64,000 bases of DNA from Prevotella sp. E13-27 (GTDB lineage Bacteria; Bacteroidota; Bacteroidia; Bacteroidales; Bacteroidaceae), in assembly GCF_023217965.1 (NCBI RefSeq), contig NZ_JALPSC010000002.1, positions 1,550,001-1,614,000 of the forward strand, given 5' to 3'. The position numbers and the translations under genes were made by a program. Every line of letters begins with the position of its first letter. The stretch's first letter is position 1. Shown here one piece after another: positions 1-64,000 of this stretch. The notes under the pieces were generated by a model. The model worked only from the letters and a program-made list of their open reading frames with translations. It was not told where the DNA came from and searched no databases.

Positions 1-1155
1 ATTTATTCTTCTGTCAGTGGTACTGTTTTCAAAGTAGATACTGCTATTGACGCCACCGGTTATCGCAAGCCTGCTATTATTATTAATGTCGAAGGCGACG
101 ATTGGGAAGAACGCATTGACCGTTCTACTAGATTGGAACAAGTGAAAGACCATCCTGAGCTTACGCCTGAAGAGATAGTCGAGAGAATAAAGAAAGCAGG
201 CGTCACCGGCATGGGTGGTGCAGGCTTCCCGACCTTTATAAAGCTATGCCCTCCACCAACGGCTAAAGCAGAATGTGTAATCATCAATGCCGTTGAGTGC
301 GAACCTTACATCACAGCAGACTATCGTCTGATGATGGAAAAGGCGGACGAGATCCTTGTTGGTCTTGAGCTTCTCATGAAGGCTGCTAAAGTAACCAAAG
401 GCTATATAGGCATTGAAACGAACAAGCCCGCTGCTATTGAGCTTCTTACGAAAAAACTTGCAGAATTAAATTCTCCTCTTTCTACCCAAGTAGAGGTGGT
501 GCCTCTGAAACAGCGCTATCCACAAGGAGGCGAGAAACAACTCGTCGATGCTGTGATACGCCGTCAAGTACCAGCGCCTCCTGCAATACCAGTTAATGTT
601 GGTGCCATTGTCCAGAACGTAGGTACAGCCTATGCTGTGTATGAGGCTGTAATGAAAAACAAGCCACTGTTTGAGCGTTATACCACCGTAACCGGAAAGT
701 TACTTAAGAATCCAGGAAACTTCCTTGTTCGCATGGGAACGCCAATGAATGATCTCATTGAAGCCTGTGGCGGAATGCCGGAAGGCGACAATAAGTTGCT
801 TGCAGGTGGTCCGATGATGGGTAAAGCCCTGACAACCACAGAGGTACCTGTCTGCAAAGGCACGAACTCCGTTACCATTCTCTCTGGTGACGATGCCAGG
901 CGCAAAGAGGCTGAGCCCTGCATACGCTGTGCAAAATGCGTTAGTGCATGTCCTATGGGTCTTGAGCCATATCTATTGGCAAAGCTCAGTGAAGTGAAGA
1001 ACTGGGAGAGAGCCGAACACGAAGACATTGTCAGCTGTATAGAATGTGGATCATGTCAGTTTACATGCCCTGCTCACCGTCCATTGCTTGACAATATACG
1101 TCAAGGCAAGGGTACGGTCATGGGAATCATTCGCAGCAGAGCAGCGAAAAAATAA
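1..1155 (+). CDS. rnfC: RnfC, electron transport complex subunit C (5' end cut off)
   Basis: RnfC is the peripheral NADH- and FMN-binding, iron-sulfur subunit of the Rnf ferredoxin:NAD+ oxidoreductase, which couples electron transfer to Na+ or H+ transport. The frame is open from base 1, so the start lies outside the window. A glycine-rich stretch (MGGAGFPTF, near base 210) matches the flavin/nucleotide-binding region. Two clusters near the C-terminus, CIRCAKCVSACP and CIECGSCQFTCP (about bases 919-1068), are the two [4Fe-4S] ligand sets. rnfD follows after 35 bp. rnfB would be expected just upstream. The family assignment is secure. Confidence 0.96.
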   Translation: MYSSVSGTVFKVDTAIDATGYRKPAIIINVEGDDWEERIDRSTRLEQVKDHPELTPEEIVERIKKAGVTGMGGAGFPTFIKLCPPPTAKAECVIINAVECEPYITADYRLMMEKADEILVGLELLMKAAKVTKGYIGIETNKPAAIELLTKKLAELNSPLSTQVEVVPLKQRYPQGGEKQLVDAVIRRQVPAPPAIPVNVGAIVQNVGTAYAVYEAVMKNKPLFERYTTVTGKLLKNPGNFLVRMGTPMNDLIEACGGMPEGDNKLLAGGPMMGKALTTTEVPVCKGTNSVTILSGDDARRKEAEPCIRCAKCVSACPMGLEPYLLAKLSEVKNWERAEHEDIVSCIECGSCQFTCPAHRPLLDNIRQGKGTVMGIIRSRAAKK

Positions 1156-1190
1156 ACAATAACAGAACAAAAGAAAAAACATATAAGAAA

Positions 1191-2195
1191 ATGAGTAAAC
1201 TCATTGTTTCACTTTCGCCACACGCCCACGGAACAGACTCAGTGGAGCGCAACATGTACGGCGTTATGATAGCCTTGTTGCCCGCGCTGCTTGTCTCGTT
1301 CTATTACTTCGGACTTGGTTCGGTCATCGTTTGCACGACAAGTGTGGCAGCCTGCGTATTCTTAGAGTGGGCTATAAACACATTCATGCTCAAGAATCCC
1401 CGTAACACCATTCTAGACGGTTCAGCAGCGCTGACAGGTATCTTGTTAGGCATGAACCTCCCATCAAATCTTCCTATTTGGATAATAATAATAGGTGCAT
1501 TGTTTGCCATCGGCGTAGGCAAGATGACCTTTGGAGGACTTGGTAGTAATATTTTCAATCCAGCTTTGGTAGGTAGATGCGCACTACTTGTTGCCTTCCC
1601 TGCACAGATGACTTCATGGCCTGTTTCAGGACAATGGACAAGCTACACTGACGCAACGACAGGTGCCACTCCTCTGGCCATAATGAAGGAAGCCATTAAA
1701 AATGGAGATGTGGAAGTGCTCAACAAGTTGCCAGATGCATTTAGCATGCTCCTTGGCGACTACTCAATGGGAGGAGGCGCTGGTACCATTGGCGAGATTT
1801 GCGGTCTTGCTCTTATCGCTGGTTTGTTGTTTATGCTTTGGCGCAAAATCGTCACATGGCATATACCAGTGAGCATCATTGCGACAGTATTCGTGTTCAG
1901 CATGATTCTACATCTTGTCAACCCGATCTATGCCGATCCTACAACGGTTATCTTGAGCGGTGGTCTCATGCTTGGAGCATTCTTTATGGCTACAGACTAC
2001 GTCACTTCCCCAATGACGCCAAAAGGCCAGATAATCTACGGTATTTGTATCGGTCTGCTGACAGTCATTATCCGTAACTGGGGTGCTTATCCTGAAGGCA
2101 TGTCATTTGCCATTCTCATAATGAATGCCTTCACCCCACTCATTAACAATTACATCAAGCCCAAGCGCTTCGGTGAAGTACCCGCTAATAAATAA
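1191..2195 (+). CDS. rnfD: RnfD, membrane flavoprotein subunit of Rnf complex
   Basis: RnfD is an integral inner-membrane subunit of Rnf carrying covalently bound FMN. The 334-residue product has many hydrophobic segments (for example residues 26-60 and 92-112) and the conserved stretch GSNIFNPALVGR near residue 118. TTGATPL at residues 156-162 holds the threonine (about T160) that normally carries the phosphodiester-linked FMN. Order and spacing (C-D-G-E-A) match the usual Bacteroidota rnf operon. Length is normal for the family. Confidence 0.95.
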   Translation: MSKLIVSLSPHAHGTDSVERNMYGVMIALLPALLVSFYYFGLGSVIVCTTSVAACVFLEWAINTFMLKNPRNTILDGSAALTGILLGMNLPSNLPIWIIIIGALFAIGVGKMTFGGLGSNIFNPALVGRCALLVAFPAQMTSWPVSGQWTSYTDATTGATPLAIMKEAIKNGDVEVLNKLPDAFSMLLGDYSMGGGAGTIGEICGLALIAGLLFMLWRKIVTWHIPVSIIATVFVFSMILHLVNPIYADPTTVILSGGLMLGAFFMATDYVTSPMTPKGQIIYGICIGLLTVIIRNWGAYPEGMSFAILIMNAFTPLINNYIKPKRFGEVPANK

Positions 2196-2210
2196 AGGAG
2201 GACAAAGACA

Positions 2211-2858
2211 ATGAAGAAACTTGAATCATCTTTACTGAACATGACGCTGGTACTTACTGGTGTAGCAGTAATAATGGGAGCCATCCTTGCCTATGTCAAC
2301 AATCTGACAAGCGGTCCAATAAATGAACAGAAAGAAAAAGCACTGGCTGATGGTATCAAAACCGTAATGGCGAGTGACGATGTTGTAGTTGACAGTCCTG
2401 ACACAGTGAAGCAACATGACTCAAAAGGCAAAGAGCTCACCTTTATTATATATAAGGCGAAGGATAGCAAAGGTACCAACTTGGGTGCTGCCGTAGAGAG
2501 CACTACAGGAGGTTTTGGAGGCAATCTTAGGGTACTCGTAGGTTTCACTCCTGACGGTGCCGTACTTGGCTACACACTTCTCGAGCATGCTGAGACACCT
2601 GGTTTGGGAGCCAAAGCCGACAAGTGGTTCCAGAAAGGCGAGAAAGGCGATATCGTGGGCAAGAAGCCTGGCGAAAAGCCACTCGGAGTAACAAAGGACA
2701 ATAAAGGCGATGAACAGCAGGTTGAAGCTATAACAGCATCTACCATTACTAGCCGTGCCTTCCTCACAGCAGTAAACAACGCTTATAATGCTTACAAGTC
2801 ACAGTCTGTAGATGGTGTAAGCGGTGCAACTTCAAATGCTGAAAACAAAAAAGACTGA
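2211..2858 (+). CDS. rnfG: RnfG, FMN-carrying periplasm-facing subunit of Rnf complex
   Basis: RnfG has one N-terminal membrane helix (about residues 8-30) and a periplasmic FMN-binding domain, and passes electrons within the Rnf complex. The segment ITASTITSRAF near residue 175 stands where the family has S-G-A-T-S/T; the last threonine is the likely covalent FMN site. The glycine-rich GFGGNLRVLVGF and TPGLGAK segments are also typical. A strong Shine-Dalgarno, AAGGAGG, sits at about 2196-2202. rnfE starts 5 bp after the stop. The C-terminal tail is lysine/asparagine-rich and not conserved. Confidence 0.94.
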   Translation: MKKLESSLLNMTLVLTGVAVIMGAILAYVNNLTSGPINEQKEKALADGIKTVMASDDVVVDSPDTVKQHDSKGKELTFIIYKAKDSKGTNLGAAVESTTGGFGGNLRVLVGFTPDGAVLGYTLLEHAETPGLGAKADKWFQKGEKGDIVGKKPGEKPLGVTKDNKGDEQQVEAITASTITSRAFLTAVNNAYNAYKSQSVDGVSGATSNAENKKD

Positions 2859-2863
2859 CAATT

Positions 2864-3451
2864 ATGAACTACATAGAAATAATTAAGAACGGCATCGTAA
2901 AAGAGAACCCTACGTTTGTCTTGATGCTCGGCATGTGTCCCACACTTGCCACTACCACCAGTGCCACAAACGGTATGGCTATGGGCTTGGCTACCATGGC
3001 AGTACTTATCTGCACTAACGTAGTCATATCATGTATGAAGAGCTTAACGCCCGATAAGGTACGAATTCCGGTATTCATCGTCATTATAGCAGCTTTCGTA
3101 ACAATACTACAGATGATTATTAAAGCCTACCTGCCTGACATTGATGCAGCTCTCGGATTATTCATTCCCCTTATTGTTGTAAACTGCGTCATCCTCGGAC
3201 GTGCCGAAGCCTTTGCTGCTAAACAGAGTCCTCTGGCATCACTCTTCGACGGTATAGGTATAGGTTTAGGATTCACCTTAGGTCTGACGTTACTTGGCAT
3301 ATTCCGTGAGATCCTAGGCTCAGGTTCTGTCTTTGGATTTACCTTAATACCAGAGACTTACAACATTCTTCTCTTCGTATTACCTCCAGGCGCATTCATC
3401 ACGCTTGGCTTCCTCATTGCGATTGTGAACAAGATGCGCAGCAATGCATAA
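2864..3451 (+). CDS. rnfE: RnfE, membrane subunit of Rnf complex
   Basis: RnfE is a multispanning subunit of Rnf/Nqr-type complexes that, with RnfA, is thought to bind an iron centre across the membrane. The 195-residue protein has about six hydrophobic segments. It carries the family signatures ENPTFVLMLGMCP at the N-terminus and LIVVNCVILGRAEAFA near residue 105. The cysteines in MCP and NCVILGR correspond to conserved positions in the RnfA/RnfE fold. It is read in one unit with rnfG (5 bp) and rnfA (50 bp). Confidence 0.95.
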   Translation: MNYIEIIKNGIVKENPTFVLMLGMCPTLATTTSATNGMAMGLATMAVLICTNVVISCMKSLTPDKVRIPVFIVIIAAFVTILQMIIKAYLPDIDAALGLFIPLIVVNCVILGRAEAFAAKQSPLASLFDGIGIGLGFTLGLTLLGIFREILGSGSVFGFTLIPETYNILLFVLPPGAFITLGFLIAIVNKMRSNA

Positions 3452-3501
3452 AACCCGACATCAGAACATCGTAATATCGTTATAAAAAAATGTAAGAATC
3501 T

Positions 3502-4104
3502 ATGGAATTTGTTCTCATATTCATTTCTGCCATATTCGTAAACAACATTGTGTTGTCACAGTTTCTCGGTATATGCCCATTTCTTGGCGTATCAAAGAAA
3601 ATAGACACTTCGTTAGGCATGTCAGCAGCTGTTGCATTCGTCCTCACGCTGGCAACGATTGTCACATGGCTAGTACAAAAGTTCGTACTTGATGCCTTCG
3701 GATTACAGTATCTACAGACAATAGCATTTATCCTAGTCATAGCATCACTTGTTCAGATGGTAGAGATTATTCTGAAGAAGGTGTCCCCTGCCCTCTATCA
3801 AGCACTTGGCATCTTCCTGCCACTCATAACGACCAACTGTGCCGTGCTTGGTGTCGCTATACTCGTCATACAGAAAGACTTCAATCTTCTGCAGTCTGTT
3901 GTTTATGCTTTCTCTACCGCCATTGGTTTCGGTCTTGCCCTAACTGTTTTTGCCGGCATACGCGAGCAGTTGGAACTTGCCAACATTCCCAAAGGCATGC
4001 AGGGCATGGCAATAGTACTCGTCACGGCAGGACTTCTCAGCCTTGCATTCATGGGCTTCTCCGGTGTTGACGGAGGCTTGAAAGTCTTGTTTGGTATCGA
4101 CTAA
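3502..4104 (+). CDS. rnfA: RnfA, membrane subunit of Rnf complex
   Basis: RnfA is the paralogous partner of RnfE. The 200-residue product has six predicted helices and the motifs NNIVLSQFLGICPF (residues 14-27) and LPLITTNCAVLGVAI (near residue 108), each with a conserved cysteine. It is the last rnf gene in the run C-D-G-E-A. A glycosyltransferase starts 19 bp downstream, so that gene may share the transcript although it has no known Rnf role. Confidence 0.95.
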   Translation: MEFVLIFISAIFVNNIVLSQFLGICPFLGVSKKIDTSLGMSAAVAFVLTLATIVTWLVQKFVLDAFGLQYLQTIAFILVIASLVQMVEIILKKVSPALYQALGIFLPLITTNCAVLGVAILVIQKDFNLLQSVVYAFSTAIGFGLALTVFAGIREQLELANIPKGMQGMAIVLVTAGLLSLAFMGFSGVDGGLKVLFGID

Positions 4105-4123
4105 TTCTTAAAACGCATAATAC

Positions 4124-5314
4124 ATGGAGTCATTAAAGATTGCCTTTTGGGCTTGCTTGGTATTAGTATTTTATACTTATCTCGGCTATGGAATTCTTCT
4201 CTTCTTGCTGCTGAAACTTAAGCAGTTGTTCTGCAAGAAAGAGCAGAAGCCCGTTCTCCCTGCAGACGAGTCACAATTCCCTGATGTGACACTTATGATT
4301 TGCGCCTTCAATGAAGAAGAAATCATTAAGGAGAAAATGGAGAATATACGCCAGCTCGACTACCCGAAAGACAAGCTCTGTGTCATGTGGGTGACCGATG
4401 GCTCCAGCGACCACAGCAATGAGCTGCTTTCTGAATACGGTGATGAGATTACACTCGTTTTCTCTCCCGAACGTCGTGGAAAAGCAGCCGCCATGCAACA
4501 TGGTCTGCAAGTCAACAAGTCAGAATATGTGGTATTTACTGATGCCAACACCATGCTCAACCCAGGCAGCATAAAAGAAATAGTACGCCTATTCATGAGA
4601 GAAGACGTGGGATGCGTCAGTGGTGAGAAACGCGTTGCTGCTCGGCATGAAGGTCAGGCTGCAGCTGAAGGTGAAGGTATCTACTGGAAATACGAGAGCA
4701 CCCTGAAGCGCTGGGACAGTGCGCTCTATTCCGCAATGGGCGCTGCAGGTGAGCTGTTCGCCGTACGTATGAGCGTCTATGAGGCAGCGCCAAGTAACGC
4801 CCTCCTTGATGACTTCATGATTTCAATGCTCATACTCAAGAAAGGATACAAGATTGCATATACAAGCGATGCATATGCTATGGAATATGGCTCTGCCAAC
4901 ATGGAAGAAGAATCAAAGCGCAAGCGTCGTATTGCTGCAGGCGGACTACAGAGCATCTGGTGGCTGCGCTCTCTGATGAATCCATTCAAATATCCTATCA
5001 CGAGTTTCCTGTTTGTATCACACCGTGTGTTGCGATGGAGCATCACTCCTTTTGCCCTTCTCGCACTCATACCTCTCAATGTGGCACTCGTCATGATGAA
5101 AGGTGGCACCGTATATACCGTAATATGGATACTGCAAATATTATTCTATTTATCGGCATTCATGGGCTATCTTATGGCATCAAGAGGCAAGAAAAACAAG
5201 CTTCTTTATGTCCCTTATTACTTCCTTTTCATGAACATCAATGTATTCCGAGGCATCAGTTACCTGCGTTCTCATAAGAGCAGCGGAGCATGGGAAAAGG
5301 CTAAAAGAGGTTGA
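4124..5314 (+). CDS. Membrane-bound family 2 glycosyltransferase
   Basis: A 396-residue processive-type GT2 enzyme. It has one N-terminal helix (about residues 5-30), a cytosolic GT-A domain, and several C-terminal helices (about residues 285-375). Catalytic landmarks are VTDGSSDHS (D92), FTDAN (D140, metal/UDP-sugar binding), LLDDFM (catalytic base region) and RKRRIAAGG in place of Q/RxxRW. This layout resembles exopolysaccharide and cellulose-synthase-like enzymes. The acceptor and sugar cannot be read from sequence. It sits 19 bp behind rnfA and ahead of a 158-bp gap. Confidence 0.85.
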   Translation: MESLKIAFWACLVLVFYTYLGYGILLFLLLKLKQLFCKKEQKPVLPADESQFPDVTLMICAFNEEEIIKEKMENIRQLDYPKDKLCVMWVTDGSSDHSNELLSEYGDEITLVFSPERRGKAAAMQHGLQVNKSEYVVFTDANTMLNPGSIKEIVRLFMREDVGCVSGEKRVAARHEGQAAAEGEGIYWKYESTLKRWDSALYSAMGAAGELFAVRMSVYEAAPSNALLDDFMISMLILKKGYKIAYTSDAYAMEYGSANMEEESKRKRRIAAGGLQSIWWLRSLMNPFKYPITSFLFVSHRVLRWSITPFALLALIPLNVALVMMKGGTVYTVIWILQILFYLSAFMGYLMASRGKKNKLLYVPYYFLFMNINVFRGISYLRSHKSSGAWEKAKRG

Positions 5315-5416
5315 AAAAGCAATCAATTTAGTGTAATTTGCGCGATTTACATCAAGAAATAACGGATTCTGAACCACTTTTTGCTATTTTTAGACCTATG
5401 TAAGAAAAAAACAATG

Positions 5417-5424
5417 TAAATTTG
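5417..5424 (+). promoter_or_regulatory. Promoter -7 box upstream of the hybrid kinase
   Basis: TAAATTTG matches the Bacteroidota -7 consensus TAnnTTTG and lies about 49 bp before the kinase start, in an A+T-rich gap. The -33 element is not clear. Confidence 0.5.
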
Positions 5425-5472
5425 TGGCGTTTTAAAGCAAAAATTGCATTTTAGAACGCAAACAAAAGGACG

Positions 5473-6723
5473 ATGGATCAAGATCAAAAGGAAATTTTGC
5501 TTCAACGCTATGCCGATGCTAATCACAAATTACAGATTGCTCAGCAACAACTGGAGCAGGCCAACAAGAAATTGACGGAATATGAGAAGAAAGCGGCTAA
5601 AGCCATGAAGGAGAGCCGCATGAAATCATTATTCCTTGCCAACATGTCACATGAGATTAGGACGCCTCTTAATGCTATCGAAGGTTTTTCACGCATCATG
5701 GCTGAGACAGACTCTGCCGAAGAGCGCATGAAATTCATGGAGATTATTGAGAGTAATAATAGCCGTCTGCTTAGTCTTGTGAACGAGATTCTTGACCTTA
5801 GTCGTGTGGAGTCTGGAGAGATTGAAATCAAGAAGGCGCCTACAGACCTTCAGGGACTCATGAGCAGCATAAAGCAACTGTTCAAGTTCCGCTGTCCTGA
5901 AACAGTAAGTCTGAAGGCTACTGTTCCAAACATGTCAGTAACAATGACCACTGACGAGAACCGTCTCACTCAGGTATTCTCAAACCTCATTTCGAATGCC
6001 CTTAAGCATACACCACGCGGTTCCATTGTCTTCGGTTACAATTTCAAGGATGATGGCCAGACCATCTCTTTCTATGTAAAAGACACCGGTTCAGGTATTT
6101 CTCCCGATTTCATAGGTCACATATTTGACGCATACGCCTCTAAGGATGCCGAACAGCAAAAGGGCTATGGTCTCGGTCTGGCTCTATGTAAGATTATTGT
6201 AGAGAAGATGGGCGGCACTATCAGTGTTGAATCAGAAATGGGCGTTGGCTCTACGTTCACATTCAACATGCCTTTCCACGGTACGGTAGGTGGCATATCA
6301 ACCAGCAACCGTGCAATGACAAACGTACGCACTATTAGAGCTAAGAATTCTACTGACGAGTCCAATCTGAAGACCATACTTGTAGCAGAAGATGAGGAGA
6401 GCAACTATGAGCTCGTTCGCATTGTACTGAACAAGCGCTATCGTCTGCTGCGTGCTCACAACGGCATTGAAGCAGTAACAATGAATGAAGACGAAAAGCC
6501 CGATCTCATTCTCATGGACATACGCATGCCCGAAATGAATGGTCTTGACGCTACACGTATTATAAAAGAGGTAAACCACGACGTACCAGTCATTGCACTC
6601 AGTGCCTACGCATTTGAAGAGAACATACGCGAAGCGAAGTTAGCCGGATGTGATGAGTTCATGGCAAAGCCGTTCCGTGTTGAAGATCTTATAGAGACTG
6701 TCAAGAAATATATTGGCGAATAA
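5473..6723 (+). CDS. Sensorless hybrid histidine kinase with C-terminal receiver
   Basis: A 416-residue cytosolic hybrid kinase. Residues 1-50 form a charged, glutamine-rich coiled coil with no sensor domain or membrane helix. The HisKA box is LANMSHEIRTPLNA, with phospho-acceptor H60. The HATPase domain follows with its N-box (NLISNALKH), DTGSGI and GYGLGLAL. A receiver domain with LILMDIRMPEMNG has its acceptor at D349, and a lysine near the end (MAKPF). Without a sensor it probably receives its signal through the coiled coil or a partner. No output domain is present. The next gene starts 8 bp downstream. Confidence 0.92.
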   Translation: MDQDQKEILLQRYADANHKLQIAQQQLEQANKKLTEYEKKAAKAMKESRMKSLFLANMSHEIRTPLNAIEGFSRIMAETDSAEERMKFMEIIESNNSRLLSLVNEILDLSRVESGEIEIKKAPTDLQGLMSSIKQLFKFRCPETVSLKATVPNMSVTMTTDENRLTQVFSNLISNALKHTPRGSIVFGYNFKDDGQTISFYVKDTGSGISPDFIGHIFDAYASKDAEQQKGYGLGLALCKIIVEKMGGTISVESEMGVGSTFTFNMPFHGTVGGISTSNRAMTNVRTIRAKNSTDESNLKTILVAEDEESNYELVRIVLNKRYRLLRAHNGIEAVTMNEDEKPDLILMDIRMPEMNGLDATRIIKEVNHDVPVIALSAYAFEENIREAKLAGCDEFMAKPFRVEDLIETVKKYIGE

Positions 6724-6731
6724 TTTCAGAC

Positions 6732-7787
6732 ATGGGTAAGCTTGCTGTTTATAAGTATTTTTCTTTAATGATTTTGGTCATCACTATTTTGGTGGCCATA
6801 TTTACATTTTTCGGACTTTTCGGTGGAAACTTCAATCCTGTCCACGAGACAGCTATCGCAATGATTGTATATGTCCTGCCGTTTCTTGTTGCAGGAAATA
6901 TTATTGTCCTTGCCTATTGGCTTATACGCCGTCGCTGGCACTGGGCAGCCATTCCCTTCATCACGCTTTTGTGTAGCTTGCCATACATAGGAACAGTATA
7001 TCAATTAGGGCTGTTCAATCCTGATACCAGTCAGTCTGGCTTTAAGATAGCGAGCTATAATGTTGCAATGTTCGGACGCGAGATCTCAGGTTTCAAGGCA
7101 GAAGACATCCTCTCCGAAATGCGACGCCAGAATGTTGACATCCTGTGCATTCAGGAATATATGGAGATGAGCGGTGACAAAAACAACACCCAGAGTTACA
7201 AGACCTACTTCCCATATATGGCAAAGGGGAAGAACGACATGGTAGTATTCAGTCGTTTTCCAATCAGATCTTCTGAGACAATTGACTTTGGTGTAACCAA
7301 CAATAGTGCCATGTGGGCAGACATTGATATCAACGGCAAAATGGTTCGTGTATTTAATGCCCATCTTGAGACAACAGGTTTCAACCGCACGCTCCGTAAA
7401 TTTGCAAAGATGGAGATGCAAGGTGCCAATGTTGAGGAAAATGCGTTTATTCGTGCCATCTATGGTAACTACACAAACGGCATGGTCAAGCGTGCCGTTC
7501 AAGCCGACCTTATGGCTCGTAAGATAAAAGAAAGCAAATATCCCCCTATTGTCTGTGGTGATTTCAACGATGTGCCCTACTCTTTCACATATAACACCAT
7601 GAAGGGTGACCTCGTTGACGGATTCAAGGAGTGCGGCAAAGGCTTGATGCATACTTTCCGTGGCAACAAGAAAGTCCGCATCGACTATATCTTCCACGAC
7701 GAAAGCATGACTGGCGAGAAATACTATAAGCTTGACCTCAGCTACTCTGATCACTGTCCAGTGTTCATGAAGATATCGACGCTGTAA
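6732..7787 (+). CDS. Membrane-anchored endonuclease/exonuclease/phosphatase-family protein
   Basis: The 351-residue product has three hydrophobic segments in the first 100 residues and then an EEP (DNase I-like) domain, probably outside the cytoplasmic membrane. Motifs in order: SYNVAMFG, ILCIQEYME (metal-binding Glu), VVCGDFNDVPYS (D and N of the active site) and LSYSDHCPVFM (catalytic D-H pair). The family hydrolyses phosphodiesters in nucleic acids, lipids or inositides; the substrate here is unknown. It is 8 bp behind the hybrid kinase, which suggests co-transcription. Confidence 0.87.
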   Translation: MGKLAVYKYFSLMILVITILVAIFTFFGLFGGNFNPVHETAIAMIVYVLPFLVAGNIIVLAYWLIRRRWHWAAIPFITLLCSLPYIGTVYQLGLFNPDTSQSGFKIASYNVAMFGREISGFKAEDILSEMRRQNVDILCIQEYMEMSGDKNNTQSYKTYFPYMAKGKNDMVVFSRFPIRSSETIDFGVTNNSAMWADIDINGKMVRVFNAHLETTGFNRTLRKFAKMEMQGANVEENAFIRAIYGNYTNGMVKRAVQADLMARKIKESKYPPIVCGDFNDVPYSFTYNTMKGDLVDGFKECGKGLMHTFRGNKKVRIDYIFHDESMTGEKYYKLDLSYSDHCPVFMKISTL

Positions 7788-7838
7788 AGCATACGATGTG
7801 TCTGAGCAAGCCAATCCATCTATCATAAAGGCTAAACA

Positions 7839-8888
7839 ATGGAAAGACAGCACATCATCCTATCCTCCAATCTTGAGAAGTCACTTACCGATGCCATCAC
7901 TTCGCAGAAGGCAGACAAATTGTTTGTGCTAACTGATGAGACAACACAAAAGTTATGTCTTCCCCTAATAAAGGATATCCCTTGCATGAGCGGTGCATCG
8001 CCCATTGTAATAAAAGCTGGCGATGAGAACAAAAGTCTCGAAGCCGTAGTACATGTATGGGAAGAGCTGCAGCACATGGGTGCAACACGCCATTCGCTGC
8101 TAATCAACCTCGGTGGAGGTATGGTTACCGACCTCGGAGGATTTGCGGCTTCTACATTCAAACGTGGTATCCATCTCATAAACATTCCCACCACCCTTCT
8201 CTCTATGGTTGATGCCTCTGTTGGAGGCAAGACAGGCTTTAATTTCGGAGGTCTGAAAAATGAGATTGGTGTATTCCGCAATGCCTCTTCAGTAATTCTC
8301 GACACCACATTCCTCAACACGATGGACCATGAGAACATCCTTTCCGGCTATGCCGAGATGTTGAAACATGGACTGATAAACAACGAGAAGATGCTTGCCG
8401 AACTGCTTACTTTCGACGTAGAGCATCCCGACCTAAGTGTGCTTCAACGAATGGTAGCCGAAAGCGTGGAAGTGAAGCAGCACATTGTCCTTGAAGACCC
8501 CACAGAACAAGGCATCCGTAAAGCACTTAATTTAGGTCACACTATTGGCCATGCCTTTGAGTCGTTAGCACTGAAGAGACAGCCTGTGCTGCATGGCTAC
8601 GCTGTGGCATGGGGATTGGTGTGCGAACTATATCTAAGCGTCGTAAAAATGGGTTTCCCCACTGAGCGCATGAGACAGGTGGTTAGATTCATCTTCGACA
8701 ACTACGGACGCATGCCTATCAGCTGCAATGACTATCCTACACTCATTGAGCTGATGACCCACGACAAAAAGAATGTGGCAGGAAAGATAAACTTCACACT
8801 ACTTGGAGCTGTTGGCGACATTCGCATCAACCAGACAGCAACTAAGGAAGAGATTGAGGAAGCGCTCGATTTTTATCGCGAAGGGTAA
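7839..8888 (+). CDS. aroB: 3-dehydroquinate synthase
   Basis: AroB converts DAHP to 3-dehydroquinate in the shikimate pathway, using NAD+ and a divalent metal. Family features are visible in order: LINLGGGMVTDLGGFAAS (NAD-binding glycine motif), IPTTLLSMVDASVGGKTG, the metal ligand region AEMLKHG, LNLGHTIGHAFE (zinc-binding His) and HGYAVAWG. The length of 349 residues is normal. A terminator overlaps the stop codon. Supplying chorismate suits the adjacent menaquinone genes, which start from chorismate. Confidence 0.95.
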   Translation: MERQHIILSSNLEKSLTDAITSQKADKLFVLTDETTQKLCLPLIKDIPCMSGASPIVIKAGDENKSLEAVVHVWEELQHMGATRHSLLINLGGGMVTDLGGFAASTFKRGIHLINIPTTLLSMVDASVGGKTGFNFGGLKNEIGVFRNASSVILDTTFLNTMDHENILSGYAEMLKHGLINNEKMLAELLTFDVEHPDLSVLQRMVAESVEVKQHIVLEDPTEQGIRKALNLGHTIGHAFESLALKRQPVLHGYAVAWGLVCELYLSVVKMGFPTERMRQVVRFIFDNYGRMPISCNDYPTLIELMTHDKKNVAGKINFTLLGAVGDIRINQTATKEEIEEALDFYREG

Positions 8889-8907
8889 ACAACCTTTCGC
8901 TTTTTTT
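8878..8907 (+). terminator. Rho-independent terminator of aroB
   Basis: GCGAAGGG and CCTTTCGC form an 8-bp stem (one G-T pair) with a 7-base loop containing the aroB stop codon. Seven T residues follow. Confidence 0.85.
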
Positions 8908-8940
8908 CGCCACAGATTATATTGCAGCTAAGTGCTCTGC

Positions 8941-9939
8941 TTATATTGCAGCTATACGTTCTGCCTCTTTGCGGGCAGGCTTTCCTGTTTCAGTAAGCGG
9001 AACGCTCTCTACTGTTCTATAGTAACGAGGTTGCCAGTGTTTCGGAAGGACTCTTTTACAAACCTCCTTTACCTCATCTATATCTCCCTCAGTCAGTAGA
9101 GCCACCACCTCGCCGAACTTCTCATCCTTGCGGCGTGTTATAACAAATGGTGCTTCAAGGTAAGGTTTCAACATTCGTTCCACCTCTTCTATCTGGATTT
9201 TTATTCCTCCGGAACATACCACATTGTCCTTACGTCCAATGATACGGAAACATCCGTCAGGTGCTATCTCTGCAATATCGTTGGAAAAGAGACGGTCTTT
9301 GCACACAAGCGGTGCATCGATAATCAGACAACCATCTTCCGACAAAGCAATCTTTACTGAATCAAACGGTTTGTACCATTCACTCGCATCTTTACCACTA
9401 AGTCGTCGCAGAGCAATGTGCGACAACGTCTCAGTCATTCCATAAGTACTCCACACAGCATTAGGGAAGTTCCTCAACTCCGCTTCCAGTGCTTCATCAA
9501 TAGCACCTCCACCAATTATAAGGTGACGTATCTGCATAAGTCTTTCGCGCTCTTCAGGCACCTGAAGACTGTTGTACACTTGCAGCGGCACCATAGCAGC
9601 GAAAGAAATATCAAGAGGAGTATTTTTGTTATTATTCTGAGCTCCAGCAAACACATAATCAGCCAGCGGATGTCCTGTCGGTGTTACGCTAATCAGTTTC
9701 AATCCTCTTGTCAGCGCGCGTACCACCATCATTTTGCCTGCAATATAATCAAGTGGCATACACAGCAGAGCAGTGTCGCCAGCAGTAAGACCGAGGAAGT
9801 CGCATGTAATACGAGCCGATGCTTCCATGCGTTTTTTCTCTACCCACAATGGTTTGGGGGCACCAGTTGAACCACTGGTGTGTACAAGAACCTTGTCACT
9901 ATCATTTTGCCATTCGGCAATAAATTCCTCTAAAGTCAA
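8941..9939 (-). CDS. menE: o-Succinylbenzoate-CoA ligase (AMP-binding enzyme)
   Basis: MenE activates o-succinylbenzoate with ATP and CoA in menaquinone synthesis. This 332-residue version is short for the ANL superfamily, as is usual in Bacteroidota. The P-loop is VHTSGSTGAPKP near residue 20, the core motif VWSTYGMTE lies near residue 168, and the hinge/A8 region GRKDNVVCSGGIKIQ near residue 236. The C-terminal lysine region (TETGKPARKEA) follows. It lies 7 bp downstream of menC on the same strand. Confidence 0.9.
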   Translation of the reverse strand: MTLEEFIAEWQNDSDKVLVHTSGSTGAPKPLWVEKKRMEASARITCDFLGLTAGDTALLCMPLDYIAGKMMVVRALTRGLKLISVTPTGHPLADYVFAGAQNNNKNTPLDISFAAMVPLQVYNSLQVPEERERLMQIRHLIIGGGAIDEALEAELRNFPNAVWSTYGMTETLSHIALRRLSGKDASEWYKPFDSVKIALSEDGCLIIDAPLVCKDRLFSNDIAEIAPDGCFRIIGRKDNVVCSGGIKIQIEEVERMLKPYLEAPFVITRRKDEKFGEVVALLTEGDIDEVKEVCKRVLPKHWQPRYYRTVESVPLTETGKPARKEAERIAAI

Positions 9940-9946
9940 CTGAGTG

Positions 9947-10993
9947 TTATTTATTATGAACTACGAAAAGTTTATCGCCTCGTATTTCAAGTGGCATGTT
10001 AATATTGTCAGTAAACAGTTGTCCTGTGCCAAGTCCCTGTGGCATTCGGATATTATCGCCATATACAGAGCTACAGAACTGTGCTATTGCATTCAAGCCA
10101 ATGTTGCTCTCCAGTGCCGATGTTATCCAAGAGCCTATGCCTTCCTCACGTGCTATATCTATCCACTCCCTGCAACCAGTCATACCGCCATGAAGCGATG
10201 GTTTCAGCACTATATAGGCAGGCTTTATTATTCGCAGCATCTGTCGCTTTGCATCAGGATTGTTTATACCTATCAGCTCCTCGTCGAGAGCTATTGGCAG
10301 TGGTGCTTCGCGACATAGTTCAGCCATTGCAGCCCATTGTTTCTGCTTAATAGGTTGTTCAATGGAGTGTATTGCATATTGTGACAGCAGCTCCAGCTGA
10401 TACAAGGCATTCTCCGGCTTGAAGCCACCGTTTGCGTCAAGACGCAACTCAACTTCATGATATGAGAATCTTTCTCTGATACGCTTAACAAGATCCAGCT
10501 CCCTGTCAAAGTCAATGGCTCCGACCTTCAGTTTCACGCAGTGGAAGCCTTTGGACAGTTTCTCTTCCATGCGTTCCAGCATCTCGCCATATGAGCCCAT
10601 CCACACAAGACCATTGATAGTGATTCCCTTTTCTCCACGACTGAAAGCGGTGTCAAAAAGCAATGGAACATCAGATATTGGAGACAAACTATCAGACTTC
10701 TCAAACGCGAGCATTGCCGTCTCAATACCGAAGAGCATTGATGGGAAGTCACGCAATGCTTCGTAATCTATGGTTCCAGTATGCTCCAGCTCACGACAGA
10801 AGCTACAGAGAACTTCGCCATAGTCTGGACGTGCGTCACAGCTAAGATCAGGCAATGGTGCACACTCACCAATGCCATAACGCGAGTCATCTTTTATTTC
10901 AACGAACCAAGATTTACGTTCATTGTATATTCCACGAGATGTTGTTGCCGGCTGTTTGAAATGAAACACCCTTTCACTAACGGTAATTTTCAT
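9947..10993 (-). CDS. menC: o-Succinylbenzoate synthase (enolase superfamily)
   Basis: MenC dehydrates SHCHC to o-succinylbenzoate. Enolase-superfamily landmarks of the 348-residue product are CVKLKVG (catalytic Lys), LRLDANGGF (metal Asp), SIEQP (metal Glu), IALDEEL (metal Asp) and YIVLKPSLHGG (second Lys). The N-terminal capping domain, with FHFKQPATTSRG, is typical of Bacteroidota MenC. It is 3 bp downstream of the secreted protein gene at 10997 and 7 bp upstream of menE. Confidence 0.92.
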   Translation of the reverse strand: MKITVSERVFHFKQPATTSRGIYNERKSWFVEIKDDSRYGIGECAPLPDLSCDARPDYGEVLCSFCRELEHTGTIDYEALRDFPSMLFGIETAMLAFEKSDSLSPISDVPLLFDTAFSRGEKGITINGLVWMGSYGEMLERMEEKLSKGFHCVKLKVGAIDFDRELDLVKRIRERFSYHEVELRLDANGGFKPENALYQLELLSQYAIHSIEQPIKQKQWAAMAELCREAPLPIALDEELIGINNPDAKRQMLRIIKPAYIVLKPSLHGGMTGCREWIDIAREEGIGSWITSALESNIGLNAIAQFCSSVYGDNIRMPQGLGTGQLFTDNINMPLEIRGDKLFVVHNK

Positions 10994-10996
10994 TTC

Positions 10997-12010
10997 TTAT
11001 TTTGCTGCGTTATTCACAACCTTCGAAACCTTTCCGTCACGCTTCACGACATAGATGCCTTTCTTTGACATTGAGCCAGTCTCAACGCGACAACCATTCA
11101 AGTCATAGACCAATGAACGTCCATCGTTTACAATGGCAGTCAGCCTTTCTACTGAAGCCGATATCTCTGTGTCGTTCTTATCGAAATTCTGTGTGCCGCC
11201 TGAGTAGGTTATTGTGCCATCAGCCTTGATAGCCTTGCCCTGATATCCGCTTATAGAGAGCGTTCCGTCAAGCATGTAGAAGTTGCCGGTATCCTCATCC
11301 TCGTGGTCTGTCTTCACTCCTGTCGATTCTGTGCCGGCCAGCTCTACCTGTATTCCGTCGTCCTGCGCCCCAGTAATTGTCACCGTACCACTTTCCATTA
11401 ACATATACTCCTTACAGTGTATAGCATCCTTTGCAGCAGCAGTGATATTCAGCGTAGCGTTCTTCACTTCAAGATACTCCTTGACGTATATGCCATGACG
11501 AGAATTGCCCACAACGTTCAGCACGCCCTTGCCCTTCATCTTCAGGTGTCCCTTGCAGTGCAGACATCCGTTGTAATCCTCATTTGCACCATCGGCAATG
11601 CTGTTCACTGTGTTTTTCTTAACACTGAGTGTTATGCGCTTACCATTCTGGATATTAATTGCAGGACCAGCAGGATTGGTCAGTGTCAGTCCGCTCAGTT
11701 CCACGGTTGACTTAAATGCGCCCTCCATATAGAATTCACCATCTGTCGATGAGCCAGAAAGCACATAAGTTATTTCACCATAGACATTGTTCAGCGTAGC
11801 ATCTACACCAGCAAAGCTTTCATCCTGCACTATTTTCACATGCGACGAATTTGCGCTCTGCACTGTTACATAGCTACTGATATTTGACGCCACAGTCACT
11901 GTGGCGCTATTCCCATTATAGACAATCTCTACCGTATTGTTGTCCACAGCACTTGCATTGCCAACTGAAAGCAGCATGGCAACCAAAGACAGAAAGAAAA
12001 ACTTTTTCAT
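10997..12010 (-). CDS. Secreted carbohydrate-binding protein, Cthe_2159-like (DUF4353)
   Basis: The 337-residue product has a signal peptide (MKKFFFLSLVAMLLSVGNASA) and a repetitive beta-helix-like body. Recurring turns such as GHLKMKGKGVLNVVG, EYLEVKNATLNITA and EYMLMESGTVTITGAQDDG are the pattern of the Cthe_2159 family, calcium-dependent carbohydrate-binding beta-helix proteins. The C-terminus (KGIYVVKRDGKVSKVV) resembles the short tail often found on Prevotella secreted proteins. It is unexpectedly the first gene of an operon with menC and menE. Family assignment is fairly secure; the ligand is unknown. Confidence 0.78.
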   Translation of the reverse strand: MKKFFFLSLVAMLLSVGNASAVDNNTVEIVYNGNSATVTVASNISSYVTVQSANSSHVKIVQDESFAGVDATLNNVYGEITYVLSGSSTDGEFYMEGAFKSTVELSGLTLTNPAGPAINIQNGKRITLSVKKNTVNSIADGANEDYNGCLHCKGHLKMKGKGVLNVVGNSRHGIYVKEYLEVKNATLNITAAAKDAIHCKEYMLMESGTVTITGAQDDGIQVELAGTESTGVKTDHEDEDTGNFYMLDGTLSISGYQGKAIKADGTITYSGGTQNFDKNDTEISASVERLTAIVNDGRSLVYDLNGCRVETGSMSKKGIYVVKRDGKVSKVVNNAAK

Positions 12011-12054
12011 TGTTTTATAGTTCCAAGATTAAATATTCATTCAAAAAATCGCGG

Positions 12055-12062
12055 CAAATATA
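12055..12062 (-). promoter_or_regulatory. Promoter -7 box for the DUF4353-menC-menE operon
   Basis: Read on the minus strand this is TATATTTG, matching TAnnTTTG, about 45 bp before the start codon at 12010. It lies back to back with the ROK promoter. Confidence 0.5.
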
Positions 12063-12100
12063 CGAAAATGTGTTGAAATACGAAAAAAAAACTGCATTCT

Positions 12101-12132
12101 TTTGGCTGTTATTGAATAAAATACTACTTTTG
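12101..12132 (+). promoter_or_regulatory. Promoter of the ROK-menF-menD operon
   Basis: TTTG at 12101-12104, 20 bp, then TACTTTTG at 12125-12132 fits the Bacteroidota sigma-ABfr consensus exactly. The ROK start codon is at 12166. Confidence 0.72.
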
Positions 12133-12165
12133 TTGCACCTAAAATCTACAAAAACTGCAGTTACC

Positions 12166-13146
12166 ATGATTATAAGCTCAACAAAGACCAAGGTCGTAGG
12201 TGTCAACATTGGTTACGAAGAAATAAACTATGCCATTGTTGACGTACGAGGAAAGATTCTAGCTGAAAGTTCTTTTCCCATGCCTACAGATCAGGACATC
12301 AATGGATTCATCGCATTACTATGTGATGGTATCACCAACCTTATCTTAGAGAACGACAGCTATGAGAACATCCGTTCTATTGGCATAAGTGTGCCAAGCG
12401 GTAACTTCACGACAGGCAGCATTGTCAATTCCTTAAGTCTTCCATGGAAAGGTGAGATACCATTGGCAGCCATGCTCCGTGATCGTCTTGGTCTTGCCGT
12501 AGCAGTAGGTAATAATGCCCACGTAAGAGCTATAGGCGAATCCACCTATGGATGTGCCCACGGCATGAACGACTTCATTGTCATCACCCTTGGTCATGGT
12601 TTTGGCAGTTGCATGTTCTCTAACGGACATGTCCACATGGGTAACAACGGTTTTGCCGGTGAGATTGGCCACTGTTGCGTTGAGCCTGAAGGACGCCTTT
12701 GCAGATGTGGAAGACGCGGCTGCCTTGAAACTTACTGTGCTTCTGACGGAATAGTGCTCACTGCCCGCGAGCTCATGGCTTCCACTGACAAGCCATCGCT
12801 GCTCCGCGACCTTGAAGAGCTTACGCCAAAGACTATTCACGAATGCTGTGAACGTGGCGACGAGCTGGCCATTGAAGTGTACAACAAGACAGGTTTCGTC
12901 CTTGGATTAGGTCTTGCCAACTATGCTTCCATTGCCAACCCAGAGGCGATTATTATAACTGGCGGTATAAGCAAGGCCGGCAAATGGCTCTACGAACCCA
13001 CCAACGCATCGTTTGAGGAGCATGTGTTCCACAATATTGCCGACAGGGTTAAGATCATGCGCTCGTCGCTTCCCGATAACGAGCGCGATGTTCTTGGTGC
13101 CAGTGCCCTTGCATGGAATGTAAAAGAATACTCACTTTTTAAATAA
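12166..13146 (+). CDS. ROK-family protein, paralogue 1 (degenerate active site)
   Basis: ROK-family sugar kinase-like protein of 326 residues. The start at 12166 is preferred because the promoter lies just upstream and the fold begins at residue 8. The ROK zinc site is present (CRCGRRGCLETYC). Two normally essential residues are changed: the phosphate motif reads VNIGYEEIN, with N instead of D, and the catalytic segment reads VGNNAHVRAIGE, where kinases have N-D-A. Loss of the catalytic Asp makes kinase activity doubtful. There is no N-terminal helix-turn-helix. A close paralogue follows after 20 bp. Confidence 0.85.
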   Translation: MIISSTKTKVVGVNIGYEEINYAIVDVRGKILAESSFPMPTDQDINGFIALLCDGITNLILENDSYENIRSIGISVPSGNFTTGSIVNSLSLPWKGEIPLAAMLRDRLGLAVAVGNNAHVRAIGESTYGCAHGMNDFIVITLGHGFGSCMFSNGHVHMGNNGFAGEIGHCCVEPEGRLCRCGRRGCLETYCASDGIVLTARELMASTDKPSLLRDLEELTPKTIHECCERGDELAIEVYNKTGFVLGLGLANYASIANPEAIIITGGISKAGKWLYEPTNASFEEHVFHNIADRVKIMRSSLPDNERDVLGASALAWNVKEYSLFK

Positions 13147-13166
13147 TACAAGAAATACAAACTCGT

Positions 13167-14144
13167 ATGCAACAAGAAATCAAGAGCCGCGTTGTTGGTG
13201 TCGATATCAGCATAAAGCGCACGACCTACGCCATTGTCGATGTAAGAGGAAACATCCACGCCTCCGACCATTTCCCAACGACCGACTATACTACAGCAAA
13301 TGATTTTATCACTGCCCTCAGCGAGAAAATCATTACTATGACTGAGGCTAATGGAGGCTATGAGCAGATTCGCTCTATTGGTGTCAGTTCTCCCAGTGCC
13401 AACTTCCTCACCGGATGCATAGAAAATGCTGCCAACCTCCCCTGGAAGGGCATCATTCCCCTTGGAGCCATGCTTCGCGACCGCATGGGCATTGCTGTGG
13501 CAGTGGGCAACGACGCCCATGTTTCAGCTCTCGGAGAATACTCCTACGGCTGTGCCCACGGCATGAACAATTTTATCATTGTGTCTCTTGGCCACGGCAT
13601 TGGCAGCTGCATCTTCTCCAATGGCAAGGTACACTTTGGCGCCGATGGCTTTGCTGGCGAGATTGGTCACGCCTGTGTTGAGCACAATGGCCGTGAATGC
13701 GGCTGCGGACGCTACGGATGTCTGGAAGCATACTGTGCTGAGAAGGGCATCATCAAGACAGCTCAGGAAATGCTTGAGCAGTCTGACGAGCCTTCACTGA
13801 TGCGCTCACTTGATAGGATAAGCCCCAAAGGAATAGCGGAATGCTGTGAGCAAGGTGATAAGATGGCAATAGAGGTATATCGCAAGACTGGCGAGATTCT
13901 AGGACTGGCAGTAGCCAACTATGCGTCTATTCTCGACCCTGAAGCAGTCATTTTCACTGGTGGCATCTCCAATGCCGGCAAATGGCTCTTCGACCCTGCC
14001 TACGAATCATTCGAGGCTCATGTCTTCCACAACATCCGTGGTAATGTAAAGTTCCTTCGCTCCACTATCTCCGACCGTGAGCGTGATGTCCTCGGAGCCA
14101 GCGCTCTGGCATGGGGCATCAAGGAATATTCGTTGTTTAAGTAA
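13167..14144 (+). CDS. ROK-family sugar kinase-like protein, paralogue 2
   Basis: This tandem paralogue is colinear with the preceding gene throughout its 325 residues and ends almost identically (LGASALAWGIKEYSLFK). It keeps the catalytic Asp (VGNDAHVSALGE) and the Asp of the first phosphate motif (VGVDIS), but that motif lacks the usual DIGGT glycines. The zinc site is CGCGRYGCLEAYC. It is a better candidate for an active kinase than paralogue 1; the substrate is unknown. It sits 6 bp before the hotdog thioesterase. Confidence 0.86.
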   Translation: MQQEIKSRVVGVDISIKRTTYAIVDVRGNIHASDHFPTTDYTTANDFITALSEKIITMTEANGGYEQIRSIGVSSPSANFLTGCIENAANLPWKGIIPLGAMLRDRMGIAVAVGNDAHVSALGEYSYGCAHGMNNFIIVSLGHGIGSCIFSNGKVHFGADGFAGEIGHACVEHNGRECGCGRYGCLEAYCAEKGIIKTAQEMLEQSDEPSLMRSLDRISPKGIAECCEQGDKMAIEVYRKTGEILGLAVANYASILDPEAVIFTGGISNAGKWLFDPAYESFEAHVFHNIRGNVKFLRSTISDRERDVLGASALAWGIKEYSLFK

Positions 14145-14150
14145 GGAGCA

Positions 14151-14567
14151 ATGAATGTAGATCATATCAATCAGATTATAAACGAAAAGCCCAATCTTAG
14201 TACCGCCCTCGGGATGGAGTTCATTTCCACTCCCGAGGACGATACATGTATGGCACGCATGAAGGTTGACGAGCGCAATCGTCAGCCTTTCGGGTTCCTC
14301 AGTGGTGGTGCATCGCTTGCCCTTGCCGAGAACCTTGCCGGCGTAGGCTCTTCTTCGCTGTGCCCAGGCTGTGCATGTGTGGGTATAGAGGTTAGCGGCA
14401 GTCACGTTAAAGCCGTTGTTGAAGGCGACACCGTCACCGCCTTTGCCCACATGCTCCACAAAGGCTCAACGCTTCATGTGTGGCAGGTCGATATCAAAGA
14501 CACAAGCGGAGAGCTCATCTCAAGCGTACGTGTTACTAACTATGTTATCAAAAAAGGTAGCAAATAA
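14151..14567 (+). CDS. menI: Hotdog-fold thioesterase, probable DHNA-CoA thioesterase
   Basis: A 138-residue PaaI/YdiI-type hotdog protein. The motif RQPFGFLSGGASLALAEN carries the glutamate that serves as catalytic base in MenI/YdiI enzymes. Releasing 1,4-dihydroxy-2-naphthoate from its CoA ester would fit its place immediately before menF and menD. The gene symbol is inferred from context; a general acyl-CoA thioesterase is the alternative. Confidence 0.75.
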   Translation: MNVDHINQIINEKPNLSTALGMEFISTPEDDTCMARMKVDERNRQPFGFLSGGASLALAENLAGVGSSSLCPGCACVGIEVSGSHVKAVVEGDTVTAFAHMLHKGSTLHVWQVDIKDTSGELISSVRVTNYVIKKGSK

Positions 14568-14585
14568 CCTTTTCCCACTAATCCT

Positions 14586-15632
14586 ATGAATCCATTTGCC
14601 ATCTATCGTTTTCCTCACTTCCAGCAGTGTACTCTCATTGAGCAGACGTCAGGCGAGCCACAGCGCTTGTCTTCGCTTGGCGGACTCAGCGAGCATAGCG
14701 GATTCGTAGTGGCTCCTTTCCAAATAAACGACGACACCCCTATACTCCTTATACGTCCTGACCGCGTAAGCGCCGTTGAGGTGAAAGAGCCTTCTTGCAA
14801 CATGCCGTCAATAGCTTCTGAGAAAGATCATCACGCTGAGTACGCCATTGACTTTGCCAACTTTCATTCCCAACTTGAGACAGGTGCCTTTCAAAAGATA
14901 GTCCTCGCTCGCAGTGCCGACATTAGTCTTACTGCCGATGCCGACCCCATGCAGCTGTTTTGGCGTGCATGCAAGCGCTATCCACGCCTGTTCATCGCCC
15001 TGGTCTCACTGCCCGATGGCAGCTACTGGCTTACAGCTACTCCTGAGATTCTTCTTGAGGGTTCAGGCAACAAATGGCGTACCATTGCCCTTGCAGGTAC
15101 CATGCAACTTGAAGGCGACCAGCTACAGGGCGAAGGCGAGGATGTGCGTTGGTCAACGAAGAACATTCAAGAGCAGTGTTACGTAGCAACCTATATTGCC
15201 GAGTGTCTGGAACAGTTCTCACTGCCTTTCAACGAAGAAGGACCGCGCACTGTCCGTGCTGCCAACCTTGTTCACCTGCGCAGCGACTTTACCTTCGACA
15301 TGACTGCTGAAACCAACATAGGTCTTTTGCTACAGACCCTACACCCCACCCCAGCCGTGTGTGGACTGCCCAAACGCAAGGCATTCGATTTCATTGTACA
15401 GCATGAGCACGCTCCACGTCAGTACTACAGCGGATTCATGGGGCCTCTTCAGATGCCATCGGCCAACTGTTCTACAGAGACTCATCTCTATGTATCACTT
15501 AGATGCATGCATGTCATGGGCAGCCATTGCACGCTCTATGCTGGTGGCGGACTGCTTTGCGACAGCATTTCTGAGCTTGAATGGCGCGAGACTGAGGCTA
15601 AGATGCAGACAATGAGAGGGGTGATAAGTTGA
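14586..15632 (+). CDS. menF: Isochorismate synthase
   Basis: A chorismate-binding enzyme of 348 residues that turns chorismate into isochorismate, the first menaquinone-specific step. Motifs: KIVLARSADISL, LTATPEILLE, IALAGTMQLEG, the N-x-x-H-L-R-S segment (NLVHLRSDF) and RQYYSGFMGP near the C-terminus. It is on the short side for MenF, as in other Bacteroidota. The stop codon lies inside a short heptamer repeat; menD follows with its best start at 15665. Confidence 0.9.
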   Translation: MNPFAIYRFPHFQQCTLIEQTSGEPQRLSSLGGLSEHSGFVVAPFQINDDTPILLIRPDRVSAVEVKEPSCNMPSIASEKDHHAEYAIDFANFHSQLETGAFQKIVLARSADISLTADADPMQLFWRACKRYPRLFIALVSLPDGSYWLTATPEILLEGSGNKWRTIALAGTMQLEGDQLQGEGEDVRWSTKNIQEQCYVATYIAECLEQFSLPFNEEGPRTVRAANLVHLRSDFTFDMTAETNIGLLLQTLHPTPAVCGLPKRKAFDFIVQHEHAPRQYYSGFMGPLQMPSANCSTETHLYVSLRCMHVMGSHCTLYAGGGLLCDSISELEWRETEAKMQTMRGVIS

Positions 15633-15652
15633 GAGGTGAGAGGTTAGAGGTA
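15628..15652 (+). repeat. Heptamer repeat tract (copy 1) at the end of menF
   Basis: About three imperfect heptamers of the type GAGAGGT/TAGAGGT overlap the menF stop and fill the menF-menD gap. Related tracts lie at 20847-20882, 48087-48129 and 61493-61557. Confidence 0.75.
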
Positions 15653-15664
15653 AGATTTTTTATT

Positions 15665-17272
15665 ATGTACAGCAATAAAGAGAACGTAAACATACTGACA
15701 GCGCTGCTTGTAGCTCATGGTGTGAAGCATGCCGTGGTCTGTCCTGGCAGCAGAAACGCAGCCATTGTACATAACCTTAACGAATGTCCATCGATAGAGT
15801 GCCATCCTGTCACTGACGAGCGCTCAGCGGGCTTCTACGCACTTGGCATCACTCAGGCCACTGGCGAGCGTGTCGTGGTATGCGTAACCAGCGGCACAGC
15901 ACTTCTTAACCTTGCACCTGCTGTTGCCGAGGCTTTCTATCAGCACCGCCCACTCATCGTTATCTCTGCCGATCGTCCTGAGGCGTGGATTGATCAGCTC
16001 GACGGACAGACCCTTCCCCAGGGCGACGCACTCGGCCGTTTTGTCAAGAAAGCGGTGTCACTGCCCGAACCCATTGCTCCGTCAGCCGACAGCTCAAGCG
16101 ATGCCAAAGAGCGCTATATCACCGACTGCTGGCATTGCAACCGTCTTGTCAACGAGACATTAATAATAAGGAACGCGCCCGCACATATAAACATACCCAT
16201 CACTGAGCCTCTGTTCTCCTTCACTGTGGCAGAGCTTCCCCATGAACGGAAAATTGACTTCCAGCCTGCCGACATATCACAAACCATGCTCAGTCATGTG
16301 ACCCACATGTTCATGCAGTCGCGCCGCCCCATGCTCATCAGCGGACAGCCCATGAACGCACTCATGGACGAGGCAGTCATCATGGCAGGCGATGACGAGC
16401 GCTACGTGCCCGACTTCGTTGTCTATACAGGCGGTGCCATTGTCAGCAAGCGTCTGAAGCGATTCCTGCGTCGCGCCAAGGAGACATGGGCCATCAACGC
16501 TGAAGGCGAAGTCAACGACACGTTCATGAACCTCACCAACGTCATTCAGGGCGATGGCGAGGTTGTTGCCGATTACCTGCGCTTCATGCTCGAACAACAG
16601 CCCCACCCCTTCGTCACCCTTTGGAACGAGCTCCTGCAGCGCGCTGCCCAGCGCCTTCAGGCCTACGAGCCTCCTTTCTCACAGATGGCAGTAGTGAAAA
16701 TGCTAGAGACGAGCATCAGTACAGCTACAGATGCCACAGGCTCTCTGTCCTATTATGTCCACTATGCCAACAGCAGCGCCATTCGTCTTGCCAACATCTA
16801 TGCCCGCCATGCTGTGTTCTGCAACCGTGGCGTCAATGGCATCGAGGGTTCACTCTCCACGGCAGCAGGCTTCTCGCTCGTGGCCGACAAGCCCGTGGTG
16901 TGCGTCATTGGCGACCTTAGCTTCTTCTACGACCAGAACGCGTTGTGGAACAAGCAGCTTGATGGTCGTCTTCGCATACTGCTTTTGAACAATCGTCGAG
17001 GCGGCATCTTCAACATGCTCCCTGGACTGGAGAAGAGTCCTGCTCGCGACAGCTTCGTTGCTGCAGCCCATGACACCACTGCAGAGGGAATATGTCAGCA
17101 GAACGACATCTACTATCAGCGTGCCGATGACATGGAGACCACTGCCGAAGGTCTGCGTCTGCTGCTCTCTGCTCAGTTCTCGCGTCCCATGGTACTTGAG
17201 GTCACTACCGATGCGTCTGCTGACGAGCAAACCTATAAAGCATGGCTCAACCCCAATAACCTAATAACCTAA
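15665..17272 (+). CDS. menD: SEPHCHC synthase (ThDP-dependent)
   Basis: MenD condenses isochorismate with 2-oxoglutarate using thiamine diphosphate. The N-terminal domain shows HAVVCPGSRNA and HPVTDERSAGFYALG (catalytic Glu), then VCVTSGTALLNLAPAV. The C-terminal ThDP-binding segment is VIGDLSFFYDQNALW with downstream LLLNNRRGGIF. The start at 15665 is chosen because upstream codons come from the heptamer repeat; this gives 535 residues. menB, menA and menH are not in this window. Confidence 0.93.
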   Translation: MYSNKENVNILTALLVAHGVKHAVVCPGSRNAAIVHNLNECPSIECHPVTDERSAGFYALGITQATGERVVVCVTSGTALLNLAPAVAEAFYQHRPLIVISADRPEAWIDQLDGQTLPQGDALGRFVKKAVSLPEPIAPSADSSSDAKERYITDCWHCNRLVNETLIIRNAPAHINIPITEPLFSFTVAELPHERKIDFQPADISQTMLSHVTHMFMQSRRPMLISGQPMNALMDEAVIMAGDDERYVPDFVVYTGGAIVSKRLKRFLRRAKETWAINAEGEVNDTFMNLTNVIQGDGEVVADYLRFMLEQQPHPFVTLWNELLQRAAQRLQAYEPPFSQMAVVKMLETSISTATDATGSLSYYVHYANSSAIRLANIYARHAVFCNRGVNGIEGSLSTAAGFSLVADKPVVCVIGDLSFFYDQNALWNKQLDGRLRILLLNNRRGGIFNMLPGLEKSPARDSFVAAAHDTTAEGICQQNDIYYQRADDMETTAEGLRLLLSAQFSRPMVLEVTTDASADEQTYKAWLNPNNLIT

Positions 17273-17313
17273 ACGACCAAACAACCAAACAACCAAACCC
17301 CCAAACGACCAAA
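17271..17313 (+). repeat. Octamer repeat tract after menD
   Basis: Five imperfect copies of an 8-bp unit of the form AACNACCA follow the menD stop codon directly. The tract ends just before the putative sigma-54 promoter. Confidence 0.65.
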
Positions 17314-17316
17314 AAC

Positions 17317-17332
17317 TGGCACGATATTTGCT
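17317..17332 (+). promoter_or_regulatory. Putative sigma-54 (RpoN) promoter of htpG
   Basis: TGGCACG at 17317-17323, four bases, then TTGCT at 17328-17332 equals the sigma-54 consensus TGGCACGN4TTGCW. Initiation about 12 bp downstream would give a leader of about 40 nt before the htpG start at 17384. A good TAnnTTTG box is not present in the same gap. Confidence 0.7.
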
Positions 17333-17383
17333 AATAGCTTTTATTGTAAAGAGTAACATAAAAAGATAATTTACAATAAAGCT

Positions 17384-19444
17384 ATGCAAAAAGGTAACAT
17401 CGGGGTTACTACCGAGAACATTTTCCCCGTCATCAAAAAGTTTCTCTACAGCGATCATGAGATTTTCTTGCGCGAGATGGTCAGCAATGCCGTCGATGCT
17501 ACACAGAAGATGAAGACCCTTGCCGAGAAGGGCGAATTCAGTGGCGAGCTGGGCGACCTCACAGTACATGTAAGCCTCGACACCGAGAAGGGCACCATCA
17601 CCATCAGCGACCGCGGCATAGGCATGACCGAGGAGGAGATTGACAAGTACATCAATCAGATTGCCTTCTCAGGTGTCACCGACTTCCTTGAGAAATACAA
17701 GGACAATGCCAACAACATCATCGGCCACTTCGGACTTGGCTTTTACTCATCATTCATGGTGTCTAAGAAGGTAGAGATCATCACCAAGAGCTATCGTGAA
17801 GGTTCAAAGGCAGTGAAGTGGAGCTGCGATGGTTCGCCAGCCTATGAGATTGACGATGCCGAGCGCGAGAGCCGTGGTTCCGACATCATCCTCTATATCG
17901 ACGATGACTGCAAGGAGTTCCTCGAGAAGCAGAAGATTGAGTCACTGCTCAACAAATACTGCAAGTTCCTGCCTGTGCCCGTGGCTTTCGGCAAGAAACA
18001 GGAGTGGTCTAAGGACGAGAGCAAGATGGTTGACACAGCCGAGGACAACATCATCAACAGCGTAGAGCCACTGTGGACAAAGACTCCGTCGACGTTAAAA
18101 GACGAGGACTACAAGTCGTTCTATCGCACCCTCTACCCCATGCAGGACGAGCCTCTGTTCTGGATTCACCTCAATGTTGACTATCCTTTCAACCTCACGG
18201 GTATCCTCTACTTCCCACGCATCAAGTCCAACATCGAGATTCAGCGCAACAAGATTCAGCTCTACTGCAACCAGGTGTTTGTCACCGACCAAGTTGAGGG
18301 CATCGTGCCTGAGTTCCTCACACTGCTTCATGGTGTTATCGACTCTCCCGACATCCCTCTTAACGTCTCTCGTTCTTATCTGCAGAGCGACCGCGAGGTG
18401 AAGAAGATCTCTACCTATATCACTAAGAAGGTGGCCGACCGTCTGAAGGCAATCTTCAACGAGGACCGCAAGGCCTACGAGGAGAAGTGGGACGACCTGA
18501 AGCTTTTCATCAACTACGGCATCCTCACTGAGGAGAACTTCTACGACCGTGCCAAGGACTTCTCTCTGTTCAAGGACACCGAGGGCAAGTATTTCACCTT
18601 TGAGGAGTATCACAAGCTCATCGAGGCATCACAGAAAGACAAGAACGACCAGCTCGTTTATCTCTATGCCACCGACAAGGAAGAGCAGTACAGCTACATC
18701 AAGGCTGCTCAGGACAAGGGCTACTCAGTGCTTCTTTTCGACGGACAGCTCGACGTTCCTTGCATCCAGACTCTGGAGCAGAAGTTCGAGAAGAGCCACT
18801 TCACACGTGTCGATGCCGACATCATTGACCGTCTCATTGCCAAGGACGATGCTCCAAAGAGTGCTCTTGCCGACAACGAGCGTGACAATCTGTCAGCCGT
18901 GTTCCAGTCACAGGTGCCCAAGACCGACAAGACCGAATATCGTGTTGAGGTTGATGCCCTTGGCGAAGAGGCCCGTCCTGTCATCATCACCCAGAACGAG
19001 TGGATGCGCCGCATGAAGGAGATGAGCCGTTACCAGAGCGGCATGGGCTTCTATGGTCAGATGCCCGACTCGTTCAACCTCGTGCTCAACAGCGACCACC
19101 GTCTAGTTAAGGATGTGCTCTCATCTTTCAACTCCGACCTCTCTGCTCAGCTCCAGCCCATTGAGAGCGAGATCAAGGGACAGGAGGCACGCATGGCAGC
19201 ACTGAACCAGCAGACCGAGGGTAAGAAGCCCGAGGAGATCACTCAGGAGACCAAGGACGACAAGGCTGCCACACAGAAGGCCCTCGACGAGCAGCGCTCT
19301 AAGAAGCAGCAGCTCATCAGTGACTACGCACAGAAGAATCCTGTCGTACAGCAGCTCATCGACCTCGCCCTTCTTCAGAATGGCATGCTCAAGGGCGAAG
19401 CACTCGACCGCTTCCTCAAGCGCAGCGTTGACCTCATCAAGTAA
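17384..19444 (+). CDS. htpG: Molecular chaperone HtpG (Hsp90)
   Basis: Bacterial Hsp90, an ATP-dependent dimeric chaperone. The N-terminal GHKL ATPase domain has VSNAVDAT, ISDRGIGM and GHFGLGFYSSFMV. The middle domain has INLT-like segments ending in the conserved PLNVSRSYLQSD. At 686 residues it is longer than the E. coli protein; the extra length lies in a charged, glutamine/lysine-rich segment near residues 590-650. The gene is monocistronic, between the sigma-54-like promoter and a strong terminator. Confidence 0.97.
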   Translation: MQKGNIGVTTENIFPVIKKFLYSDHEIFLREMVSNAVDATQKMKTLAEKGEFSGELGDLTVHVSLDTEKGTITISDRGIGMTEEEIDKYINQIAFSGVTDFLEKYKDNANNIIGHFGLGFYSSFMVSKKVEIITKSYREGSKAVKWSCDGSPAYEIDDAERESRGSDIILYIDDDCKEFLEKQKIESLLNKYCKFLPVPVAFGKKQEWSKDESKMVDTAEDNIINSVEPLWTKTPSTLKDEDYKSFYRTLYPMQDEPLFWIHLNVDYPFNLTGILYFPRIKSNIEIQRNKIQLYCNQVFVTDQVEGIVPEFLTLLHGVIDSPDIPLNVSRSYLQSDREVKKISTYITKKVADRLKAIFNEDRKAYEEKWDDLKLFINYGILTEENFYDRAKDFSLFKDTEGKYFTFEEYHKLIEASQKDKNDQLVYLYATDKEEQYSYIKAAQDKGYSVLLFDGQLDVPCIQTLEQKFEKSHFTRVDADIIDRLIAKDDAPKSALADNERDNLSAVFQSQVPKTDKTEYRVEVDALGEEARPVIITQNEWMRRMKEMSRYQSGMGFYGQMPDSFNLVLNSDHRLVKDVLSSFNSDLSAQLQPIESEIKGQEARMAALNQQTEGKKPEEITQETKDDKAATQKALDEQRSKKQQLISDYAQKNPVVQQLIDLALLQNGMLKGEALDRFLKRSVDLIK

Positions 19445-19467
19445 TAAGGTAAAAAGATTCTATATTG

Positions 19468-19507
19468 ACAGGGGCGTGTCGCACATCGCGACATGCCCCT
19501 GTTTTTA
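19468..19507 (+). terminator. Rho-independent terminator of htpG
   Basis: A near-perfect 15-bp stem, ACAGGGGCGTGTCGC with GCGACATGCCCCTGT, followed by T5. Confidence 0.93.
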
Positions 19508-19756
19508 AAAACCAATAAAACAGGGAACCTATCTTCGCAGACTGGTTCCCTACAAAAACTTTGGAAAATGATAAATATAGATTAAAATTACTAGTTATCG
19601 ATTGCAAATTTAAGAAGAATAGTTGAATAGTACAAGAATATTCAACAATTTTTGTGTGAAAAATCGTTAACGGCGTCGTTTTTGAAGCATTATTACTGTA
19701 AATAATGACGTTTTTTGTTCTTAAACATATCAATTGCAATATCGATATTACAATTA
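19508..19756. other. A+T-rich intergenic region between htpG and maf
   Basis: No gene is supported here. It holds one 8-bp inverted repeat (AGGGAACC at 19522-19529 with GGTTCCCT at 19544-19551) and a weak CATTATT/AATAATG hairpin near 19690. It lies between convergent genes, so it may simply be a double 3' region. Confidence 0.5.
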
Positions 19757-20320
19757 TCAGAACTTCTGCAACTCTGAATAGATTCGCTGCACTGGCAGTC
19801 CCATCACGTTGAAGTAGCTTCCTTCCAGACGGGTCACTCCGATATAGCCTATCCACTCCTGAATGCCATAGGCGCCAGCCTTGTCAAACGGACGGTAGTG
19901 CTCTATGTAGTAGGCTATCTCGTCGTCGGTGAGTTCCTTAAAAGTCACGTCAGTACTCACAGACAGCTGTCGCTGGCAGTCCTTTGTTGTCAGACAAACT
20001 CCTGTTATTACCTGATGCGTACGTCCACTTATCGCATGAAGCATTCGTCGTGCGTCAGCTTCGTCCACAGGCTTGCCCAGCACCTCGTCATCCACCACCA
20101 CTATCGTGTCGGCAGTTATGACCAGCTCATCTTCTGCCATCGTTGCGCGATAGGCAGCAGCTTTCTCGGCAGCTATATACTGTGCAATGTCCTTCACAGG
20201 CAGGTCGTCAGGATAGTTCTCGGCAATGTCGGGCATCACCCTCACCTCAAAGTCTATGCCCAGCCCTGCAAGCAGCTCACGTCGGCGAGGACTGTTGCTC
20301 GCCAGTATTATCTTCTTCAT
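19757..20320 (-). CDS. maf: Maf-family nucleotide pyrophosphatase
   Basis: Maf proteins hydrolyse non-canonical or specific nucleoside triphosphates and are linked to septum control. Diagnostic are the N-terminal LASNSPRRRELL, the TADTIVVVDDEVLGKP segment with the catalytic Asp, and YRPFDKAGAYGIQEW. The start at 20320 (MKKIILASN) fits the family; four upstream codons are ignored. It begins 1 bp after the stop of the KdsC-like gene, so the two are co-transcribed. Confidence 0.93.
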   Translation of the reverse strand: MKKIILASNSPRRRELLAGLGIDFEVRVMPDIAENYPDDLPVKDIAQYIAAEKAAAYRATMAEDELVITADTIVVVDDEVLGKPVDEADARRMLHAISGRTHQVITGVCLTTKDCQRQLSVSTDVTFKELTDDEIAYYIEHYRPFDKAGAYGIQEWIGYIGVTRLEGSYFNVMGLPVQRIYSELQKF

Positions 20321-20321
20321 T

Positions 20322-20840
20322 CTACCAACCAAAGGCTTTCTCGTTCATCACCCATTTTCCCTGTGCGCGCAACGTCTGTTCAATTACGTCGCGTCCACAG
20401 CCATAGCCACCACGCAGATGACTCACATATATGCTCGTCTCAAGGACCTCCGGACAGGCATCCTTTGGACACACCGGACATCCCACGCGGCGCATTATCT
20501 CAAGGTCGGGAATATCGTCGCCCATATACATCACCTCCTCGTCCTTCAGGCCATAGCGCTCAAGGAACTCGTCATAGGCCTTCACCTTCACTGCACAGCC
20601 CATGAAGATATCCTCCACGCCCAGTCGAGCATAGCGCAGTCTCACGGCCTCGGTCTTTCCTCCAGTGAGTATCACTATCCTCAGTCCCAGCTTCTGTGCC
20701 AGCTGTATGGCATATCCGTCCTTGATGTTCACCGTTCTCAGTGGCTCACCCTCGGCAGAAAGTGTTATTGTCTCAGCGCTGAGCACGCCATCGACATCGA
20801 ATATTATAGCGCGAATGCGCGTAAGGTCATAGTTTATCAT
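20322..20840 (-). CDS. kdsC: KdsC-like HAD phosphatase
   Basis: A 172-residue HAD hydrolase without cap domain, of the KDO-8-phosphate phosphatase (YrbI/KdsC) type, acting in LPS KDO synthesis as a tetramer. Motif I is [10 protein letters not shown] (nucleophile and acid Asp), motif [16 protein letters not shown], motif [16 protein letters not shown]. The sequence KRxxCPxD-like CPKDACPEV follows. It is compactly packed with maf, and downstream of the DUF2520 gene by 17 bp. Confidence 0.88.
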
Positions 20841-20846
20841 ATCTTT

Positions 20847-20882
20847 TAATTTAGAGGTTAGAGGTGAGTGGTGAGAGGTGAG
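20847..20882 (+). repeat. Heptamer repeat tract (copy 2) between kdsC and the DUF2520 gene
   Basis: About four imperfect heptamers TTAGAGG/TGAGAGG. Read on the minus strand they encode the last residues of the DUF2520 protein (SPLTTHL). Confidence 0.75.
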
Positions 20883-21661
20883 TTTTTTCTTTTTTCTTCC
20901 ATATAGTGGATACTTTCGCTCATCAGGGTGTATATCTGCTGCATCCTTGGTTTGTCAGCCAACAGCTGCTGCTGAGCGCTTATTACTGCTGTGTCGTAGC
21001 GCACGGCAGGTCCCGTCTGTGCCTCCACAGGCTTCAGCTCGTGCACCTTTGCCGCCACCTCGTCTGTGAGAGGCAGCATCACGCTGAACGGAATGTCATA
21101 CTTACTCAACACCTCGGCAGATAGAGCATAGCAGTGGTTTACAAAGTTCGACGCAAACACCGCCGCAAGATGCAGATGTCGGCGCCCCTCTGATGTCAGC
21201 TCCATCACTCGAGTACTCACCGTCTCTGCCAGCTCCCTGACTGTTGTCAGCGTCTGCTCGTCGCTTCCCTCCACGAACACAGGAATGTCCTTGAAGTTCA
21301 CCATTCGCTCCTTTGAGAACGTCTGCATGGGATAGAGCACACCATAGTGCTTCACCACACCCTCAAACACGCTCATCGCCACCGATCCTGCCGTATGAAG
21401 GAACACAGCGTCCTCCCTACCCTTTCCCAGCGTCTTTGCCAACTGTGGCAGGGCATTGTCGCTGACAGAGAAGATATACATATCGGCATCCGTTGTCACC
21501 TCCTCCACAGAGCATGTAGCCTTCGCCCCCACCTTTGCTGCCAGTGTCTCCGCAGCCTCCTGTGTGCGGCTATACACCTGCACCACGTCATGTCCGGCAT
21601 CCTTCAGTGCCGGAGCCAGGTTCGTGGCTAAGCGTCCTGCCCCTATAAGCGCAATTCTCAT
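20858..21661 (-). CDS. DUF2520 protein with Rossmann-like NADP-binding domain
   Basis: The 267-residue product has an N-terminal Rossmann fold ([18 protein letters not shown], then VYSRT) as in ProC/F420-dependent NADP reductases, and the helical DUF2520 C-terminal domain ([23 protein letters not shown]). Such proteins are predicted oxidoreductases of unknown substrate. The start is taken at ATG 21661, 2 bp after the upstream nitroreductase stop. The last seven or so residues are encoded by the heptamer repeat and are probably not functional. Confidence 0.85.
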
Positions 21662-21663
21662 CT

Positions 21664-22191
21664 TCAATACTTGTCAATATGCACGTTCTCCCACTTCAGT
21701 TTGTCCTCGTTCTGTGGCTGTCGCTCGTCGGCCTTGTGGCCTATGCCCAGCACACAGAGCACTGACATGTTCTCTGGCAAGTCGAGCACGCCACGTATCA
21801 CAGTGTCGGCGCTTGTGCCGTCGTTCAGGCCGCGTCCGCGCATCTGTGCCCAGCATGAGCCCAGTCCCAGCTCCTCAGCCTGATACTGCATTGATATGGC
21901 TGCTATGCTGCCATCCTCCACCCAGCAGTCGTTCTGCATCGGGTCGCCGCACACAGCTATGCAGAGCGGAGCCTCTTTCAGGAACTGTGCCCCCATCTCC
22001 TTGGCATCTGCCAGCTTCTCTATTGTCAGTGGGTCGTCCACCACCACGAACTGCCATGCTCTCTGGCTCTTCGATGTTGGTGACATCAGTGCAGCGCGAA
22101 GAATCATCTTCACGTCCTCTCCGTCTATCTCTTCCTTTGTAAACTTACGATGTGAACGGCGCATCTGCACCAAATCCTTGAAATCTGTCAT
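21664..22191 (-). CDS. Nitroreductase-family flavoprotein
   Basis: A 175-residue FMN-dependent nitroreductase-like enzyme. Typical segments are MRRSHRKFTKEEI (FMN phosphate contacts), AALMSPTSKSQRAWQFVVV, and the late GLGSCWAQM followed by VLCVLGIGHKADERQP. The start at 22191 is preferred over longer options because the fold begins there and a promoter lies just upstream. The physiological acceptor is unknown. It heads the reverse run nitroreductase-DUF2520-kdsC-maf. Confidence 0.9.
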   Translation of the reverse strand: MTDFKDLVQMRRSHRKFTKEEIDGEDVKMILRAALMSPTSKSQRAWQFVVVDDPLTIEKLADAKEMGAQFLKEAPLCIAVCGDPMQNDCWVEDGSIAAISMQYQAEELGLGSCWAQMRGRGLNDGTSADTVIRGVLDLPENMSVLCVLGIGHKADERQPQNEDKLKWENVHIDKY

Positions 22192-22218
22192 AGCTCTTTC
22201 GTTTTTTTTGATTCTCTG

Positions 22219-22226
22219 CAAAGGTA
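22219..22226 (-). promoter_or_regulatory. Promoter -7 box of the nitroreductase operon
   Basis: On the minus strand this reads TACCTTTG, matching TAnnTTTG, 28 bp before the start codon at 22191. Confidence 0.6.
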
Positions 22227-22262
22227 CAACAAAAAAATGAAATGAAAAGAAAAACTTTAAGA

Positions 22263-22299
22263 GAAGTCGTTCTCGTTTCAAAGAAAAATTTTATCTTTG
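22263..22299 (+). promoter_or_regulatory. Promoter region of the macro-like gene, resembling the defence-operon promoter
   Basis: TATCTTTG at 22292-22299 is a -7 box. The 37 bp ending there match 26422-26458 at 32 of 37 positions, including TTTCAAAGAAAA. Confidence 0.7.
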
Positions 22300-22328
22300 T
22301 CGTCAAAATCATAAAAAACAGCGCAATT

Positions 22329-22703
22329 ATGTCACAGAAGAGAGTAACACCAGAGCGTATCACGCAACTGGAAGACAATGAAGTTTTTGTGTTCGGCAGT
22401 AACTTGGAGGGAGCACACGGCGGAGGCGCAGCACTACAGGCTTGGCAAAAGTTTGGTGCCATCTGGGGACAGGGCGTAGGGCTTCAGGGCCAGAGCTACG
22501 GCATACCCACTATGCAGGGCGGCGTTGACACCATCAAGCCCTATGTCGATGAGTTCATCTCCTTTGCCAGACGCCATCCCAAGCTGACATTCCTTGTCAC
22601 CCGCATAGGTTGTGGCATAGCCGGTTTCACCAACGAAGAGATCTCTCCGCTCTTCAAGGAGGCTCACGGCATAGAGAACATCGTACTGCCACCAGGGTGG
22701 TGA
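22329..22703 (+). CDS. Small macro-like protein with FGSN motif
   Basis: A 124-residue protein with NEVFVFGSNLEGAHGGGAA near the N-terminus and VTRIGCGIAGFTNEEI near the C-terminus. The FGSN-L-GxHGGGA pattern resembles the phosphate-binding loops of macro-like (ADP-ribose-binding) folds and of a phage-associated family seen in many Bacteroidota. The start at 22329 follows a clear promoter. It is the last gene before the accessory island. Function is not known; the fold assignment is from pattern only. Confidence 0.7.
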   Translation: MSQKRVTPERITQLEDNEVFVFGSNLEGAHGGGAALQAWQKFGAIWGQGVGLQGQSYGIPTMQGGVDTIKPYVDEFISFARRHPKLTFLVTRIGCGIAGFTNEEISPLFKEAHGIENIVLPPGW

Positions 22704-22727
22704 CAAGTAAGATTTCTTACGAATAAT

Positions 22728-22758
22728 TTTGGATGTTTGGAAAAACTATTTATCTTTG
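22728..22758 (+). promoter_or_regulatory. Promoter of the nucleotidyltransferase/HEPN pair
   Basis: TTTG at 22728-22731, 19 bp, then TATCTTTG at 22751-22758, a full match to the Bacteroidota consensus. The start codon is at 22783. Confidence 0.72.
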
Positions 22759-22782
22759 CAGTCCTTAATAAAGGATACGATT

Positions 22783-23076
22783 ATGCTTGAACTCCAAAAC
22801 AGTATAATGAAACTGTCAAACTTCAAAAAGATGTTTGCACAGAAATATGGTATTACGAAACTCGGTATCTTTGGTTCTGTAGCCAGAAACGAAAATACAG
22901 AGAATAGTGATATCGATATTGTTGTTGAAGTTCAAAAGCCTACACTACAATTGATGTACGAGTTGAAAGAAGCACTCAAGCAATTGTTCGGATGTAATGT
23001 CGACCTTGTACGTTTCCGTGATTCGCTTCGCCCTTTATTTAAATCAAACATTCAACGCGATGTCATATATGTCTGA
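22783..23076 (+). CDS. MNT-type nucleotidyltransferase antitoxin
   Basis: A minimal nucleotidyltransferase of 97 residues with the signature LGIFGSVARNENTENSDID, i.e. GS-x-A-R followed by S-D-I-D metal-binding carboxylates. In MntA/HepT type VII systems this protein AMPylates and neutralises the HEPN RNase encoded next to it. The start at 22783 is chosen because a promoter and an AAGGAT ribosome site (about 22771) lie before it. The partner gene overlaps its end. The reading frame is intact. Confidence 0.88.
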   Translation: MLELQNSIMKLSNFKKMFAQKYGITKLGIFGSVARNENTENSDIDIVVEVQKPTLQLMYELKEALKQLFGCNVDLVRFRDSLRPLFKSNIQRDVIYV

Positions 23077-23437
23077 TAATCAGTTTACCATACACGACAG
23101 GCTTAGTTCTATTCTCGAGTCAATTATTCTTATTCAGGAATGGAGTAAAGGGCGGAATACTGTTCACGATTTCATGCTAACCCCTATGGGCGTTATGGCT
23201 TTCAATGCTTGCGTCATGCGGATTCAAGTAATAGGCGAACAAGTGGGGTAGCTTCTCAAAAACAATGATAAGCCATTGTCTGACTATCCAAATATTCCAT
23301 GGAATGCAATTTACGGGATGCGCAACTTCATATCTCACGAATATGCAAATATCGACGAAGAAATCATTGTTTCTACCATCAACGATGATATTCCGCAATT
23401 GAAATCAGTAATAGAAGAGCTCTTGAAAGAATACTAA
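23060..23437 (+). pseudogene. HepT-like HEPN toxin (DUF86) broken by a nonsense codon
   Basis: The frame encodes a HEPN protein of about 125 residues except for TAG at 23249-23251, where AAG (Lys) would suit the family pattern IGEQVG-K-LLKNND. Downstream, the frame continues without further damage to TAA at 23435 and includes the RNase motif RNFISHEY (R-x4-H). The stop removes that motif, so the shortened product of about 63 residues should be inactive. The start is at 23060 or 23069, overlapping the antitoxin gene by 17 or 8 bp. Confidence 0.85.
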
Positions 23438-23484
23438 AGGGGTGTGCCCTATCACGTCGGCCCATTATTCTGCTTAAACTATAC

Positions 23485-23680
23485 TGAACTATAGTCAGAG
23501 TTATGGTGTAGTATAGTTAGAGCTATGGTGCACCAGCGTCTAAGCTATACCACAGTTTAGTAAGAACTATACCACAGTTTAGCCAGAACCGCATCACAGT
23601 TTAGTCAGAATGACACCATAGCGTAGTCAGTACTACACCATAGCTTAATAAGAATTGCAACATGTTTGACAAGAATCTTC
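23485..23680 (+). repeat. Degenerate tandem array of 22-bp units
   Basis: Eight to nine consecutive units of 22 bp, for example ATACCACAGTTTAGTAAGAACT's neighbours sharing the core ACCAcAGTTTAGtcAGAAC; each differs by several bases. The first units lean to the complementary form (ATGGTG, CTATAG). There are no spacers, which separates this from a CRISPR. Confidence 0.78.
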
Positions 23681-23723
23681 AAAGATCAGGCTGACTTTTT
23701 GCAGGTTTTGCTAAAGAATCCCT

Positions 23724-23815
23724 CATCCCTCCCATAATCGCTTGAATCGCCTTTGTATAAAGGGTTTGAGCACGGGAGGGATTTTTTTCATCCCTCCCAT
23801 AACCCTCCCATTCAC
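23724..23815 (+). repeat. Structured repeat element A (hairpin with CCTTT/AAAGG core)
   Basis: Outer stem ATCCCTCCC (23725-23733) pairs with GGGAGGGAT (23774-23782), followed by T7. Inside lies a second stem, CCTTT-gtat-AAAGG. CATCCCTCCC and a second CCTCCC follow. A relative in inverted orientation is at 24017-24120. The end of the element could act as a terminator. Confidence 0.65.
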
Positions 23816-24016
23816 CTTCGTCGCCGAATGCTACCCCAAGGGGCACTAAAGCAAATGGAGTCGCCTGCGGCGAGAAATTAAACAAATCTAACCAAATCAA
23901 ACAGAATATTTTCGACATTAATTATCATGTAATTAATGGTTAAATTAACGGCAATTATATGTTTATGAAATGAAGAAGAACCGAATCTTAGAATGTATGT
24001 AAAAAAAATGTGGGGT

Positions 24017-24120
24017 GATGGGAGGTATGATGGGAGGGGTGACGGGAGGGGTGACGGGAGGGATGAAAATCGAAGAATCCCTTTGATTAAAGGGCTCAGC
24101 ACCGTTCGATGGGAGGGATG
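24017..24120 (-). repeat. Structured repeat element A', with four G-rich 12-bp units
   Basis: Four tandem 12-bp units of the form GAYGGGAGGNRT (24017-24064) are followed by CCCTTTGATTAAAGGG (24079-24094) and GGGAGGGATG. Read on the minus strand it follows the same order as the element at 23724: CATCCCTCCC, a CCTTT/AAAGG hairpin, CATCCCTCCC, then more CCTCCC. The G runs on the plus strand could form a G-quadruplex. Confidence 0.65.
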
Positions 24121-24198
24121 GGGCACTTTTCGTTTATAGTCAACAAAAATCAGAACACGAAATAAAACAGTTCGATGTTCATCAATAAGAATCGCTTA

Positions 24199-24270
24199 TT
24201 TTCAAACACGCTTTACTTTCAAAATGTTCCCTTACTGGGAGCTCAGTGTTCCCCTTTTGGGAACCGACAG
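24199..24270 (+). repeat. 72-bp direct repeat, copy 1, with paired palindromes
   Basis: Identical to 26264-26335 except for about two bases. It holds two GTTCCC-N5-GGGAAC-type palindromes whose starts (24226, 24248) are 22 bp apart, i.e. about two helical turns, as in a double operator. The two copies bracket the AbiE pair. Confidence 0.85.
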
Positions 24271-24278
24271 CGAACACA

Positions 24279-24443
24279 AATTGGGGACTCCGATTTATCC
24301 GAATGAACATAGAGCCGAATCGCGAACTTAGAGGTCGTATCCTCCAATATGGAGAGAACCTAGAAGTAATTACTCCTCAGTCGTTACGAGAGCAAATAAA
24401 AGATATTCTCAAAAGACAAATACTGCAATATTCTAACGAGTAA
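24279..24443 (+). pseudogene. Remnant of a WYL-domain regulator (C-terminal end only)
   Basis: About 54 residues, ending at TAA 24443, resemble the C-terminal extension of WYL-domain regulators: LRFIRMNIEP, then LQYGENLEVITPQSLREQI and a helix ending in a tyrosine. The upstream helix-turn-helix and WYL core are missing; the frame runs back directly into the 72-bp repeat. WYL proteins such as BrxR and CapW control defence operons. The match is from pattern only. Confidence 0.5.
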
Positions 24444-24493
24444 TAACAGAAACGTACAAAAATTGAAGCATAACGTGTAATTTCTTTGCTTAA

Positions 24494-24527
24494 AATTTGG
24501 TCTTGTCGAATATTTAGACTAAATTTG
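24494..24527 (+). promoter_or_regulatory. Promoter and overlapping operator of the AbiE pair
   Basis: TTTG (24496-24499), 20 bp, TAAATTTG (24520-24527) is a full promoter match. An inverted repeat, AATTTGGTCT (24494-24503) with AGACTAAATT (24516-24525), covers both boxes, as expected for AbiEi autorepression. Confidence 0.7.
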
Positions 24528-24545
24528 CGACAAAAATCCAACGCT

Positions 24546-25163
24546 ATGACATTCGAATCTATTGAAACAAAGATACTTAGTAGTATTAAGAAGCGCGGAA
24601 GGGGTAATCTACTTTTTGCATCCGACTTCATTCGATATGGAGAACAGAAATCCGTTAACAAAGCCTTAGAGCGAATGATGAAGGAAGGATTAATTCTGCG
24701 TATCAGTCATGGTATTTACTATTATCCAAAAATCGACAAAACGCTTGGATTAGGAGTGCTTTATCCTACCTTGGAAGACATTGCTGAAGGCATTGCCAAA
24801 CGTGATAAGGCAAGAATCGCGCCTACAGGACTCTATGCACTAAATCGTTTAGGTTTCTCGACCCAAATTCCAATGAATGTAGTGTATCTTACAGATGGTT
24901 TTAATCGTAAGATAAAACTTTATAATGGGACACACATACAATTCAAGCGCACTTCTACTAAGAATTTTGCTTTTCATTCTAAACTTGCCATGCTATTGAC
25001 TTTTGCATACAAAAGTCTGGGAAAGGAGAATGTTACTCCAGAAATAATGAAGCAGTCTAAGAGCTTGCTAGAAAAGGAGAATAGGCAAATTGTAGAACAA
25101 GACTATAAATTGATGCCAGCTTGGGTATCCTCAATAATAAAATCGCTCTATGCAGAAGAATAA
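24546..25163 (+). CDS. AbiEi-like antitoxin / transcriptional repressor
   Basis: A 205-residue type IV antitoxin. The N-terminal 80 residues form a winged helix (FASDFIRYGEQKSVNKALERMMKEGLILRISHGIYYYP), and the rest matches the AbiEi C-terminal domain, with APTGLYALNRLGFSTQIP and YLTDG. AbiEi binds inverted repeats in its own promoter and counteracts AbiEii. ATG 24546 is chosen because the promoter lies 19 bp upstream. Its end overlaps the toxin start by 14 bp. Confidence 0.86.
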   Translation: MTFESIETKILSSIKKRGRGNLLFASDFIRYGEQKSVNKALERMMKEGLILRISHGIYYYPKIDKTLGLGVLYPTLEDIAEGIAKRDKARIAPTGLYALNRLGFSTQIPMNVVYLTDGFNRKIKLYNGTHIQFKRTSTKNFAFHSKLAMLLTFAYKSLGKENVTPEIMKQSKSLLEKENRQIVEQDYKLMPAWVSSIIKSLYAEE

Positions 25164-26160
25164 TTACTTTGCGCTGACTACCGTTCAACAACGCACCATA
25201 TTAGAACAGACAGCCATCAAGAAGGCATTACCCAAACAAGCTATAGAGAAAGACTTGTGGGTGACTACAATTCTACAAATCGTATTCAGCTTGCCTTGTG
25301 CAGAAAACTTAGTGTTTAAGGGTGGCACATCCCTCAGTAAAGTTTGGGGCCTCATCAATCGTTTTTCTGAGGACATAGACCTTGCCATAGATCGTAGTGT
25401 TTTCGAACTTGATGGTGATTTGACCAAGAAACAAGTCAAGAAATTACGAAAGGCCTCTTCTATCTTTGTTCGCGATGAACTGTACAGCCAATTAGTTGAG
25501 ACAATTAATCATACCTCGCTTAAAGACAAATGTCAGATAGAAGCAGAGCCTGATGGTGATGGCGATGCCACTTATCCTGAACCTCGAAGTATCTTCGTCC
25601 GCTATCAGTCAGTGTTTGAAGACAAGCTGGCTTATATTCCACCCGTCGTCAAGATAGAGGCCGGTGCACGTTCTTTATTGGAACCATACGATGAAGCCCA
25701 GTTATTTAGCATGGTGGAAGAGGTATTGCCTACCATAAGTACGACACAGGTTGATATAAAGATAAAGACCGCAATAGCAGAAAAGACCTTCTTAGAAAAG
25801 GCTTTCCTTCTACACGAACTGTTCTCTGTTAACAAACATGTAGATGCGAAACGACGTTCTCGCCATATATATGACCTACATATGATGATGAAGAAGGGTA
25901 TTGTTAACAAAGCAATAGCAAATGACGAGCTATGGCAAACAATACTTCATCACCGCTCCACACTCACCAGTATGCAAGGTGTTGATTATGATGCTGACAT
26001 CAAAAAGAACATACGCCTCATTCCGTCATCCGAATCCTTAGCAAACTGGGAAAAGGACTATGAAGATATGTCCTCTGCTATGATATATGGCGAGAGGCCT
26101 TCTTTTACTGAATTACTAGAAAGCATGCACAAGTTAGAACTACTATTTAAAAAGGTGTAG
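25150..26160 (+). CDS. AbiEii/AbiGii-family nucleotidyltransferase toxin
   Basis: A 336-residue nucleotidyltransferase toxin of the abortive-infection AbiE type. The core reads LVFKGGTSLSKVWGL and then RFSEDIDLAID, giving the GG-T-x-L-x-K and D-x-D metal motifs. A later conserved segment is RHIYDLHMMMKKG. Family members block growth by modifying tRNA or other targets with nucleotides, protecting the population from phage. It appears intact, as does its antitoxin. Confidence 0.9.
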   Translation: MQKNNYFALTTVQQRTILEQTAIKKALPKQAIEKDLWVTTILQIVFSLPCAENLVFKGGTSLSKVWGLINRFSEDIDLAIDRSVFELDGDLTKKQVKKLRKASSIFVRDELYSQLVETINHTSLKDKCQIEAEPDGDGDATYPEPRSIFVRYQSVFEDKLAYIPPVVKIEAGARSLLEPYDEAQLFSMVEEVLPTISTTQVDIKIKTAIAEKTFLEKAFLLHELFSVNKHVDAKRRSRHIYDLHMMMKKGIVNKAIANDELWQTILHHRSTLTSMQGVDYDADIKKNIRLIPSSESLANWEKDYEDMSSAMIYGERPSFTELLESMHKLELLFKKV

Positions 26161-26194
26161 CATTGAATTCAATTTGATAGTCCAATCTGAAACG

Positions 26195-26266
26195 AAAATA
26201 TCCACATCTCTCCTATCGCCGTATGTATCGCCTTTAAAAAAGGCGTTGTGGCATTGTGGATATTTT
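26195..26266 (+). repeat. Structured repeat element B (12-bp outer stem, CGCCTTT/AAAGGCG core)
   Basis: AAAATATCCACA (26195-26206) pairs perfectly with TGTGGATATTTT (26255-26266). Inside, CGCCTTT and AAAGGCG (26229-26245) form a second stem. The order ATCGC...ATCGCCTTT...AAAGG matches element A at 23724 while the outer stem has a different sequence. Confidence 0.7.
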
Positions 26267-26335
26267 TCAAACACGCTTTACTTTCAAAATGTTCCCTTAC
26301 TGGGAGCTCAGTGTTCCCTATTTGGGAACCGACAG
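26264..26335 (+). repeat. 72-bp direct repeat, copy 2, with paired palindromes
   Basis: Second copy of the repeat at 24199-24270. Its palindromes begin at 26291 and 26313, again 22 bp apart, and lie about 115-160 bp upstream of the helicase-operon promoter. Confidence 0.85.
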
Positions 26336-26389
26336 AAGATAGCACTACGTTTTGTAGTGTTTAATATTGCCTCTTCTTGTTTCAAAGTT

Positions 26390-26405
26390 CCACAAGGCTT
26401 GTGAA
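26390..26405 (+). repeat. 16-bp inverted repeat flanking the helicase operon, left copy
   Basis: CCACAAGGCTTGTGAA, containing the palindrome CACAAG-G-CTTGTG. The exact reverse complement lies at 40537-40552, just after the last gene of the operon. Confidence 0.8.
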
Positions 26406-26421
26406 TAAAAGTTTTTCGAAC

Positions 26422-26458
26422 GAAGTTGTTCTCCTTTCAAAGAAAAGATGTATCTTTG
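26422..26458 (+). promoter_or_regulatory. Promoter of the five-gene helicase/nuclease operon
   Basis: TATCTTTG at 26451-26458 is the -7 box, 22 bp before the first start codon at 26481. The region matches the macro-like gene promoter at 22263-22299 (32 of 37 bases). Confidence 0.68.
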
Positions 26459-26480
26459 CGATATCAATGATTAAAAGCTT

Positions 26481-26738
26481 ATGATTGACGAAAAGAAGAT
26501 TGCACAGTATAATATGGAGATGGCAGTACATGCAAATGGAGCTGCTCAGTTTTTGAATGCCTTAATTGGTGGCAAATTTGTGACTCAAGAGCAGGCTCGC
26601 GATATGGCCGATTACATATTGGCGCAAACAAAGAGAAACATAGAAAGTTACCCCTTTGCTTCTCAAGAAGAAAAGGAAACTGAGATACTTCGAAGAGAGA
26701 ACCTGATGAATATGTTGAAATCACAAATGGGATTGTAA
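26481..26738 (+). CDS. Small protein of unknown function, first gene of the operon
   Basis: An 85-residue protein I do not recognise. It is predicted mostly alpha-helical, with a hydrophobic helix around residues 12-25 (HANGAAQFLNALIGG), the segment VTQEQARDMADYIL and a charged C-terminal helix. It has no signal peptide, cysteines or clear DNA-binding motif. The frame starts 22 bp after a -7 box and is followed after 16 bp by the DUF1848 gene, so it is the first cistron of the operon. A regulator or small partner protein are both possible. Confidence 0.65.
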   Translation: MIDEKKIAQYNMEMAVHANGAAQFLNALIGGKFVTQEQARDMADYILAQTKRNIESYPFASQEEKETEILRRENLMNMLKSQMGL

Positions 26739-26754
26739 TATATATTGTTGAAAT

Positions 26755-27822
26755 ATGGCAAGTTGGAGCAAAAAAATACTATCAAGGGAGAATGGCGAAC
26801 ATGTACCGATGCAAGCCCCAATGATAGTTTCGGCAAGCAGGAGTACAGATATACCAGCTTTTTATGCTGATTGGTTCTTCCATCGATTAGAGAAAGGCTA
26901 CTCTGCATGGACGAATCCCTTCAATGGTGTGAAGTCGTATGTATCGTATGAGAATACACGCTTCATCGTGTTTTGGTCTAAGAATCCTCGTCCATTATTG
27001 CCATATCTACATATCCTCAAAGAGCGTAATATTAAGTGCTACGTTCAATATACACTAAACGACTATGAGCAGGAGAAGTTAGAAAAGGTTCCTTCCCTTG
27101 CTTCACGAATAGAGACATTCAAACTATTAGTTGAACAATTGGGCAAGGTCGCAGTTGTATGGCGGTTTGATCCAATGATTTTGACGGATAACATATCTGT
27201 TGAGGATTTGCTTCAGAAAGTTCAAAACATTGGTGACCAACTGAAGGATTATACCGAGAAATTGGTGTTCAGCTATGCTGATATTGCCATGTATCGAAAG
27301 GTGAAACACAACCTTGAAGTAAGTGGTATACCATATCATGAATGGGATACAGAGCAGATGGAAGAGTTTGCCGATAAGCTATCTACCATGAATCGTGAAC
27401 GAGGCTGGAACTTCCAACTGGCGACATGCGGTGAAAAAATAGACATTACAAAATATGGAATATCACATAACCGTTGTGTAGATGGTGACCTTATTACACG
27501 CCTAGCATGGGATGATAAGGATCTCATGAAATTCATGAAGGTGAAGATAGAAGATGTTCCTGCTCCTTCTTTGTTTGGTAATTCCGAATTACCAGAGGGA
27601 GCCATACTGTTGCCTAATAACCACTATTTCATTAGCACCCACAAGAAAGATCCTGGTCAGCGCCAGTTCTGTGAGTGTATGGCATCCAAGGATATTGGCG
27701 AATATAACACCTGTCCACATCTCTGTGAGTACTGCTATGCTAATGCTACAAAAGAATTGGCGTTGCAGAATTGGAAACGTCATCAAGAGAATAGATTTTC
27801 GGAAACTATAACAGGGAAATAA
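26755..27822 (+). CDS. DUF1848 protein with C-terminal CX3CX2C cluster
   Basis: A 355-residue DUF1848 protein. The N-terminal part has PMIVSASRSTDIPAFYADWF and RFIVFWSKNPRPLLPYL, typical of the family. The C-terminal part has five cysteines: C306, C308, C320, C324 and C327. The last three, in CPHLCEYCYAN, have exactly the CX3CX2C spacing of radical-SAM [4Fe-4S] clusters, but at the C-terminal rather than N-terminal end. The biochemical role of the family is not established. The next gene starts 1 bp after the stop. Confidence 0.85.
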   Translation: MASWSKKILSRENGEHVPMQAPMIVSASRSTDIPAFYADWFFHRLEKGYSAWTNPFNGVKSYVSYENTRFIVFWSKNPRPLLPYLHILKERNIKCYVQYTLNDYEQEKLEKVPSLASRIETFKLLVEQLGKVAVVWRFDPMILTDNISVEDLLQKVQNIGDQLKDYTEKLVFSYADIAMYRKVKHNLEVSGIPYHEWDTEQMEEFADKLSTMNRERGWNFQLATCGEKIDITKYGISHNRCVDGDLITRLAWDDKDLMKFMKVKIEDVPAPSLFGNSELPEGAILLPNNHYFISTHKKDPGQRQFCECMASKDIGEYNTCPHLCEYCYANATKELALQNWKRHQENRFSETITGK

Positions 27823-27823
27823 T

Positions 27824-30800
27824 ATGGCACTAAATATTTTCAAAATTTCAGAATACAACCATATTGCGGAGACAAGGCAGTTTGAATCTATATGCCAGTT
27901 GCTGCAACAAAAGTATGGGGATTCTTCAGAAGAGTGTATTCTTGTTGGCAATTATAATATTGAAGGTGTTGAGTTAGACGCCCTTCTTATTACTGCAGGT
28001 GGTATACGAATATTAGAATTCAAAAACTGGGGTGGTCATATTATTGCTCGTGAAAATGGTTCATGGACTTCTAACAATATGATTATTGAAGGAGGAGCCC
28101 GCGAGAAAACGCCATTTGAACAAATCAGACTAAATAAAAGCCGAGTCACAAAAGGGCTTAACAAACTGTTAGGAGTTCAGCCCCAAATGATTAGTGCAGC
28201 TATTATTTTCTGGCAAGATGCTGACATTGATACAACAGGTCTATCAGATACGGTGACTACATGGCTCACTGTTTGTGACAACCAACACCTATCTTACATT
28301 CTGAACGGTTTAAAGACCAACGCAATGTCTGCAGACTTTGTCGCTTCAATACCTCTAAAGCTAAAGTTAGGAGAGTTCTCCATAAAATCAGATAGGGAAT
28401 ATAGAACTCCTATCAATGAAACATACGAACCTGAAGCATCTACCAATTTCTTTGATGAATTGGAAACAGCCATTAGTCAGATTCCTAATTATCGCAAGAC
28501 GTATAATGCGATGAATATGGTTTTCAAAAAATGTCTGAGCCAAAAAACAAGTGGAACGCGTATTAATTTTGGCGGCGATTTTGCAAAAACTGACTATCTA
28601 TTAAAAGAGTTTGGCGCATCTAAGAGGTTGATAAAATCAACTAACGACACACGTGTACGACTGAGAAAACGTTATGAGTTGACAGAAGATAACTTACAGA
28701 AATATTGTCTGTTTGACCTTAAAAACCTTTGCCAGTTTATAGCATTTATATATAAGACTGAGATTCCTGTCCGACTGATAGAACTTTTCCCCACTGAGAA
28801 AATACCATATTATACTCCATTGCTCGTTGGAGAATGTATGAGATGTATCGTGGAGTGTTGGGATGACGAATATGTCTATGTCAGGACAGAAGATTCTAAC
28901 GATGGCGAACTTACAAAGGTTTGTTATGCACATGGGAATAAGTTCTATGACTATGACTGGACTTATTTGAAAGATATATTCTACAAGGATGCCCAGCTGA
29001 ATCTTGTACGTCCAAGAGAAGAGAATGGTGTAATATATCCAGAGTTGACAATATTTGAGCCTGATTATTTGGTAAATATATCAACTGTTGCCCGTTGCTT
29101 CACCAATTATGCAGATTCTCCATTTGTGGATTTAATTAAGAAGTTGGAACCACAAAAAACAACGGAAGCGATTGTTTTGGGTAACTTAGCTGGGCAATTA
29201 TTAGATGAGTCTATTCACCGATTGCCAAATACTCGCCCTTATTCTGATAGTGTTAAGGATTTCTTTAAGGACAATGCTATAAGTCTATTGACTGCCAATG
29301 TTAGCCCTACGTTCCATCAAGATGCACAAAGACAGAAACAGAATATTGCTCAAGCAATTCATAATACGTTGCCAAGAGAAGTCCAAGGCTTTGATTCAAG
29401 AAATGGTATAGTAGAGCCATCCTTTTTCTCGGAAATGCTGGGATTACAAGGGCGTATGGATTATCTCCAATTGGATTATAAAGTTCTTATGGAACAGAAA
29501 TCTGGAAAAGGAGCATTTCCATTCGACAACTTTGTTAAGCCCAGGCATACGAATGAACATTTTGTACAAATGTTACTCTATGTTTCCTTGATTCGATATA
29601 ACTTCAGGGAAATATACGAAAGGGTTAAAAACGATTTTCATGCCTATCTATTATATTCAAAATATAGTGATAGTTTATTGGATCCTGGATACACAGCGCC
29701 TAGACTGTTGTTTGAAGCTATTAAGATTAGAAATGGACTTGCATGGACAGAAATGCTTTATACACAGCCAAGTGGCTATAGGATTCTTGACGGTTTATCA
29801 CCAGAGGATTTAAATAAAAAACACCTTACGGGTAACTTCTGGGATAAATGGATACGTCCACAATTAGCCTCTGTTCTCGATCCTATACAACAGGCTTCGG
29901 ATTTGGAAAAGGCTTATTATTTCTGTTTCCTAACATTCATTTCTAATGAGCATGTGATGTCGAAACTGGGAAATAAGACCAAAGAAAGTTCTGGGTTTGC
30001 GGCTACTTGGTATAACTCTTTGGAAGAAAAGCTTCAGGCTGGAAACATATACGACAATTTGAAGCTGCGATCGCCAAATAGGGAAACAACAGGGCGAATT
30101 AAAAGCGTAGAATTAGGCTTCTCAGAAAATGAAGACAATGACATGTCTAACTTCCGAGTTGGTGACATTGTTATTCTATACCCATACACTGAAGGAAAGG
30201 AGCCAGATGCCCGCAAGACTATGGTACACCGCTGTACAATAGAGAGTATTGGGACAGATACCATCAAACTTACACTGAGAGCTGCACAATCGGATAATCG
30301 TGTATTCTTAGCCCAGATGAATAACCCGTGGGCCATCGAGCACGATTTTATGGAGTCTTCATATAGTTCACTTTACAAAGGTATGCAAGCTTTCCTTATG
30401 GCTCCAAAGGAAAGACGTGATTTACTATTGCTGCAGAGAGAGCCTGAAACAGATAAAACAATTACCCTAAAAGGCAGCTATGGAGAGTTTGATAACCTGA
30501 TGTTAAAGGTAAAAAGAGCAAAAGAACTATTCTTAATTATTGGACCTCCAGGAACAGGAAAGACATCTTTTGGCCTTCTTAATACCGTCAAAGAAGAACT
30601 GTTGGAACCAAATGCCAGCATCTTGCTATTGTCATATACAAATAGAGCTGTTGACGAAATCTGCAGCAAGTTAGCTGAAGAAGGAATTGACTTTATCCGT
30701 ATCGGAGGAGAGTTTAGCTGTGGTGATAGCTATAAAGCGAACTTGCTCAGTACGAGGGTCGAACAAAGTAACAATTTGCCTAACCTTAAGACCGATTTGC

Positions 30801-31288
30801 TTCAGACAAAGGTTTTTGTAGGAACCACTACGGCTCTGAACAGCAATATTGCCTTATTCCAACTGAAACATTTTACCCTTGCAGTTATAGACGAAGCATC
30901 TCAAATACTGGAACCTCATTTGATAGGTCTGCTTAGTGCTCAGAAGGAAGGCTTGCCGGCTATCAAGAAATTTGTGCTCATCGGTGATCATAAACAATTG
31001 CCTGCCGTCGTACAGCAAACGGAAGACGTAAGTCGGGTGCAAGATGTATTGCTAAACAGTATTCATTTGACAGATTGTCGTTTGTCATTGTTTGAACGTC
31101 TACTTAAGAAATATGCAGATAATGAGGATGTGGTTGATATGCTTAAAAAGCAGGGACGAATGCACCATGACATCGCCATTTTCCCCAACTATACATTTTA
31201 CAACAATTTATTGGAGGAAGTGCCTCGACCTCATCAGAATGTCGTTTTACCTGTAAGGGGAAATGGCGAGAACGGTATTACTGACTAA
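27824..31288 (+). pseudogene. NERD / Cas4-like nuclease / SF1 helicase protein, 5' part (split by IS)
   Basis: The first 1154 residues of a giant protein. An N-terminal NERD nuclease domain has LDALLIT...ILEFKNW (D52, E65, K67). Residues 460-590 show the Cas4/Dna2-type nuclease pattern H465, GRMD (D546), EQK (E557, K559) and QMLLY (Q582, Y586). A Dna2/Nam7-like SF1 helicase follows, with Walker A GPPGTGKT (907-914), VIDEAS near 1024 and GDHKQLP near 1055. An IS4-family element ends the frame at a TAA supplied by the insertion. Rejoining with 32937 onward gives about 1629 residues. Confidence 0.88.
31278..31284 (+). repeat. Target-site duplication, left copy (first IS)
   Basis: TTACTGA, repeated at 32929-32935. 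The match can be read as nine bases (TTACTGACT) because the IS end may begin with CT. Confidence 0.75.
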
Positions 31289-32928
31289 AGTTTCCCACCT
31301 TTTCGGAGTGGCCTAAATATTTGATTTTCAATTTGTCTCATACTACGCGGCCTCCTCGTACTCTTCCAACGCTTCAGCCATGACGATGTACTTGTCGAGC
31401 ATTTTCTCATTGCAGACGATGTTTGCAGACAGTTCTTTATAGGTGACTCCCAGCATATCCGCCAGTACATCGAGCAACCGTTTGATGACGGCCAGCAGCC
31501 GTTGCCAGAGCGTGAGTGCCATCAGGTCAGCCCTTTGCTCTTCGAACAAGGCTCCCATGGTCTCATAGTCGTTGAGCCGTTTGTCAAGGGCCAGTACGAT
31601 GTAGGTCATGTGGCAGAGCGTGCAGTCGGCAATCTGTCCGTCGAAGTCCCTTCCCTGATAGCGTCCGAGGCCGAGATACTGCTTGCTCTCTTTCGCCAGC
31701 ACCTCTATGCTCCACCTGATCTGGTAGGTCTCGAAACACTTGGTGATTCCCATTGTCAGGTCGGTGGTGACGATGATGTTCCAGTTCTGGTTGTGGCCGT
31801 ACTTGATGAAGAAGATACGTACAATCTCCTTACCCATGAATCCGTTGACGATGAAGTAGCGGCTGTTGTACTTGGGCATCTTCTTTGCCTCAGTGCGCTC
31901 GTAGCGCGAGATCATCTCATATACGTTCTGATGGAATCCACGCACATAGTATCTCCTATTATCCATTTTACCCATACCGAGGAAATGCACGCTTCCGTCG
32001 CCTATGGCACGAACGGCATGTATGAATTCCTCGCAGGTGAACCAACTGTCGCAAAGGGCGTATGCGGCACGGAGCCCAGCCTTCCACGCGCGTTGCATCA
32101 TGGCTACTGCGCAGTCGGTCTTCTTCATGTCCAGTTCCTTATGCCTTGCATGGTCGGGGTTCTTTTCATCACGCTTCTTGGAGAACTGCCCCTTACGTTC
32201 ATCCCCGCTCAGGCCGTAGTTGCTCTCCTTGCCCTTCTCGCGGTGCAGGGAGAAGTCAACGGGTATCGTGGTACGCCCGTCGAAGTAGGCCAGTATCAGT
32301 TCCTTGAAGCCCAGCACGCACTTGTGTCTCACATGGTCGAACACGCGGCTGACACCCTCGATTGAAACGCCAGTCTTTTCCAATGTCGTGTCATCGATGA
32401 TGTAGCAGCGGGGCTGCTCCGTCTCCTCAGCATGCTCCTTGCGCAGGATGGCGAAGAAGCGCACACACATGCGAAGCAGCAGGCAGCGCCAGTCCATAGT
32501 CTCACGATTAAGCATGCGGTAGTAGCAGTTCTTGCCAGTCTCGACCAAGGCATGGAAGTCCTTGCGGTACATACCGAAGACACTCTCGCCGTTGAAGCGG
32601 AACAGGCACAAAGAGATGATCAGCTGCAAGGCAGACACGCCCTGCTGCTTCTCCAAACCGAGTCGACGGAGGGCCTGAGAGAGGCCAAAACGACCAAAGG
32701 TCGATAAAATATCGTGGTTCACACGCTCTTTTTCGTTCAAAAGTTTGTACATCTCGTGGATTTTCTCTAATTTTGCAGTCATAACAGAAGTCTTGAAGCG
32801 TTTCGCATTTGTTTTGTTTAGCGACTACAAATTTACGAAATTTTTCTCGATTTCTGTTTTGTTTTGCTGATTATTTCATACTCAATTCGCTATGTCTTTA
32901 TCACCTGTCAAAGGGTGGGAAACTTCAG
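31285..32928 (-). mobile_element. IS4-family insertion sequence inside the helicase gene
   Basis: About 1644 bp with imperfect terminal inverted repeats: the left end CTAAAGTTTCCCACC and the complement of the right end CTGAAGTTTCCCACC match at 14 of 15 bases. It carries one transposase gene on the minus strand and is flanked by a 7-bp (or 9-bp) duplication. Removing it with one duplication copy restores the helicase frame (GITD-LLKTR). Confidence 0.9.
31343..32782 (-). CDS. IS4-family DDE transposase
   Basis: A 479-residue transposase. The catalytic acids are in YIIDDTTLEKTG (first Asp), ALCDSWFTCEEF (second Asp) and YQIRWSIEVLAKESK, which fits the IS4-family Y-x2-R-x3-E-x6-K signature with the catalytic Glu. 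The N-terminal region (FGRFGLSQALRRLGL) is typical of this group in Bacteroidota. The frame is intact, so the element may still be mobile. Codon use is more G+C-rich than the surrounding island genes. Confidence 0.93.
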   Translation of the reverse strand: MTAKLEKIHEMYKLLNEKERVNHDILSTFGRFGLSQALRRLGLEKQQGVSALQLIISLCLFRFNGESVFGMYRKDFHALVETGKNCYYRMLNRETMDWRCLLLRMCVRFFAILRKEHAEETEQPRCYIIDDTTLEKTGVSIEGVSRVFDHVRHKCVLGFKELILAYFDGRTTIPVDFSLHREKGKESNYGLSGDERKGQFSKKRDEKNPDHARHKELDMKKTDCAVAMMQRAWKAGLRAAYALCDSWFTCEEFIHAVRAIGDGSVHFLGMGKMDNRRYYVRGFHQNVYEMISRYERTEAKKMPKYNSRYFIVNGFMGKEIVRIFFIKYGHNQNWNIIVTTDLTMGITKCFETYQIRWSIEVLAKESKQYLGLGRYQGRDFDGQIADCTLCHMTYIVLALDKRLNDYETMGALFEEQRADLMALTLWQRLLAVIKRLLDVLADMLGVTYKELSANIVCNEKMLDKYIVMAEALEEYEEAA

Positions 32929-34364
32929 TTACTGACTTGCTTAAAACACGTAGAATTGTCTTCGTTGATGCTGAGCAACCAAAAGATTCTGTATCTGATA
33001 AGGTTAATCAAACCGAGGCAGAGATGATAGCGGCAACGGTTGTGAAGATATACGAAATAGAGAAATTGAATGGATTCAATGTCAATAGAACCGTAGGTGT
33101 AATCGTTCCCTATAGGAATCAGATAACAACGGTTCGTAAGGCTATAGACAACTACAGGATTGAGCTATTGCACGATATAACAATAGATACTGTTGAGCGT
33201 TATCAAGGCTCCCAGAGGAAGTATATAGTCTATGGATTCACCGTTCAGAAGTATTATCAACTCAGTTTCCTTACAAATAATGTATTTGAAGACGAAATAG
33301 ATGGTTGCATAGTTGACCGAAAGCTGAATGTCGCCATGACTCGTGCAGAGGAACATTTGGTGATGTTTGGTAACGCAGAGCTGCTATCGAATAACTTTAC
33401 GTTCTTCAAACTAATGGAGTTCGTACGAAGCAAACATGGTTTCTTCCGTATTAGGAAGGATGACTTTGTCAAAGGTAATTTTGAAGTATCACAGTATGAT
33501 TCAGAAGAACTTGACCTCAGTAAAGCAACATTTACCGTCACAGAAAAGTTCAATGATGTATTCAACAAATATATCCTTCAGCCAATCAAAGACGGTTCTG
33601 GCGAAGAATGGCCTTCATTAGTATTTGGCCATGACATGGGTACAAATCTGAATGCTATTGGTTATGGAAGAATCAATTTCTCAAATCAGCTTCGATTGTT
33701 TGATCAACAGATGTCGCCAGAAAGGCAGGTACTGATTTACTGCTATTACATTATGCGACAGCACTATTGTAGTAGTCGTAACATCTATACAAGCTATAAG
33801 GACTGGTTGAATACACAGATTACTTCAGTGAATCAACGAGTACAGATGATAGACATCGGTTGTGGTCCGGCAACTTGTGGTATAGTTTTTGCAGAAATCT
33901 TTAAAGATGCAGCCCACAACATGGTCTATACCGGAATTGATGTTTCTACTGAAATGAAACGAATGGCCAGGAAATTATTAGATGATGTCTTCAATGGGGA
34001 AATCAATTGTCAGATGTTTAATTCCTTTAATGAACTAGACGCATCATATTGGGAAGGATGCTCTGAACTGCCATCCCTGGTCATTTTCAATATGTCATAT
34101 TTCTTCTCAAATGTATCTGCACAGTTCACGGAGCGTCTGGCGATTCAGATAAGTGAGATAATGAAGAACCATCCTCTCAACAGGTATGTTTTCTTTATAC
34201 AACATTCTGAATGTGACAAGAAATTGAACTCATTCAAAGTATTTAAGCGGATTCTGTCTCCTTATATAAAGGTCATTAAGAGTGAAGACACATACTTCTC
34301 CTATGTACTAAACTATAAAGAGAGAATGCTCGAATTCTGCTATGATATATATTGCAGCAAATAG
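32892..34364 (+). pseudogene. SF1 helicase C-terminal half plus methyltransferase domain, 3' part (split by IS)
   Basis: The 3' continuation of the gene at 27824; native codons resume at 32937, after the IS end. The helicase part has VIVPYRNQI, DTVERYQGSQ (motif V) and LNVAMTRAEEHLV (motif VI). A Rossmann-fold methyltransferase domain follows, with MIDIGCGPATCG (SAM motif I) near residue 318 of this fragment and YTGIDVS (motif II). The first 15 codons of the open frame are IS sequence. The next gene starts 24 bp downstream. Confidence 0.86.
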
Positions 34365-34388
34365 ATATTACACTAGAAAAAGTATTGT

Positions 34389-37300
34389 ATGCCAAACTTC
34401 ATAGATATATTCCGAAATAAAGGCCAAATCTCATTCACAGGAATGAGAAATGTAGCCATGTCCCTGCTTCCTACTGACAAAATGAAGCTGGATAAGCTAT
34501 ATAACGACCTTAAGCGTGGAACTGGTATTTTGGACGATGATGATCATCTGAATATGTATCTTCGCAGTTTTGGCAAGATGCACAAGGCCAAGCTTGATGC
34601 CGCTTTCAGTTGCATACAGAATCCATCGGAACTTTTTGGCTCATCTGTAGAAATCTATGATTGGGGTTGTGGACAGGGAACTGCAACTATCTGTTTGCTT
34701 GATTTCCTGAAAGCTAAAAGAATAGCTGCTGACATACGTTCAATCAACTTAATAGAGCCATCTGCTGCAGCTGTTGATCGAGCCTCAAAAGTCATATCTT
34801 GTTATGGAAGTTATGCTGTCAATACCGTTGTTAAAGAGTTTGACCCTCTGAATACAGGGGATATTACCCCATCGACATTCCTTAAGATTCATCTCTTTAG
34901 TAATATTCTTGATGTAGATGCTTTTGACCTTGCAAAGTTCATTCACTTTTTCCAGCAATCATTTACTGGCGATAACTACTTTATTTGCGTGGGGCCATAT
35001 TATAGCAACAACAAGCGAGTTGACGAGTTCATTGCAGCAACAGATCCTGACACGATGTTTGCTGTTGTCAATAAGGACAGAGGTGGATGGCAGAATGACT
35101 GGACTATATCTCTTCGGGTATTCTTTAAAAACTTCCAGCGTATTGAAACGGTTGAAGATATTAGAAAGCGTATCGAGGAATCACACAAAAAACAGCAATT
35201 CTTTGCTGGTTACATTCTGGATGCCATTGAGGAAGAATATAAAAACACGGATATTGAGAACGAAACGGAGGGTTTATATCATTCCTTATCGTCTTTCGAT
35301 GTCAAATCAAACTTTCCTTTGGACAACAATACAGATTGTGATTCAAAACTTGCGGTTCTTGCCAACATCATATCAAGAGGTTTACCGACCAAGGCTCCCA
35401 TATATATTGAGGAACTGTTTTCTAAGCATTTCCATATTTCAAGAAAAACAGAAGAAGGCTCAAGTATCAAGTTCTCCTCGAATCATGCTATATCCAAGGA
35501 AGACATAAACGATGCATTGCACGTCATTGATCCCAGATTTGATATTGAATCATACAATGGCGACATGTTGGAAAGTAGTTTCGAGAAAGCTTTTATCGAG
35601 CGATACCTTAAAGGCTCAGGAAGCGAATATCTCATACAGATATTGGAACCACAGCGTCCTCTTTCCTCAATTGTCAATATACCAGATAGAAAATTCAGTA
35701 AGGAACAGCGTGTTGACTTTGCTTTGGAAATTCCTTACGGAGATTCAAGAACTGGTTTTATCTTGGAATTGGACGGTAAACAGTATCACTCCAATATATT
35801 CCAGAGGCTAAGGGATGAGCGCAGAGACAGAATGTCCCTCAATGGTGGGTGGGATACTTATCGTATAGACCAGATTCATAATAACGATTTCATTGTTAAC
35901 TGGGAGAAAGAAGCCTATGCAAGCAAGTTCCTCACAACGTTGAAAAAGAATTATAAGAGGACGTTGTCTGGAGAATGGAATAAAACTCTTCAGATTGTGC
36001 TTGCCCCCCTTGCAATCGCTCGAATTGAGAGAATACTGGTAGAAGCAATGATGTCAGCGGCATTAGATATCAATGCACAGGAATGGAACATCGTTATTAT
36101 AGAAAGGGATGTTCCTTGTGCTGCCATTGCAATAGAAGACTTAAAGGACAAGTACATGCATTTGTGCGAATTGTCCAATTGTCCTGCAGGATTGCCAGAG
36201 ATACGACTTACTATTGTTTCTAGCGATGAATTTAAGGATTCACCGTTGCATTTGGATAAAAAAACAGTCTGCGACATTCCTTCGAGTACATATGACCTAT
36301 GCATTGACATCTCTATGTTGCTCCGTGACAATATCGATGCATTGCCACTTGCTGTAAGCGCTAAGGCTTTTTATCTTATCCGTTCTTCGCATTATCAAAA
36401 ACGGGAAAGAACGATTTGCTCCGCAGAAAACATACAATATCCTGCTCTTGTTACTAAAGATGGTACTGGCGCTTATAAGAATATTAAGGAGCGTGAAGAT
36501 GTACTGACGTATTTCTTACGAGACATCTTCCGTAAGCCCTCATTCCGTCCTGGGCAATTACCTATACTTAGTCATACATTAGCAGACAAAACGACAATAG
36601 GTCTTTTGCCTACTGGTGGTGGTAAATCTTTAACTTATCAATTGTCTTGCCTCTTACAACCAGGAGTTTCTATTATAGTCGATCCGCTGGTATCTTTGAT
36701 GGTTGACCAAGTTCGTGGACTTTGCGACGCTCGTATAGATGCTTGTGAATGTGTTCACAGTGGAATGGACGCCAAGGAAAAAGCCAAGAAGCTGAACCTT
36801 CTACAGAATGGTGCAACCTTAATGGTGTTGCTTTCTCCTGAGCGATATATGATGGAGAATTTTAGGGACAGTCTGATAACAATGACAGAAAAGAACCATA
36901 TCTATTTCTCTTATGGCGTAATAGACGAGGTTCATTGTGTTTCAGAATGGGGACATGATTTCCGTCCGTCATACCTACACTTAGGACGTAACATGATTAA
37001 CTATATGAAAACGAGGTCTGGTCGTCCTCTATCAATCATTGGTCTTACGGCCACCGCTTCTTTTGACGTTCTTGCAGATGTGGAAAGAGAGCTGACCTTG
37101 GGAGGAAATCTTACGATAGACAGCGGAACGATTGTTCGCCCAGAGAATGATGAAAGAAAGGAATTGACTTATCGCATAATTGAAGTACATTCTGATTATG
37201 ATAAGTTACGAGACTCCAATGACCCAAATGTGTTAAATGCCAACATTGATAGAGAACTTCAGAATATAGTAGCAGATACGAAAAAGAAGAAACTGGTAGA

Positions 37301-39578
37301 ACTTATAGGAAATGTACCGCAAGATATAGAAACAATTAACGAAGCATCAATAGACTCGCCATGTAGGATCGCGGATTTTTCAACGGAGGCATTCTTTTTA
37401 CCATCATCCGAAAAGAAATATGACAATGCAGGAATCGTTTTTTGCCCACATGCTCATGGTTCCTTGGGAGTTGTTAGTAGTCGTCATGGCAATCATCCTG
37501 GTATATCTTCTTCATTACTTTCCGAGGCTAAGTATTTAAAAATAGGAACTTTTATCGGAGGCGATAAGCCGTCTGGTGACATGAAACTATTCAACGATAA
37601 CGAACAGAATCTCATGGTTGCTACCAAAGCATTTGGGATGGGCATAGACAAGCCCAACATCCGCTTTACCGTTAATTTCAACCATCCGTCATCAATTGAA
37701 AGTTTTGTTCAAGAAGCTGGTCGTGGAGGGCGTGATCGGAAAAATGCTATAGCATATATATTGTTTGATCCTACAGAATATGTACACCTAACAGCAGACA
37801 AGATAAATGATATTCGCTATGTCATGGGGAAAGAAAAAGATCCTACTTGGCTAGAACATTATCTTAATAAATTCATACTATTTGACGATTTCTTGAATGT
37901 TTGCATTCAGAATAATTGTTCGGAAGAAGACAGTCGCTCTATTATCAACATCTTACGTGATAGAGATTTCATAGAGAATATCGACAAGAATATCGACATG
38001 TGGTTCCACAACAATTCTTTCAGAGGTTTGTACAAGGAAAAGGTTATCCTCTGGGAGATGACCGACAGACTTATGAATGTCAAGCCTAATCACCTCAGAG
38101 CCATTCAAGCACGATTAAGAGACGAATTAGGTAATGAGGATCTTTTGTTGAGAGTTAATGTAGCAACGAACTCTATTACAATAGTATCTGAGGAAGAAAA
38201 CGAAAAGCAATACGGTTACATCTATCTCAGTGACCTTCAGGCTAATTATCGATATACAAATTTCACGTATAATGTATGTAAGGTCATTTCTGAGGCACTA
38301 ATCAGTATATTATCAGAATATGAAGATCACTCAGCAAGAGCTCTTCTTCGTCCTATAGATGGTGAAGATGACATAATGGAGGGCATATATGCTGCGATGT
38401 CGAAAGCTGATAAAGATGGCTACGTGTTTGTAACTGTTTCTTGGGAGAACAACTTCCAGCAAGATGCCGATGGATTCGAGCGTTCGATAAAAGCTGAGAT
38501 AGAGAGAATCGCAGTTCAGAAGCAATGGAAGAATATAGATGAGGATCATTATGGGAAATTAAAACTGAACAAGGTGGGTGATTTTGATTCGTTAATTGCC
38601 CAGATTGCTAAATGCTCAAATGATTCAAGTTGGCTTAGGTGTCATGGAGACGAGGCTACATACAAATCACTTAAGAGGATATTCTGTCAAAAGAGAGACA
38701 AAGCAGACACAGACAAAGCGATATACAGACTGTGCTGTATTGGTTTGGTTGAGGATGTAACGATAGATTATCTTTCGGAAACATATGAGTTGAAGATTCA
38801 TAAGCAGACTGATGATGAGTTCAAGGCTCACATGTTTGATTTCTTTAGGAAATACTATTCTTCTGAACAGGCACAAAAGAGGGTTGATGAGATAAATTCT
38901 CAGGACGGTCGTAACTACTTGGACAAGTGTTTAGGTTATCTAACAAAATTCGTCTATCAGAATCTGGAAAAGAAGCGTTATCGTGCCATAGAGGATATGC
39001 GAATAGCATGCAAAGATAGTGTTTTAAAACGAGCAGAGTCAGGGAATGACAATTGGCTTAAAGAGTTTATCCACCTATATTTCAACTCAAAATACGCCAG
39101 AGAAGGATACACGGTGGAAGACAAGCCTTATTCCCTTACCTATGACACAGATGATCAGGGAAGAGATGACTTTGATATAGTGAAGAAGTATATCGACATC
39201 ATGAATAAGGACTCATCAGGCAGTGAGGTTGACAATGTAAAGCACTTATACGGTGCAACACTCCTGTCTTTACGTGCACACCCTGACAATGCAGCACTTC
39301 AATTACTTTTCACTTATTGCGTGACCTTCTTAGGAGTCGGAACTAACGACACATTAAGGACAGATGCCATTAAAAACTTTCATGAAGGTTTTATGTCACT
39401 TTCAAAGAAGGACGGAATGGATGTGTGGGATTGTATTGACGAATATACAGCCATGATAAAGCCTAAAGTACATGATCAACAATTGGAGGAGAGCATTGTA
39501 AATCAAGGTAAGGACAGTATACTTCTATTCATTCATGAGGAGAAATTAAATGAGATAGCAAATAAATATTTAAATTAA
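34389..39578 (+). CDS. Giant methyltransferase-like / PD-(D/E)XK nuclease / RecQ-like helicase fusion
   Basis: A 1729-residue protein. Residues 85-135 show a methyltransferase-like motif, YDWGCGQGTATICL, then LIEPS. Residues 440-495 look like a DUF559/Vsr-type PD-(D/E)XK nuclease: D443, then ELDGKQYH (E460, D462, K464). An SF2 helicase follows, with LLPTGGGKS (K746), VIDEVH (846-849, RecQ-like), GLTATAS, VATKAFGMGIDKPN and SFVQEAGRGGRD near 1107. The DEVH box, SEWGHDF and the last motifs point to RecQ. Between the lobes lies a long insertion (about 930-1060), and 500 further residues follow that I do not recognise. The frame is intact. Confidence 0.88.
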   Translation: MPNFIDIFRNKGQISFTGMRNVAMSLLPTDKMKLDKLYNDLKRGTGILDDDDHLNMYLRSFGKMHKAKLDAAFSCIQNPSELFGSSVEIYDWGCGQGTATICLLDFLKAKRIAADIRSINLIEPSAAAVDRASKVISCYGSYAVNTVVKEFDPLNTGDITPSTFLKIHLFSNILDVDAFDLAKFIHFFQQSFTGDNYFICVGPYYSNNKRVDEFIAATDPDTMFAVVNKDRGGWQNDWTISLRVFFKNFQRIETVEDIRKRIEESHKKQQFFAGYILDAIEEEYKNTDIENETEGLYHSLSSFDVKSNFPLDNNTDCDSKLAVLANIISRGLPTKAPIYIEELFSKHFHISRKTEEGSSIKFSSNHAISKEDINDALHVIDPRFDIESYNGDMLESSFEKAFIERYLKGSGSEYLIQILEPQRPLSSIVNIPDRKFSKEQRVDFALEIPYGDSRTGFILELDGKQYHSNIFQRLRDERRDRMSLNGGWDTYRIDQIHNNDFIVNWEKEAYASKFLTTLKKNYKRTLSGEWNKTLQIVLAPLAIARIERILVEAMMSAALDINAQEWNIVIIERDVPCAAIAIEDLKDKYMHLCELSNCPAGLPEIRLTIVSSDEFKDSPLHLDKKTVCDIPSSTYDLCIDISMLLRDNIDALPLAVSAKAFYLIRSSHYQKRERTICSAENIQYPALVTKDGTGAYKNIKEREDVLTYFLRDIFRKPSFRPGQLPILSHTLADKTTIGLLPTGGGKSLTYQLSCLLQPGVSIIVDPLVSLMVDQVRGLCDARIDACECVHSGMDAKEKAKKLNLLQNGATLMVLLSPERYMMENFRDSLITMTEKNHIYFSYGVIDEVHCVSEWGHDFRPSYLHLGRNMINYMKTRSGRPLSIIGLTATASFDVLADVERELTLGGNLTIDSGTIVRPENDERKELTYRIIEVHSDYDKLRDSNDPNVLNANIDRELQNIVADTKKKKLVELIGNVPQDIETINEASIDSPCRIADFSTEAFFLPSSEKKYDNAGIVFCPHAHGSLGVVSSRHGNHPGISSSLLSEAKYLKIGTFIGGDKPSGDMKLFNDNEQNLMVATKAFGMGIDKPNIRFTVNFNHPSSIESFVQEAGRGGRDRKNAIAYILFDPTEYVHLTADKINDIRYVMGKEKDPTWLEHYLNKFILFDDFLNVCIQNNCSEEDSRSIINILRDRDFIENIDKNIDMWFHNNSFRGLYKEKVILWEMTDRLMNVKPNHLRAIQARLRDELGNEDLLLRVNVATNSITIVSEEENEKQYGYIYLSDLQANYRYTNFTYNVCKVISEALISILSEYEDHSARALLRPIDGEDDIMEGIYAAMSKADKDGYVFVTVSWENNFQQDADGFERSIKAEIERIAVQKQWKNIDEDHYGKLKLNKVGDFDSLIAQIAKCSNDSSWLRCHGDEATYKSLKRIFCQKRDKADTDKAIYRLCCIGLVEDVTIDYLSETYELKIHKQTDDEFKAHMFDFFRKYYSSEQAQKRVDEINSQDGRNYLDKCLGYLTKFVYQNLEKKRYRAIEDMRIACKDSVLKRAESGNDNWLKEFIHLYFNSKYAREGYTVEDKPYSLTYDTDDQGRDDFDIVKKYIDIMNKDSSGSEVDNVKHLYGATLLSLRAHPDNAALQLLFTYCVTFLGVGTNDTLRTDAIKNFHEGFMSLSKKDGMDVWDCIDEYTAMIKPKVHDQQLEESIVNQGKDSILLFIHEEKLNEIANKYLN

Positions 39579-39583
39579 AGGAT

Positions 39584-40522
39584 ATGCCATACGATATTAA
39601 TTCAGCATTAGAGAGACTGGAGCAGAACCTAAAGGATCTTGACTCAGCGAAGAAACAGGTAGAGGCTACCGTGAATGCCAGCGACAAGCTACAACAGGTC
39701 GTTTCTGGCTATGTTAACACTCTCGTTTCCGTTCAAGAGGGACTGAAACAATGGGAGAAGGAACTTCAAGGTATTCAAGTTGTTAACGATACAGCATTCA
39801 AAAATGCCATTGAGCAAATGATGGCAACATGCTCAGAGGTGGTTGATTTATTTAAATCCAAACTTGACGAAACCAAGGATGGATTTGAAGCCGATACGAA
39901 TAGTTTCTTAGTTAAGTTAGAAAGAGAGAACGGAAAGTTGTCTGAACAGGTTAATGCATTGAAGATCCTTGGTTCTTCTTTTGATAATGCCATCAAAGAT
40001 GTAAACAACGTTAAGGCTTTATTGGAAACCCTATCAAATGACTTAAAAGAATCACAGAGGTCACAGGATGAAGTTCTTGACGTGATAAAGGAGGATGTTG
40101 GTAGAATCTCGAATACAACATCAAACACAATAAAGGGCTATGTTGATGAGCAGACACGCAAAATAGAAACTCTTCATTCAGGGAAAGATACAAAACTCCA
40201 GGAACTTGCGAATGCCATATTCTCAGTAAAACAGGTTTGCGATGATATAAAGGAGAAATCAAATTCTATTGAAAACTGCTGTCAAGATATTAGATCTAAC
40301 TCTGACAGCCTTCTTAGGGAAGCCTTAGCCACTAAAGAATTGAATCATACCATTATTCAAAAAATAGAAAATAGCATAAGCTCAAATGCTACGAAGGCAG
40401 AAGAATTACAGCAAACCATAAAGGCATCTGTCGATGACATTGTTCACCAATCAAACATTAACAGATGGATAATCATAGCAGGCATTATAATACTGGCGGC
40501 ATTGCAATTCATTGCAAAATAA
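39584..40522 (+). CDS. Coiled-coil protein with C-terminal membrane anchor
   Basis: A 312-residue protein, last in the operon, 5 bp after the RecQ-like gene. Residues 5-285 are almost wholly heptad-like and charged (for example LERLEQNLKDLDSAKKQVEA), without cysteine-rich or enzymatic motifs. A single hydrophobic segment at the very end (WIIIAGIIILAALQFIA) would tail-anchor it in the cytoplasmic membrane with the coiled coil inside the cell. It could tether or oligomerise the complex. The assignment is structural only. Confidence 0.78.
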   Translation: MPYDINSALERLEQNLKDLDSAKKQVEATVNASDKLQQVVSGYVNTLVSVQEGLKQWEKELQGIQVVNDTAFKNAIEQMMATCSEVVDLFKSKLDETKDGFEADTNSFLVKLERENGKLSEQVNALKILGSSFDNAIKDVNNVKALLETLSNDLKESQRSQDEVLDVIKEDVGRISNTTSNTIKGYVDEQTRKIETLHSGKDTKLQELANAIFSVKQVCDDIKEKSNSIENCCQDIRSNSDSLLREALATKELNHTIIQKIENSISSNATKAEELQQTIKASVDDIVHQSNINRWIIIAGIIILAALQFIAK

Positions 40523-40536
40523 GCACAAAATAAGTT

Positions 40537-40552
40537 TTCACAAGCCTTGTGG
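40537..40552 (-). repeat. 16-bp inverted repeat flanking the helicase operon, right copy
   Basis: TTCACAAGCCTTGTGG, the exact reverse complement of 26390-26405. It lies 15 bp after the stop codon of the coiled-coil gene and could also act as a weak hairpin, although no T-tract follows. Confidence 0.8.
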
Positions 40553-40586
40553 GATGCGTATATATTAGGAATAGACGATATTTGAG

Positions 40587-40594
40587 TATCTTTG
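40587..40594 (+). promoter_or_regulatory. Promoter -7 box of the ADP-ribosylglycohydrolase gene
   Basis: TATCTTTG, 23 bp before the original start codon at 40618. It is now cut off from most of the gene by the second IS. Confidence 0.6.
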
Positions 40595-40617
40595 CAACAT
40601 GTAAATGACAGATGCGT

Positions 40618-40638
40618 ATGAAGAATTATTTGATAAGC
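40618..40638 (+). pseudogene. Original 5' end of the ADP-ribosylglycohydrolase gene
   Basis: Seven codons, MKNYLIS, that join in frame to EAIGDIAGSAYEG at 41959 once the IS and one target-site copy are removed. This restores the normal N-terminus of the family, whose first motif is the GDxxGSxYE segment. Confidence 0.8.
40630..40638 (+). repeat. Target-site duplication, left copy (second IS)
   Basis: TTGATAAGC, repeated exactly at 41950-41958. Confidence 0.88.
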
Positions 40639-41949
40639 CACTAGTGTCCGGTTAAATTTTTCCGAACGTTAATTAAATGTTTAAATTTCAATGAGATACA
40701 GCGATTTAAAAATTTTCCGATTTGATTTTTTATCTTTGTACTGTCTCATATATAAGATAGCACAGGATATGAATGCCGGAAATACTGTATTCTCGCAACT
40801 GATGTCTCTCATCCCTGACTACGAGCTCAGGAAATGTATTGACAGATATAGAGGGGATTTTCATGCAAGACGATTCACTTGCCGTGACCAGTTCCTTGTC
40901 ATGAGTTATGCTCAGCTGACCAGCAGCGCAAGCCTTCGTAGCATAGAGGCTCAGTTGACTGCTTTCAACTCCAAGTTGTATCATGCCGGTCTGAAGGTGA
41001 TGCCCAAGTCCACTCTCGCCGACATGAACGAGAAGAAGGACTGGCGTATCTATCAGGACTACGCAATGGTACTTGTCGAGAGGGCTAAAGTCCTGTATAA
41101 AGATGAATACTATCGGTTGGGAATTGACAATATGGTGTATGCCTTTGACAGCAGTACCATCAACCTGTGTCTGCATCTCTGTCCATGGGCGAAGTTCCAT
41201 CATGACAAAGGTGCTTTCAAGATGCACACTTTGATTGATGTAAAGAACAACATACCCAACTTCATCATGCTTACTCCTGGCAATGTGCATGATACTCAGG
41301 CTATGGACAGCTTGCCTGTAGAAGCAGGGGCTTACTATCTGATGGATAAAGGCTATGTGGACTTTGACCGTCTGTTCCGTCTCTTCCAACAGCAGAAGGC
41401 TTACTTTGTAACCAGAGCAAAGGACAACATGAAATATTCCGTATTCGAGGCAAGAGAGGTTGACAGGCAGACTGGCGTCATCTCTGACGAGTCCATCAGT
41501 CTTACTGGTCTCTTTACAGCCAAGAAGTACCCTGATTTGTTGCGTCTGGTCGTCTATGAGGACTTTGCGCAGAACGTAGTGTATCGATTCCTGACGAATG
41601 ACTTCACCCTTGAAGCAATTACCATTGCGGAACTGTACCGAGAGCGCTGGACTATCGAAACGTTCTTCAAATGGATCAAGCAGCACCTGCACATCAAGAC
41701 GTTCTATGGGACGTCCCAAAACGCAGTCTTCACACAGATATGGATTGCCATCTGTGACTACCTGCTGCTTATTATTGCTCTGAAGATGTATCATATCGAA
41801 CAAAATCTTTACATATTCTCTAATGTCATCGGCCAAGTTCTCTTTGAGAGGACTCCGCTGAATGAACTTTTTGACAAACCAATTATTAATCAAAATCCGG
41901 AAGATGACCGCCAACTTTCGCTTTGGTGAAATTTAACCGGACAGTAGTG
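40639..41949 (+). mobile_element. IS4-family insertion sequence in the ADP-ribosylglycohydrolase gene
   Basis: 1311 bp bounded by 21-bp terminal inverted repeats: CACTAGTGTCCGGTTAAATT at the left, and CACTACTGTCCGGTTAAATT as the complement of the right end (one mismatch). A 9-bp duplication flanks it. It carries one transposase gene. The transposase differs from that of the first IS, so these are two separate insertions. Confidence 0.94.
40691..41929 (+). CDS. IS4-family transposase with DUF4372-like N-terminus
   Basis: A 412-residue DDE transposase. The N-terminal NTVFSQLMSLIPDYEL region resembles the DUF4372 domain. Catalytic residues are in VYAFDSSTINLCL (first Asp), YLMDKGYVDFDRL (second Asp) and YRERWTIETFFKWIKQHLHIK (Y-x2-R-x3-E-x6-K with the catalytic Glu). 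A nearer start, MNAGNTVFSQ (about 40769), is also possible. The stop codon lies within 20 bp of the right inverted repeat. The gene looks intact. Confidence 0.93.
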   Translation: MRYSDLKIFRFDFLSLYCLIYKIAQDMNAGNTVFSQLMSLIPDYELRKCIDRYRGDFHARRFTCRDQFLVMSYAQLTSSASLRSIEAQLTAFNSKLYHAGLKVMPKSTLADMNEKKDWRIYQDYAMVLVERAKVLYKDEYYRLGIDNMVYAFDSSTINLCLHLCPWAKFHHDKGAFKMHTLIDVKNNIPNFIMLTPGNVHDTQAMDSLPVEAGAYYLMDKGYVDFDRLFRLFQQQKAYFVTRAKDNMKYSVFEAREVDRQTGVISDESISLTGLFTAKKYPDLLRLVVYEDFAQNVVYRFLTNDFTLEAITIAELYRERWTIETFFKWIKQHLHIKTFYGTSQNAVFTQIWIAICDYLLLIIALKMYHIEQNLYIFSNVIGQVLFERTPLNELFDKPIINQNPEDDRQLSLW

Positions 41950-42837
41950 TTGATAAGCGAGGCAATAGGCGATATAGCGGGGAGTGCTTATGAAGGCAAA
42001 TCCCGCCGTATAAAAGACTATGATAAAGTGAAAATGTTTAGCTCAAGAGCCCACTTCACAGATGATACAGTGCTTACATTTGCATGTGCAGAAGCATTCA
42101 TTGACAAACTTGATATGACAATGAATCTGTGGAAGTGTGCAAACGAACATCGCCATGCAGGTTTTGGGAGCAAGTTCAAGTTGTGGATGGCCAGTCATTA
42201 TCCGAAGCCTTACCGCAGTCTTGGCAATGGCTCTGCCATGCGTTGTTCATCAGCAGGATGGTTGGCGCAAACGGAAGAAGAGTGCATTCGTATGGCACAT
42301 GAAACAGCAGCCCCCACACACAATCACCCAGAAGGTTTCAAGGGCGCAGAAGCTACAGCTCTCGCCATATTCCATCTGAAGAATGGTGAAGATAAAGAGT
42401 TCGTTCGTAAACAGATTCTTGACAAATACTATCCGGACTGGTCAAATAAAAAGTATGCGGATTTCCATGACTCGTACTCATTCAACTCCACTTGCGCAGG
42501 TACTGTAGGGCCTGCTATCATCTGTTTCATAGAATCCAAAGATTATGTTGATTGTATCAAACTCGCTATTTCCCTCGGCGGAGATGCTGATACTCTTGCC
42601 GCTATAGCGAGTCCGATGGCATACGCCTATTACAAGAAGATGCCCGATGCTCTTGTCTATCAAGCGTTGAAGAAATTACCAGATTGGATGGTTAACGTGA
42701 GTGAAAGATTTGACGACATTGTTAATAAAGTGGCAAAAAAAAAATTGGGGACGGTTCTGCTGATCCACTTTGAAGGAGTTGAGGTACACTCCATCCAAAT
42801 GTCATTCTGCTCCAAGACTTACTCATACATCATGTAA
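41923..42837 (+). CDS. ADP-ribosylglycohydrolase-family protein, N-terminus replaced by IS sequence
   Basis: The protein keeps the family metal site: SEAIGDIAGSAYEG, HFTDDTVLTFACAEA (TDD), NGSAMRC and GGDADTLAAIASPMA (GDAD). Family members remove ADP-ribose from proteins or nucleic acids using two Mg2+. The frame now opens inside the IS right end, where TTG 41923 or GTG 41926 could start VKFNRTVVL before the native residues, so a fusion protein may still be made. The last 30 residues after a run of A9 (near 42737) are unlike the family and may be acquired sequence. Confidence 0.82.
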   Translation: MVKFNRTVVLISEAIGDIAGSAYEGKSRRIKDYDKVKMFSSRAHFTDDTVLTFACAEAFIDKLDMTMNLWKCANEHRHAGFGSKFKLWMASHYPKPYRSLGNGSAMRCSSAGWLAQTEEECIRMAHETAAPTHNHPEGFKGAEATALAIFHLKNGEDKEFVRKQILDKYYPDWSNKKYADFHDSYSFNSTCAGTVGPAIICFIESKDYVDCIKLAISLGGDADTLAAIASPMAYAYYKKMPDALVYQALKKLPDWMVNVSERFDDIVNKVAKKKLGTVLLIHFEGVEVHSIQMSFCSKTYSYIM

Positions 42838-42850
42838 AAGTTGAAGTATT

Positions 42851-43301
42851 ATGAATAAAGGAACAAAAAGTTGTTTAGGGTGTTTAGGAATAGTATTTGG
42901 CAGTTTGCTGGTTCTATTTCTTGGACTATATGTTTATTATGAATGGATATGGGAAGAATGGCCTGTTGAAAGAGTAGAGCGAATTACAGGTGTAAAAGTT
43001 CCTGAATTTAGAATTATTGAGCGTCACGAAGGTAAAAGACATTTTTACAGGTGATTACTTAGACACCTTGATAATTGAATTTGAGTCTATACCGTCGGAT
43101 GAACTATTTGAGGAAATAGACCGTATGATTGCGTCAAATAGCACAAAGTGGGAAAAAAGCGACAGTGTTTACTCTTACTCCACATTTTGGGGTAATGGAA
43201 CCCCTGCTCCCGAAGGCGAAAGTGAAGCTGATGATGGAATTTTTAAGATAACCCTCAGTAAGGGGAGTAAATATGGAGCAATAGAAGACGGAGCGTGGTA
43301 A
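42851..43301 (+). pseudogene. Small membrane-anchored protein gene with a frameshift
   Basis: The first frame gives a membrane helix (CLGIVFGSLLVLFLGLYVYY) and a short extracytoplasmic stretch to ERHEGKRHFYR. A second frame, entered near 43038, continues as TGDYLDTLIIEFESIPSDELF and on to 43301. Removing one T from the T5 run at about 43039-43043 joins them as KRHF-TGDYLD. The reconstructed protein would have about 149 residues. I do not recognise the family. A sequencing error in the homopolymer cannot be excluded. Confidence 0.65.
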
Positions 43302-43307
43302 AAAACA

Positions 43308-43661
43308 TCAGAAGTCGTCACCAAACAGATCGAGAGACAGGTCCTGAGGTTTAGGGCGCTCGTCGGATTCATCATTCGACTGCTGCTCATCAAGGAAGTT
43401 AAGCATGAGCTGACGAGCATCGGCACTGTCATGGGTGTTCAGACGATAGTAGCCACGCTTGCCGGTGCTCTCAATGAGAGAGCTGGCGGTCTTGGAATTA
43501 CGTAACAGATACTGCTGGACAAACTGACGCACCTCGGCAAGGTCGGGCTGAGAGAAGAATGTGCAGTTCTGATTGTACACATGCTTCGTGAGAACTGAGA
43601 CGCTTATGCCTCGCTCGCCGGCAATGGTGAGGAAATGGAGTATCTGTTGTTCGTAGGTCAT
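43308..43661 (-). CDS. Hypothetical protein with winged-helix-like N-terminus
   Basis: A 117-residue acidic protein. The N-terminal part (MTYEQQILHFLTIAGERGIS, then VSVLTKHVYNQNC) has the helix pattern of a winged helix, and an RGYYRL strand follows near residue 70. The acidic tail ends DLSLDLFGDDF. I do not recognise a named family. It lies downstream of the DUF2582 gene on the same strand but beyond a strong terminator, and marks the return to non-island sequence. Confidence 0.6.
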   Translation of the reverse strand: MTYEQQILHFLTIAGERGISVSVLTKHVYNQNCTFFSQPDLAEVRQFVQQYLLRNSKTASSLIESTGKRGYYRLNTHDSADARQLMLNFLDEQQSNDESDERPKPQDLSLDLFGDDF

Positions 43662-43689
43662 CTAAGAAGTGACAAGAAAAAGAGGTTAA

Positions 43690-43727
43690 AAAAAGAGTCG
43701 GTATGAAAAAACGTACCGACTCTTTTT
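43690..43727. terminator. Bidirectional rho-independent terminator
   Basis: A perfect 14-bp inverted repeat, AAAAAGAGTCGGTA with TACCGACTCTTTTT, around a 10-base loop. A and T tracts on both sides let it work in either direction; it is placed to end the DUF2582 transcript. Confidence 0.92.
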
Positions 43728-43766
43728 GATTCTATAGAATAAAGGTCTATTTACTCAGTGATGAGC

Positions 43767-44066
43767 TTAAGCCAGAACGACCTTGTTGTCGTCAGTGCCC
43801 AGCAGCTTACCCTCCTTGAAGAGCCAGCCGAGACCAAGCAGAGTCTCCTCTGCAGAAATCTTTGCAGCCTTTGCAATCTCCTCTACTGAGAGAGCCTTCT
43901 CAGCAGCAGCGAGTGTCTGATAAACATCACCTGCCTTGAAGCCGATGTTCTCTGCGTTTACTGCAACTGTTGCCTTAGCAGCGTTCTTTGTTGCGGTTGT
44001 CTTCTTAGCTGCTGTTGCCTTAGTCTCTGTAGCAGCTTTCTTTGTTGTGGTCTTCTTTTCTGCCAT
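43767..44066 (-). CDS. DUF2582 winged-helix protein with Lys/Ala-rich N-terminal tail
   Basis: A 99-residue protein. Residues 1-37 are a lysine-, alanine- and threonine-rich tail (KKTTTKKAATETKATAAKK) like histone H1-type tails. Residues 38-99 form the DUF2582 winged helix (GFKAGDVYQTLAAAEKALS and LLGLGWLFKEGKLL). A role in DNA binding or nucleoid structure is a plausible inference. The gene is monocistronic and followed by a strong terminator 40 bp after the stop. Confidence 0.82.
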   Translation of the reverse strand: MAEKKTTTKKAATETKATAAKKTTATKNAAKATVAVNAENIGFKAGDVYQTLAAAEKALSVEEIAKAAKISAEETLLGLGWLFKEGKLLGTDDNKVVLA

Positions 44067-44261
44067 AGTTGTAAAAGTTAATACTCTTATTGAAGCGTTT
44101 TATAAAAAAATTTTACTTTTTCTAAGTTTTTTCTTTCAAATCGTCAGCAAAATTAAACTTTTTCTGTCGTACGAGTGTCCGAAAGACAACATTTTTCGCT
44201 AAAATGTTAATTTTTCTTGACGTAGGTCAAACTTCAACAGGCAAAAAGCAGGAGAAAACGA

Positions 44262-46046
44262 CTAATTTTCAGATGGTTGCTCGTCATCGTCGGCACGCAG
44301 CTCAACCTTCAGCTGAAGCTCTTCCAACTGCTTTGGATCGAGATAGCCTGGAGCGTCGAGCATGACGTCGCGTCCGCTGTTGTTCTTTGGGAAGGCTATG
44401 CAGTCGCGAATGCTGTCGAGACCTGCCATGAGGCTCACGAAACGGTCGAGGCCGAAAGCAAGACCTGCATGAGGGGGAGCTCCATACTTAAAGGCGTTGA
44501 TGAGGAAGCCGAACTGTGCCATGGCGCGCTCGGGGGTGAAGCCCAGAATCTGGAACATTTTCTCCTGAAGCTTGCCATCGTGGATACGCAGTGAGCCACC
44601 GCCTACCTCTACGCCATTGCACACGAAGTCATAGGCCACGGCACGCACCTTGGCGGGGTCGGTATCGAGCAAGGGGATATCGTCGGGGTTCGGCATGGTG
44701 AACGGATGGTGAGTAGCCATGAGGCGCTGCTCCTCGTCGCTCCACTCAAAGAGTGGGAAGTCAACAATCCACAGGCACACGAACTTGTCCTTATCGCGAA
44801 GTCCGAGACGGTCGCCCATCTCAAGACGCAGGGTGCAGAGCTGCACACGAGTCTTGTTGGCATTGTCGCCACTGAGGATGAGTACGAGGTCGCCGTCCTT
44901 GGCGCCCATTGCCTCTTTCACCTTCTGCCATACTTCGGGCTCATAGAACTTGTCGATGCTTGACTTAACGGTGCCATCGGCATTGAACTTAACATATACC
45001 AGACCCTTGGCGCCTACCTGGGGACGCTTTACGAAGTCGGTGAGCTGGTCGAGCTGCTTGCGGGTATAGTCGGCACAGCCAGGAACACAAATGCCACCGA
45101 TATAGTTGGCCTCGTTGAACACAGGGAAGGTGCCAGTGCCCTTCAGCACGTCCATGAGCTCAACGAACTCCATGCCGAAGCGGAGGTCGGGCTTGTCGGA
45201 ACCGAAGCGACGCATAGCCTCATGCCATGTCATGCGCTGGAGAGCGGGCAGCTCAACGCCACGCACTTCCTTGAACAGATGGCGGGCAAGGTCTTCGAAA
45301 ATCTGAAGCACGTCTTCCTGTTCAACGAAAGACATCTCACAGTCTATCTGGGTGAACTCAGGCTGACGATCGGCACGCAGGTCTTCATCGCGGAAACACT
45401 TGGCAATCTGGAAATAACGGTCAAAACCACTGACCATCAACAGTTGCTTCAGGGTCTGAGGGCTCTGTGGAAGAGCGTAGAACTGACCTGGGTTCATGCG
45501 TGAAGGCACCACGAAGTCGCGTGCGCCCTCTGGGGTAGAACCGATGAGGATTGGTGTCTCTACTTCGATAAACTGACGTGCATCGAGGAAGTTACGAATG
45601 AGTATGGTCATGCGATGGCGCAGCTCGAGGTTCTTGCGAACAGCACTGCGGCGCAGGTCGAGGTAGCGGTACTTCATGCGGATGTCGTCGCCACCGTCGG
45701 TCTGGTCCTCAATGGTAAAGGGAGGTGTGACGCTCTCGCTGAGGATGTTAAGCTCGGTAACGGTGACCTCTACATCGCCCGTAGGCATCTTGGGGTTCTT
45801 TGACTCACGCTCGCGGACAGTGCCCACGGCCTGGATACAGAACTCGCGTCCCAGTTTGTTAGCACGCTCGGTAAGGGCTGCATCGTCGCTCTCGTCGAAA
45901 ACAAGCTGCGTGATGCCATAGCGGTCACGCAAATCGACAAACGTCATGCCACCCATCTTTCTGGTGCGCTGCACCCATCCTGCCAGCTTCACTGTCTGAC
46001 CTGCATCGGCAAGGCGCAACTCGCCACATGTTTTACTTCTATACAT
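44262..46046 (-). CDS. aspS: Aspartyl-tRNA synthetase
   Basis: A class IIb aminoacyl-tRNA synthetase of 594 residues, the normal bacterial length. It has the N-terminal OB fold ([23 protein letters not shown]), [15 protein letters not shown], motif 2 [18 protein letters not shown], the bacterial GAD insertion and motif 3 [15 protein letters not shown]. The acidic C-terminus is short. It is divergent from the gene at 46197. Confidence 0.97.
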
Positions 46047-46091
46047 TGCTTATATTTGTTGTTTATGAATTATTTATTCAAAATTTAGCTG

Positions 46092-46122
46092 CAAAGGTAC
46101 TACTTAGTGAGCAAAAAGCAAA
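46092..46122 (-). promoter_or_regulatory. Promoter of aspS
   Basis: On the minus strand: TTTG (46119-46122), 19 bp, TACCTTTG (46092-46099), a full consensus match, about 45 bp before the start codon. Confidence 0.7.
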
Positions 46123-46183
46123 ATTAACAACATAATTCTTGCTAAATTTTAATCAAAAAGGAATCTATTATCATTTTTTTTAC

Positions 46184-46191
46184 TAATTTTG
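46184..46191 (+). promoter_or_regulatory. Promoter -7 box almost touching the start codon at 46197
   Basis: TAATTTTG fits TAnnTTTG and ends 5 bp before the ATG, which would make the transcript leaderless or nearly so. Confidence 0.5.
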
Positions 46192-46196
46192 GGGCA

Positions 46197-48083
46197 ATGA
46201 AACACATACACACCCTCTGTCTTGCTGTGGCGATGGCCTTTTCAGGCACTGCCAAACCAGCTGATACCAACGACTCGATGCGTGACACAACACGCGTTGC
46301 AGTGGCTGGCAAAGACCTTGTGGTGAACTATGTATATGAGATTCCGAAGCGCAACTTCACCATGTGGCTCATACCCACGATGCACAACTTTGCCAAGGGA
46401 CCACGGCGACACAGCGCCACGGAGCGATGCCGACTGATATACAAGGACGGAAAGGTGGGACAAATACAGCTGCTCTCGCGCAACACAACCATACGCCACA
46501 ACAGAAGCGTGATGACGGTGCTGAACGCGATGATGCTGCCAAACTTCAAGTCGGAGACACTATACGGCAAGCACATACTGTCGCCATTCAACGATGGCAA
46601 CCGACGCTACTACAAATACACCACGGTAAAGAAAAGCCGAAGGACAAATACCGTGATGTTTGAACCACGATTCTGTGAGAACACGCTGCTTGTAAGCGGA
46701 ACGGCAGTGATAGACTCAAGGACTGACGAAGTGATCAGCGCAGAATATAGCGGAGAGTTCGACATGATAAGGTTCCACGTAGTCTATAAGCCAAGGACAT
46801 GCAAGACCGACATAGACTTCCGCTTCGCAGGAAATCAGGTGAAGTCGGAGGTAACGATAGCCAAAGCCAATAACAATGCATATATAGACTACACAGGGAG
46901 AAACATAATAGCAGCAGAAGACACAATGACAGTGGAAGAGCCCGACACCACGAAGAAGAGCACCACACTGCAGAGCCTTGAGAACATAGGCACAAGCATA
47001 GGCGGACATCTGCTTAGCAGCCATTCGGCACAGATCATGGACATAAACCTGAAGATGTCGCCAGTGATAGCTCCCCACTATCTGAACTACAGCCACAGCC
47101 GTGGACTGTCGTACAAGATGCAGTTTGCTGCCGAGTATCCCACAGGCAAGAACAGCACGCTGTCGCTACTGCCCATCCTTGGCTACAACTTCAAGATAAA
47201 GCAGTTCTATTACGAGGCGCCTCTGAGATACACCTACGACAAGGAATGTGACAACTACGTGGAGCTGAAGTGGAGCAATGGCAACAGAATATATAACTCA
47301 TCGGTCATTGATGACCTGAAAAGGGTTTATGGCGAATACTACATCCCCAAGGACAACGAGCTGGACATGTTTGACAACAACAAGCTGTCACTCGTCAGCC
47401 ATTACAACATAACGAAATGGCTCACTACGGAAGTGGGTCTGACGTATAACAGGCGTTCGGCAACAGACCGCCACAACATGATGAAATATGCGAAGAAAGA
47501 TGTATATCAGAGCTTTGCGCCAATGTTCGGAGTGATACTGAAGCCATGGAGCAAAGGGCCTGTGCTGGCATTGAGCTACGAGCAGGGAATAAAGATAAAG
47601 GACTTTCTGGACTATGGACGCACGGAGGGTAGCGCATCATACAGTATGAGCCTGCCTGCCACGCAGAAGCTGAACCTAAGGGTTGCCGGAGGCTTCTATT
47701 CAAGGAAGCGCTCAAATATATTCATGGAATATACCAATTTCAGTGAAGACTTCCTCCCTGGCGGATGGGATGACAACTGGACAAACGACTTCCAATTGCT
47801 CGACTCACGTCTGTATAACATCTCAAAATACTATGTCAGCGGAAATGTAAGCTACTACACACCAATAATGTTCACCACCGTCATACCTCTGCTAAACAGG
47901 TATGTGGAACGTGAGCGCTTCTATCTGAACACGCTGCTGTTGGAGCGCGCCCGTCCCTACTACGAGCTGGGCTACGGCATAAGCACACGAGTGCTCTCCG
48001 TGGGACTCTTCGCCAGCTTCTTCAACGCAGAGATACAATCGGTAGGAGCAAAGTTCACCTTCGAACTGTTCCACCGATGGTAA
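46197..48083 (+). CDS. Outer-membrane beta-barrel protein, DUF5686-like
   Basis: A 628-residue exported protein with a signal peptide (LCLAVAMAFSGTAKPA). The N-terminal half has alternating strands (for example TVKKSRRTNTVMFEPRF and LLVSGTAVIDSRTDEVISAEY), and the C-terminal half has many amphipathic strands ending in FTFELFHRW, with a terminal aromatic residue as in outer-membrane barrels. The layout matches DUF5686-type proteins of Bacteroidota, though the typical carboxypeptidase-like N-terminal domain is not evident. Function is unknown. Confidence 0.65.
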   Translation: MKHIHTLCLAVAMAFSGTAKPADTNDSMRDTTRVAVAGKDLVVNYVYEIPKRNFTMWLIPTMHNFAKGPRRHSATERCRLIYKDGKVGQIQLLSRNTTIRHNRSVMTVLNAMMLPNFKSETLYGKHILSPFNDGNRRYYKYTTVKKSRRTNTVMFEPRFCENTLLVSGTAVIDSRTDEVISAEYSGEFDMIRFHVVYKPRTCKTDIDFRFAGNQVKSEVTIAKANNNAYIDYTGRNIIAAEDTMTVEEPDTTKKSTTLQSLENIGTSIGGHLLSSHSAQIMDINLKMSPVIAPHYLNYSHSRGLSYKMQFAAEYPTGKNSTLSLLPILGYNFKIKQFYYEAPLRYTYDKECDNYVELKWSNGNRIYNSSVIDDLKRVYGEYYIPKDNELDMFDNNKLSLVSHYNITKWLTTEVGLTYNRRSATDRHNMMKYAKKDVYQSFAPMFGVILKPWSKGPVLALSYEQGIKIKDFLDYGRTEGSASYSMSLPATQKLNLRVAGGFYSRKRSNIFMEYTNFSEDFLPGGWDDNWTNDFQLLDSRLYNISKYYVSGNVSYYTPIMFTTVIPLLNRYVERERFYLNTLLLERARPYYELGYGISTRVLSVGLFASFFNAEIQSVGAKFTFELFHRW

Positions 48084-48086
48084 TTC

Positions 48087-48129
48087 TAACCTCTTACCTC
48101 TCACCTCTTACCTCTCACCTCTCACCTCT
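48087..48129 (+). repeat. Heptamer repeat tract (copy 3) before the AddA-type gene
   Basis: About six heptamers of the form CCTCTNA (ACCTCTT, ACCTCTC, ACCTCTA) fill the gap between the barrel gene and the AddA-type gene. Confidence 0.82.
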
Positions 48130-48135
48130 AAAGAC

Positions 48136-51100
48136 ATGTCCACATCACTCACAGTATATAAAGCAAGCGCCGGCAGCGGAAAGACCTTCACGCTGGCAGT
48201 GGAATACATTACGCTTGTGGTAAAGAATCCACAGGTTTACAGGCAGATTCTCGCCGTAACCTTCACCAACAAGGCTACGGAGGAGATGAAGATGCGAATA
48301 ATGAGCCAGCTCTATGGAATATGGCGACAGCTCGACTCGTCGAAGGACTATACCGACAAGGTGTGCAAGGCGCTCGACGCCTCGCCGGAGTTCGTAGCCA
48401 AACAGGCAGGCACGGCGCTGAGATATATCCTGCACGACTACACCAACTTCCGCATAGGAACCATTGACTCGTTCTTCCAGACCATACTGCGCAACCTGGC
48501 ACGCGAGCTGGAGCTCAACGCCAACCTGCGAGTGGGGCTCAACGACAAAGATGTGGAGGAGCTGGCTGTGGATGACATGATAGAGAACCTGTCAACCAAC
48601 GATGCCATGCTGAAATGGATTCTTCGCTATATCATGGAGAGCATAGACAGTGACAGGTCATGGAACATCATTGGACAGATAAAGAAGTTCGGACTAACCA
48701 TCTTCAAGGAGTTCTACAAGTCAAACAGTCATAAGCTCTACGAAGCCATGAAGCAGCCTGACTTCTTCGAGAACTTCACCAACGAGCTGCGAGCACTACA
48801 AGCCAGCGCAGAAGAAAAGGCAAAAGCCATTGCCAAGGAATTTTTCAGCGAACTGCAAGGTGCTGGCTTTAAGATTGAAGACCTCTCATACGGAACTGGC
48901 GGCGTGGCAGGTGTGTTCCTGAAGCTGGAGAAAGGAATACCTGAAGAAGGCTTCGAAGGCAAGCGTGTGAGCGACTGTCGCGAGGATGCCGAGAAATGGT
49001 GCAAGAAGAAATGTGACAACAGGGAGGCGCTGCTCGCACTCGTTAGGAGCAAGCTGATGCCGCTGCTGGAGAAAGCCATCAGCGAGTATCCGCAACTGAG
49101 AAAGCTGCACCAGTCGGCAGAGCTCACGCTGAAGCATATAAACCAATTGAGACTGCTCGAACATATTGAAGCAAAGGTGAGAGAGCTGAACACCACTGCC
49201 AACAGGTTCCTGCTCAGCGACACACAGCAACTGCTCCACGAGCTGATAGAGACAGGCGACTCGCCATTTATCTTCGAGAAGATAGGCACGCAGATAGAGC
49301 ACATCATGATAGATGAGTTCCAGGACACATCGACAGTACAGTGGAAGAACTTCCAACTGCTGCTGCGCGAGACGATGAGCCGCACGGAAAGCGCCAACCT
49401 CATAGTGGGCGACGTAAAGCAGAGCATATACAGATGGCGAAGCGGCGACTGGCGTCTGCTGGCAAACATTAGAGACGAGTTTCCCAGCAAGGAGCAGATG
49501 GAGATACTGCCCCTGAAGACCAACTATCGCTCGTCGAGAAACGTAGTGGAGTTCAACAACGTGTTCTTCACCAAGGCTGCAGAGTCAGAAGACATCAAGG
49601 CCTACGATGATGTGGTACAGCTGTTGCCCGAAGGCAAGCCACGCGACGGATATGTCAACGTGACGCTGATGCCTGCCGAGGACTATCAGGAGCGAGTGCT
49701 GGAAGCGATGAGAGACACTATAGACGAGCTGCTGGCAAATGGAGTGAAGCCATCGGAGATAGCCATACTCGTAAGAGCAAACAACCAGATACCATTGATA
49801 GCCAACTACTTCATGAGCGAGCGCCCTGACTTGTCGATAGTCAGCGACGAGGCATTCCGTCTGGACACATCGACTGCCGTACAGACAATTGTACAGGCTC
49901 TGCGTCTGCTCATACATCCCAACGACAACATTGCAAAGGCGTTTCTCGCGAAACAATATTCGGAGGAAACGATGCTCCACGAGATGAGCATAGACGAGAT
50001 GCTGCCAAAGGCAATGAGCGAGGAGCGCGACACGCTGATACGTCTGCCTCTTTATGAACTGACAGAACGCCTCTATGACTTGTTCCGCCTGCAACAGACG
50101 AAGGGACAGAGCGCCTACCTCTGTGTGTTCTTCGACATCGTGGCCAATTTCGTGAACGAGCGCACCACCGACATTGCCGACTTCCTGCACGAATGGGACG
50201 ATACGCTCTGCTCGAAGACTATACAGAACGCCGAGGTAAGCGGAGTGAGAATACTAAGCATACACAAGTCGAAAGGACTGGAGTATCAGCATGTCATCAT
50301 CCCGTTCGCAGACTGGAAGATGGAGCACAGAGACATCTTGTGGTGCTCGCCAAAAGAGGCACCTTTCAACCAACTGCCCATTGTTCCAATAGACTTAAGT
50401 CAGAAGGGGATGAAGGGAACAATCTACGAAAGCAACTACGACGAGGAACACCAGCAGAACATTGTCGATAACATGAACCTGCTATATGTTGCCTTCACGC
50501 GTGCTGCCAAGACGCTTCACGTAATAGGACGTCGCTCTGCCTCGGGCACCCGCTCGGAGCTGATTGAGATGACACTACCTGTTGTGGCAGAGGAACTTAA
50601 GGATGCCACCATCATGGGTATGGAGAGTGATGGCGATGACATAGTCTTTGAATTTGGAACAAAGACCATCGCCAAGAAGGAAGCAGAAGAGGACAAGAAG
50701 CAATCAGACAGAAAGCTCAACGTGTTCTTACAGGATGCTCAGCCCATTCAGCTTAATCTCCTCACCTACTCTTCCAAGGTGGAGTTCAGACAGAGCAACG
50801 AAAGCCGCAACTTCGTGCTCACAGAGGACGAGGAGATAGAACAGGCTTCATATATCCAGTTGGGCAGCGTGCTACATAACATCTTCTCGTCGATACGCAC
50901 AACAGCCGATATTGACAATGCGCTGAAGCAGTTGGAGCTAAGCGGAATAATCTACAACCACCACCTGACACGCGAAAGATTGGATAAGCTCATACGCGAG
51001 CGAGTGAGTCATCCGAAGGTGGCAGAATGGTATTCAGACAAATGGACGCTATTCAACGAGTGTACCATACTCGATGTTGACAAAGAGTCGGGCAAGGTAT

Positions 51101-51294
51101 ATGAGCGACGCCCAGACAGGGTGATGACCGATGGCAACGAGATGATTGTCGTGGACTTCAAGTTCGGACGTCAGAACGAGGACTACAAGAAGCAGGTCAG
51201 AAAATACATGGAGCTGCTCGAGGAAATGGGATATAATAATGTGAAAGGTTTTCTGTGGTATGTCTATACCAACAAAATAGATGAAGTGAAATGA
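48136..51294 (+). CDS. AddA/RecB-type helicase-nuclease
   Basis: A UvrD-like SF1A helicase-nuclease of 1052 residues for double-strand-break end processing. Walker A is ASAGSGKTF (residues 10-18) followed by AVTFTNKATEEM. Walker B is IMIDEFQDTS, then VGDVKQSIYRWRSGD and LLYVAFTRAAKTLHV. The C-terminal nuclease has ERRPDRVM, VVDFKFG and the QVRKY segment of the RecB/Cas4-like fold. The stop overlaps the start of the next gene by 4 bp (ATGA), so the two form a two-subunit AddAB-type enzyme. Confidence 0.92.
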   Translation: MSTSLTVYKASAGSGKTFTLAVEYITLVVKNPQVYRQILAVTFTNKATEEMKMRIMSQLYGIWRQLDSSKDYTDKVCKALDASPEFVAKQAGTALRYILHDYTNFRIGTIDSFFQTILRNLARELELNANLRVGLNDKDVEELAVDDMIENLSTNDAMLKWILRYIMESIDSDRSWNIIGQIKKFGLTIFKEFYKSNSHKLYEAMKQPDFFENFTNELRALQASAEEKAKAIAKEFFSELQGAGFKIEDLSYGTGGVAGVFLKLEKGIPEEGFEGKRVSDCREDAEKWCKKKCDNREALLALVRSKLMPLLEKAISEYPQLRKLHQSAELTLKHINQLRLLEHIEAKVRELNTTANRFLLSDTQQLLHELIETGDSPFIFEKIGTQIEHIMIDEFQDTSTVQWKNFQLLLRETMSRTESANLIVGDVKQSIYRWRSGDWRLLANIRDEFPSKEQMEILPLKTNYRSSRNVVEFNNVFFTKAAESEDIKAYDDVVQLLPEGKPRDGYVNVTLMPAEDYQERVLEAMRDTIDELLANGVKPSEIAILVRANNQIPLIANYFMSERPDLSIVSDEAFRLDTSTAVQTIVQALRLLIHPNDNIAKAFLAKQYSEETMLHEMSIDEMLPKAMSEERDTLIRLPLYELTERLYDLFRLQQTKGQSAYLCVFFDIVANFVNERTTDIADFLHEWDDTLCSKTIQNAEVSGVRILSIHKSKGLEYQHVIIPFADWKMEHRDILWCSPKEAPFNQLPIVPIDLSQKGMKGTIYESNYDEEHQQNIVDNMNLLYVAFTRAAKTLHVIGRRSASGTRSELIEMTLPVVAEELKDATIMGMESDGDDIVFEFGTKTIAKKEAEEDKKQSDRKLNVFLQDAQPIQLNLLTYSSKVEFRQSNESRNFVLTEDEEIEQASYIQLGSVLHNIFSSIRTTADIDNALKQLELSGIIYNHHLTRERLDKLIRERVSHPKVAEWYSDKWTLFNECTILDVDKESGKVYERRPDRVMTDGNEMIVVDFKFGRQNEDYKKQVRKYMELLEEMGYNNVKGFLWYVYTNKIDEVK

Positions 51295-54230
51295 AAGCAT
51301 TCCTGGAATATGTAGCAGAAGACTTGCTCGCCAAATATGGCAGCAACCTCTCAAGGACAGCCATAGTGTTTCCTAACAAGAGAGCAGCCCTCTTCCTCAG
51401 CGAATATCTCGCAAGGAAGGCAGGGAAGCCTATATGGAGTCCGAACTATATCACCATAAGTGAACTGTTCAGAAAGAACTCAGAGCTACAGGTGGCCGAC
51501 CCCATAAAGCTGGTATGCGACCTGCACCGTAGCTTCACCTCTCAGACAGGCATAGACGAGACGCTCGACAAGTTCTATGGCTGGGGACAGTTGCTGATAA
51601 CCGACTTCGACGATATAGACAAGAACATGGCCGATGCCGACCAGCTGTTTGCTAACATTAGCAACCTGCACGAACTCGACGACCTGTCATATCTGACGGA
51701 GGAGCAGAAAGAGATACTGGCGAAGTTCTTCAGCAACTTTGCCGATGACCAGCAGACAGAGCTGAAGAAGCGCTTCATGAAGCTGTGGGCGAAGATGGGC
51801 GACATATACCACGACTTCAACAGTCGTCTGCTTGAGCAGGGACTGGTCTACGAGGGCGCACTCTACAGAAGTGTGGTGGAGAGTGGTGACATAGACTATG
51901 AGTACGACAGATATGTCTTCGTGGGCTTCAACCTCCTTCACAAGGTGGAGCAGCAGCTCTTCACGATGATGAAGAAGGAAGGACGCGCCACATTCTACTG
52001 GGATTTCGACAGATACTACATGCCCAACAAGGGCGCAAGACATCAGGACAACAGCGCAGGACACTATATTGCGCAGTATCTTAGCGACTTTCCCAACGAA
52101 CTGGACACAACGCGCGACGAGATATACAACAACTTCACAGCAAAGCGCAACATCAGCATAATATCGGCTTCGACAGAGAATGCACAAGCGAGGTTCATAA
52201 GCTCGTGGCTCACGGATGACTCCACAGACCAGAAGACGCGTATTGCCGACGGGCACAACACGGCAATAGTGCTCTGCAACGAAGGACTACTACAAAGCGT
52301 TATCCACTGTCTGCCTGAAGATGTTCATGAGGTGAACATCACCACGGGCTATCCGCTAATACAGGCACCTGCAGCATCGCTCGTAAGCATGCTGTTCGAA
52401 CTGCAGACGACAGGATGGTCCACACAGCATGAGTGTTTCCGACTGAAACAGATAAAGGCGGTGCTCAACCATCCTTACACGAAGTTCATCACAGAGAACG
52501 CCACGAGTCTGGAACGTAAGCTGAGCGACGAGCGTGTCTATTATGCCTCAGAGGACATGCTCGCCTTTGACGAAGGAACGAAGATGCTGTTCAAGCATGA
52601 AGACACGCTCAAGGGCATGCTCGACTGGCTATGCACGATAGTGCAGGATGTGGCACGCAACTATGAACAGCAGGAGGGAGCCAACGAACAGGGCGATCCC
52701 CTAATACAGGAGACGCTGTTTAAGATATACACCCTGCTGAATCGTCTAAATGCACTCGTGGAGTCGGGCGACCTGACGATTGACCTCCCCACCCTGCAAC
52801 GACTGCTCATACAGCTATGGTCATCGGCAAGTGTTCCATTCCACGGCGAACCCATCAACGGAATACAGATCATGGGAGTGCTCGAGACAAGAAACCTTGA
52901 CTTCAACCACCTGCTCGTTCTCTCATGCAACGAAGGCAACATGCCGAAAGGCAGCTCAGACACATCGTTCATACCCTATAGCATAAGAAAGGCGTTTGGA
53001 CTCACTACGATAGACCACAAGGTGGCAATCTATTCCTACTATTTCCACCGTCTGATACAGCGTGCTGGCGACATAACGTTCATATACAACAACTCTACAA
53101 CAGACGGACAGACAGCAGAGATGTCACGCTTCATTCTGCAGCTCATGGTGGAGAGTCCCCACGACTTCAGCTTCTACACTCTTCAGTCAGACATGAGGAT
53201 GCAGAAGTTCATGCCGAAGGAGATAGAGAAGACGGAGGTCATAATGGAGAAGCTGATGAAGCGCTTCGACATCCGCAAACAAACGGAGACGCCACACTCG
53301 CCTCTGCTCACGCCATCGGCAATAAACAGATATATGCGCTGTCCGCTTAACTTCTACTATTACTATGTCTGCGGACTAAGCGAGGACGACGAGACCGATG
53401 ACGACCGCATAGACAGCAGAGCATTCGGAAACATCTTCCATGAGGCGGTGCACATGCTCTACACACGTATGACTACACAGACAAACATCATCACAGCCTC
53501 AGCCATTGGCGACCTGCTGAAGAACGGTGTTGACATAGAGCGGGCAGTCGATGCTGCCATACAGAAGGAGCTGTTCAAGAACTCGCGTCTCTCTGCGAAC
53601 TTCTCATTCAAGCAACTCAACGGACTGCAAATAATAAACCGCGAGGTGATAATACACTATGTAAGACAGTTGCTGACTAACGACAAGCAGCTGGCGCCAT
53701 TCAGCATCGTGGGACTGGAGAGAGACGTCACGGCACGCTTTGAGTCGGAAAACATCTGCACAACCATAGGCGGACGCGTGGACAGAATGGACCGCATAGT
53801 AGAGACATCGGAAGACGGAACAAAGACGGAACGCATAAGGGTGATAGACTACAAGACGGGCAGCAAGCAGGCAAACAGGCTTGACAACGTGGGAGCTATC
53901 TTCAACGCAGACAACCTGTCAAAACACAATGACTACTTCCTGCAGGCGCTACTCTACAGCTGCATAATCAGCGTATCGAAGGACTTCAACCCCAGCAACC
54001 TCGAGGTGAGCCCTGCCCTACTCTTCATACAGCATGCTGCAAAAGAAGGCTACGATCCAACGCTCTTCTTCGGCAAAGAGCGCATAAACAGCGTTGAACA
54101 ATATCGACAGGAGTTCGGCACTCTGCTACGCGAGACAGTCAACACAATATTCAATAAGGAAGAGCCATTTAAACCTACAGCCGACAAACAGAGATGCGCA
54201 ACCTGTCCATACCGACTGATTTGTAAGTAA
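51291..54230 (+). CDS. AddB-type inactivated helicase / PD-(D/E)XK nuclease
   Basis: The 979-residue partner of the AddA-type protein. The N-terminal UvrD-like half lacks a clear Walker A (AIVFPNKRAALFLSEYL), as in AddB proteins of Bacteroidota. The C-terminal nuclease has FGNIFHEAVH, GGRVDRMD, VIDYKTGS and QALLYS. The likely iron-sulfur ligands are C in YMRCPLNF and the last three in RCATCPYRLIC. It probably cuts the 5'-ended strand in recombination repair. Confidence 0.9.
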   Translation: MKAFLEYVAEDLLAKYGSNLSRTAIVFPNKRAALFLSEYLARKAGKPIWSPNYITISELFRKNSELQVADPIKLVCDLHRSFTSQTGIDETLDKFYGWGQLLITDFDDIDKNMADADQLFANISNLHELDDLSYLTEEQKEILAKFFSNFADDQQTELKKRFMKLWAKMGDIYHDFNSRLLEQGLVYEGALYRSVVESGDIDYEYDRYVFVGFNLLHKVEQQLFTMMKKEGRATFYWDFDRYYMPNKGARHQDNSAGHYIAQYLSDFPNELDTTRDEIYNNFTAKRNISIISASTENAQARFISSWLTDDSTDQKTRIADGHNTAIVLCNEGLLQSVIHCLPEDVHEVNITTGYPLIQAPAASLVSMLFELQTTGWSTQHECFRLKQIKAVLNHPYTKFITENATSLERKLSDERVYYASEDMLAFDEGTKMLFKHEDTLKGMLDWLCTIVQDVARNYEQQEGANEQGDPLIQETLFKIYTLLNRLNALVESGDLTIDLPTLQRLLIQLWSSASVPFHGEPINGIQIMGVLETRNLDFNHLLVLSCNEGNMPKGSSDTSFIPYSIRKAFGLTTIDHKVAIYSYYFHRLIQRAGDITFIYNNSTTDGQTAEMSRFILQLMVESPHDFSFYTLQSDMRMQKFMPKEIEKTEVIMEKLMKRFDIRKQTETPHSPLLTPSAINRYMRCPLNFYYYYVCGLSEDDETDDDRIDSRAFGNIFHEAVHMLYTRMTTQTNIITASAIGDLLKNGVDIERAVDAAIQKELFKNSRLSANFSFKQLNGLQIINREVIIHYVRQLLTNDKQLAPFSIVGLERDVTARFESENICTTIGGRVDRMDRIVETSEDGTKTERIRVIDYKTGSKQANRLDNVGAIFNADNLSKHNDYFLQALLYSCIISVSKDFNPSNLEVSPALLFIQHAAKEGYDPTLFFGKERINSVEQYRQEFGTLLRETVNTIFNKEEPFKPTADKQRCATCPYRLICK

Positions 54231-54270
54231 AAGCGCCTATCTTGCCTCTCTATTTCAATATAATAAAACG

Positions 54271-54457
54271 ACCACGAATTTAACAAATAAAACGAATTTA
54301 TCCATGCGGAACGAAATATAAATCCATCTAAAGATGCAACGAATTAAAACGAATTGCCACGCACAACAAAGAATCACTTGTGATTCGCTTAGTTAAAATT
54401 TGATATAAATTCAAAATAATAGAGAAAATAATTCGTTCAATTTGTATAATTCGTGGT
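54271..54457. repeat. MITE-like element with about 30-bp inverted ends
   Basis: The ends match when one is reverse-complemented: ACCACGAATTTAACAAATAA at the left and ACCACGAATTATACAAATTG at the right, and both continue into AACGAATT. Several further ACGAATT copies lie inside. There is no coding capacity, and no clear target duplication was seen. Length is 187 bp. Confidence 0.6.
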
Positions 54458-54499
54458 AGAAAAGAAAAGCCAAAACTTAAATATAACAACAGAGACGAC

Positions 54500-55744
54500 A
54501 TGAAAAGAATAATCATAGCGCTACTCACCATTTTTCCACTGACTGTCTTTGGATGGCACGAGGTGAAAGTGCCAAACGTGAAATCGCTGCAGGTAAGCGT
54601 AAACGGAGAATGGACGAAGCTACCCGTAATGGAACTTGGCAGCAACGACGTGCTATCAGTAAGCTTCGATGAGCTGTCGCACACCTACCACCGTTTCGCT
54701 GTTCACATGGAGCATTGCGAATTCGACTGGACCACGTCGGAAGGGCTCTTCGAGAGCGACTGGCTGCAAGGCTTCAACGACTGGCAGATAGACGACTATA
54801 TGAACTCGCTTAACACGAACGTGCTCTACACCAACTACACGTTCCAGATTCCCAACGACATGTGCACGCTGAAGATGAGTGGCAACTACAGGCTGCACAT
54901 CATTGACGAAGACTGCGACAACGAGGAGATTGCCTGCGTGGAGCTTCGAGTAGTGGAGCCGATAGTAACGTTAGGAATGGGCATCAGCACGAATACTGAC
55001 ATAGACATGAACCGAAGCCACCAGCAGGTGACGCTTGGAATGAGGCTGAACGGTCTTTCCGTAACCAACAACGAAGAACAGGTGAAGGCCATCGTGATGC
55101 AGAACGGATATGAGGGCGACATGCGCAGCGAGGTGGCTCCAAACATCATCACGATGAACGAGATGAGATGGGAACACCGTCGCGACCTTATCTTTGATGC
55201 CGGCAATGAATATCACAGATATGAGGTGCTCGACCCTACTCACATCACCCTTGGTCTTGAAAAGGTCTATTGGGACGAAGATGAATGTCGCTTCCATGTT
55301 TATCCTGACCAGTGCGAACCTCAACGCAACTACCTGTACTATCGCGATGCCGACGGCGCTTTCCTCATAAGAAACAGCAACAATGTGGAGAACGACCGCA
55401 TAAGCGAATATGTTTATGTTCACTACAAGTTTGCGCCCGTGAGGGAGTACAGCGATGCTACGGTGTTCATAGACGGAAGATGGGCTACAGAGGATAGCAG
55501 CACCTATGTGATGACCTATGACGCAAAGGACCGTTCCTATAATGCTACGATTCTCCAGAAGCTGGGTTACTACAACTACCGCATAATGCTATCAGACAGA
55601 GATGGCAGAGTGATGAGAATGCCAGAAGAAGGAAACTTCTATCAGACAGAGAATCGCTACGAAGCATTCGTCTATTACAAGGAGACTGGCGGAAGGACAT
55701 GGCGACTGGTAGGATATAAAGAGGTGTCGTTTCAAGCTCAATGA
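54500..55744 (+). CDS. Type IX secretion system plug-like protein (DUF5103)
   Basis: A 414-residue exported protein with a signal peptide (RIIIALLTIFPLTVFG). The order of segments, LSVSFDELSHTYHRFAVHM, CEFDWTTSEGLFESDWLQG, then NVLYTNYTFQIPND, matches DUF5103. Family members are associated with the type IX translocon, where a plug protein closes the periplasmic side of SprA. Length is normal. No other type IX gene lies in the window. Confidence 0.85.
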   Translation: MKRIIIALLTIFPLTVFGWHEVKVPNVKSLQVSVNGEWTKLPVMELGSNDVLSVSFDELSHTYHRFAVHMEHCEFDWTTSEGLFESDWLQGFNDWQIDDYMNSLNTNVLYTNYTFQIPNDMCTLKMSGNYRLHIIDEDCDNEEIACVELRVVEPIVTLGMGISTNTDIDMNRSHQQVTLGMRLNGLSVTNNEEQVKAIVMQNGYEGDMRSEVAPNIITMNEMRWEHRRDLIFDAGNEYHRYEVLDPTHITLGLEKVYWDEDECRFHVYPDQCEPQRNYLYYRDADGAFLIRNSNNVENDRISEYVYVHYKFAPVREYSDATVFIDGRWATEDSSTYVMTYDAKDRSYNATILQKLGYYNYRIMLSDRDGRVMRMPEEGNFYQTENRYEAFVYYKETGGRTWRLVGYKEVSFQAQ

Positions 55745-55782
55745 AACGACACCTTAATATATTAACACGTAAAACTTAAAAT

Positions 55783-58242
55783 CTACGATTCCTTCATCTC
55801 ATTTCTATACTCCTTCGGTGTAAGCTTATACTTATGGAAGAAACAGCCCATGAAGTAGTTTGGCGTATAGAATCCACACTGATTAGATATTTCCTCAACA
55901 GTAAGCTCTGTATTGAGCAACATCTCAGCAGCCTTCTCAATACGTACTATCTGAGCCAGTTCACGAGGACTCTTGTAGAGGTTGGCTGTCATCATGTCAT
56001 AGAATTTTACGATGTCCATATTACATGCCTCGGCGACCTCACGCATGGTGAAACCTTTCTTGTTCAGACGGACAAACGGAATGACGACAAGCATAAGCTC
56101 TATAAATTCAGGTGTAAGCTTAGTTGCCGCATCATACTTCTTATTGAAGAGATCCTCGTCTGAGGGTGCAAGGAGCTCATTGCCAAAGGCATCGCACCTG
56201 TCAACAAACGATGTTATCTTTCTCAAGATGTCTTTCTCTTCAGTATTTCGGCGAGCACGCATCTTAGTATTCTTTCCGTAGAGCAAGAAGTTGATAACGA
56301 AAAGAATCATGATGACTACGATTATCAACATATAGAGACCTGTTGCCTGCCACCATGGCTGGTTTACATGGATAACCCATTCATAAGGAATGGTGCCCTC
56401 CCATGAGTCAGGGAACATGGATGCCTGAACCTCAATATGATAATCGCCAGGCTTCAAGCCGATAAGTGGCAGGTGCAGATTGCCCTTCGCGTCAACAAGT
56501 TCTGAGCCTTGGAAATAGGAATACACATTCCATTCATCATTTATTTCCCTTAACCTGACACGATAGCATGTCTGTTGAGGACGGAAATAGTTAAGGCCAG
56601 AGAATGTCAGCGACAGCGTGTTCTGGTCAGAGTTAACGTTTATCTCGCGTACTCTTGTTATGGCGCTGCTGATAATCGTTCGTCCGTCAAGGGTCTCGCC
56701 AGGCTCCACGAACGTACCGTTCACCATCAGCTTGATGAGCTTGGGATACATAGTCACAGGACGGCGATTGTTAACGAGCTCGAATCCTGCGGGATTAAAC
56801 TCCAAGACATGATCTATTGACTGCATGATGATTGTTCCGTCGTCAAGACACACTGCCTTACAGTTCACAAACGACTCGTTAGGCACCTTGTCGTGAGAAG
56901 TGAAATTGTTTATCAGGGCAATCTCATTACCCTCAAAGATGATACACGCTATTCCGTAGGAAGTGCCAATCCAGATGTTATGATTCTTATCCTCAACAAC
57001 AGAGTGAATCACCTCGTTGATAAGGCCGTTCTTCTTATTAAACACAATAGGCTCAGACTTCGGGTTCTTATACAAATACAAGCCTGTCATGGTTCCGAAC
57101 CAGTTCCAACTTCTGCTGTCGGTAAACATGCAGTTGGCACTCTTACCATTGAACTCAGTGATGTTCTGAGCCAGATTGTCCATCTTTGCTGCATATTCAA
57201 CAGCCTTAGGATGATCAAACGTATAGACATGGAAAGGCGATGGTGAAGGGGCTGCATAAAGCACTCCATATCTCTGAGTGCCGAACCACAAGCCGCCCTG
57301 TTTGTCAAACATCACCGTGTTACAGTGAACGTCAAGTTCCTTTCCACTTGCGAGCTTCAGCTTCTCTATATGCTGCTGTTCACCAGTCTTGATGTCGTGA
57401 ACCCAATATCCTCGCCCTGCAGCAACAAAGAGCTTTTCATTCGATACCGCCATGTTGTTCAGGGCATAGGGCACAGTCAACAGATGTTTCCACTGCAGCG
57501 TCTTGAAGTCAAAAAACATGAGAATGCCACCAGCTTTGCCATTGCGTATCACGAAATATCCGTTCTTATATTTCAGACATATTGATGATTGGATGTATTT
57601 CTGAGCGGTCTCCCAATCATACGCATTAGTACGATGGATAATCTGGCCACTGTTAACGTCAATACCCATCTCCTCACCATTGTCAAAGAATGTAAGAAGT
57701 GTATCGCCACGAGTATCAAGGTTCTGCAGGTTCCTGTCTTTCAGTACTTGGAACTCCTTCTTTCTATCAATATCATAGAGACCTTTGTCTGTAAGCAGCC
57801 ACAGGTCTCCGCCATAATCGGTGAAGAGGTCGAGTACATGCTGATCGCATCCCAGTTCTTTCAGAACTCCGTCAACGTTTGGCCTAAACTCCTCCATCCT
57901 TAGGTCAACACACGAAACAGAGTGAGTGCTTTTAACCCAAAGATGGTGGAAATGGTCAAAATACAGGCGATCGTTTCCACGATAGTCTGACAGCAAATAC
58001 TGATAAGACTGGTCGGTATCAATATGAGTAAAGCTTGTGCCGTCATAGAAATTCACATTGCCAATAGTTGATATAATCATTCTGCCTGTCTTGGTGCAGA
58101 CTATGCACTGAGCGCTATTGTCTGCCAGTCCGTCAGCAGCATTAATGATAGAGAACTCTCTCGATTCCTCATTGGCACTCGCATTTACAGAAAATGCAAG
58201 CATCATCAGCAACAGGCAAATATGATTAATAGCAGATTTCAT
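55783..58242 (-). CDS. Membrane-anchored propeller sensor with AraC-type output, lacking kinase
   Basis: An 819-residue protein arranged like a hybrid two-component regulator but shorter. It has a signal peptide, periplasmic two-component-regulator beta-propeller repeats (for example HNIWIGTSYGIACI and GGLWFGTQRYGVLYA), a Y_Y_Y-like domain (near residues 540-640), one membrane helix (LYMLIIVVIMILFVINFLLYG) and then directly an AraC helix-turn-helix domain (LTVEEISNQCGFYTPNYFMGC, LTPKEYR). No HisKA, ATPase or receiver domain is present. It probably senses glycans or envelope signals and regulates DNA while tethered. Confidence 0.88.
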   Translation of the reverse strand: MKSAINHICLLLMMLAFSVNASANEESREFSIINAADGLADNSAQCIVCTKTGRMIISTIGNVNFYDGTSFTHIDTDQSYQYLLSDYRGNDRLYFDHFHHLWVKSTHSVSCVDLRMEEFRPNVDGVLKELGCDQHVLDLFTDYGGDLWLLTDKGLYDIDRKKEFQVLKDRNLQNLDTRGDTLLTFFDNGEEMGIDVNSGQIIHRTNAYDWETAQKYIQSSICLKYKNGYFVIRNGKAGGILMFFDFKTLQWKHLLTVPYALNNMAVSNEKLFVAAGRGYWVHDIKTGEQQHIEKLKLASGKELDVHCNTVMFDKQGGLWFGTQRYGVLYAAPSPSPFHVYTFDHPKAVEYAAKMDNLAQNITEFNGKSANCMFTDSRSWNWFGTMTGLYLYKNPKSEPIVFNKKNGLINEVIHSVVEDKNHNIWIGTSYGIACIIFEGNEIALINNFTSHDKVPNESFVNCKAVCLDDGTIIMQSIDHVLEFNPAGFELVNNRRPVTMYPKLIKLMVNGTFVEPGETLDGRTIISSAITRVREINVNSDQNTLSLTFSGLNYFRPQQTCYRVRLREINDEWNVYSYFQGSELVDAKGNLHLPLIGLKPGDYHIEVQASMFPDSWEGTIPYEWVIHVNQPWWQATGLYMLIIVVIMILFVINFLLYGKNTKMRARRNTEEKDILRKITSFVDRCDAFGNELLAPSDEDLFNKKYDAATKLTPEFIELMLVVIPFVRLNKKGFTMREVAEACNMDIVKFYDMMTANLYKSPRELAQIVRIEKAAEMLLNTELTVEEISNQCGFYTPNYFMGCFFHKYKLTPKEYRNEMKES

Positions 58243-58284
58243 TCTTCTTGACTTATGAATTCATTAGGGCACAAAACAAATATA

Positions 58285-59322
58285 TCAGATGAGGGGCATG
58301 CCAAGCTCAAGACACTTCTGGCGCATGTCTTCAGGCCAGATAGAAGCCTGGATCTCACCTATATGAGCTTTCTGGAGCATTACCATGCAGAGACGGCTCT
58401 GTCCGATACCGCCACCGATAGAGAGAGGCAGCTTGTCGCTCATGAGCTGACGATGGAAATACAGGTCGAGACGCTGCTCCTGGTTCTCTATCTTCAACTG
58501 GCGCAGCAACGCCTCCTTGTCAACACGGATACCCATGGAAGACAACTCGAACGAGCGACCAAGCACAGGATACCAGATGAGTATATCGCCATTAAGACCT
58601 GCGCGTCCGTCCTCAGCTATCGTTGACCAGTCATCATAGTCAGGAGCACGTCCATCGTGCTTTTCGCCATTGGCAAGCTTTCCACCGATGCCGATGAGGA
58701 ACACTGCTCCGTACTTTTTGCATATTGCATCCTCACGCTCCTTTGGAGTCATGTCAGGATACATAGCGAGCAGTTCCTCAGAGTGTATGAAGTGAATCTT
58801 CTCAGGCAGGAAAGGCTTAATCTGCGAATAAGTCTCACAAACGAGATACTCCGTGCGGCGTATGGCAGCATAGATGCGCTCCACGATATTCTTCAGGAAC
58901 GCTATGGTGCGGTCTTCCTTGGTGATGACAGCCTCCCAGTCCCATTGGTCAACATATAGGGAGTGCAGATTGTCCAGCTCCTCGTCGGCACGTATAGCAT
59001 TCATGTCGGTGTATATTCCGTAGCCAGGCTCCACTCCGTTCTCTGCAAGCGACAGGCGCTTCCATTTTGCCAAAGAATGAACAACTTCGGCACGTGCATC
59101 GCCAAGATCTTTTATTGGGAATGTTACTGCACGCTCCACACCATTGAGGTCATCGTTAATACCGAGTCCCTTCAACACGAAAAGAGGAGCTGTGACACGA
59201 CGCAGACGCAATTCCGTGGAAAGATTCTGCTGGAAGAAATCCTTGATCAGCTTGATGCCCTGCTCAGTCTGCTTGGCATCAAGAAGCTGCTTGTAGTCTA
59301 TGGGTTTGATTAATGTACTCAT
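58285..59322 (-). CDS. asnA: Aspartate-ammonia ligase (asparagine synthetase A)
   Basis: AsnA forms asparagine from aspartate, ammonia and ATP, and is related to class II aspartyl-tRNA synthetases. Diagnostic segments are LRRVTAPLFVLKGLGINDDL, EVVHSLAKWKR, GIYTDMNAIR, VDQWDWEAVI and SIGGGIGQSRLCM. The start at 59322 (MSTLIKPIDYKQLL) gives 345 residues; an ATG eight codons earlier is less likely. A promoter lies upstream. Confidence 0.95.
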   Translation of the reverse strand: MSTLIKPIDYKQLLDAKQTEQGIKLIKDFFQQNLSTELRLRRVTAPLFVLKGLGINDDLNGVERAVTFPIKDLGDARAEVVHSLAKWKRLSLAENGVEPGYGIYTDMNAIRADEELDNLHSLYVDQWDWEAVITKEDRTIAFLKNIVERIYAAIRRTEYLVCETYSQIKPFLPEKIHFIHSEELLAMYPDMTPKEREDAICKKYGAVFLIGIGGKLANGEKHDGRAPDYDDWSTIAEDGRAGLNGDILIWYPVLGRSFELSSMGIRVDKEALLRQLKIENQEQRLDLYFHRQLMSDKLPLSIGGGIGQSRLCMVMLQKAHIGEIQASIWPEDMRQKCLELGMPLI

Positions 59323-59367
59323 CCCTATAAATTGATGTAAAAACAATTATTTTATAATAATACCGTG

Positions 59368-59398
59368 CAAAAGTAACAAAAAAGAAGAAATATACAAA
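59368..59398 (-). promoter_or_regulatory. Promoter of asnA
   Basis: On the minus strand: TTTG (59395-59398), 19 bp, TACTTTTG (59368-59375), a full match to the Bacteroidota consensus. Confidence 0.7.
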
Positions 59399-59425
59399 AA
59401 AAATATTGTAATTTTGCGTTTAACT

Positions 59426-60085
59426 ATGACACGTAAAGAACTATACTCACAAGTTTTGAGCTTTTTTGCAGAAAAGATGCCAGAAGCTGACACCGAACTG
59501 GAGTTTGCCGACACCTTTCAGCTGGTAGTGGCAGTAGTACTAAGTGCGCAGTGTACAGACAAGCGCGTAAACATGGTGACGCCTGCGCTGTTCCGTCGTT
59601 TTCCGAATGCGAGAGCCATGGCTGAAAGCAGCGCTGACGAGATCTACGAATATGTGAAGAGCGTCTCCTACCCTAACAGTAAGGCAAGCCATCTTTTTGA
59701 GATGTCAAAGCTCTTGGTGGAGCGCCATAACGGCGAGGTGCCTTCGACTATGGACGAGCTGCTGGCTCTGCCTGGCATAGGACGCAAAACTGCCAATGTG
59801 GTGCAAGCCGTTGCCTTTGGCCGCTCAACATTGGCAGTTGATACTCATGTCTTTCGTGTCAGTCATCGCTTAGGCCTTGTCAGCAAGTCGGCCAACACCC
59901 CATTTAAGGTTGAAACGGAACTGACCAAGCACATCCCCGACGAGATTATTCCCCGTGCCCACCACTGGCTGCTGCTTCATGGGCGCTATGTCTGCACAGC
60001 GAGGAATCCCAAGTGTGACGATTGCGGATTGTGCAATCTCTGCAAGGACTATCTCACTCGCAAGCCATCGCCCACACGAATCTGA
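59426..60085 (+). CDS. nth: Endonuclease III
   Basis: A bifunctional base-excision glycosylase/AP lyase for oxidised pyrimidines. The helix-hairpin-helix LPGIGRKTANVV carries the catalytic Lys, and AVDTHVFRVSHRLGL the catalytic Asp. The C-terminal [4Fe-4S] site is C-x6-C-x2-C-x5-C (CTARNPKCDDCGLCNLC). The start is the ATG at 59426. A TAATTTTG box at 59409-59416 leaves only a short leader. The last 37 bp overlap the end of the convergent glucosaminidase gene. Confidence 0.94.
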   Translation: MTRKELYSQVLSFFAEKMPEADTELEFADTFQLVVAVVLSAQCTDKRVNMVTPALFRRFPNARAMAESSADEIYEYVKSVSYPNSKASHLFEMSKLLVERHNGEVPSTMDELLALPGIGRKTANVVQAVAFGRSTLAVDTHVFRVSHRLGLVSKSANTPFKVETELTKHIPDEIIPRAHHWLLLHGRYVCTARNPKCDDCGLCNLCKDYLTRKPSPTRI

Positions 60086-60936
60086 TAGGTAGGTGGCAGG
60101 TTATTCATCTTGTAGAGATATTTCACTCTGATGCCATACTTCTGGGCTATGTAGTACATTGACTCGCCAGCGCTGACATAGTGCAGGCGATTCTTGTATT
60201 CGCGAGGTGCCTTGCGCGCCTTCTTGCGAAGCCATACCACCTCGCCCTCTTCAAGCACATCGTTCTTGTCACGCTCGTTATACTTGGCAAGCTTCCTGTA
60301 AGAAACTCCTAACTCCTTACCAAGTGACTTATATGTGTCACCACGACGGGCTATGACATAATAGTTCTTGTTAAACGACTTTACAGGATGGGATATACTG
60401 AATCCAAAGCCATTCTTGCTCTTAGAACCTCCTGCACGGTCATACTGGTCAAGTTCATAAAGCTCAATGAGCTCAATGAGCTTCTTCGGATACTGCGGAT
60501 TAGTGGCATAGCCACACGCCTTGAGGCCATGAGCCCATCCCTTGTAGTCAGTCGTCTTCAAGCTGAACAGACGACTGTATCGCTGACTCTGTGCAAGGAA
60601 CTTCGAATGGTCCTCGTAGGAATCAAATGCCGACTTATACACTCTGAAGCATTCGTTCTTACGGTCATCGTCCTTATACATCGTGCGTCCTGTCCATCCG
60701 TGGCACTTTATTCCGAAATGGTTATTACCCTTGCGTGCCAACTCACTATTGCCAGCGCCTGACTCAAACAGTCCCTGGGCAAGAGTTATCGATGCAGGTA
60801 TCTTCCATCGGCGCATCTCCTCGATGGCTACATCCTTGTACTGGTTAACGTAATTCTGATATTGCTGGTTCCATTTCATTTGCGCATTAATGCACAAAGG
60901 GATGGAAAACAACAGTAAAAATAGTAGTTTTTTCAT
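60049..60936 (-). CDS. Exported glucosaminidase with LysM repeats
   Basis: A 295-residue peptidoglycan hydrolase. It has a signal peptide (KKLLFLLLFSIPLCINA) and a FlgJ/LytG-type beta-N-acetylglucosaminidase domain (PASITLAQGLFESGAGNSEL with the catalytic Glu, then HFGIKCHGW). Two LysM repeats follow: YYVIARRGDTYKSLGKELG and HYVSAGESMYYIAQKYG. The start at 60936 is fixed by the signal peptide. A TACTTTTG box lies at 60957-60964 (minus). The 3' end overlaps nth. Confidence 0.93.
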   Translation of the reverse strand: MKKLLFLLLFSIPLCINAQMKWNQQYQNYVNQYKDVAIEEMRRWKIPASITLAQGLFESGAGNSELARKGNNHFGIKCHGWTGRTMYKDDDRKNECFRVYKSAFDSYEDHSKFLAQSQRYSRLFSLKTTDYKGWAHGLKACGYATNPQYPKKLIELIELYELDQYDRAGGSKSKNGFGFSISHPVKSFNKNYYVIARRGDTYKSLGKELGVSYRKLAKYNERDKNDVLEEGEVVWLRKKARKAPREYKNRLHYVSAGESMYYIAQKYGIRVKYLYKMNNLPPTYQIRVGDGLRVR

Positions 60937-60965
60937 TCTGATAGTAAATTCTTTTGCAAAAGTAA

Positions 60966-60994
60966 TTGTTTTCAGAGAGTTTTTACTATTTTTG
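60966..60994 (+). promoter_or_regulatory. Promoter of cdd, back to back with the glucosaminidase promoter
   Basis: TTG at 60966-60968, 18 bp, TATTTTTG at 60987-60994. The opposite-strand -7 box at 60957-60964 lies immediately beside it. Confidence 0.58.
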
Positions 60995-61014
60995 CAAAGG
61001 AAATTATCAATAAC

Positions 61015-61488
61015 ATGAAAGAAATAACACTTGAATCTAAAATTCGCGTCTGTCAAAAGGACGAGCTCCCTGACGACGAACGTAACCTTGTTGAGCTTGC
61101 GATAGAGGCCACTGCCAACTCCTATGCTCCCCATTCCCACTTTCATGTAGGTGCAGCATTGCTTCTTGCCAATGGTAAGATTGTCAAAGGCTGCAATCAG
61201 GAGAATGCTGTTTTACCGGCAGGAGTGTGTGCTGAACGTTCCGCCATTTTCTCTGCTGGTGCACAATATCCTGATCAGGCTGTAACGAAACTTGCCATAG
61301 CTGCCCGTGCTGGCGACGGAAAGCTGACTGAGCTGCCTGTAAGCCCATGCGGAATATGCCGTCAGGTGATGGTAGAGACTGAGACGCGCTTCCAACAACC
61401 CATGCGCATACTTCTCTATGGTGAAACGGGAGTCTATGTCATTGACGGAATAAAAGAGCTCATGCCACTGGCATTCACAGAGTTCTAA
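61015..61488 (+). CDS. cdd: Cytidine deaminase
   Basis: A tetrameric-type zinc cytidine deaminase of 157 residues for pyrimidine salvage. Motifs are HFHVGAALLL, VCAERSAIF (zinc Cys and catalytic Glu) and PCGICRQVM (two zinc Cys). The length is slightly above the usual 130-140 because of an N-terminal extension. It is divergent from the glucosaminidase gene. Confidence 0.95.
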   Translation: MKEITLESKIRVCQKDELPDDERNLVELAIEATANSYAPHSHFHVGAALLLANGKIVKGCNQENAVLPAGVCAERSAIFSAGAQYPDQAVTKLAIAARAGDGKLTELPVSPCGICRQVMVETETRFQQPMRILLYGETGVYVIDGIKELMPLAFTEF

Positions 61489-61492
61489 CTTC

Positions 61493-61557
61493 TTACCTCT
61501 AACCTCTTACCTCTAACCTCTTACCTCTCACCTCTAACCTCTAACCTCTAACCTCTA
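61493..61557 (+). repeat. Heptamer repeat tract (copy 4), the longest
   Basis: About nine heptamers CCTCTNA (mainly ACCTCTA and ACCTCTT) lie between the convergent cdd and lipoprotein genes. The lipoprotein stop codon is within the last unit. Confidence 0.88.
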
Positions 61558-62901
61558 ATAACAACCAAGTCCCTTGGCTGGCGACTCCTCCTTCAAGTGA
61601 AAATCGTAGATGAAGTTGGTCTCGTCAACGAGTACGAAGTGTTTCTTTCCAGATATTTCGTCGGAAGGTTTCTCCCAAAGTATCTGTTTATAGTGTACGG
61701 TATCGTTTTCAACTTGCGGCGTGCGCAACAGGGTGTTTATGAAGAGATAGTTAAACGCCGCATCCTCTGACTCCTGCTTACCCAGAATCTCGTCATTGGC
61801 ATAGCCTGTGAGTATGGAGTTTGTCATCTGGAACTGCTCCAGCGGGTAAGGAGCGTTATTAAACTTGTTGTATATCTGCAGGGCCACATTACGCTGAGCC
61901 GAGAACGGATAGAACTGTGCGATGGTACAGCTATCCATGATGACTGCTCCGCCATATACCAACACACAGCTGCCAAGCATGTTTGACAGCTGACATTTCT
62001 TTATGCCGGCATAGGTGTTATACAATTCGAGTCCATTGCCCTTACAGTTATGTACAATAGAGTTTTCCATGTAAAGGCGCTGGTTCTGTGATGAGAGCTT
62101 TGCCGAGTCACATATCACGCCATACATTGCGCTGCGCAACTCAGTGTTCTTCAGCTCATTGCCTTCAGACGAACCATAGAGATGTATTCCCTCCCACTGA
62201 CCACTTACACGGTCGTAAGGCAGATAGGCAAACATGTGGTCAAGACGATCACCACGCATCAGCACAGAGTCGGTCTTCAACGTTCCATAGACATTTATCC
62301 CTGCCTTGTCATGAAAATAAAGTTGAGTATTCAGAATCTTCAGTGTGACACCTTCGCCAACAGTTATTCCGCCATAGACTACAATAGGCTTAGAAGACTG
62401 TATCGTAGAGTCGTTAGTGACCTTCAAGTCCTTTACTGACAAGGCATCCCACGCATAGCCGCGAAGATTGACGCTCTGCTCCACCCCACTCTCAAGGGCA
62501 AACACAATATCGTCAGTGATAAGCTGAACCAAAGACCGCAGGTTCTCAGGTGCTGTCAACTCTACAAACACGCGAAGGCTGTCACCCTTGCGCAACTCCA
62601 GATCGCTGACCGATGAGCCTCTGGCGTTGTCGAGAAATGTGCCATCGACATTCACCCTATAGCCCGTCTGATTGCCCTTGCGCAGGAACGCCTGACTGAT
62701 ACGTACACCATCTGAGTTGTTGTTATAGACCCAGAAAGAATATGTTGCCGAGCCTACGGAAGAGAACACGGTGTCCAGCTTTATGGTGTCGCTGGAGAAC
62801 GTCAGACGTGCGTTCCGGCTCGTGGTGAACGACTCATCGTCCTGACACGACAAGCACAGCAGCGTTATAGTGAATAGAAAGAATAAAATCCGTTTCATCA
62901 T
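61555..62901 (-). CDS. Lipoprotein with right-handed beta-helix-like body
   Basis: A 448-residue protein. The lipobox LLCLSC (near residue 19) predicts a lipoprotein. An Ig-like N-terminal domain (LTFSSDTIKLDTVFSSVGSATYSFWVYN) is of the choice-of-anchor type. A parallel beta-helix-like part follows, with repeated short turns such as GIHLYGSSEGNELKNTEL and NGLELYNTYAGIKKCQLSN. Right-handed helices of this type bind or cleave polysaccharides, but no catalytic residues can be named. The stop comes from the heptamer repeat. Confidence 0.75.
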   Translation of the reverse strand: MMKRILFFLFTITLLCLSCQDDESFTTSRNARLTFSSDTIKLDTVFSSVGSATYSFWVYNNNSDGVRISQAFLRKGNQTGYRVNVDGTFLDNARGSSVSDLELRKGDSLRVFVELTAPENLRSLVQLITDDIVFALESGVEQSVNLRGYAWDALSVKDLKVTNDSTIQSSKPIVVYGGITVGEGVTLKILNTQLYFHDKAGINVYGTLKTDSVLMRGDRLDHMFAYLPYDRVSGQWEGIHLYGSSEGNELKNTELRSAMYGVICDSAKLSSQNQRLYMENSIVHNCKGNGLELYNTYAGIKKCQLSNMLGSCVLVYGGAVIMDSCTIAQFYPFSAQRNVALQIYNKFNNAPYPLEQFQMTNSILTGYANDEILGKQESEDAAFNYLFINTLLRTPQVENDTVHYKQILWEKPSDEISGKKHFVLVDETNFIYDFHLKEESPAKGLGCY

Positions 62902-62980
62902 ATACGATAAAACGGATTTTATGTCGATTTATTGTCTTAACGTCCCAGAATGAAACACGCCTGGAACTAAAGACCTTAGC

Positions 62981-63541
62981 TTACTTGCCGAAATAGCGCT
63001 TCAGCAGGCCAGCGAAGCCTGCGCCATGACGAGCCTCGTCCTTTGCCATCTCGTGAACGGTATCGTGGATAGCGTCGAAGCCAGCAGCCTTAGCATTCTT
63101 TGCAATGCGGAACTTATCCTCACATGCGCCAGCCTCAGCAGCAGCACGCTTCTCAAGGTTGGTCTTTGTGTCAGCCCATACGCACTCACCAAGGAGCTCT
63201 GCGAAACGGCTTGCATGGTCAGCCTCTTCGAAAGCATAGCGCTTGAAAGCCTCAGCAATCTCAGGATAGCCCTCACGGTCAGCCTGACGAGCCATAGCCA
63301 GATACTGGCCTACCTCGCTGCACTCACCGTTAAAGTGTGCACGCAGATCGTTAATCATCTCTTCTGATACACCCTCGAGCTTACCATCACCAATCTTATG
63401 AACGGTAGCATAAGTCATGTCGGCATCGTCCTTAAGCTCAGAGAACTTAGAAGCTGGAGCCTTACAGATTGGACACTTCTCGGGAGGATTCTCGCCTTCG
63501 TAGATATAACCACACACGGCGCAAATGAACTTTTTCTTCAT
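62981..63541 (-). CDS. Reverse rubrerythrin (rubredoxin domain first)
   Basis: A 186-residue peroxide-detoxifying diiron protein. The N-terminal rubredoxin domain has [10 protein letters not shown] and CPICKAPAS, i.e. two C-x2-C pairs. The four-helix ferritin-like domain follows, with [37 protein letters not shown] and [14 protein letters not shown], giving the E-x2-H iron ligands. The order is reversed relative to classical rubrerythrin. It protects anaerobes from H2O2, using NADH-dependent electron donors. Confidence 0.94.
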
Positions 63542-63591
63542 AGTAACATTAGTATTTGTTTAATAAAAAAAATTTTGAATAGATTGTTTTG

Positions 63592-63623
63592 CAAATATAG
63601 GCATAAAAAAATAATTCCACAAA
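63592..63623 (-). promoter_or_regulatory. Promoter of reverse rubrerythrin
   Basis: On the minus strand: TTTG (63620-63623), 20 bp, TATATTTG (63592-63599). This is a perfect consensus match, about 50 bp before the start codon. Confidence 0.78.
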
Positions 63624-63689
63624 TATTTTTGCAGAATTATTTTTCATAAGGCCGTTTTTAATCAAAAAATAATCAATTATAAACAACGA

Positions 63690-63722
63690 CAAAGGGCATG
63701 CTCTCAAAAAGCACACCCCTTG
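63690..63722 (-). terminator. Terminator of the rpmG-DUF4295 transcript
   Basis: On the minus strand CAAGGGGTGTGC pairs with GCATGCCCTTTG (12 bp with wobble pairs) around a 9-base loop. A T-rich stretch follows, but it is not a clean tract. Confidence 0.6.
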
Positions 63723-63749
63723 TTATAGTGAACTATAAATAAGTCAATA

Positions 63750-63908
63750 TTAGTTCTTGAAGAAGTCCTTAACATCCTCGTTAGGAACCATCTGCTCATC
63801 GAAGATGTAAGCGCCAGTCTTTGGGCTGCGAACCATCTTGATGACCTTTGAATAAGCGCGACCATCCTTCGAACCTTCGTGGAGGGTTGCAACGGTTTTC
63901 TTTGCCAT
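63750..63908 (-). CDS. DUF4295 small protein downstream of rpmG
   Basis: A 52-residue basic protein, starting MAKKTVATLHEGSKDGRAYS and ending NEDVKDFFKN. It matches DUF4295, found next to the L28/L33 genes throughout Bacteroidota and thought to be ribosome-associated. It starts 15 bp after the rpmG stop on the same strand. Confidence 0.88.
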   Translation of the reverse strand: MAKKTVATLHEGSKDGRAYSKVIKMVRSPKTGAYIFDEQMVPNEDVKDFFKN

Positions 63909-63923
63909 GCGTAGTTACCTTTC

Positions 63924-64000
63924 TTACTTAATCTCCTTGTGAAGAGTCATCTTCTTCAGGATAGGGTTATACTTCATCAGCTCCATGCGCTCAGGCGTGT
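63924..64000 (-). CDS. rpmG: Ribosomal protein L33, C-terminal end (cut by window)
   Basis: Only the last 25 or so residues are visible. They read TPERMELMKYNPILKKMTLH and end in KEIK, the typical L33 C-terminus in Bacteroidota. The gene continues past base 64000. Its position before DUF4295 supports the call. Confidence 0.88.
   Translation of the reverse strand, partial: TPERMELMKYNPILKKMTLHKEIK

Follow-up and report, generated by a model that had tools for sequence, protein, structure and literature searches.

A methyltransferase-bearing RecQ helicase paired with DUF1848 or AlkB in an apparently unnamed bacterial defence-associated system

Among the described systems that most resemble the locus reported here, PsyrTA and RqlHI are related to each other, and DpdF is a component of a DNA-modification system; the C3a names that recur below presumably denote type III CRISPR accessory genes. 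AlkB requires O2, and O2-dependent enzymes are known to be exchanged for radical-SAM enzymes, as in the pairs HemF/HemN and AcsF/BchE. RqlH is described as a RecQ-like helicase with a fused genotoxic domain, restrained by the operon partner RqlI (PMC4670107).

The window analysed here, a stretch of 64,000 nucleotides from Prevotella sp. E13-27 (contig NZ_JALPSC010000002.1), carries an operon that is like RqlHI/PsyrTA in encoding a RecQ-class helicase with an extra domain of toxic type together with a partner. PADLOC (scanned with eight window proteins and eight proteins of relatives) and NCBIfam (six window ORFs and one relative) hold no model for the whole set, in keeping with the original prediction, which assigned the set to no named system. 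The models match single parts only, namely DpdF, PsyrT, MkoA, PLuB_AAA, C3a159, C3a187, C3a193, CARF_2OG and RTasDUF1848, and AbiEi/AbiEii upstream of the operon. In the openly licensed literature, we found no paper on a RecQ antiphage system with AlkB or radical SAM enzyme plus methyltransferase, and none that names DUF1848 or PF08902, which may have appeared in print elsewhere. The operon represents one form of an apparently unnamed bacterial defence-associated system.

Composition of the operon and its conserved unit

The operon comprises five ORFs, all on the forward strand (26481..40522), with intergenic gaps of 16, 1, 24 and 5 bp; re-reading the sequence confirmed the coordinates originally given for them. 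The first, g1 (26481..26738), encodes 85 amino acids. The second, g2 (26755..27822; 355 aa), encodes a DUF1848 protein (PF08902, E 9.6e-90), a predicted radical-SAM-like enzyme. The third, g3, is split by an insertion sequence, as had been proposed: the element (31285..32928) has inverted ends, carries a DDE_5 transposase on the minus strand (31343-32782), and is flanked by 7-bp target duplications (31278-31284 and 32929-32935). The N-terminal part of g3 (27824..31288) encodes a NERD domain and a Dna2-like/SF1 helicase (Pfam NERD, AAA_11 and AAA_12), and the C-terminal part (32892..34364) the helicase C-terminal region (AAA_12) followed by a methyltransferase-like domain, MT3 (about 33582-34361), for which Pfam gives only methyltransferase matches below cut-off, among them a weak one to Methyltransf_31. 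The fourth gene, g4 (34389..39578), encodes a methyltransferase-nuclease-RecQ helicase of 1729 aa, and the fifth, g5 (39584..40522; 312 aa), a predicted coiled coil with a C-terminal membrane helix. AbiEi and AbiEii are the upstream neighbours of the operon according to Pfam and PADLOC; a transposase and an ADP-ribosylglycohydrolase lie downstream.

The g4 protein begins with a methyltransferase domain, MT4 (34389..35168), which contains the motif I DWGCGQG and an HxFSNILD motif. A fold search assigned this N-terminus to the methyltransferase fold, and it is Rsm22/METTL17-like; 145 matches pass E 0.001, so the fold does not reveal the substrate. MT3 is homologous to MT4 (hhalign probability 95.5, E 1.6e-8, against a probability of 0.2 for two unrelated controls). 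A Vsr/MTES_1575-type nuclease segment (35661..35918) follows, which is optional in the family and gives a weak MTES_1575 match below the Pfam cut-off; it is backed by the family alignment, and there was no nuclease among the fold-search matches listed for g4, a result that excludes nothing. The RecQ-type helicase core (36486..37778; DEAD and Helicase_C in Pfam) has intact motifs, and helicases were also what a PDB sequence search with g4 returned. The domains of the two giant proteins are largely those originally proposed; the methyltransferase of g3 and the nuclease of g4 are found in Pfam only below cut-off. The membrane helix of g5 (~40457-40513) is hydrophobic and C-terminal; Pfam finds weak matches of coiled-coil type and no curated family at cut-off.

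The C-terminal region of g4 (38676..39575) served as the probe for a genome-wide scan that gave 169 relatives. The best 80 of the 169 yielded 79 loci, to which 28 from earlier searches were added; after removal of seven without a helicase-bearing g4 and four duplicates from these 107, 96 remained. Nine of the 96 had g4 at the 5′ edge and were left out, giving 87 non-redundant loci with the 5′ side visible, a count that does not include the window. Searches with g4 detected relatives in 14 of 296 genomes of the phylum and 11 of 399 of the family, the window genome being counted in both. Their usual order in the family is DUF1848–g4–g5. In 84 of 91 cases at g4-relative loci, the next gene on the same strand starts at most 60 bp away and has a hydrophobic C-terminal helix like that of g5, which makes g4–g5 the core; this recurrence shows that the arrangement is not accidental. 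The conserved unit is DUF1848–g4–g5, and g3 is an optional insert, found intact between DUF1848 and g4, as in the window, in two relatives (L100, 1628 aa; L102, 1627 aa). Positions 27019-37151 of the window, the insertion sequence left out, are 92-97% identical to these two loci and only 70-75% alike downstream of that range, and L091, which is without g3, matches 36423-40638 at 88%; the loci are mosaics. MT3 was found in 4 of 395 genomes of the phylum and, in the family of G218, in G218 itself only (1 of 159).

The 85-aa g1 is probably outside the system. It belongs to no family at curated cut-off in Pfam, PADLOC or NCBIfam, and the two genomes that share the g2-g3-g4 block (L176 and L177, corresponding to L100 and L102) have no counterpart of it upstream of DUF1848. 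The proposal that the five genes form a unit therefore gives way, in the relatives read, to a core of DUF1848 (or AlkB), g4 and g5, with g3 in two of them and g1 in neither of these two; that the system is multi-component, defence-associated and apparently unnamed is supported, and its five-gene composition is not. In viral sequences, g4 probes found one contig in IMG/VR (L019 = L170), which is phage-like and carries g4, g5 and a DUF1848 remnant; an MT4 probe found this contig again together with L234 and L235, and probes for g1, g3 and MT3 found no match. Among the matches listed, plasmid tblastn hits to g4 are mostly helicase-only, and phage records resemble g4 at the helicase level only.

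The methyltransferase is linked to DUF1848 or AlkB

Forms of g4 with and without MT4, and with and without the nuclease, occur in the family alignment. MT4 is present in 59 of the 87 g4 loci, and in 58 of these 59, DUF1848 and/or an AlkB-like dioxygenase (here called erasers, after the role proposed below) is encoded at most four genes away, and mostly adjacent. DUF1848 alone accounts for 43 of the 58, AlkB alone for 10, and both occur in five. In the remaining locus, the viral L019, a 111-aa ORF upstream is, by eye, the C-terminal remnant of a DUF1848 gene. DUF1848 or AlkB was found in none of the 28 g4 loci without a methyltransferase, when searched for with small seed profiles (10 DUF1848 and 2 AlkB sequences) that may miss remote homologues. 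On the g4 tree (87 rows including the window and omitting L101), MT4 requires two changes and the eraser three, so independent events are few; in L120, nested among MT4 forms, MT4 and DUF1848 are both gone, apparently lost together. Linkage of the methyltransferase with DUF1848 or AlkB is therefore shown, but from few independent events.

The AlkB proteins of relatives match PF13532 (2OG-FeII_Oxy_2) with 115.1 and 85.4 bits against a cut-off of 31.2, and by eye the active-site residues are kept in 17 of 17 aligned sequences, all of which have HxD and H, while the arginine motif reads RxNxxxR in 15 and RxSxxxR in two. For DUF1848, the best VIA rows of a fold search with g2 (AF2 model, pLDDT 90.8) are radical-SAM enzymes, and the protein may have a radical-SAM barrel. 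Five cysteines (C306, C308, C320, C324 and C327; CxC plus CX3CX2C, 27670..27735) are invariant in 34 of 34 aligned sequences; C320, C324 and C327 form a CX3CX2C cluster motif as in radical SAM enzymes, but at a C-terminal position. Spore photoproduct lyase was not among the fold-search matches listed for DUF1848, which excludes nothing, and a PDB sequence search returned nothing useful.

Methyltransferases of the g4 family are also carried by two other helicases or encoded on their own, again beside DUF1848 or AlkB, with one exception. A Dna2-type helicase–MT3 gene is followed directly by AlkB in L090 and by a short DUF1848 gene in L178; the exception is L185, whose Dna2-type helicase–MT3 gene has no eraser and a degraded motif I, the SAM motif. 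On a UvrD-type helicase, MT4 has DUF1848 directly upstream in L232, a human faecal contig from a phage collection (DUF1848 by Pfam), and in the IMG/VR contig L234 (helicase by PADLOC, DUF1848 by eye); the MT4-probe match in L235 has the same place and score as that in L234. A further UvrD-type helicase–MT4 gene (874 aa, helicase part by eye) lies 839 bp behind g5 in L094 and could share the DUF1848 of that g4 locus. Behind a stand-alone MT3 gene, AlkB is encoded in L184 and in three of three matches on Picosynechococcus plasmids; in two of two matches on Moraxella osloensis plasmids, a stand-alone MT4 gene has AlkB 9 bp behind it (L229 checked with Pfam).

At g4 loci, the choice of partner divides along oxygen use. 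A heme-copper oxidase (COX1, PF00115) is encoded by 15 of 15 genomes with AlkB-bearing g4 loci and by 0 of 43 with DUF1848 only, the window genome being among the 43 and that of L118 left out, whereas the anaerobic reductase NrdD (PF13597) is found in 1 of the 15 and 36 of the 43. All five g4 loci with both AlkB and DUF1848 are in oxidase-positive genomes, the MT3+AlkB genomes G218 and G012 are oxidase-positive, and G307, which has no eraser, is oxidase-negative. In the oxidase-positive G707, the g4 locus (L158) includes AlkB, yet the Dna2–MT3 gene is accompanied by DUF1848 alone, and DUF1848 in other contexts is in oxidase-positive genomes in four of five tested. Such oxidase-positive genomes with DUF1848 indicate that AlkB follows oxygen use, while DUF1848 is not barred by it. 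Since AlkB needs only two changes on the g4 tree, lineage confounds the split. Both the pairing and the oxygen split were missing from the original prediction because they need comparison.

A possible mechanism and its alternatives

A defence role is suggested by gene context. Four loci with the AlkB form (L138, L157, L158 and L166; L158 checked with PADLOC) lie between the BREX genes pglX and pglZ–brxL, L163 and L167 (= L024) adjoin BREX genes, type I restriction subunits are encoded near L021, L126, L127, L137 and L161, and L184 adjoins a cluster that is Wadjet-like by eye; these neighbours were tallied around a small number of seed loci. Together with AbiE, this context leads us to infer that the system acts against invaders. 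Our favoured reading, which we hold tentatively, is that of a membrane-tethered helicase defence system in which the methyltransferase is the effector and DUF1848 or AlkB the eraser. The RecQ-class helicase g4 would be held at the membrane by its tail-anchored coiled-coil partner g5, acting as tether or assembly platform, and would bind and unwind invading nucleic acid. The invader would then be attacked by the fused nuclease, the fused Rsm22/METTL17-like methyltransferase, or both; the methyltransferase is taken as an effector because it can replace the nuclease. It may put a damaging methyl group on the opened strands, and DUF1848 or AlkB, as the matching eraser, would shield the cell's own nucleic acid, being needed only when the methyltransferase is present and intact. 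RqlH with RqlI sets a precedent for such a design, a RecQ-like helicase whose genotoxic fused domain is kept in check by a partner. In the same scheme, g3 would be a second methyltransferase-bearing helicase served by the same eraser, broken by the insertion sequence in the window genome.

Because a helicase-borne methyltransferase sits beside either AlkB or DUF1848, the latter may be the oxygen-free counterpart of the former: AlkB would erase with O2, and DUF1848 would achieve the same end through radical-SAM chemistry. We further propose, with somewhat more doubt, that DUF1848 is such an O2-independent counterpart and that the methyltransferase with AlkB or DUF1848 constitutes a portable writer–eraser weapon that strikes the invader by the methyl mark as such and that is found both free-standing and on three or more unrelated helicases.

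It is also conceivable, though rather unlikely, that the methyltransferase and DUF1848 or AlkB work one after the other to make or adjust a modified base in the host genome, and that the helicase and nuclease attack unmarked DNA. The presence of methyltransferase, nuclease and helicase in one protein, the status of DpdF as best PADLOC helicase match of g4, and the restriction genes among some neighbours are all in keeping with this. Such a mark-self-and-cut scheme is, however, hard to square with the 26 of 59 methyltransferase-bearing tree rows in which no nuclease is recognised. Furthermore, 25 of the 28 methyltransferase-free loci have nuclease-RecQ forms (L101 is scored nuclease-free only because its g4 spans two ORFs), and the SNILD motif differs from the (D/N/S)PP(Y/F) motif of DNA amino-methyltransferases. 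Another reading is an abortive response directed at RNA, with rRNA or tRNA modified by the Rsm22/METTL-like methyltransferase when the helicase senses invader DNA and the eraser reversing the mark once the threat is over. We regard this as unlikely, given that the methyltransferase is fused to three helicases of DNA type (RecQ, Dna2-like and UvrD-like) and to nucleases, and that a fold with 145 matches at E 0.001 is silent on substrate.

Some AlkB loci are embedded in BREX or close to type I systems, which could be read as a sign that the eraser strips methyl marks from invader DNA and thereby opens it to the nuclease or to a system next door; this is very improbable, since the eraser tracks the methyltransferase of its own system, and the nuclease-RecQ locus L021, beside a type I system, has none. 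A module for DNA repair or plasmid maintenance rather than immunity, which we consider improbable, would agree with the repair-like nature of all parts, with umuC adjoining DUF1848 in 3 of a sample of 10 other loci, which counts for the favoured reading too, and with the location of several loci on plasmids or phage contigs. The patchy distribution (14/296 and 11/399 genomes), the mosaic sequences, the four loci inside BREX, and the AbiE and restriction genes nearby argue against it.

If the favoured writer–eraser reading is correct, DUF1848 gains a function, and there is an answer, open to direct testing, to how anaerobes could undo methyl lesions of the AlkB type without oxygen, by a DUF1848/AlkB swap in the style of HemF/HemN and AcsF/BchE. 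Methylation as a weapon with its own antidote would also join the bacterial defence repertoire. The methyltransferase and DUF1848 or AlkB make a gene pair that annotation pipelines can recognise.

Comparison with known systems

Several known systems share single parts with the operon. DpdF is among the best PADLOC and NCBIfam matches of g4, but the likeness to Dpd is confined to the helicase, and g4 reaches 142.9 bits against an NCBIfam DpdF cut-off of 550. The helicase region of g3 matches MkoA (5e-26) of Mokosh and PLuB_AAA (3.3e-30), whereas no full-length Mko match was obtained when its parts were compared with MkoA/MkoC in PADLOC; unlike those systems, g3 also has NERD, a Dna2-like region and a methyltransferase, with DUF1848 encoded beside it. 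The RTasDUF1848 model, filed under DRT in PADLOC, matches g2 (1.8e-40), but no reverse transcriptase was seen beside the window system.

Other models touch the relatives. C3a159 matches the stand-alone MT3 of Picosynechococcus (E 6.8e-125), C3a187 (NERD+UvrD) is matched by the helicase part of L234, C3a193 by the helicase parts of g4 and L127, and CARF_2OG by the AlkB of L127 and L229 in its 2OG part, its N-terminal part being uncovered. These C3a and CARF_2OG models differ from the present system in being single-protein models with no pairing stated.

A parallel in architecture is provided by RqlHI/PsyrTA. PsyrT in PADLOC matches the g4 helicase in two stretches (E 1.9e-51, best 707-918), and PsyrA is not among the PADLOC matches of g5 or of the other window proteins scanned. 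In RqlHI/PsyrTA, the toxic domain is a PRTase that is bound by its partner, whereas the g4 system combines a methyltransferase with an enzyme as partner, DUF1848 or AlkB, and with a membrane coiled coil.

Genes flanking the operon in the window

Immediately 5′ of the operon (26481..40522, forward strand), its direct upstream neighbour is an AbiEi/AbiEii type pair (24486-26160; PADLOC E-values of 5e-64 and 6e-95). Shortly 3′ of g5, the coiled-coil gene that closes the operon, lies a second transposase (DDE_Tnp_1 + DUF4372, 40691-41929), and the system is also adjoined by an ADP-ribosylglycohydrolase gene (41923-42837). A gene 85% identical to this copy adjoins g5 in a related locus (L088). In another (L091), the system stands between two similar copies. 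Further downstream, a UvrD-type helicase and an adjacent PD-(D/E)XK protein form an AddAB-like pair (48136-54230).

Distribution of g3 and neighbours of the core genes

The query with g3, the helicase-methyltransferase gene, gave matches in 37 of 296 genomes from the phylum. It also retrieved a Dna2-like paralogue of g3 elsewhere in the genome that holds the window (C1:215374-218154, 38%), which aligns to query residues 223-1151 only.

DUF1848 is common in family f17, and in three loci, all of this family (L216, L217, L222), it is adjoined by the SOS polymerase gene umuC. Variable proteins of 318-433 aa adjoin DUF1848 or g5 in four others (L079, L080, L083, L084); in L080 a trypsin-like protein precedes DUF1848, as does a similar ORF in L232. 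A g4 variant without the methyltransferase (L027) has macro-domain (DarG-like) and DarT-like genes nearby, as read by eye.

Surroundings of stand-alone methyltransferase–AlkB pairs

Upstream of the cyanobacterial pairs of AlkB with MT3, the methyltransferase domain of g3, lies an AAA_33/WYL-type protein (L227, L228, L231), with a reverse transcriptase upstream in L227 and a RAMP-type CRISPR gene in L228 and L231. On two Moraxella plasmids (L229, L230), a viperin-family gene lies near a pair of AlkB with MT4, the homologous domain of g4. In L184, stand-alone MT3 and AlkB are directly preceded by a fused 2CompART/2CompARG protein and followed by a Wadjet-like cluster.
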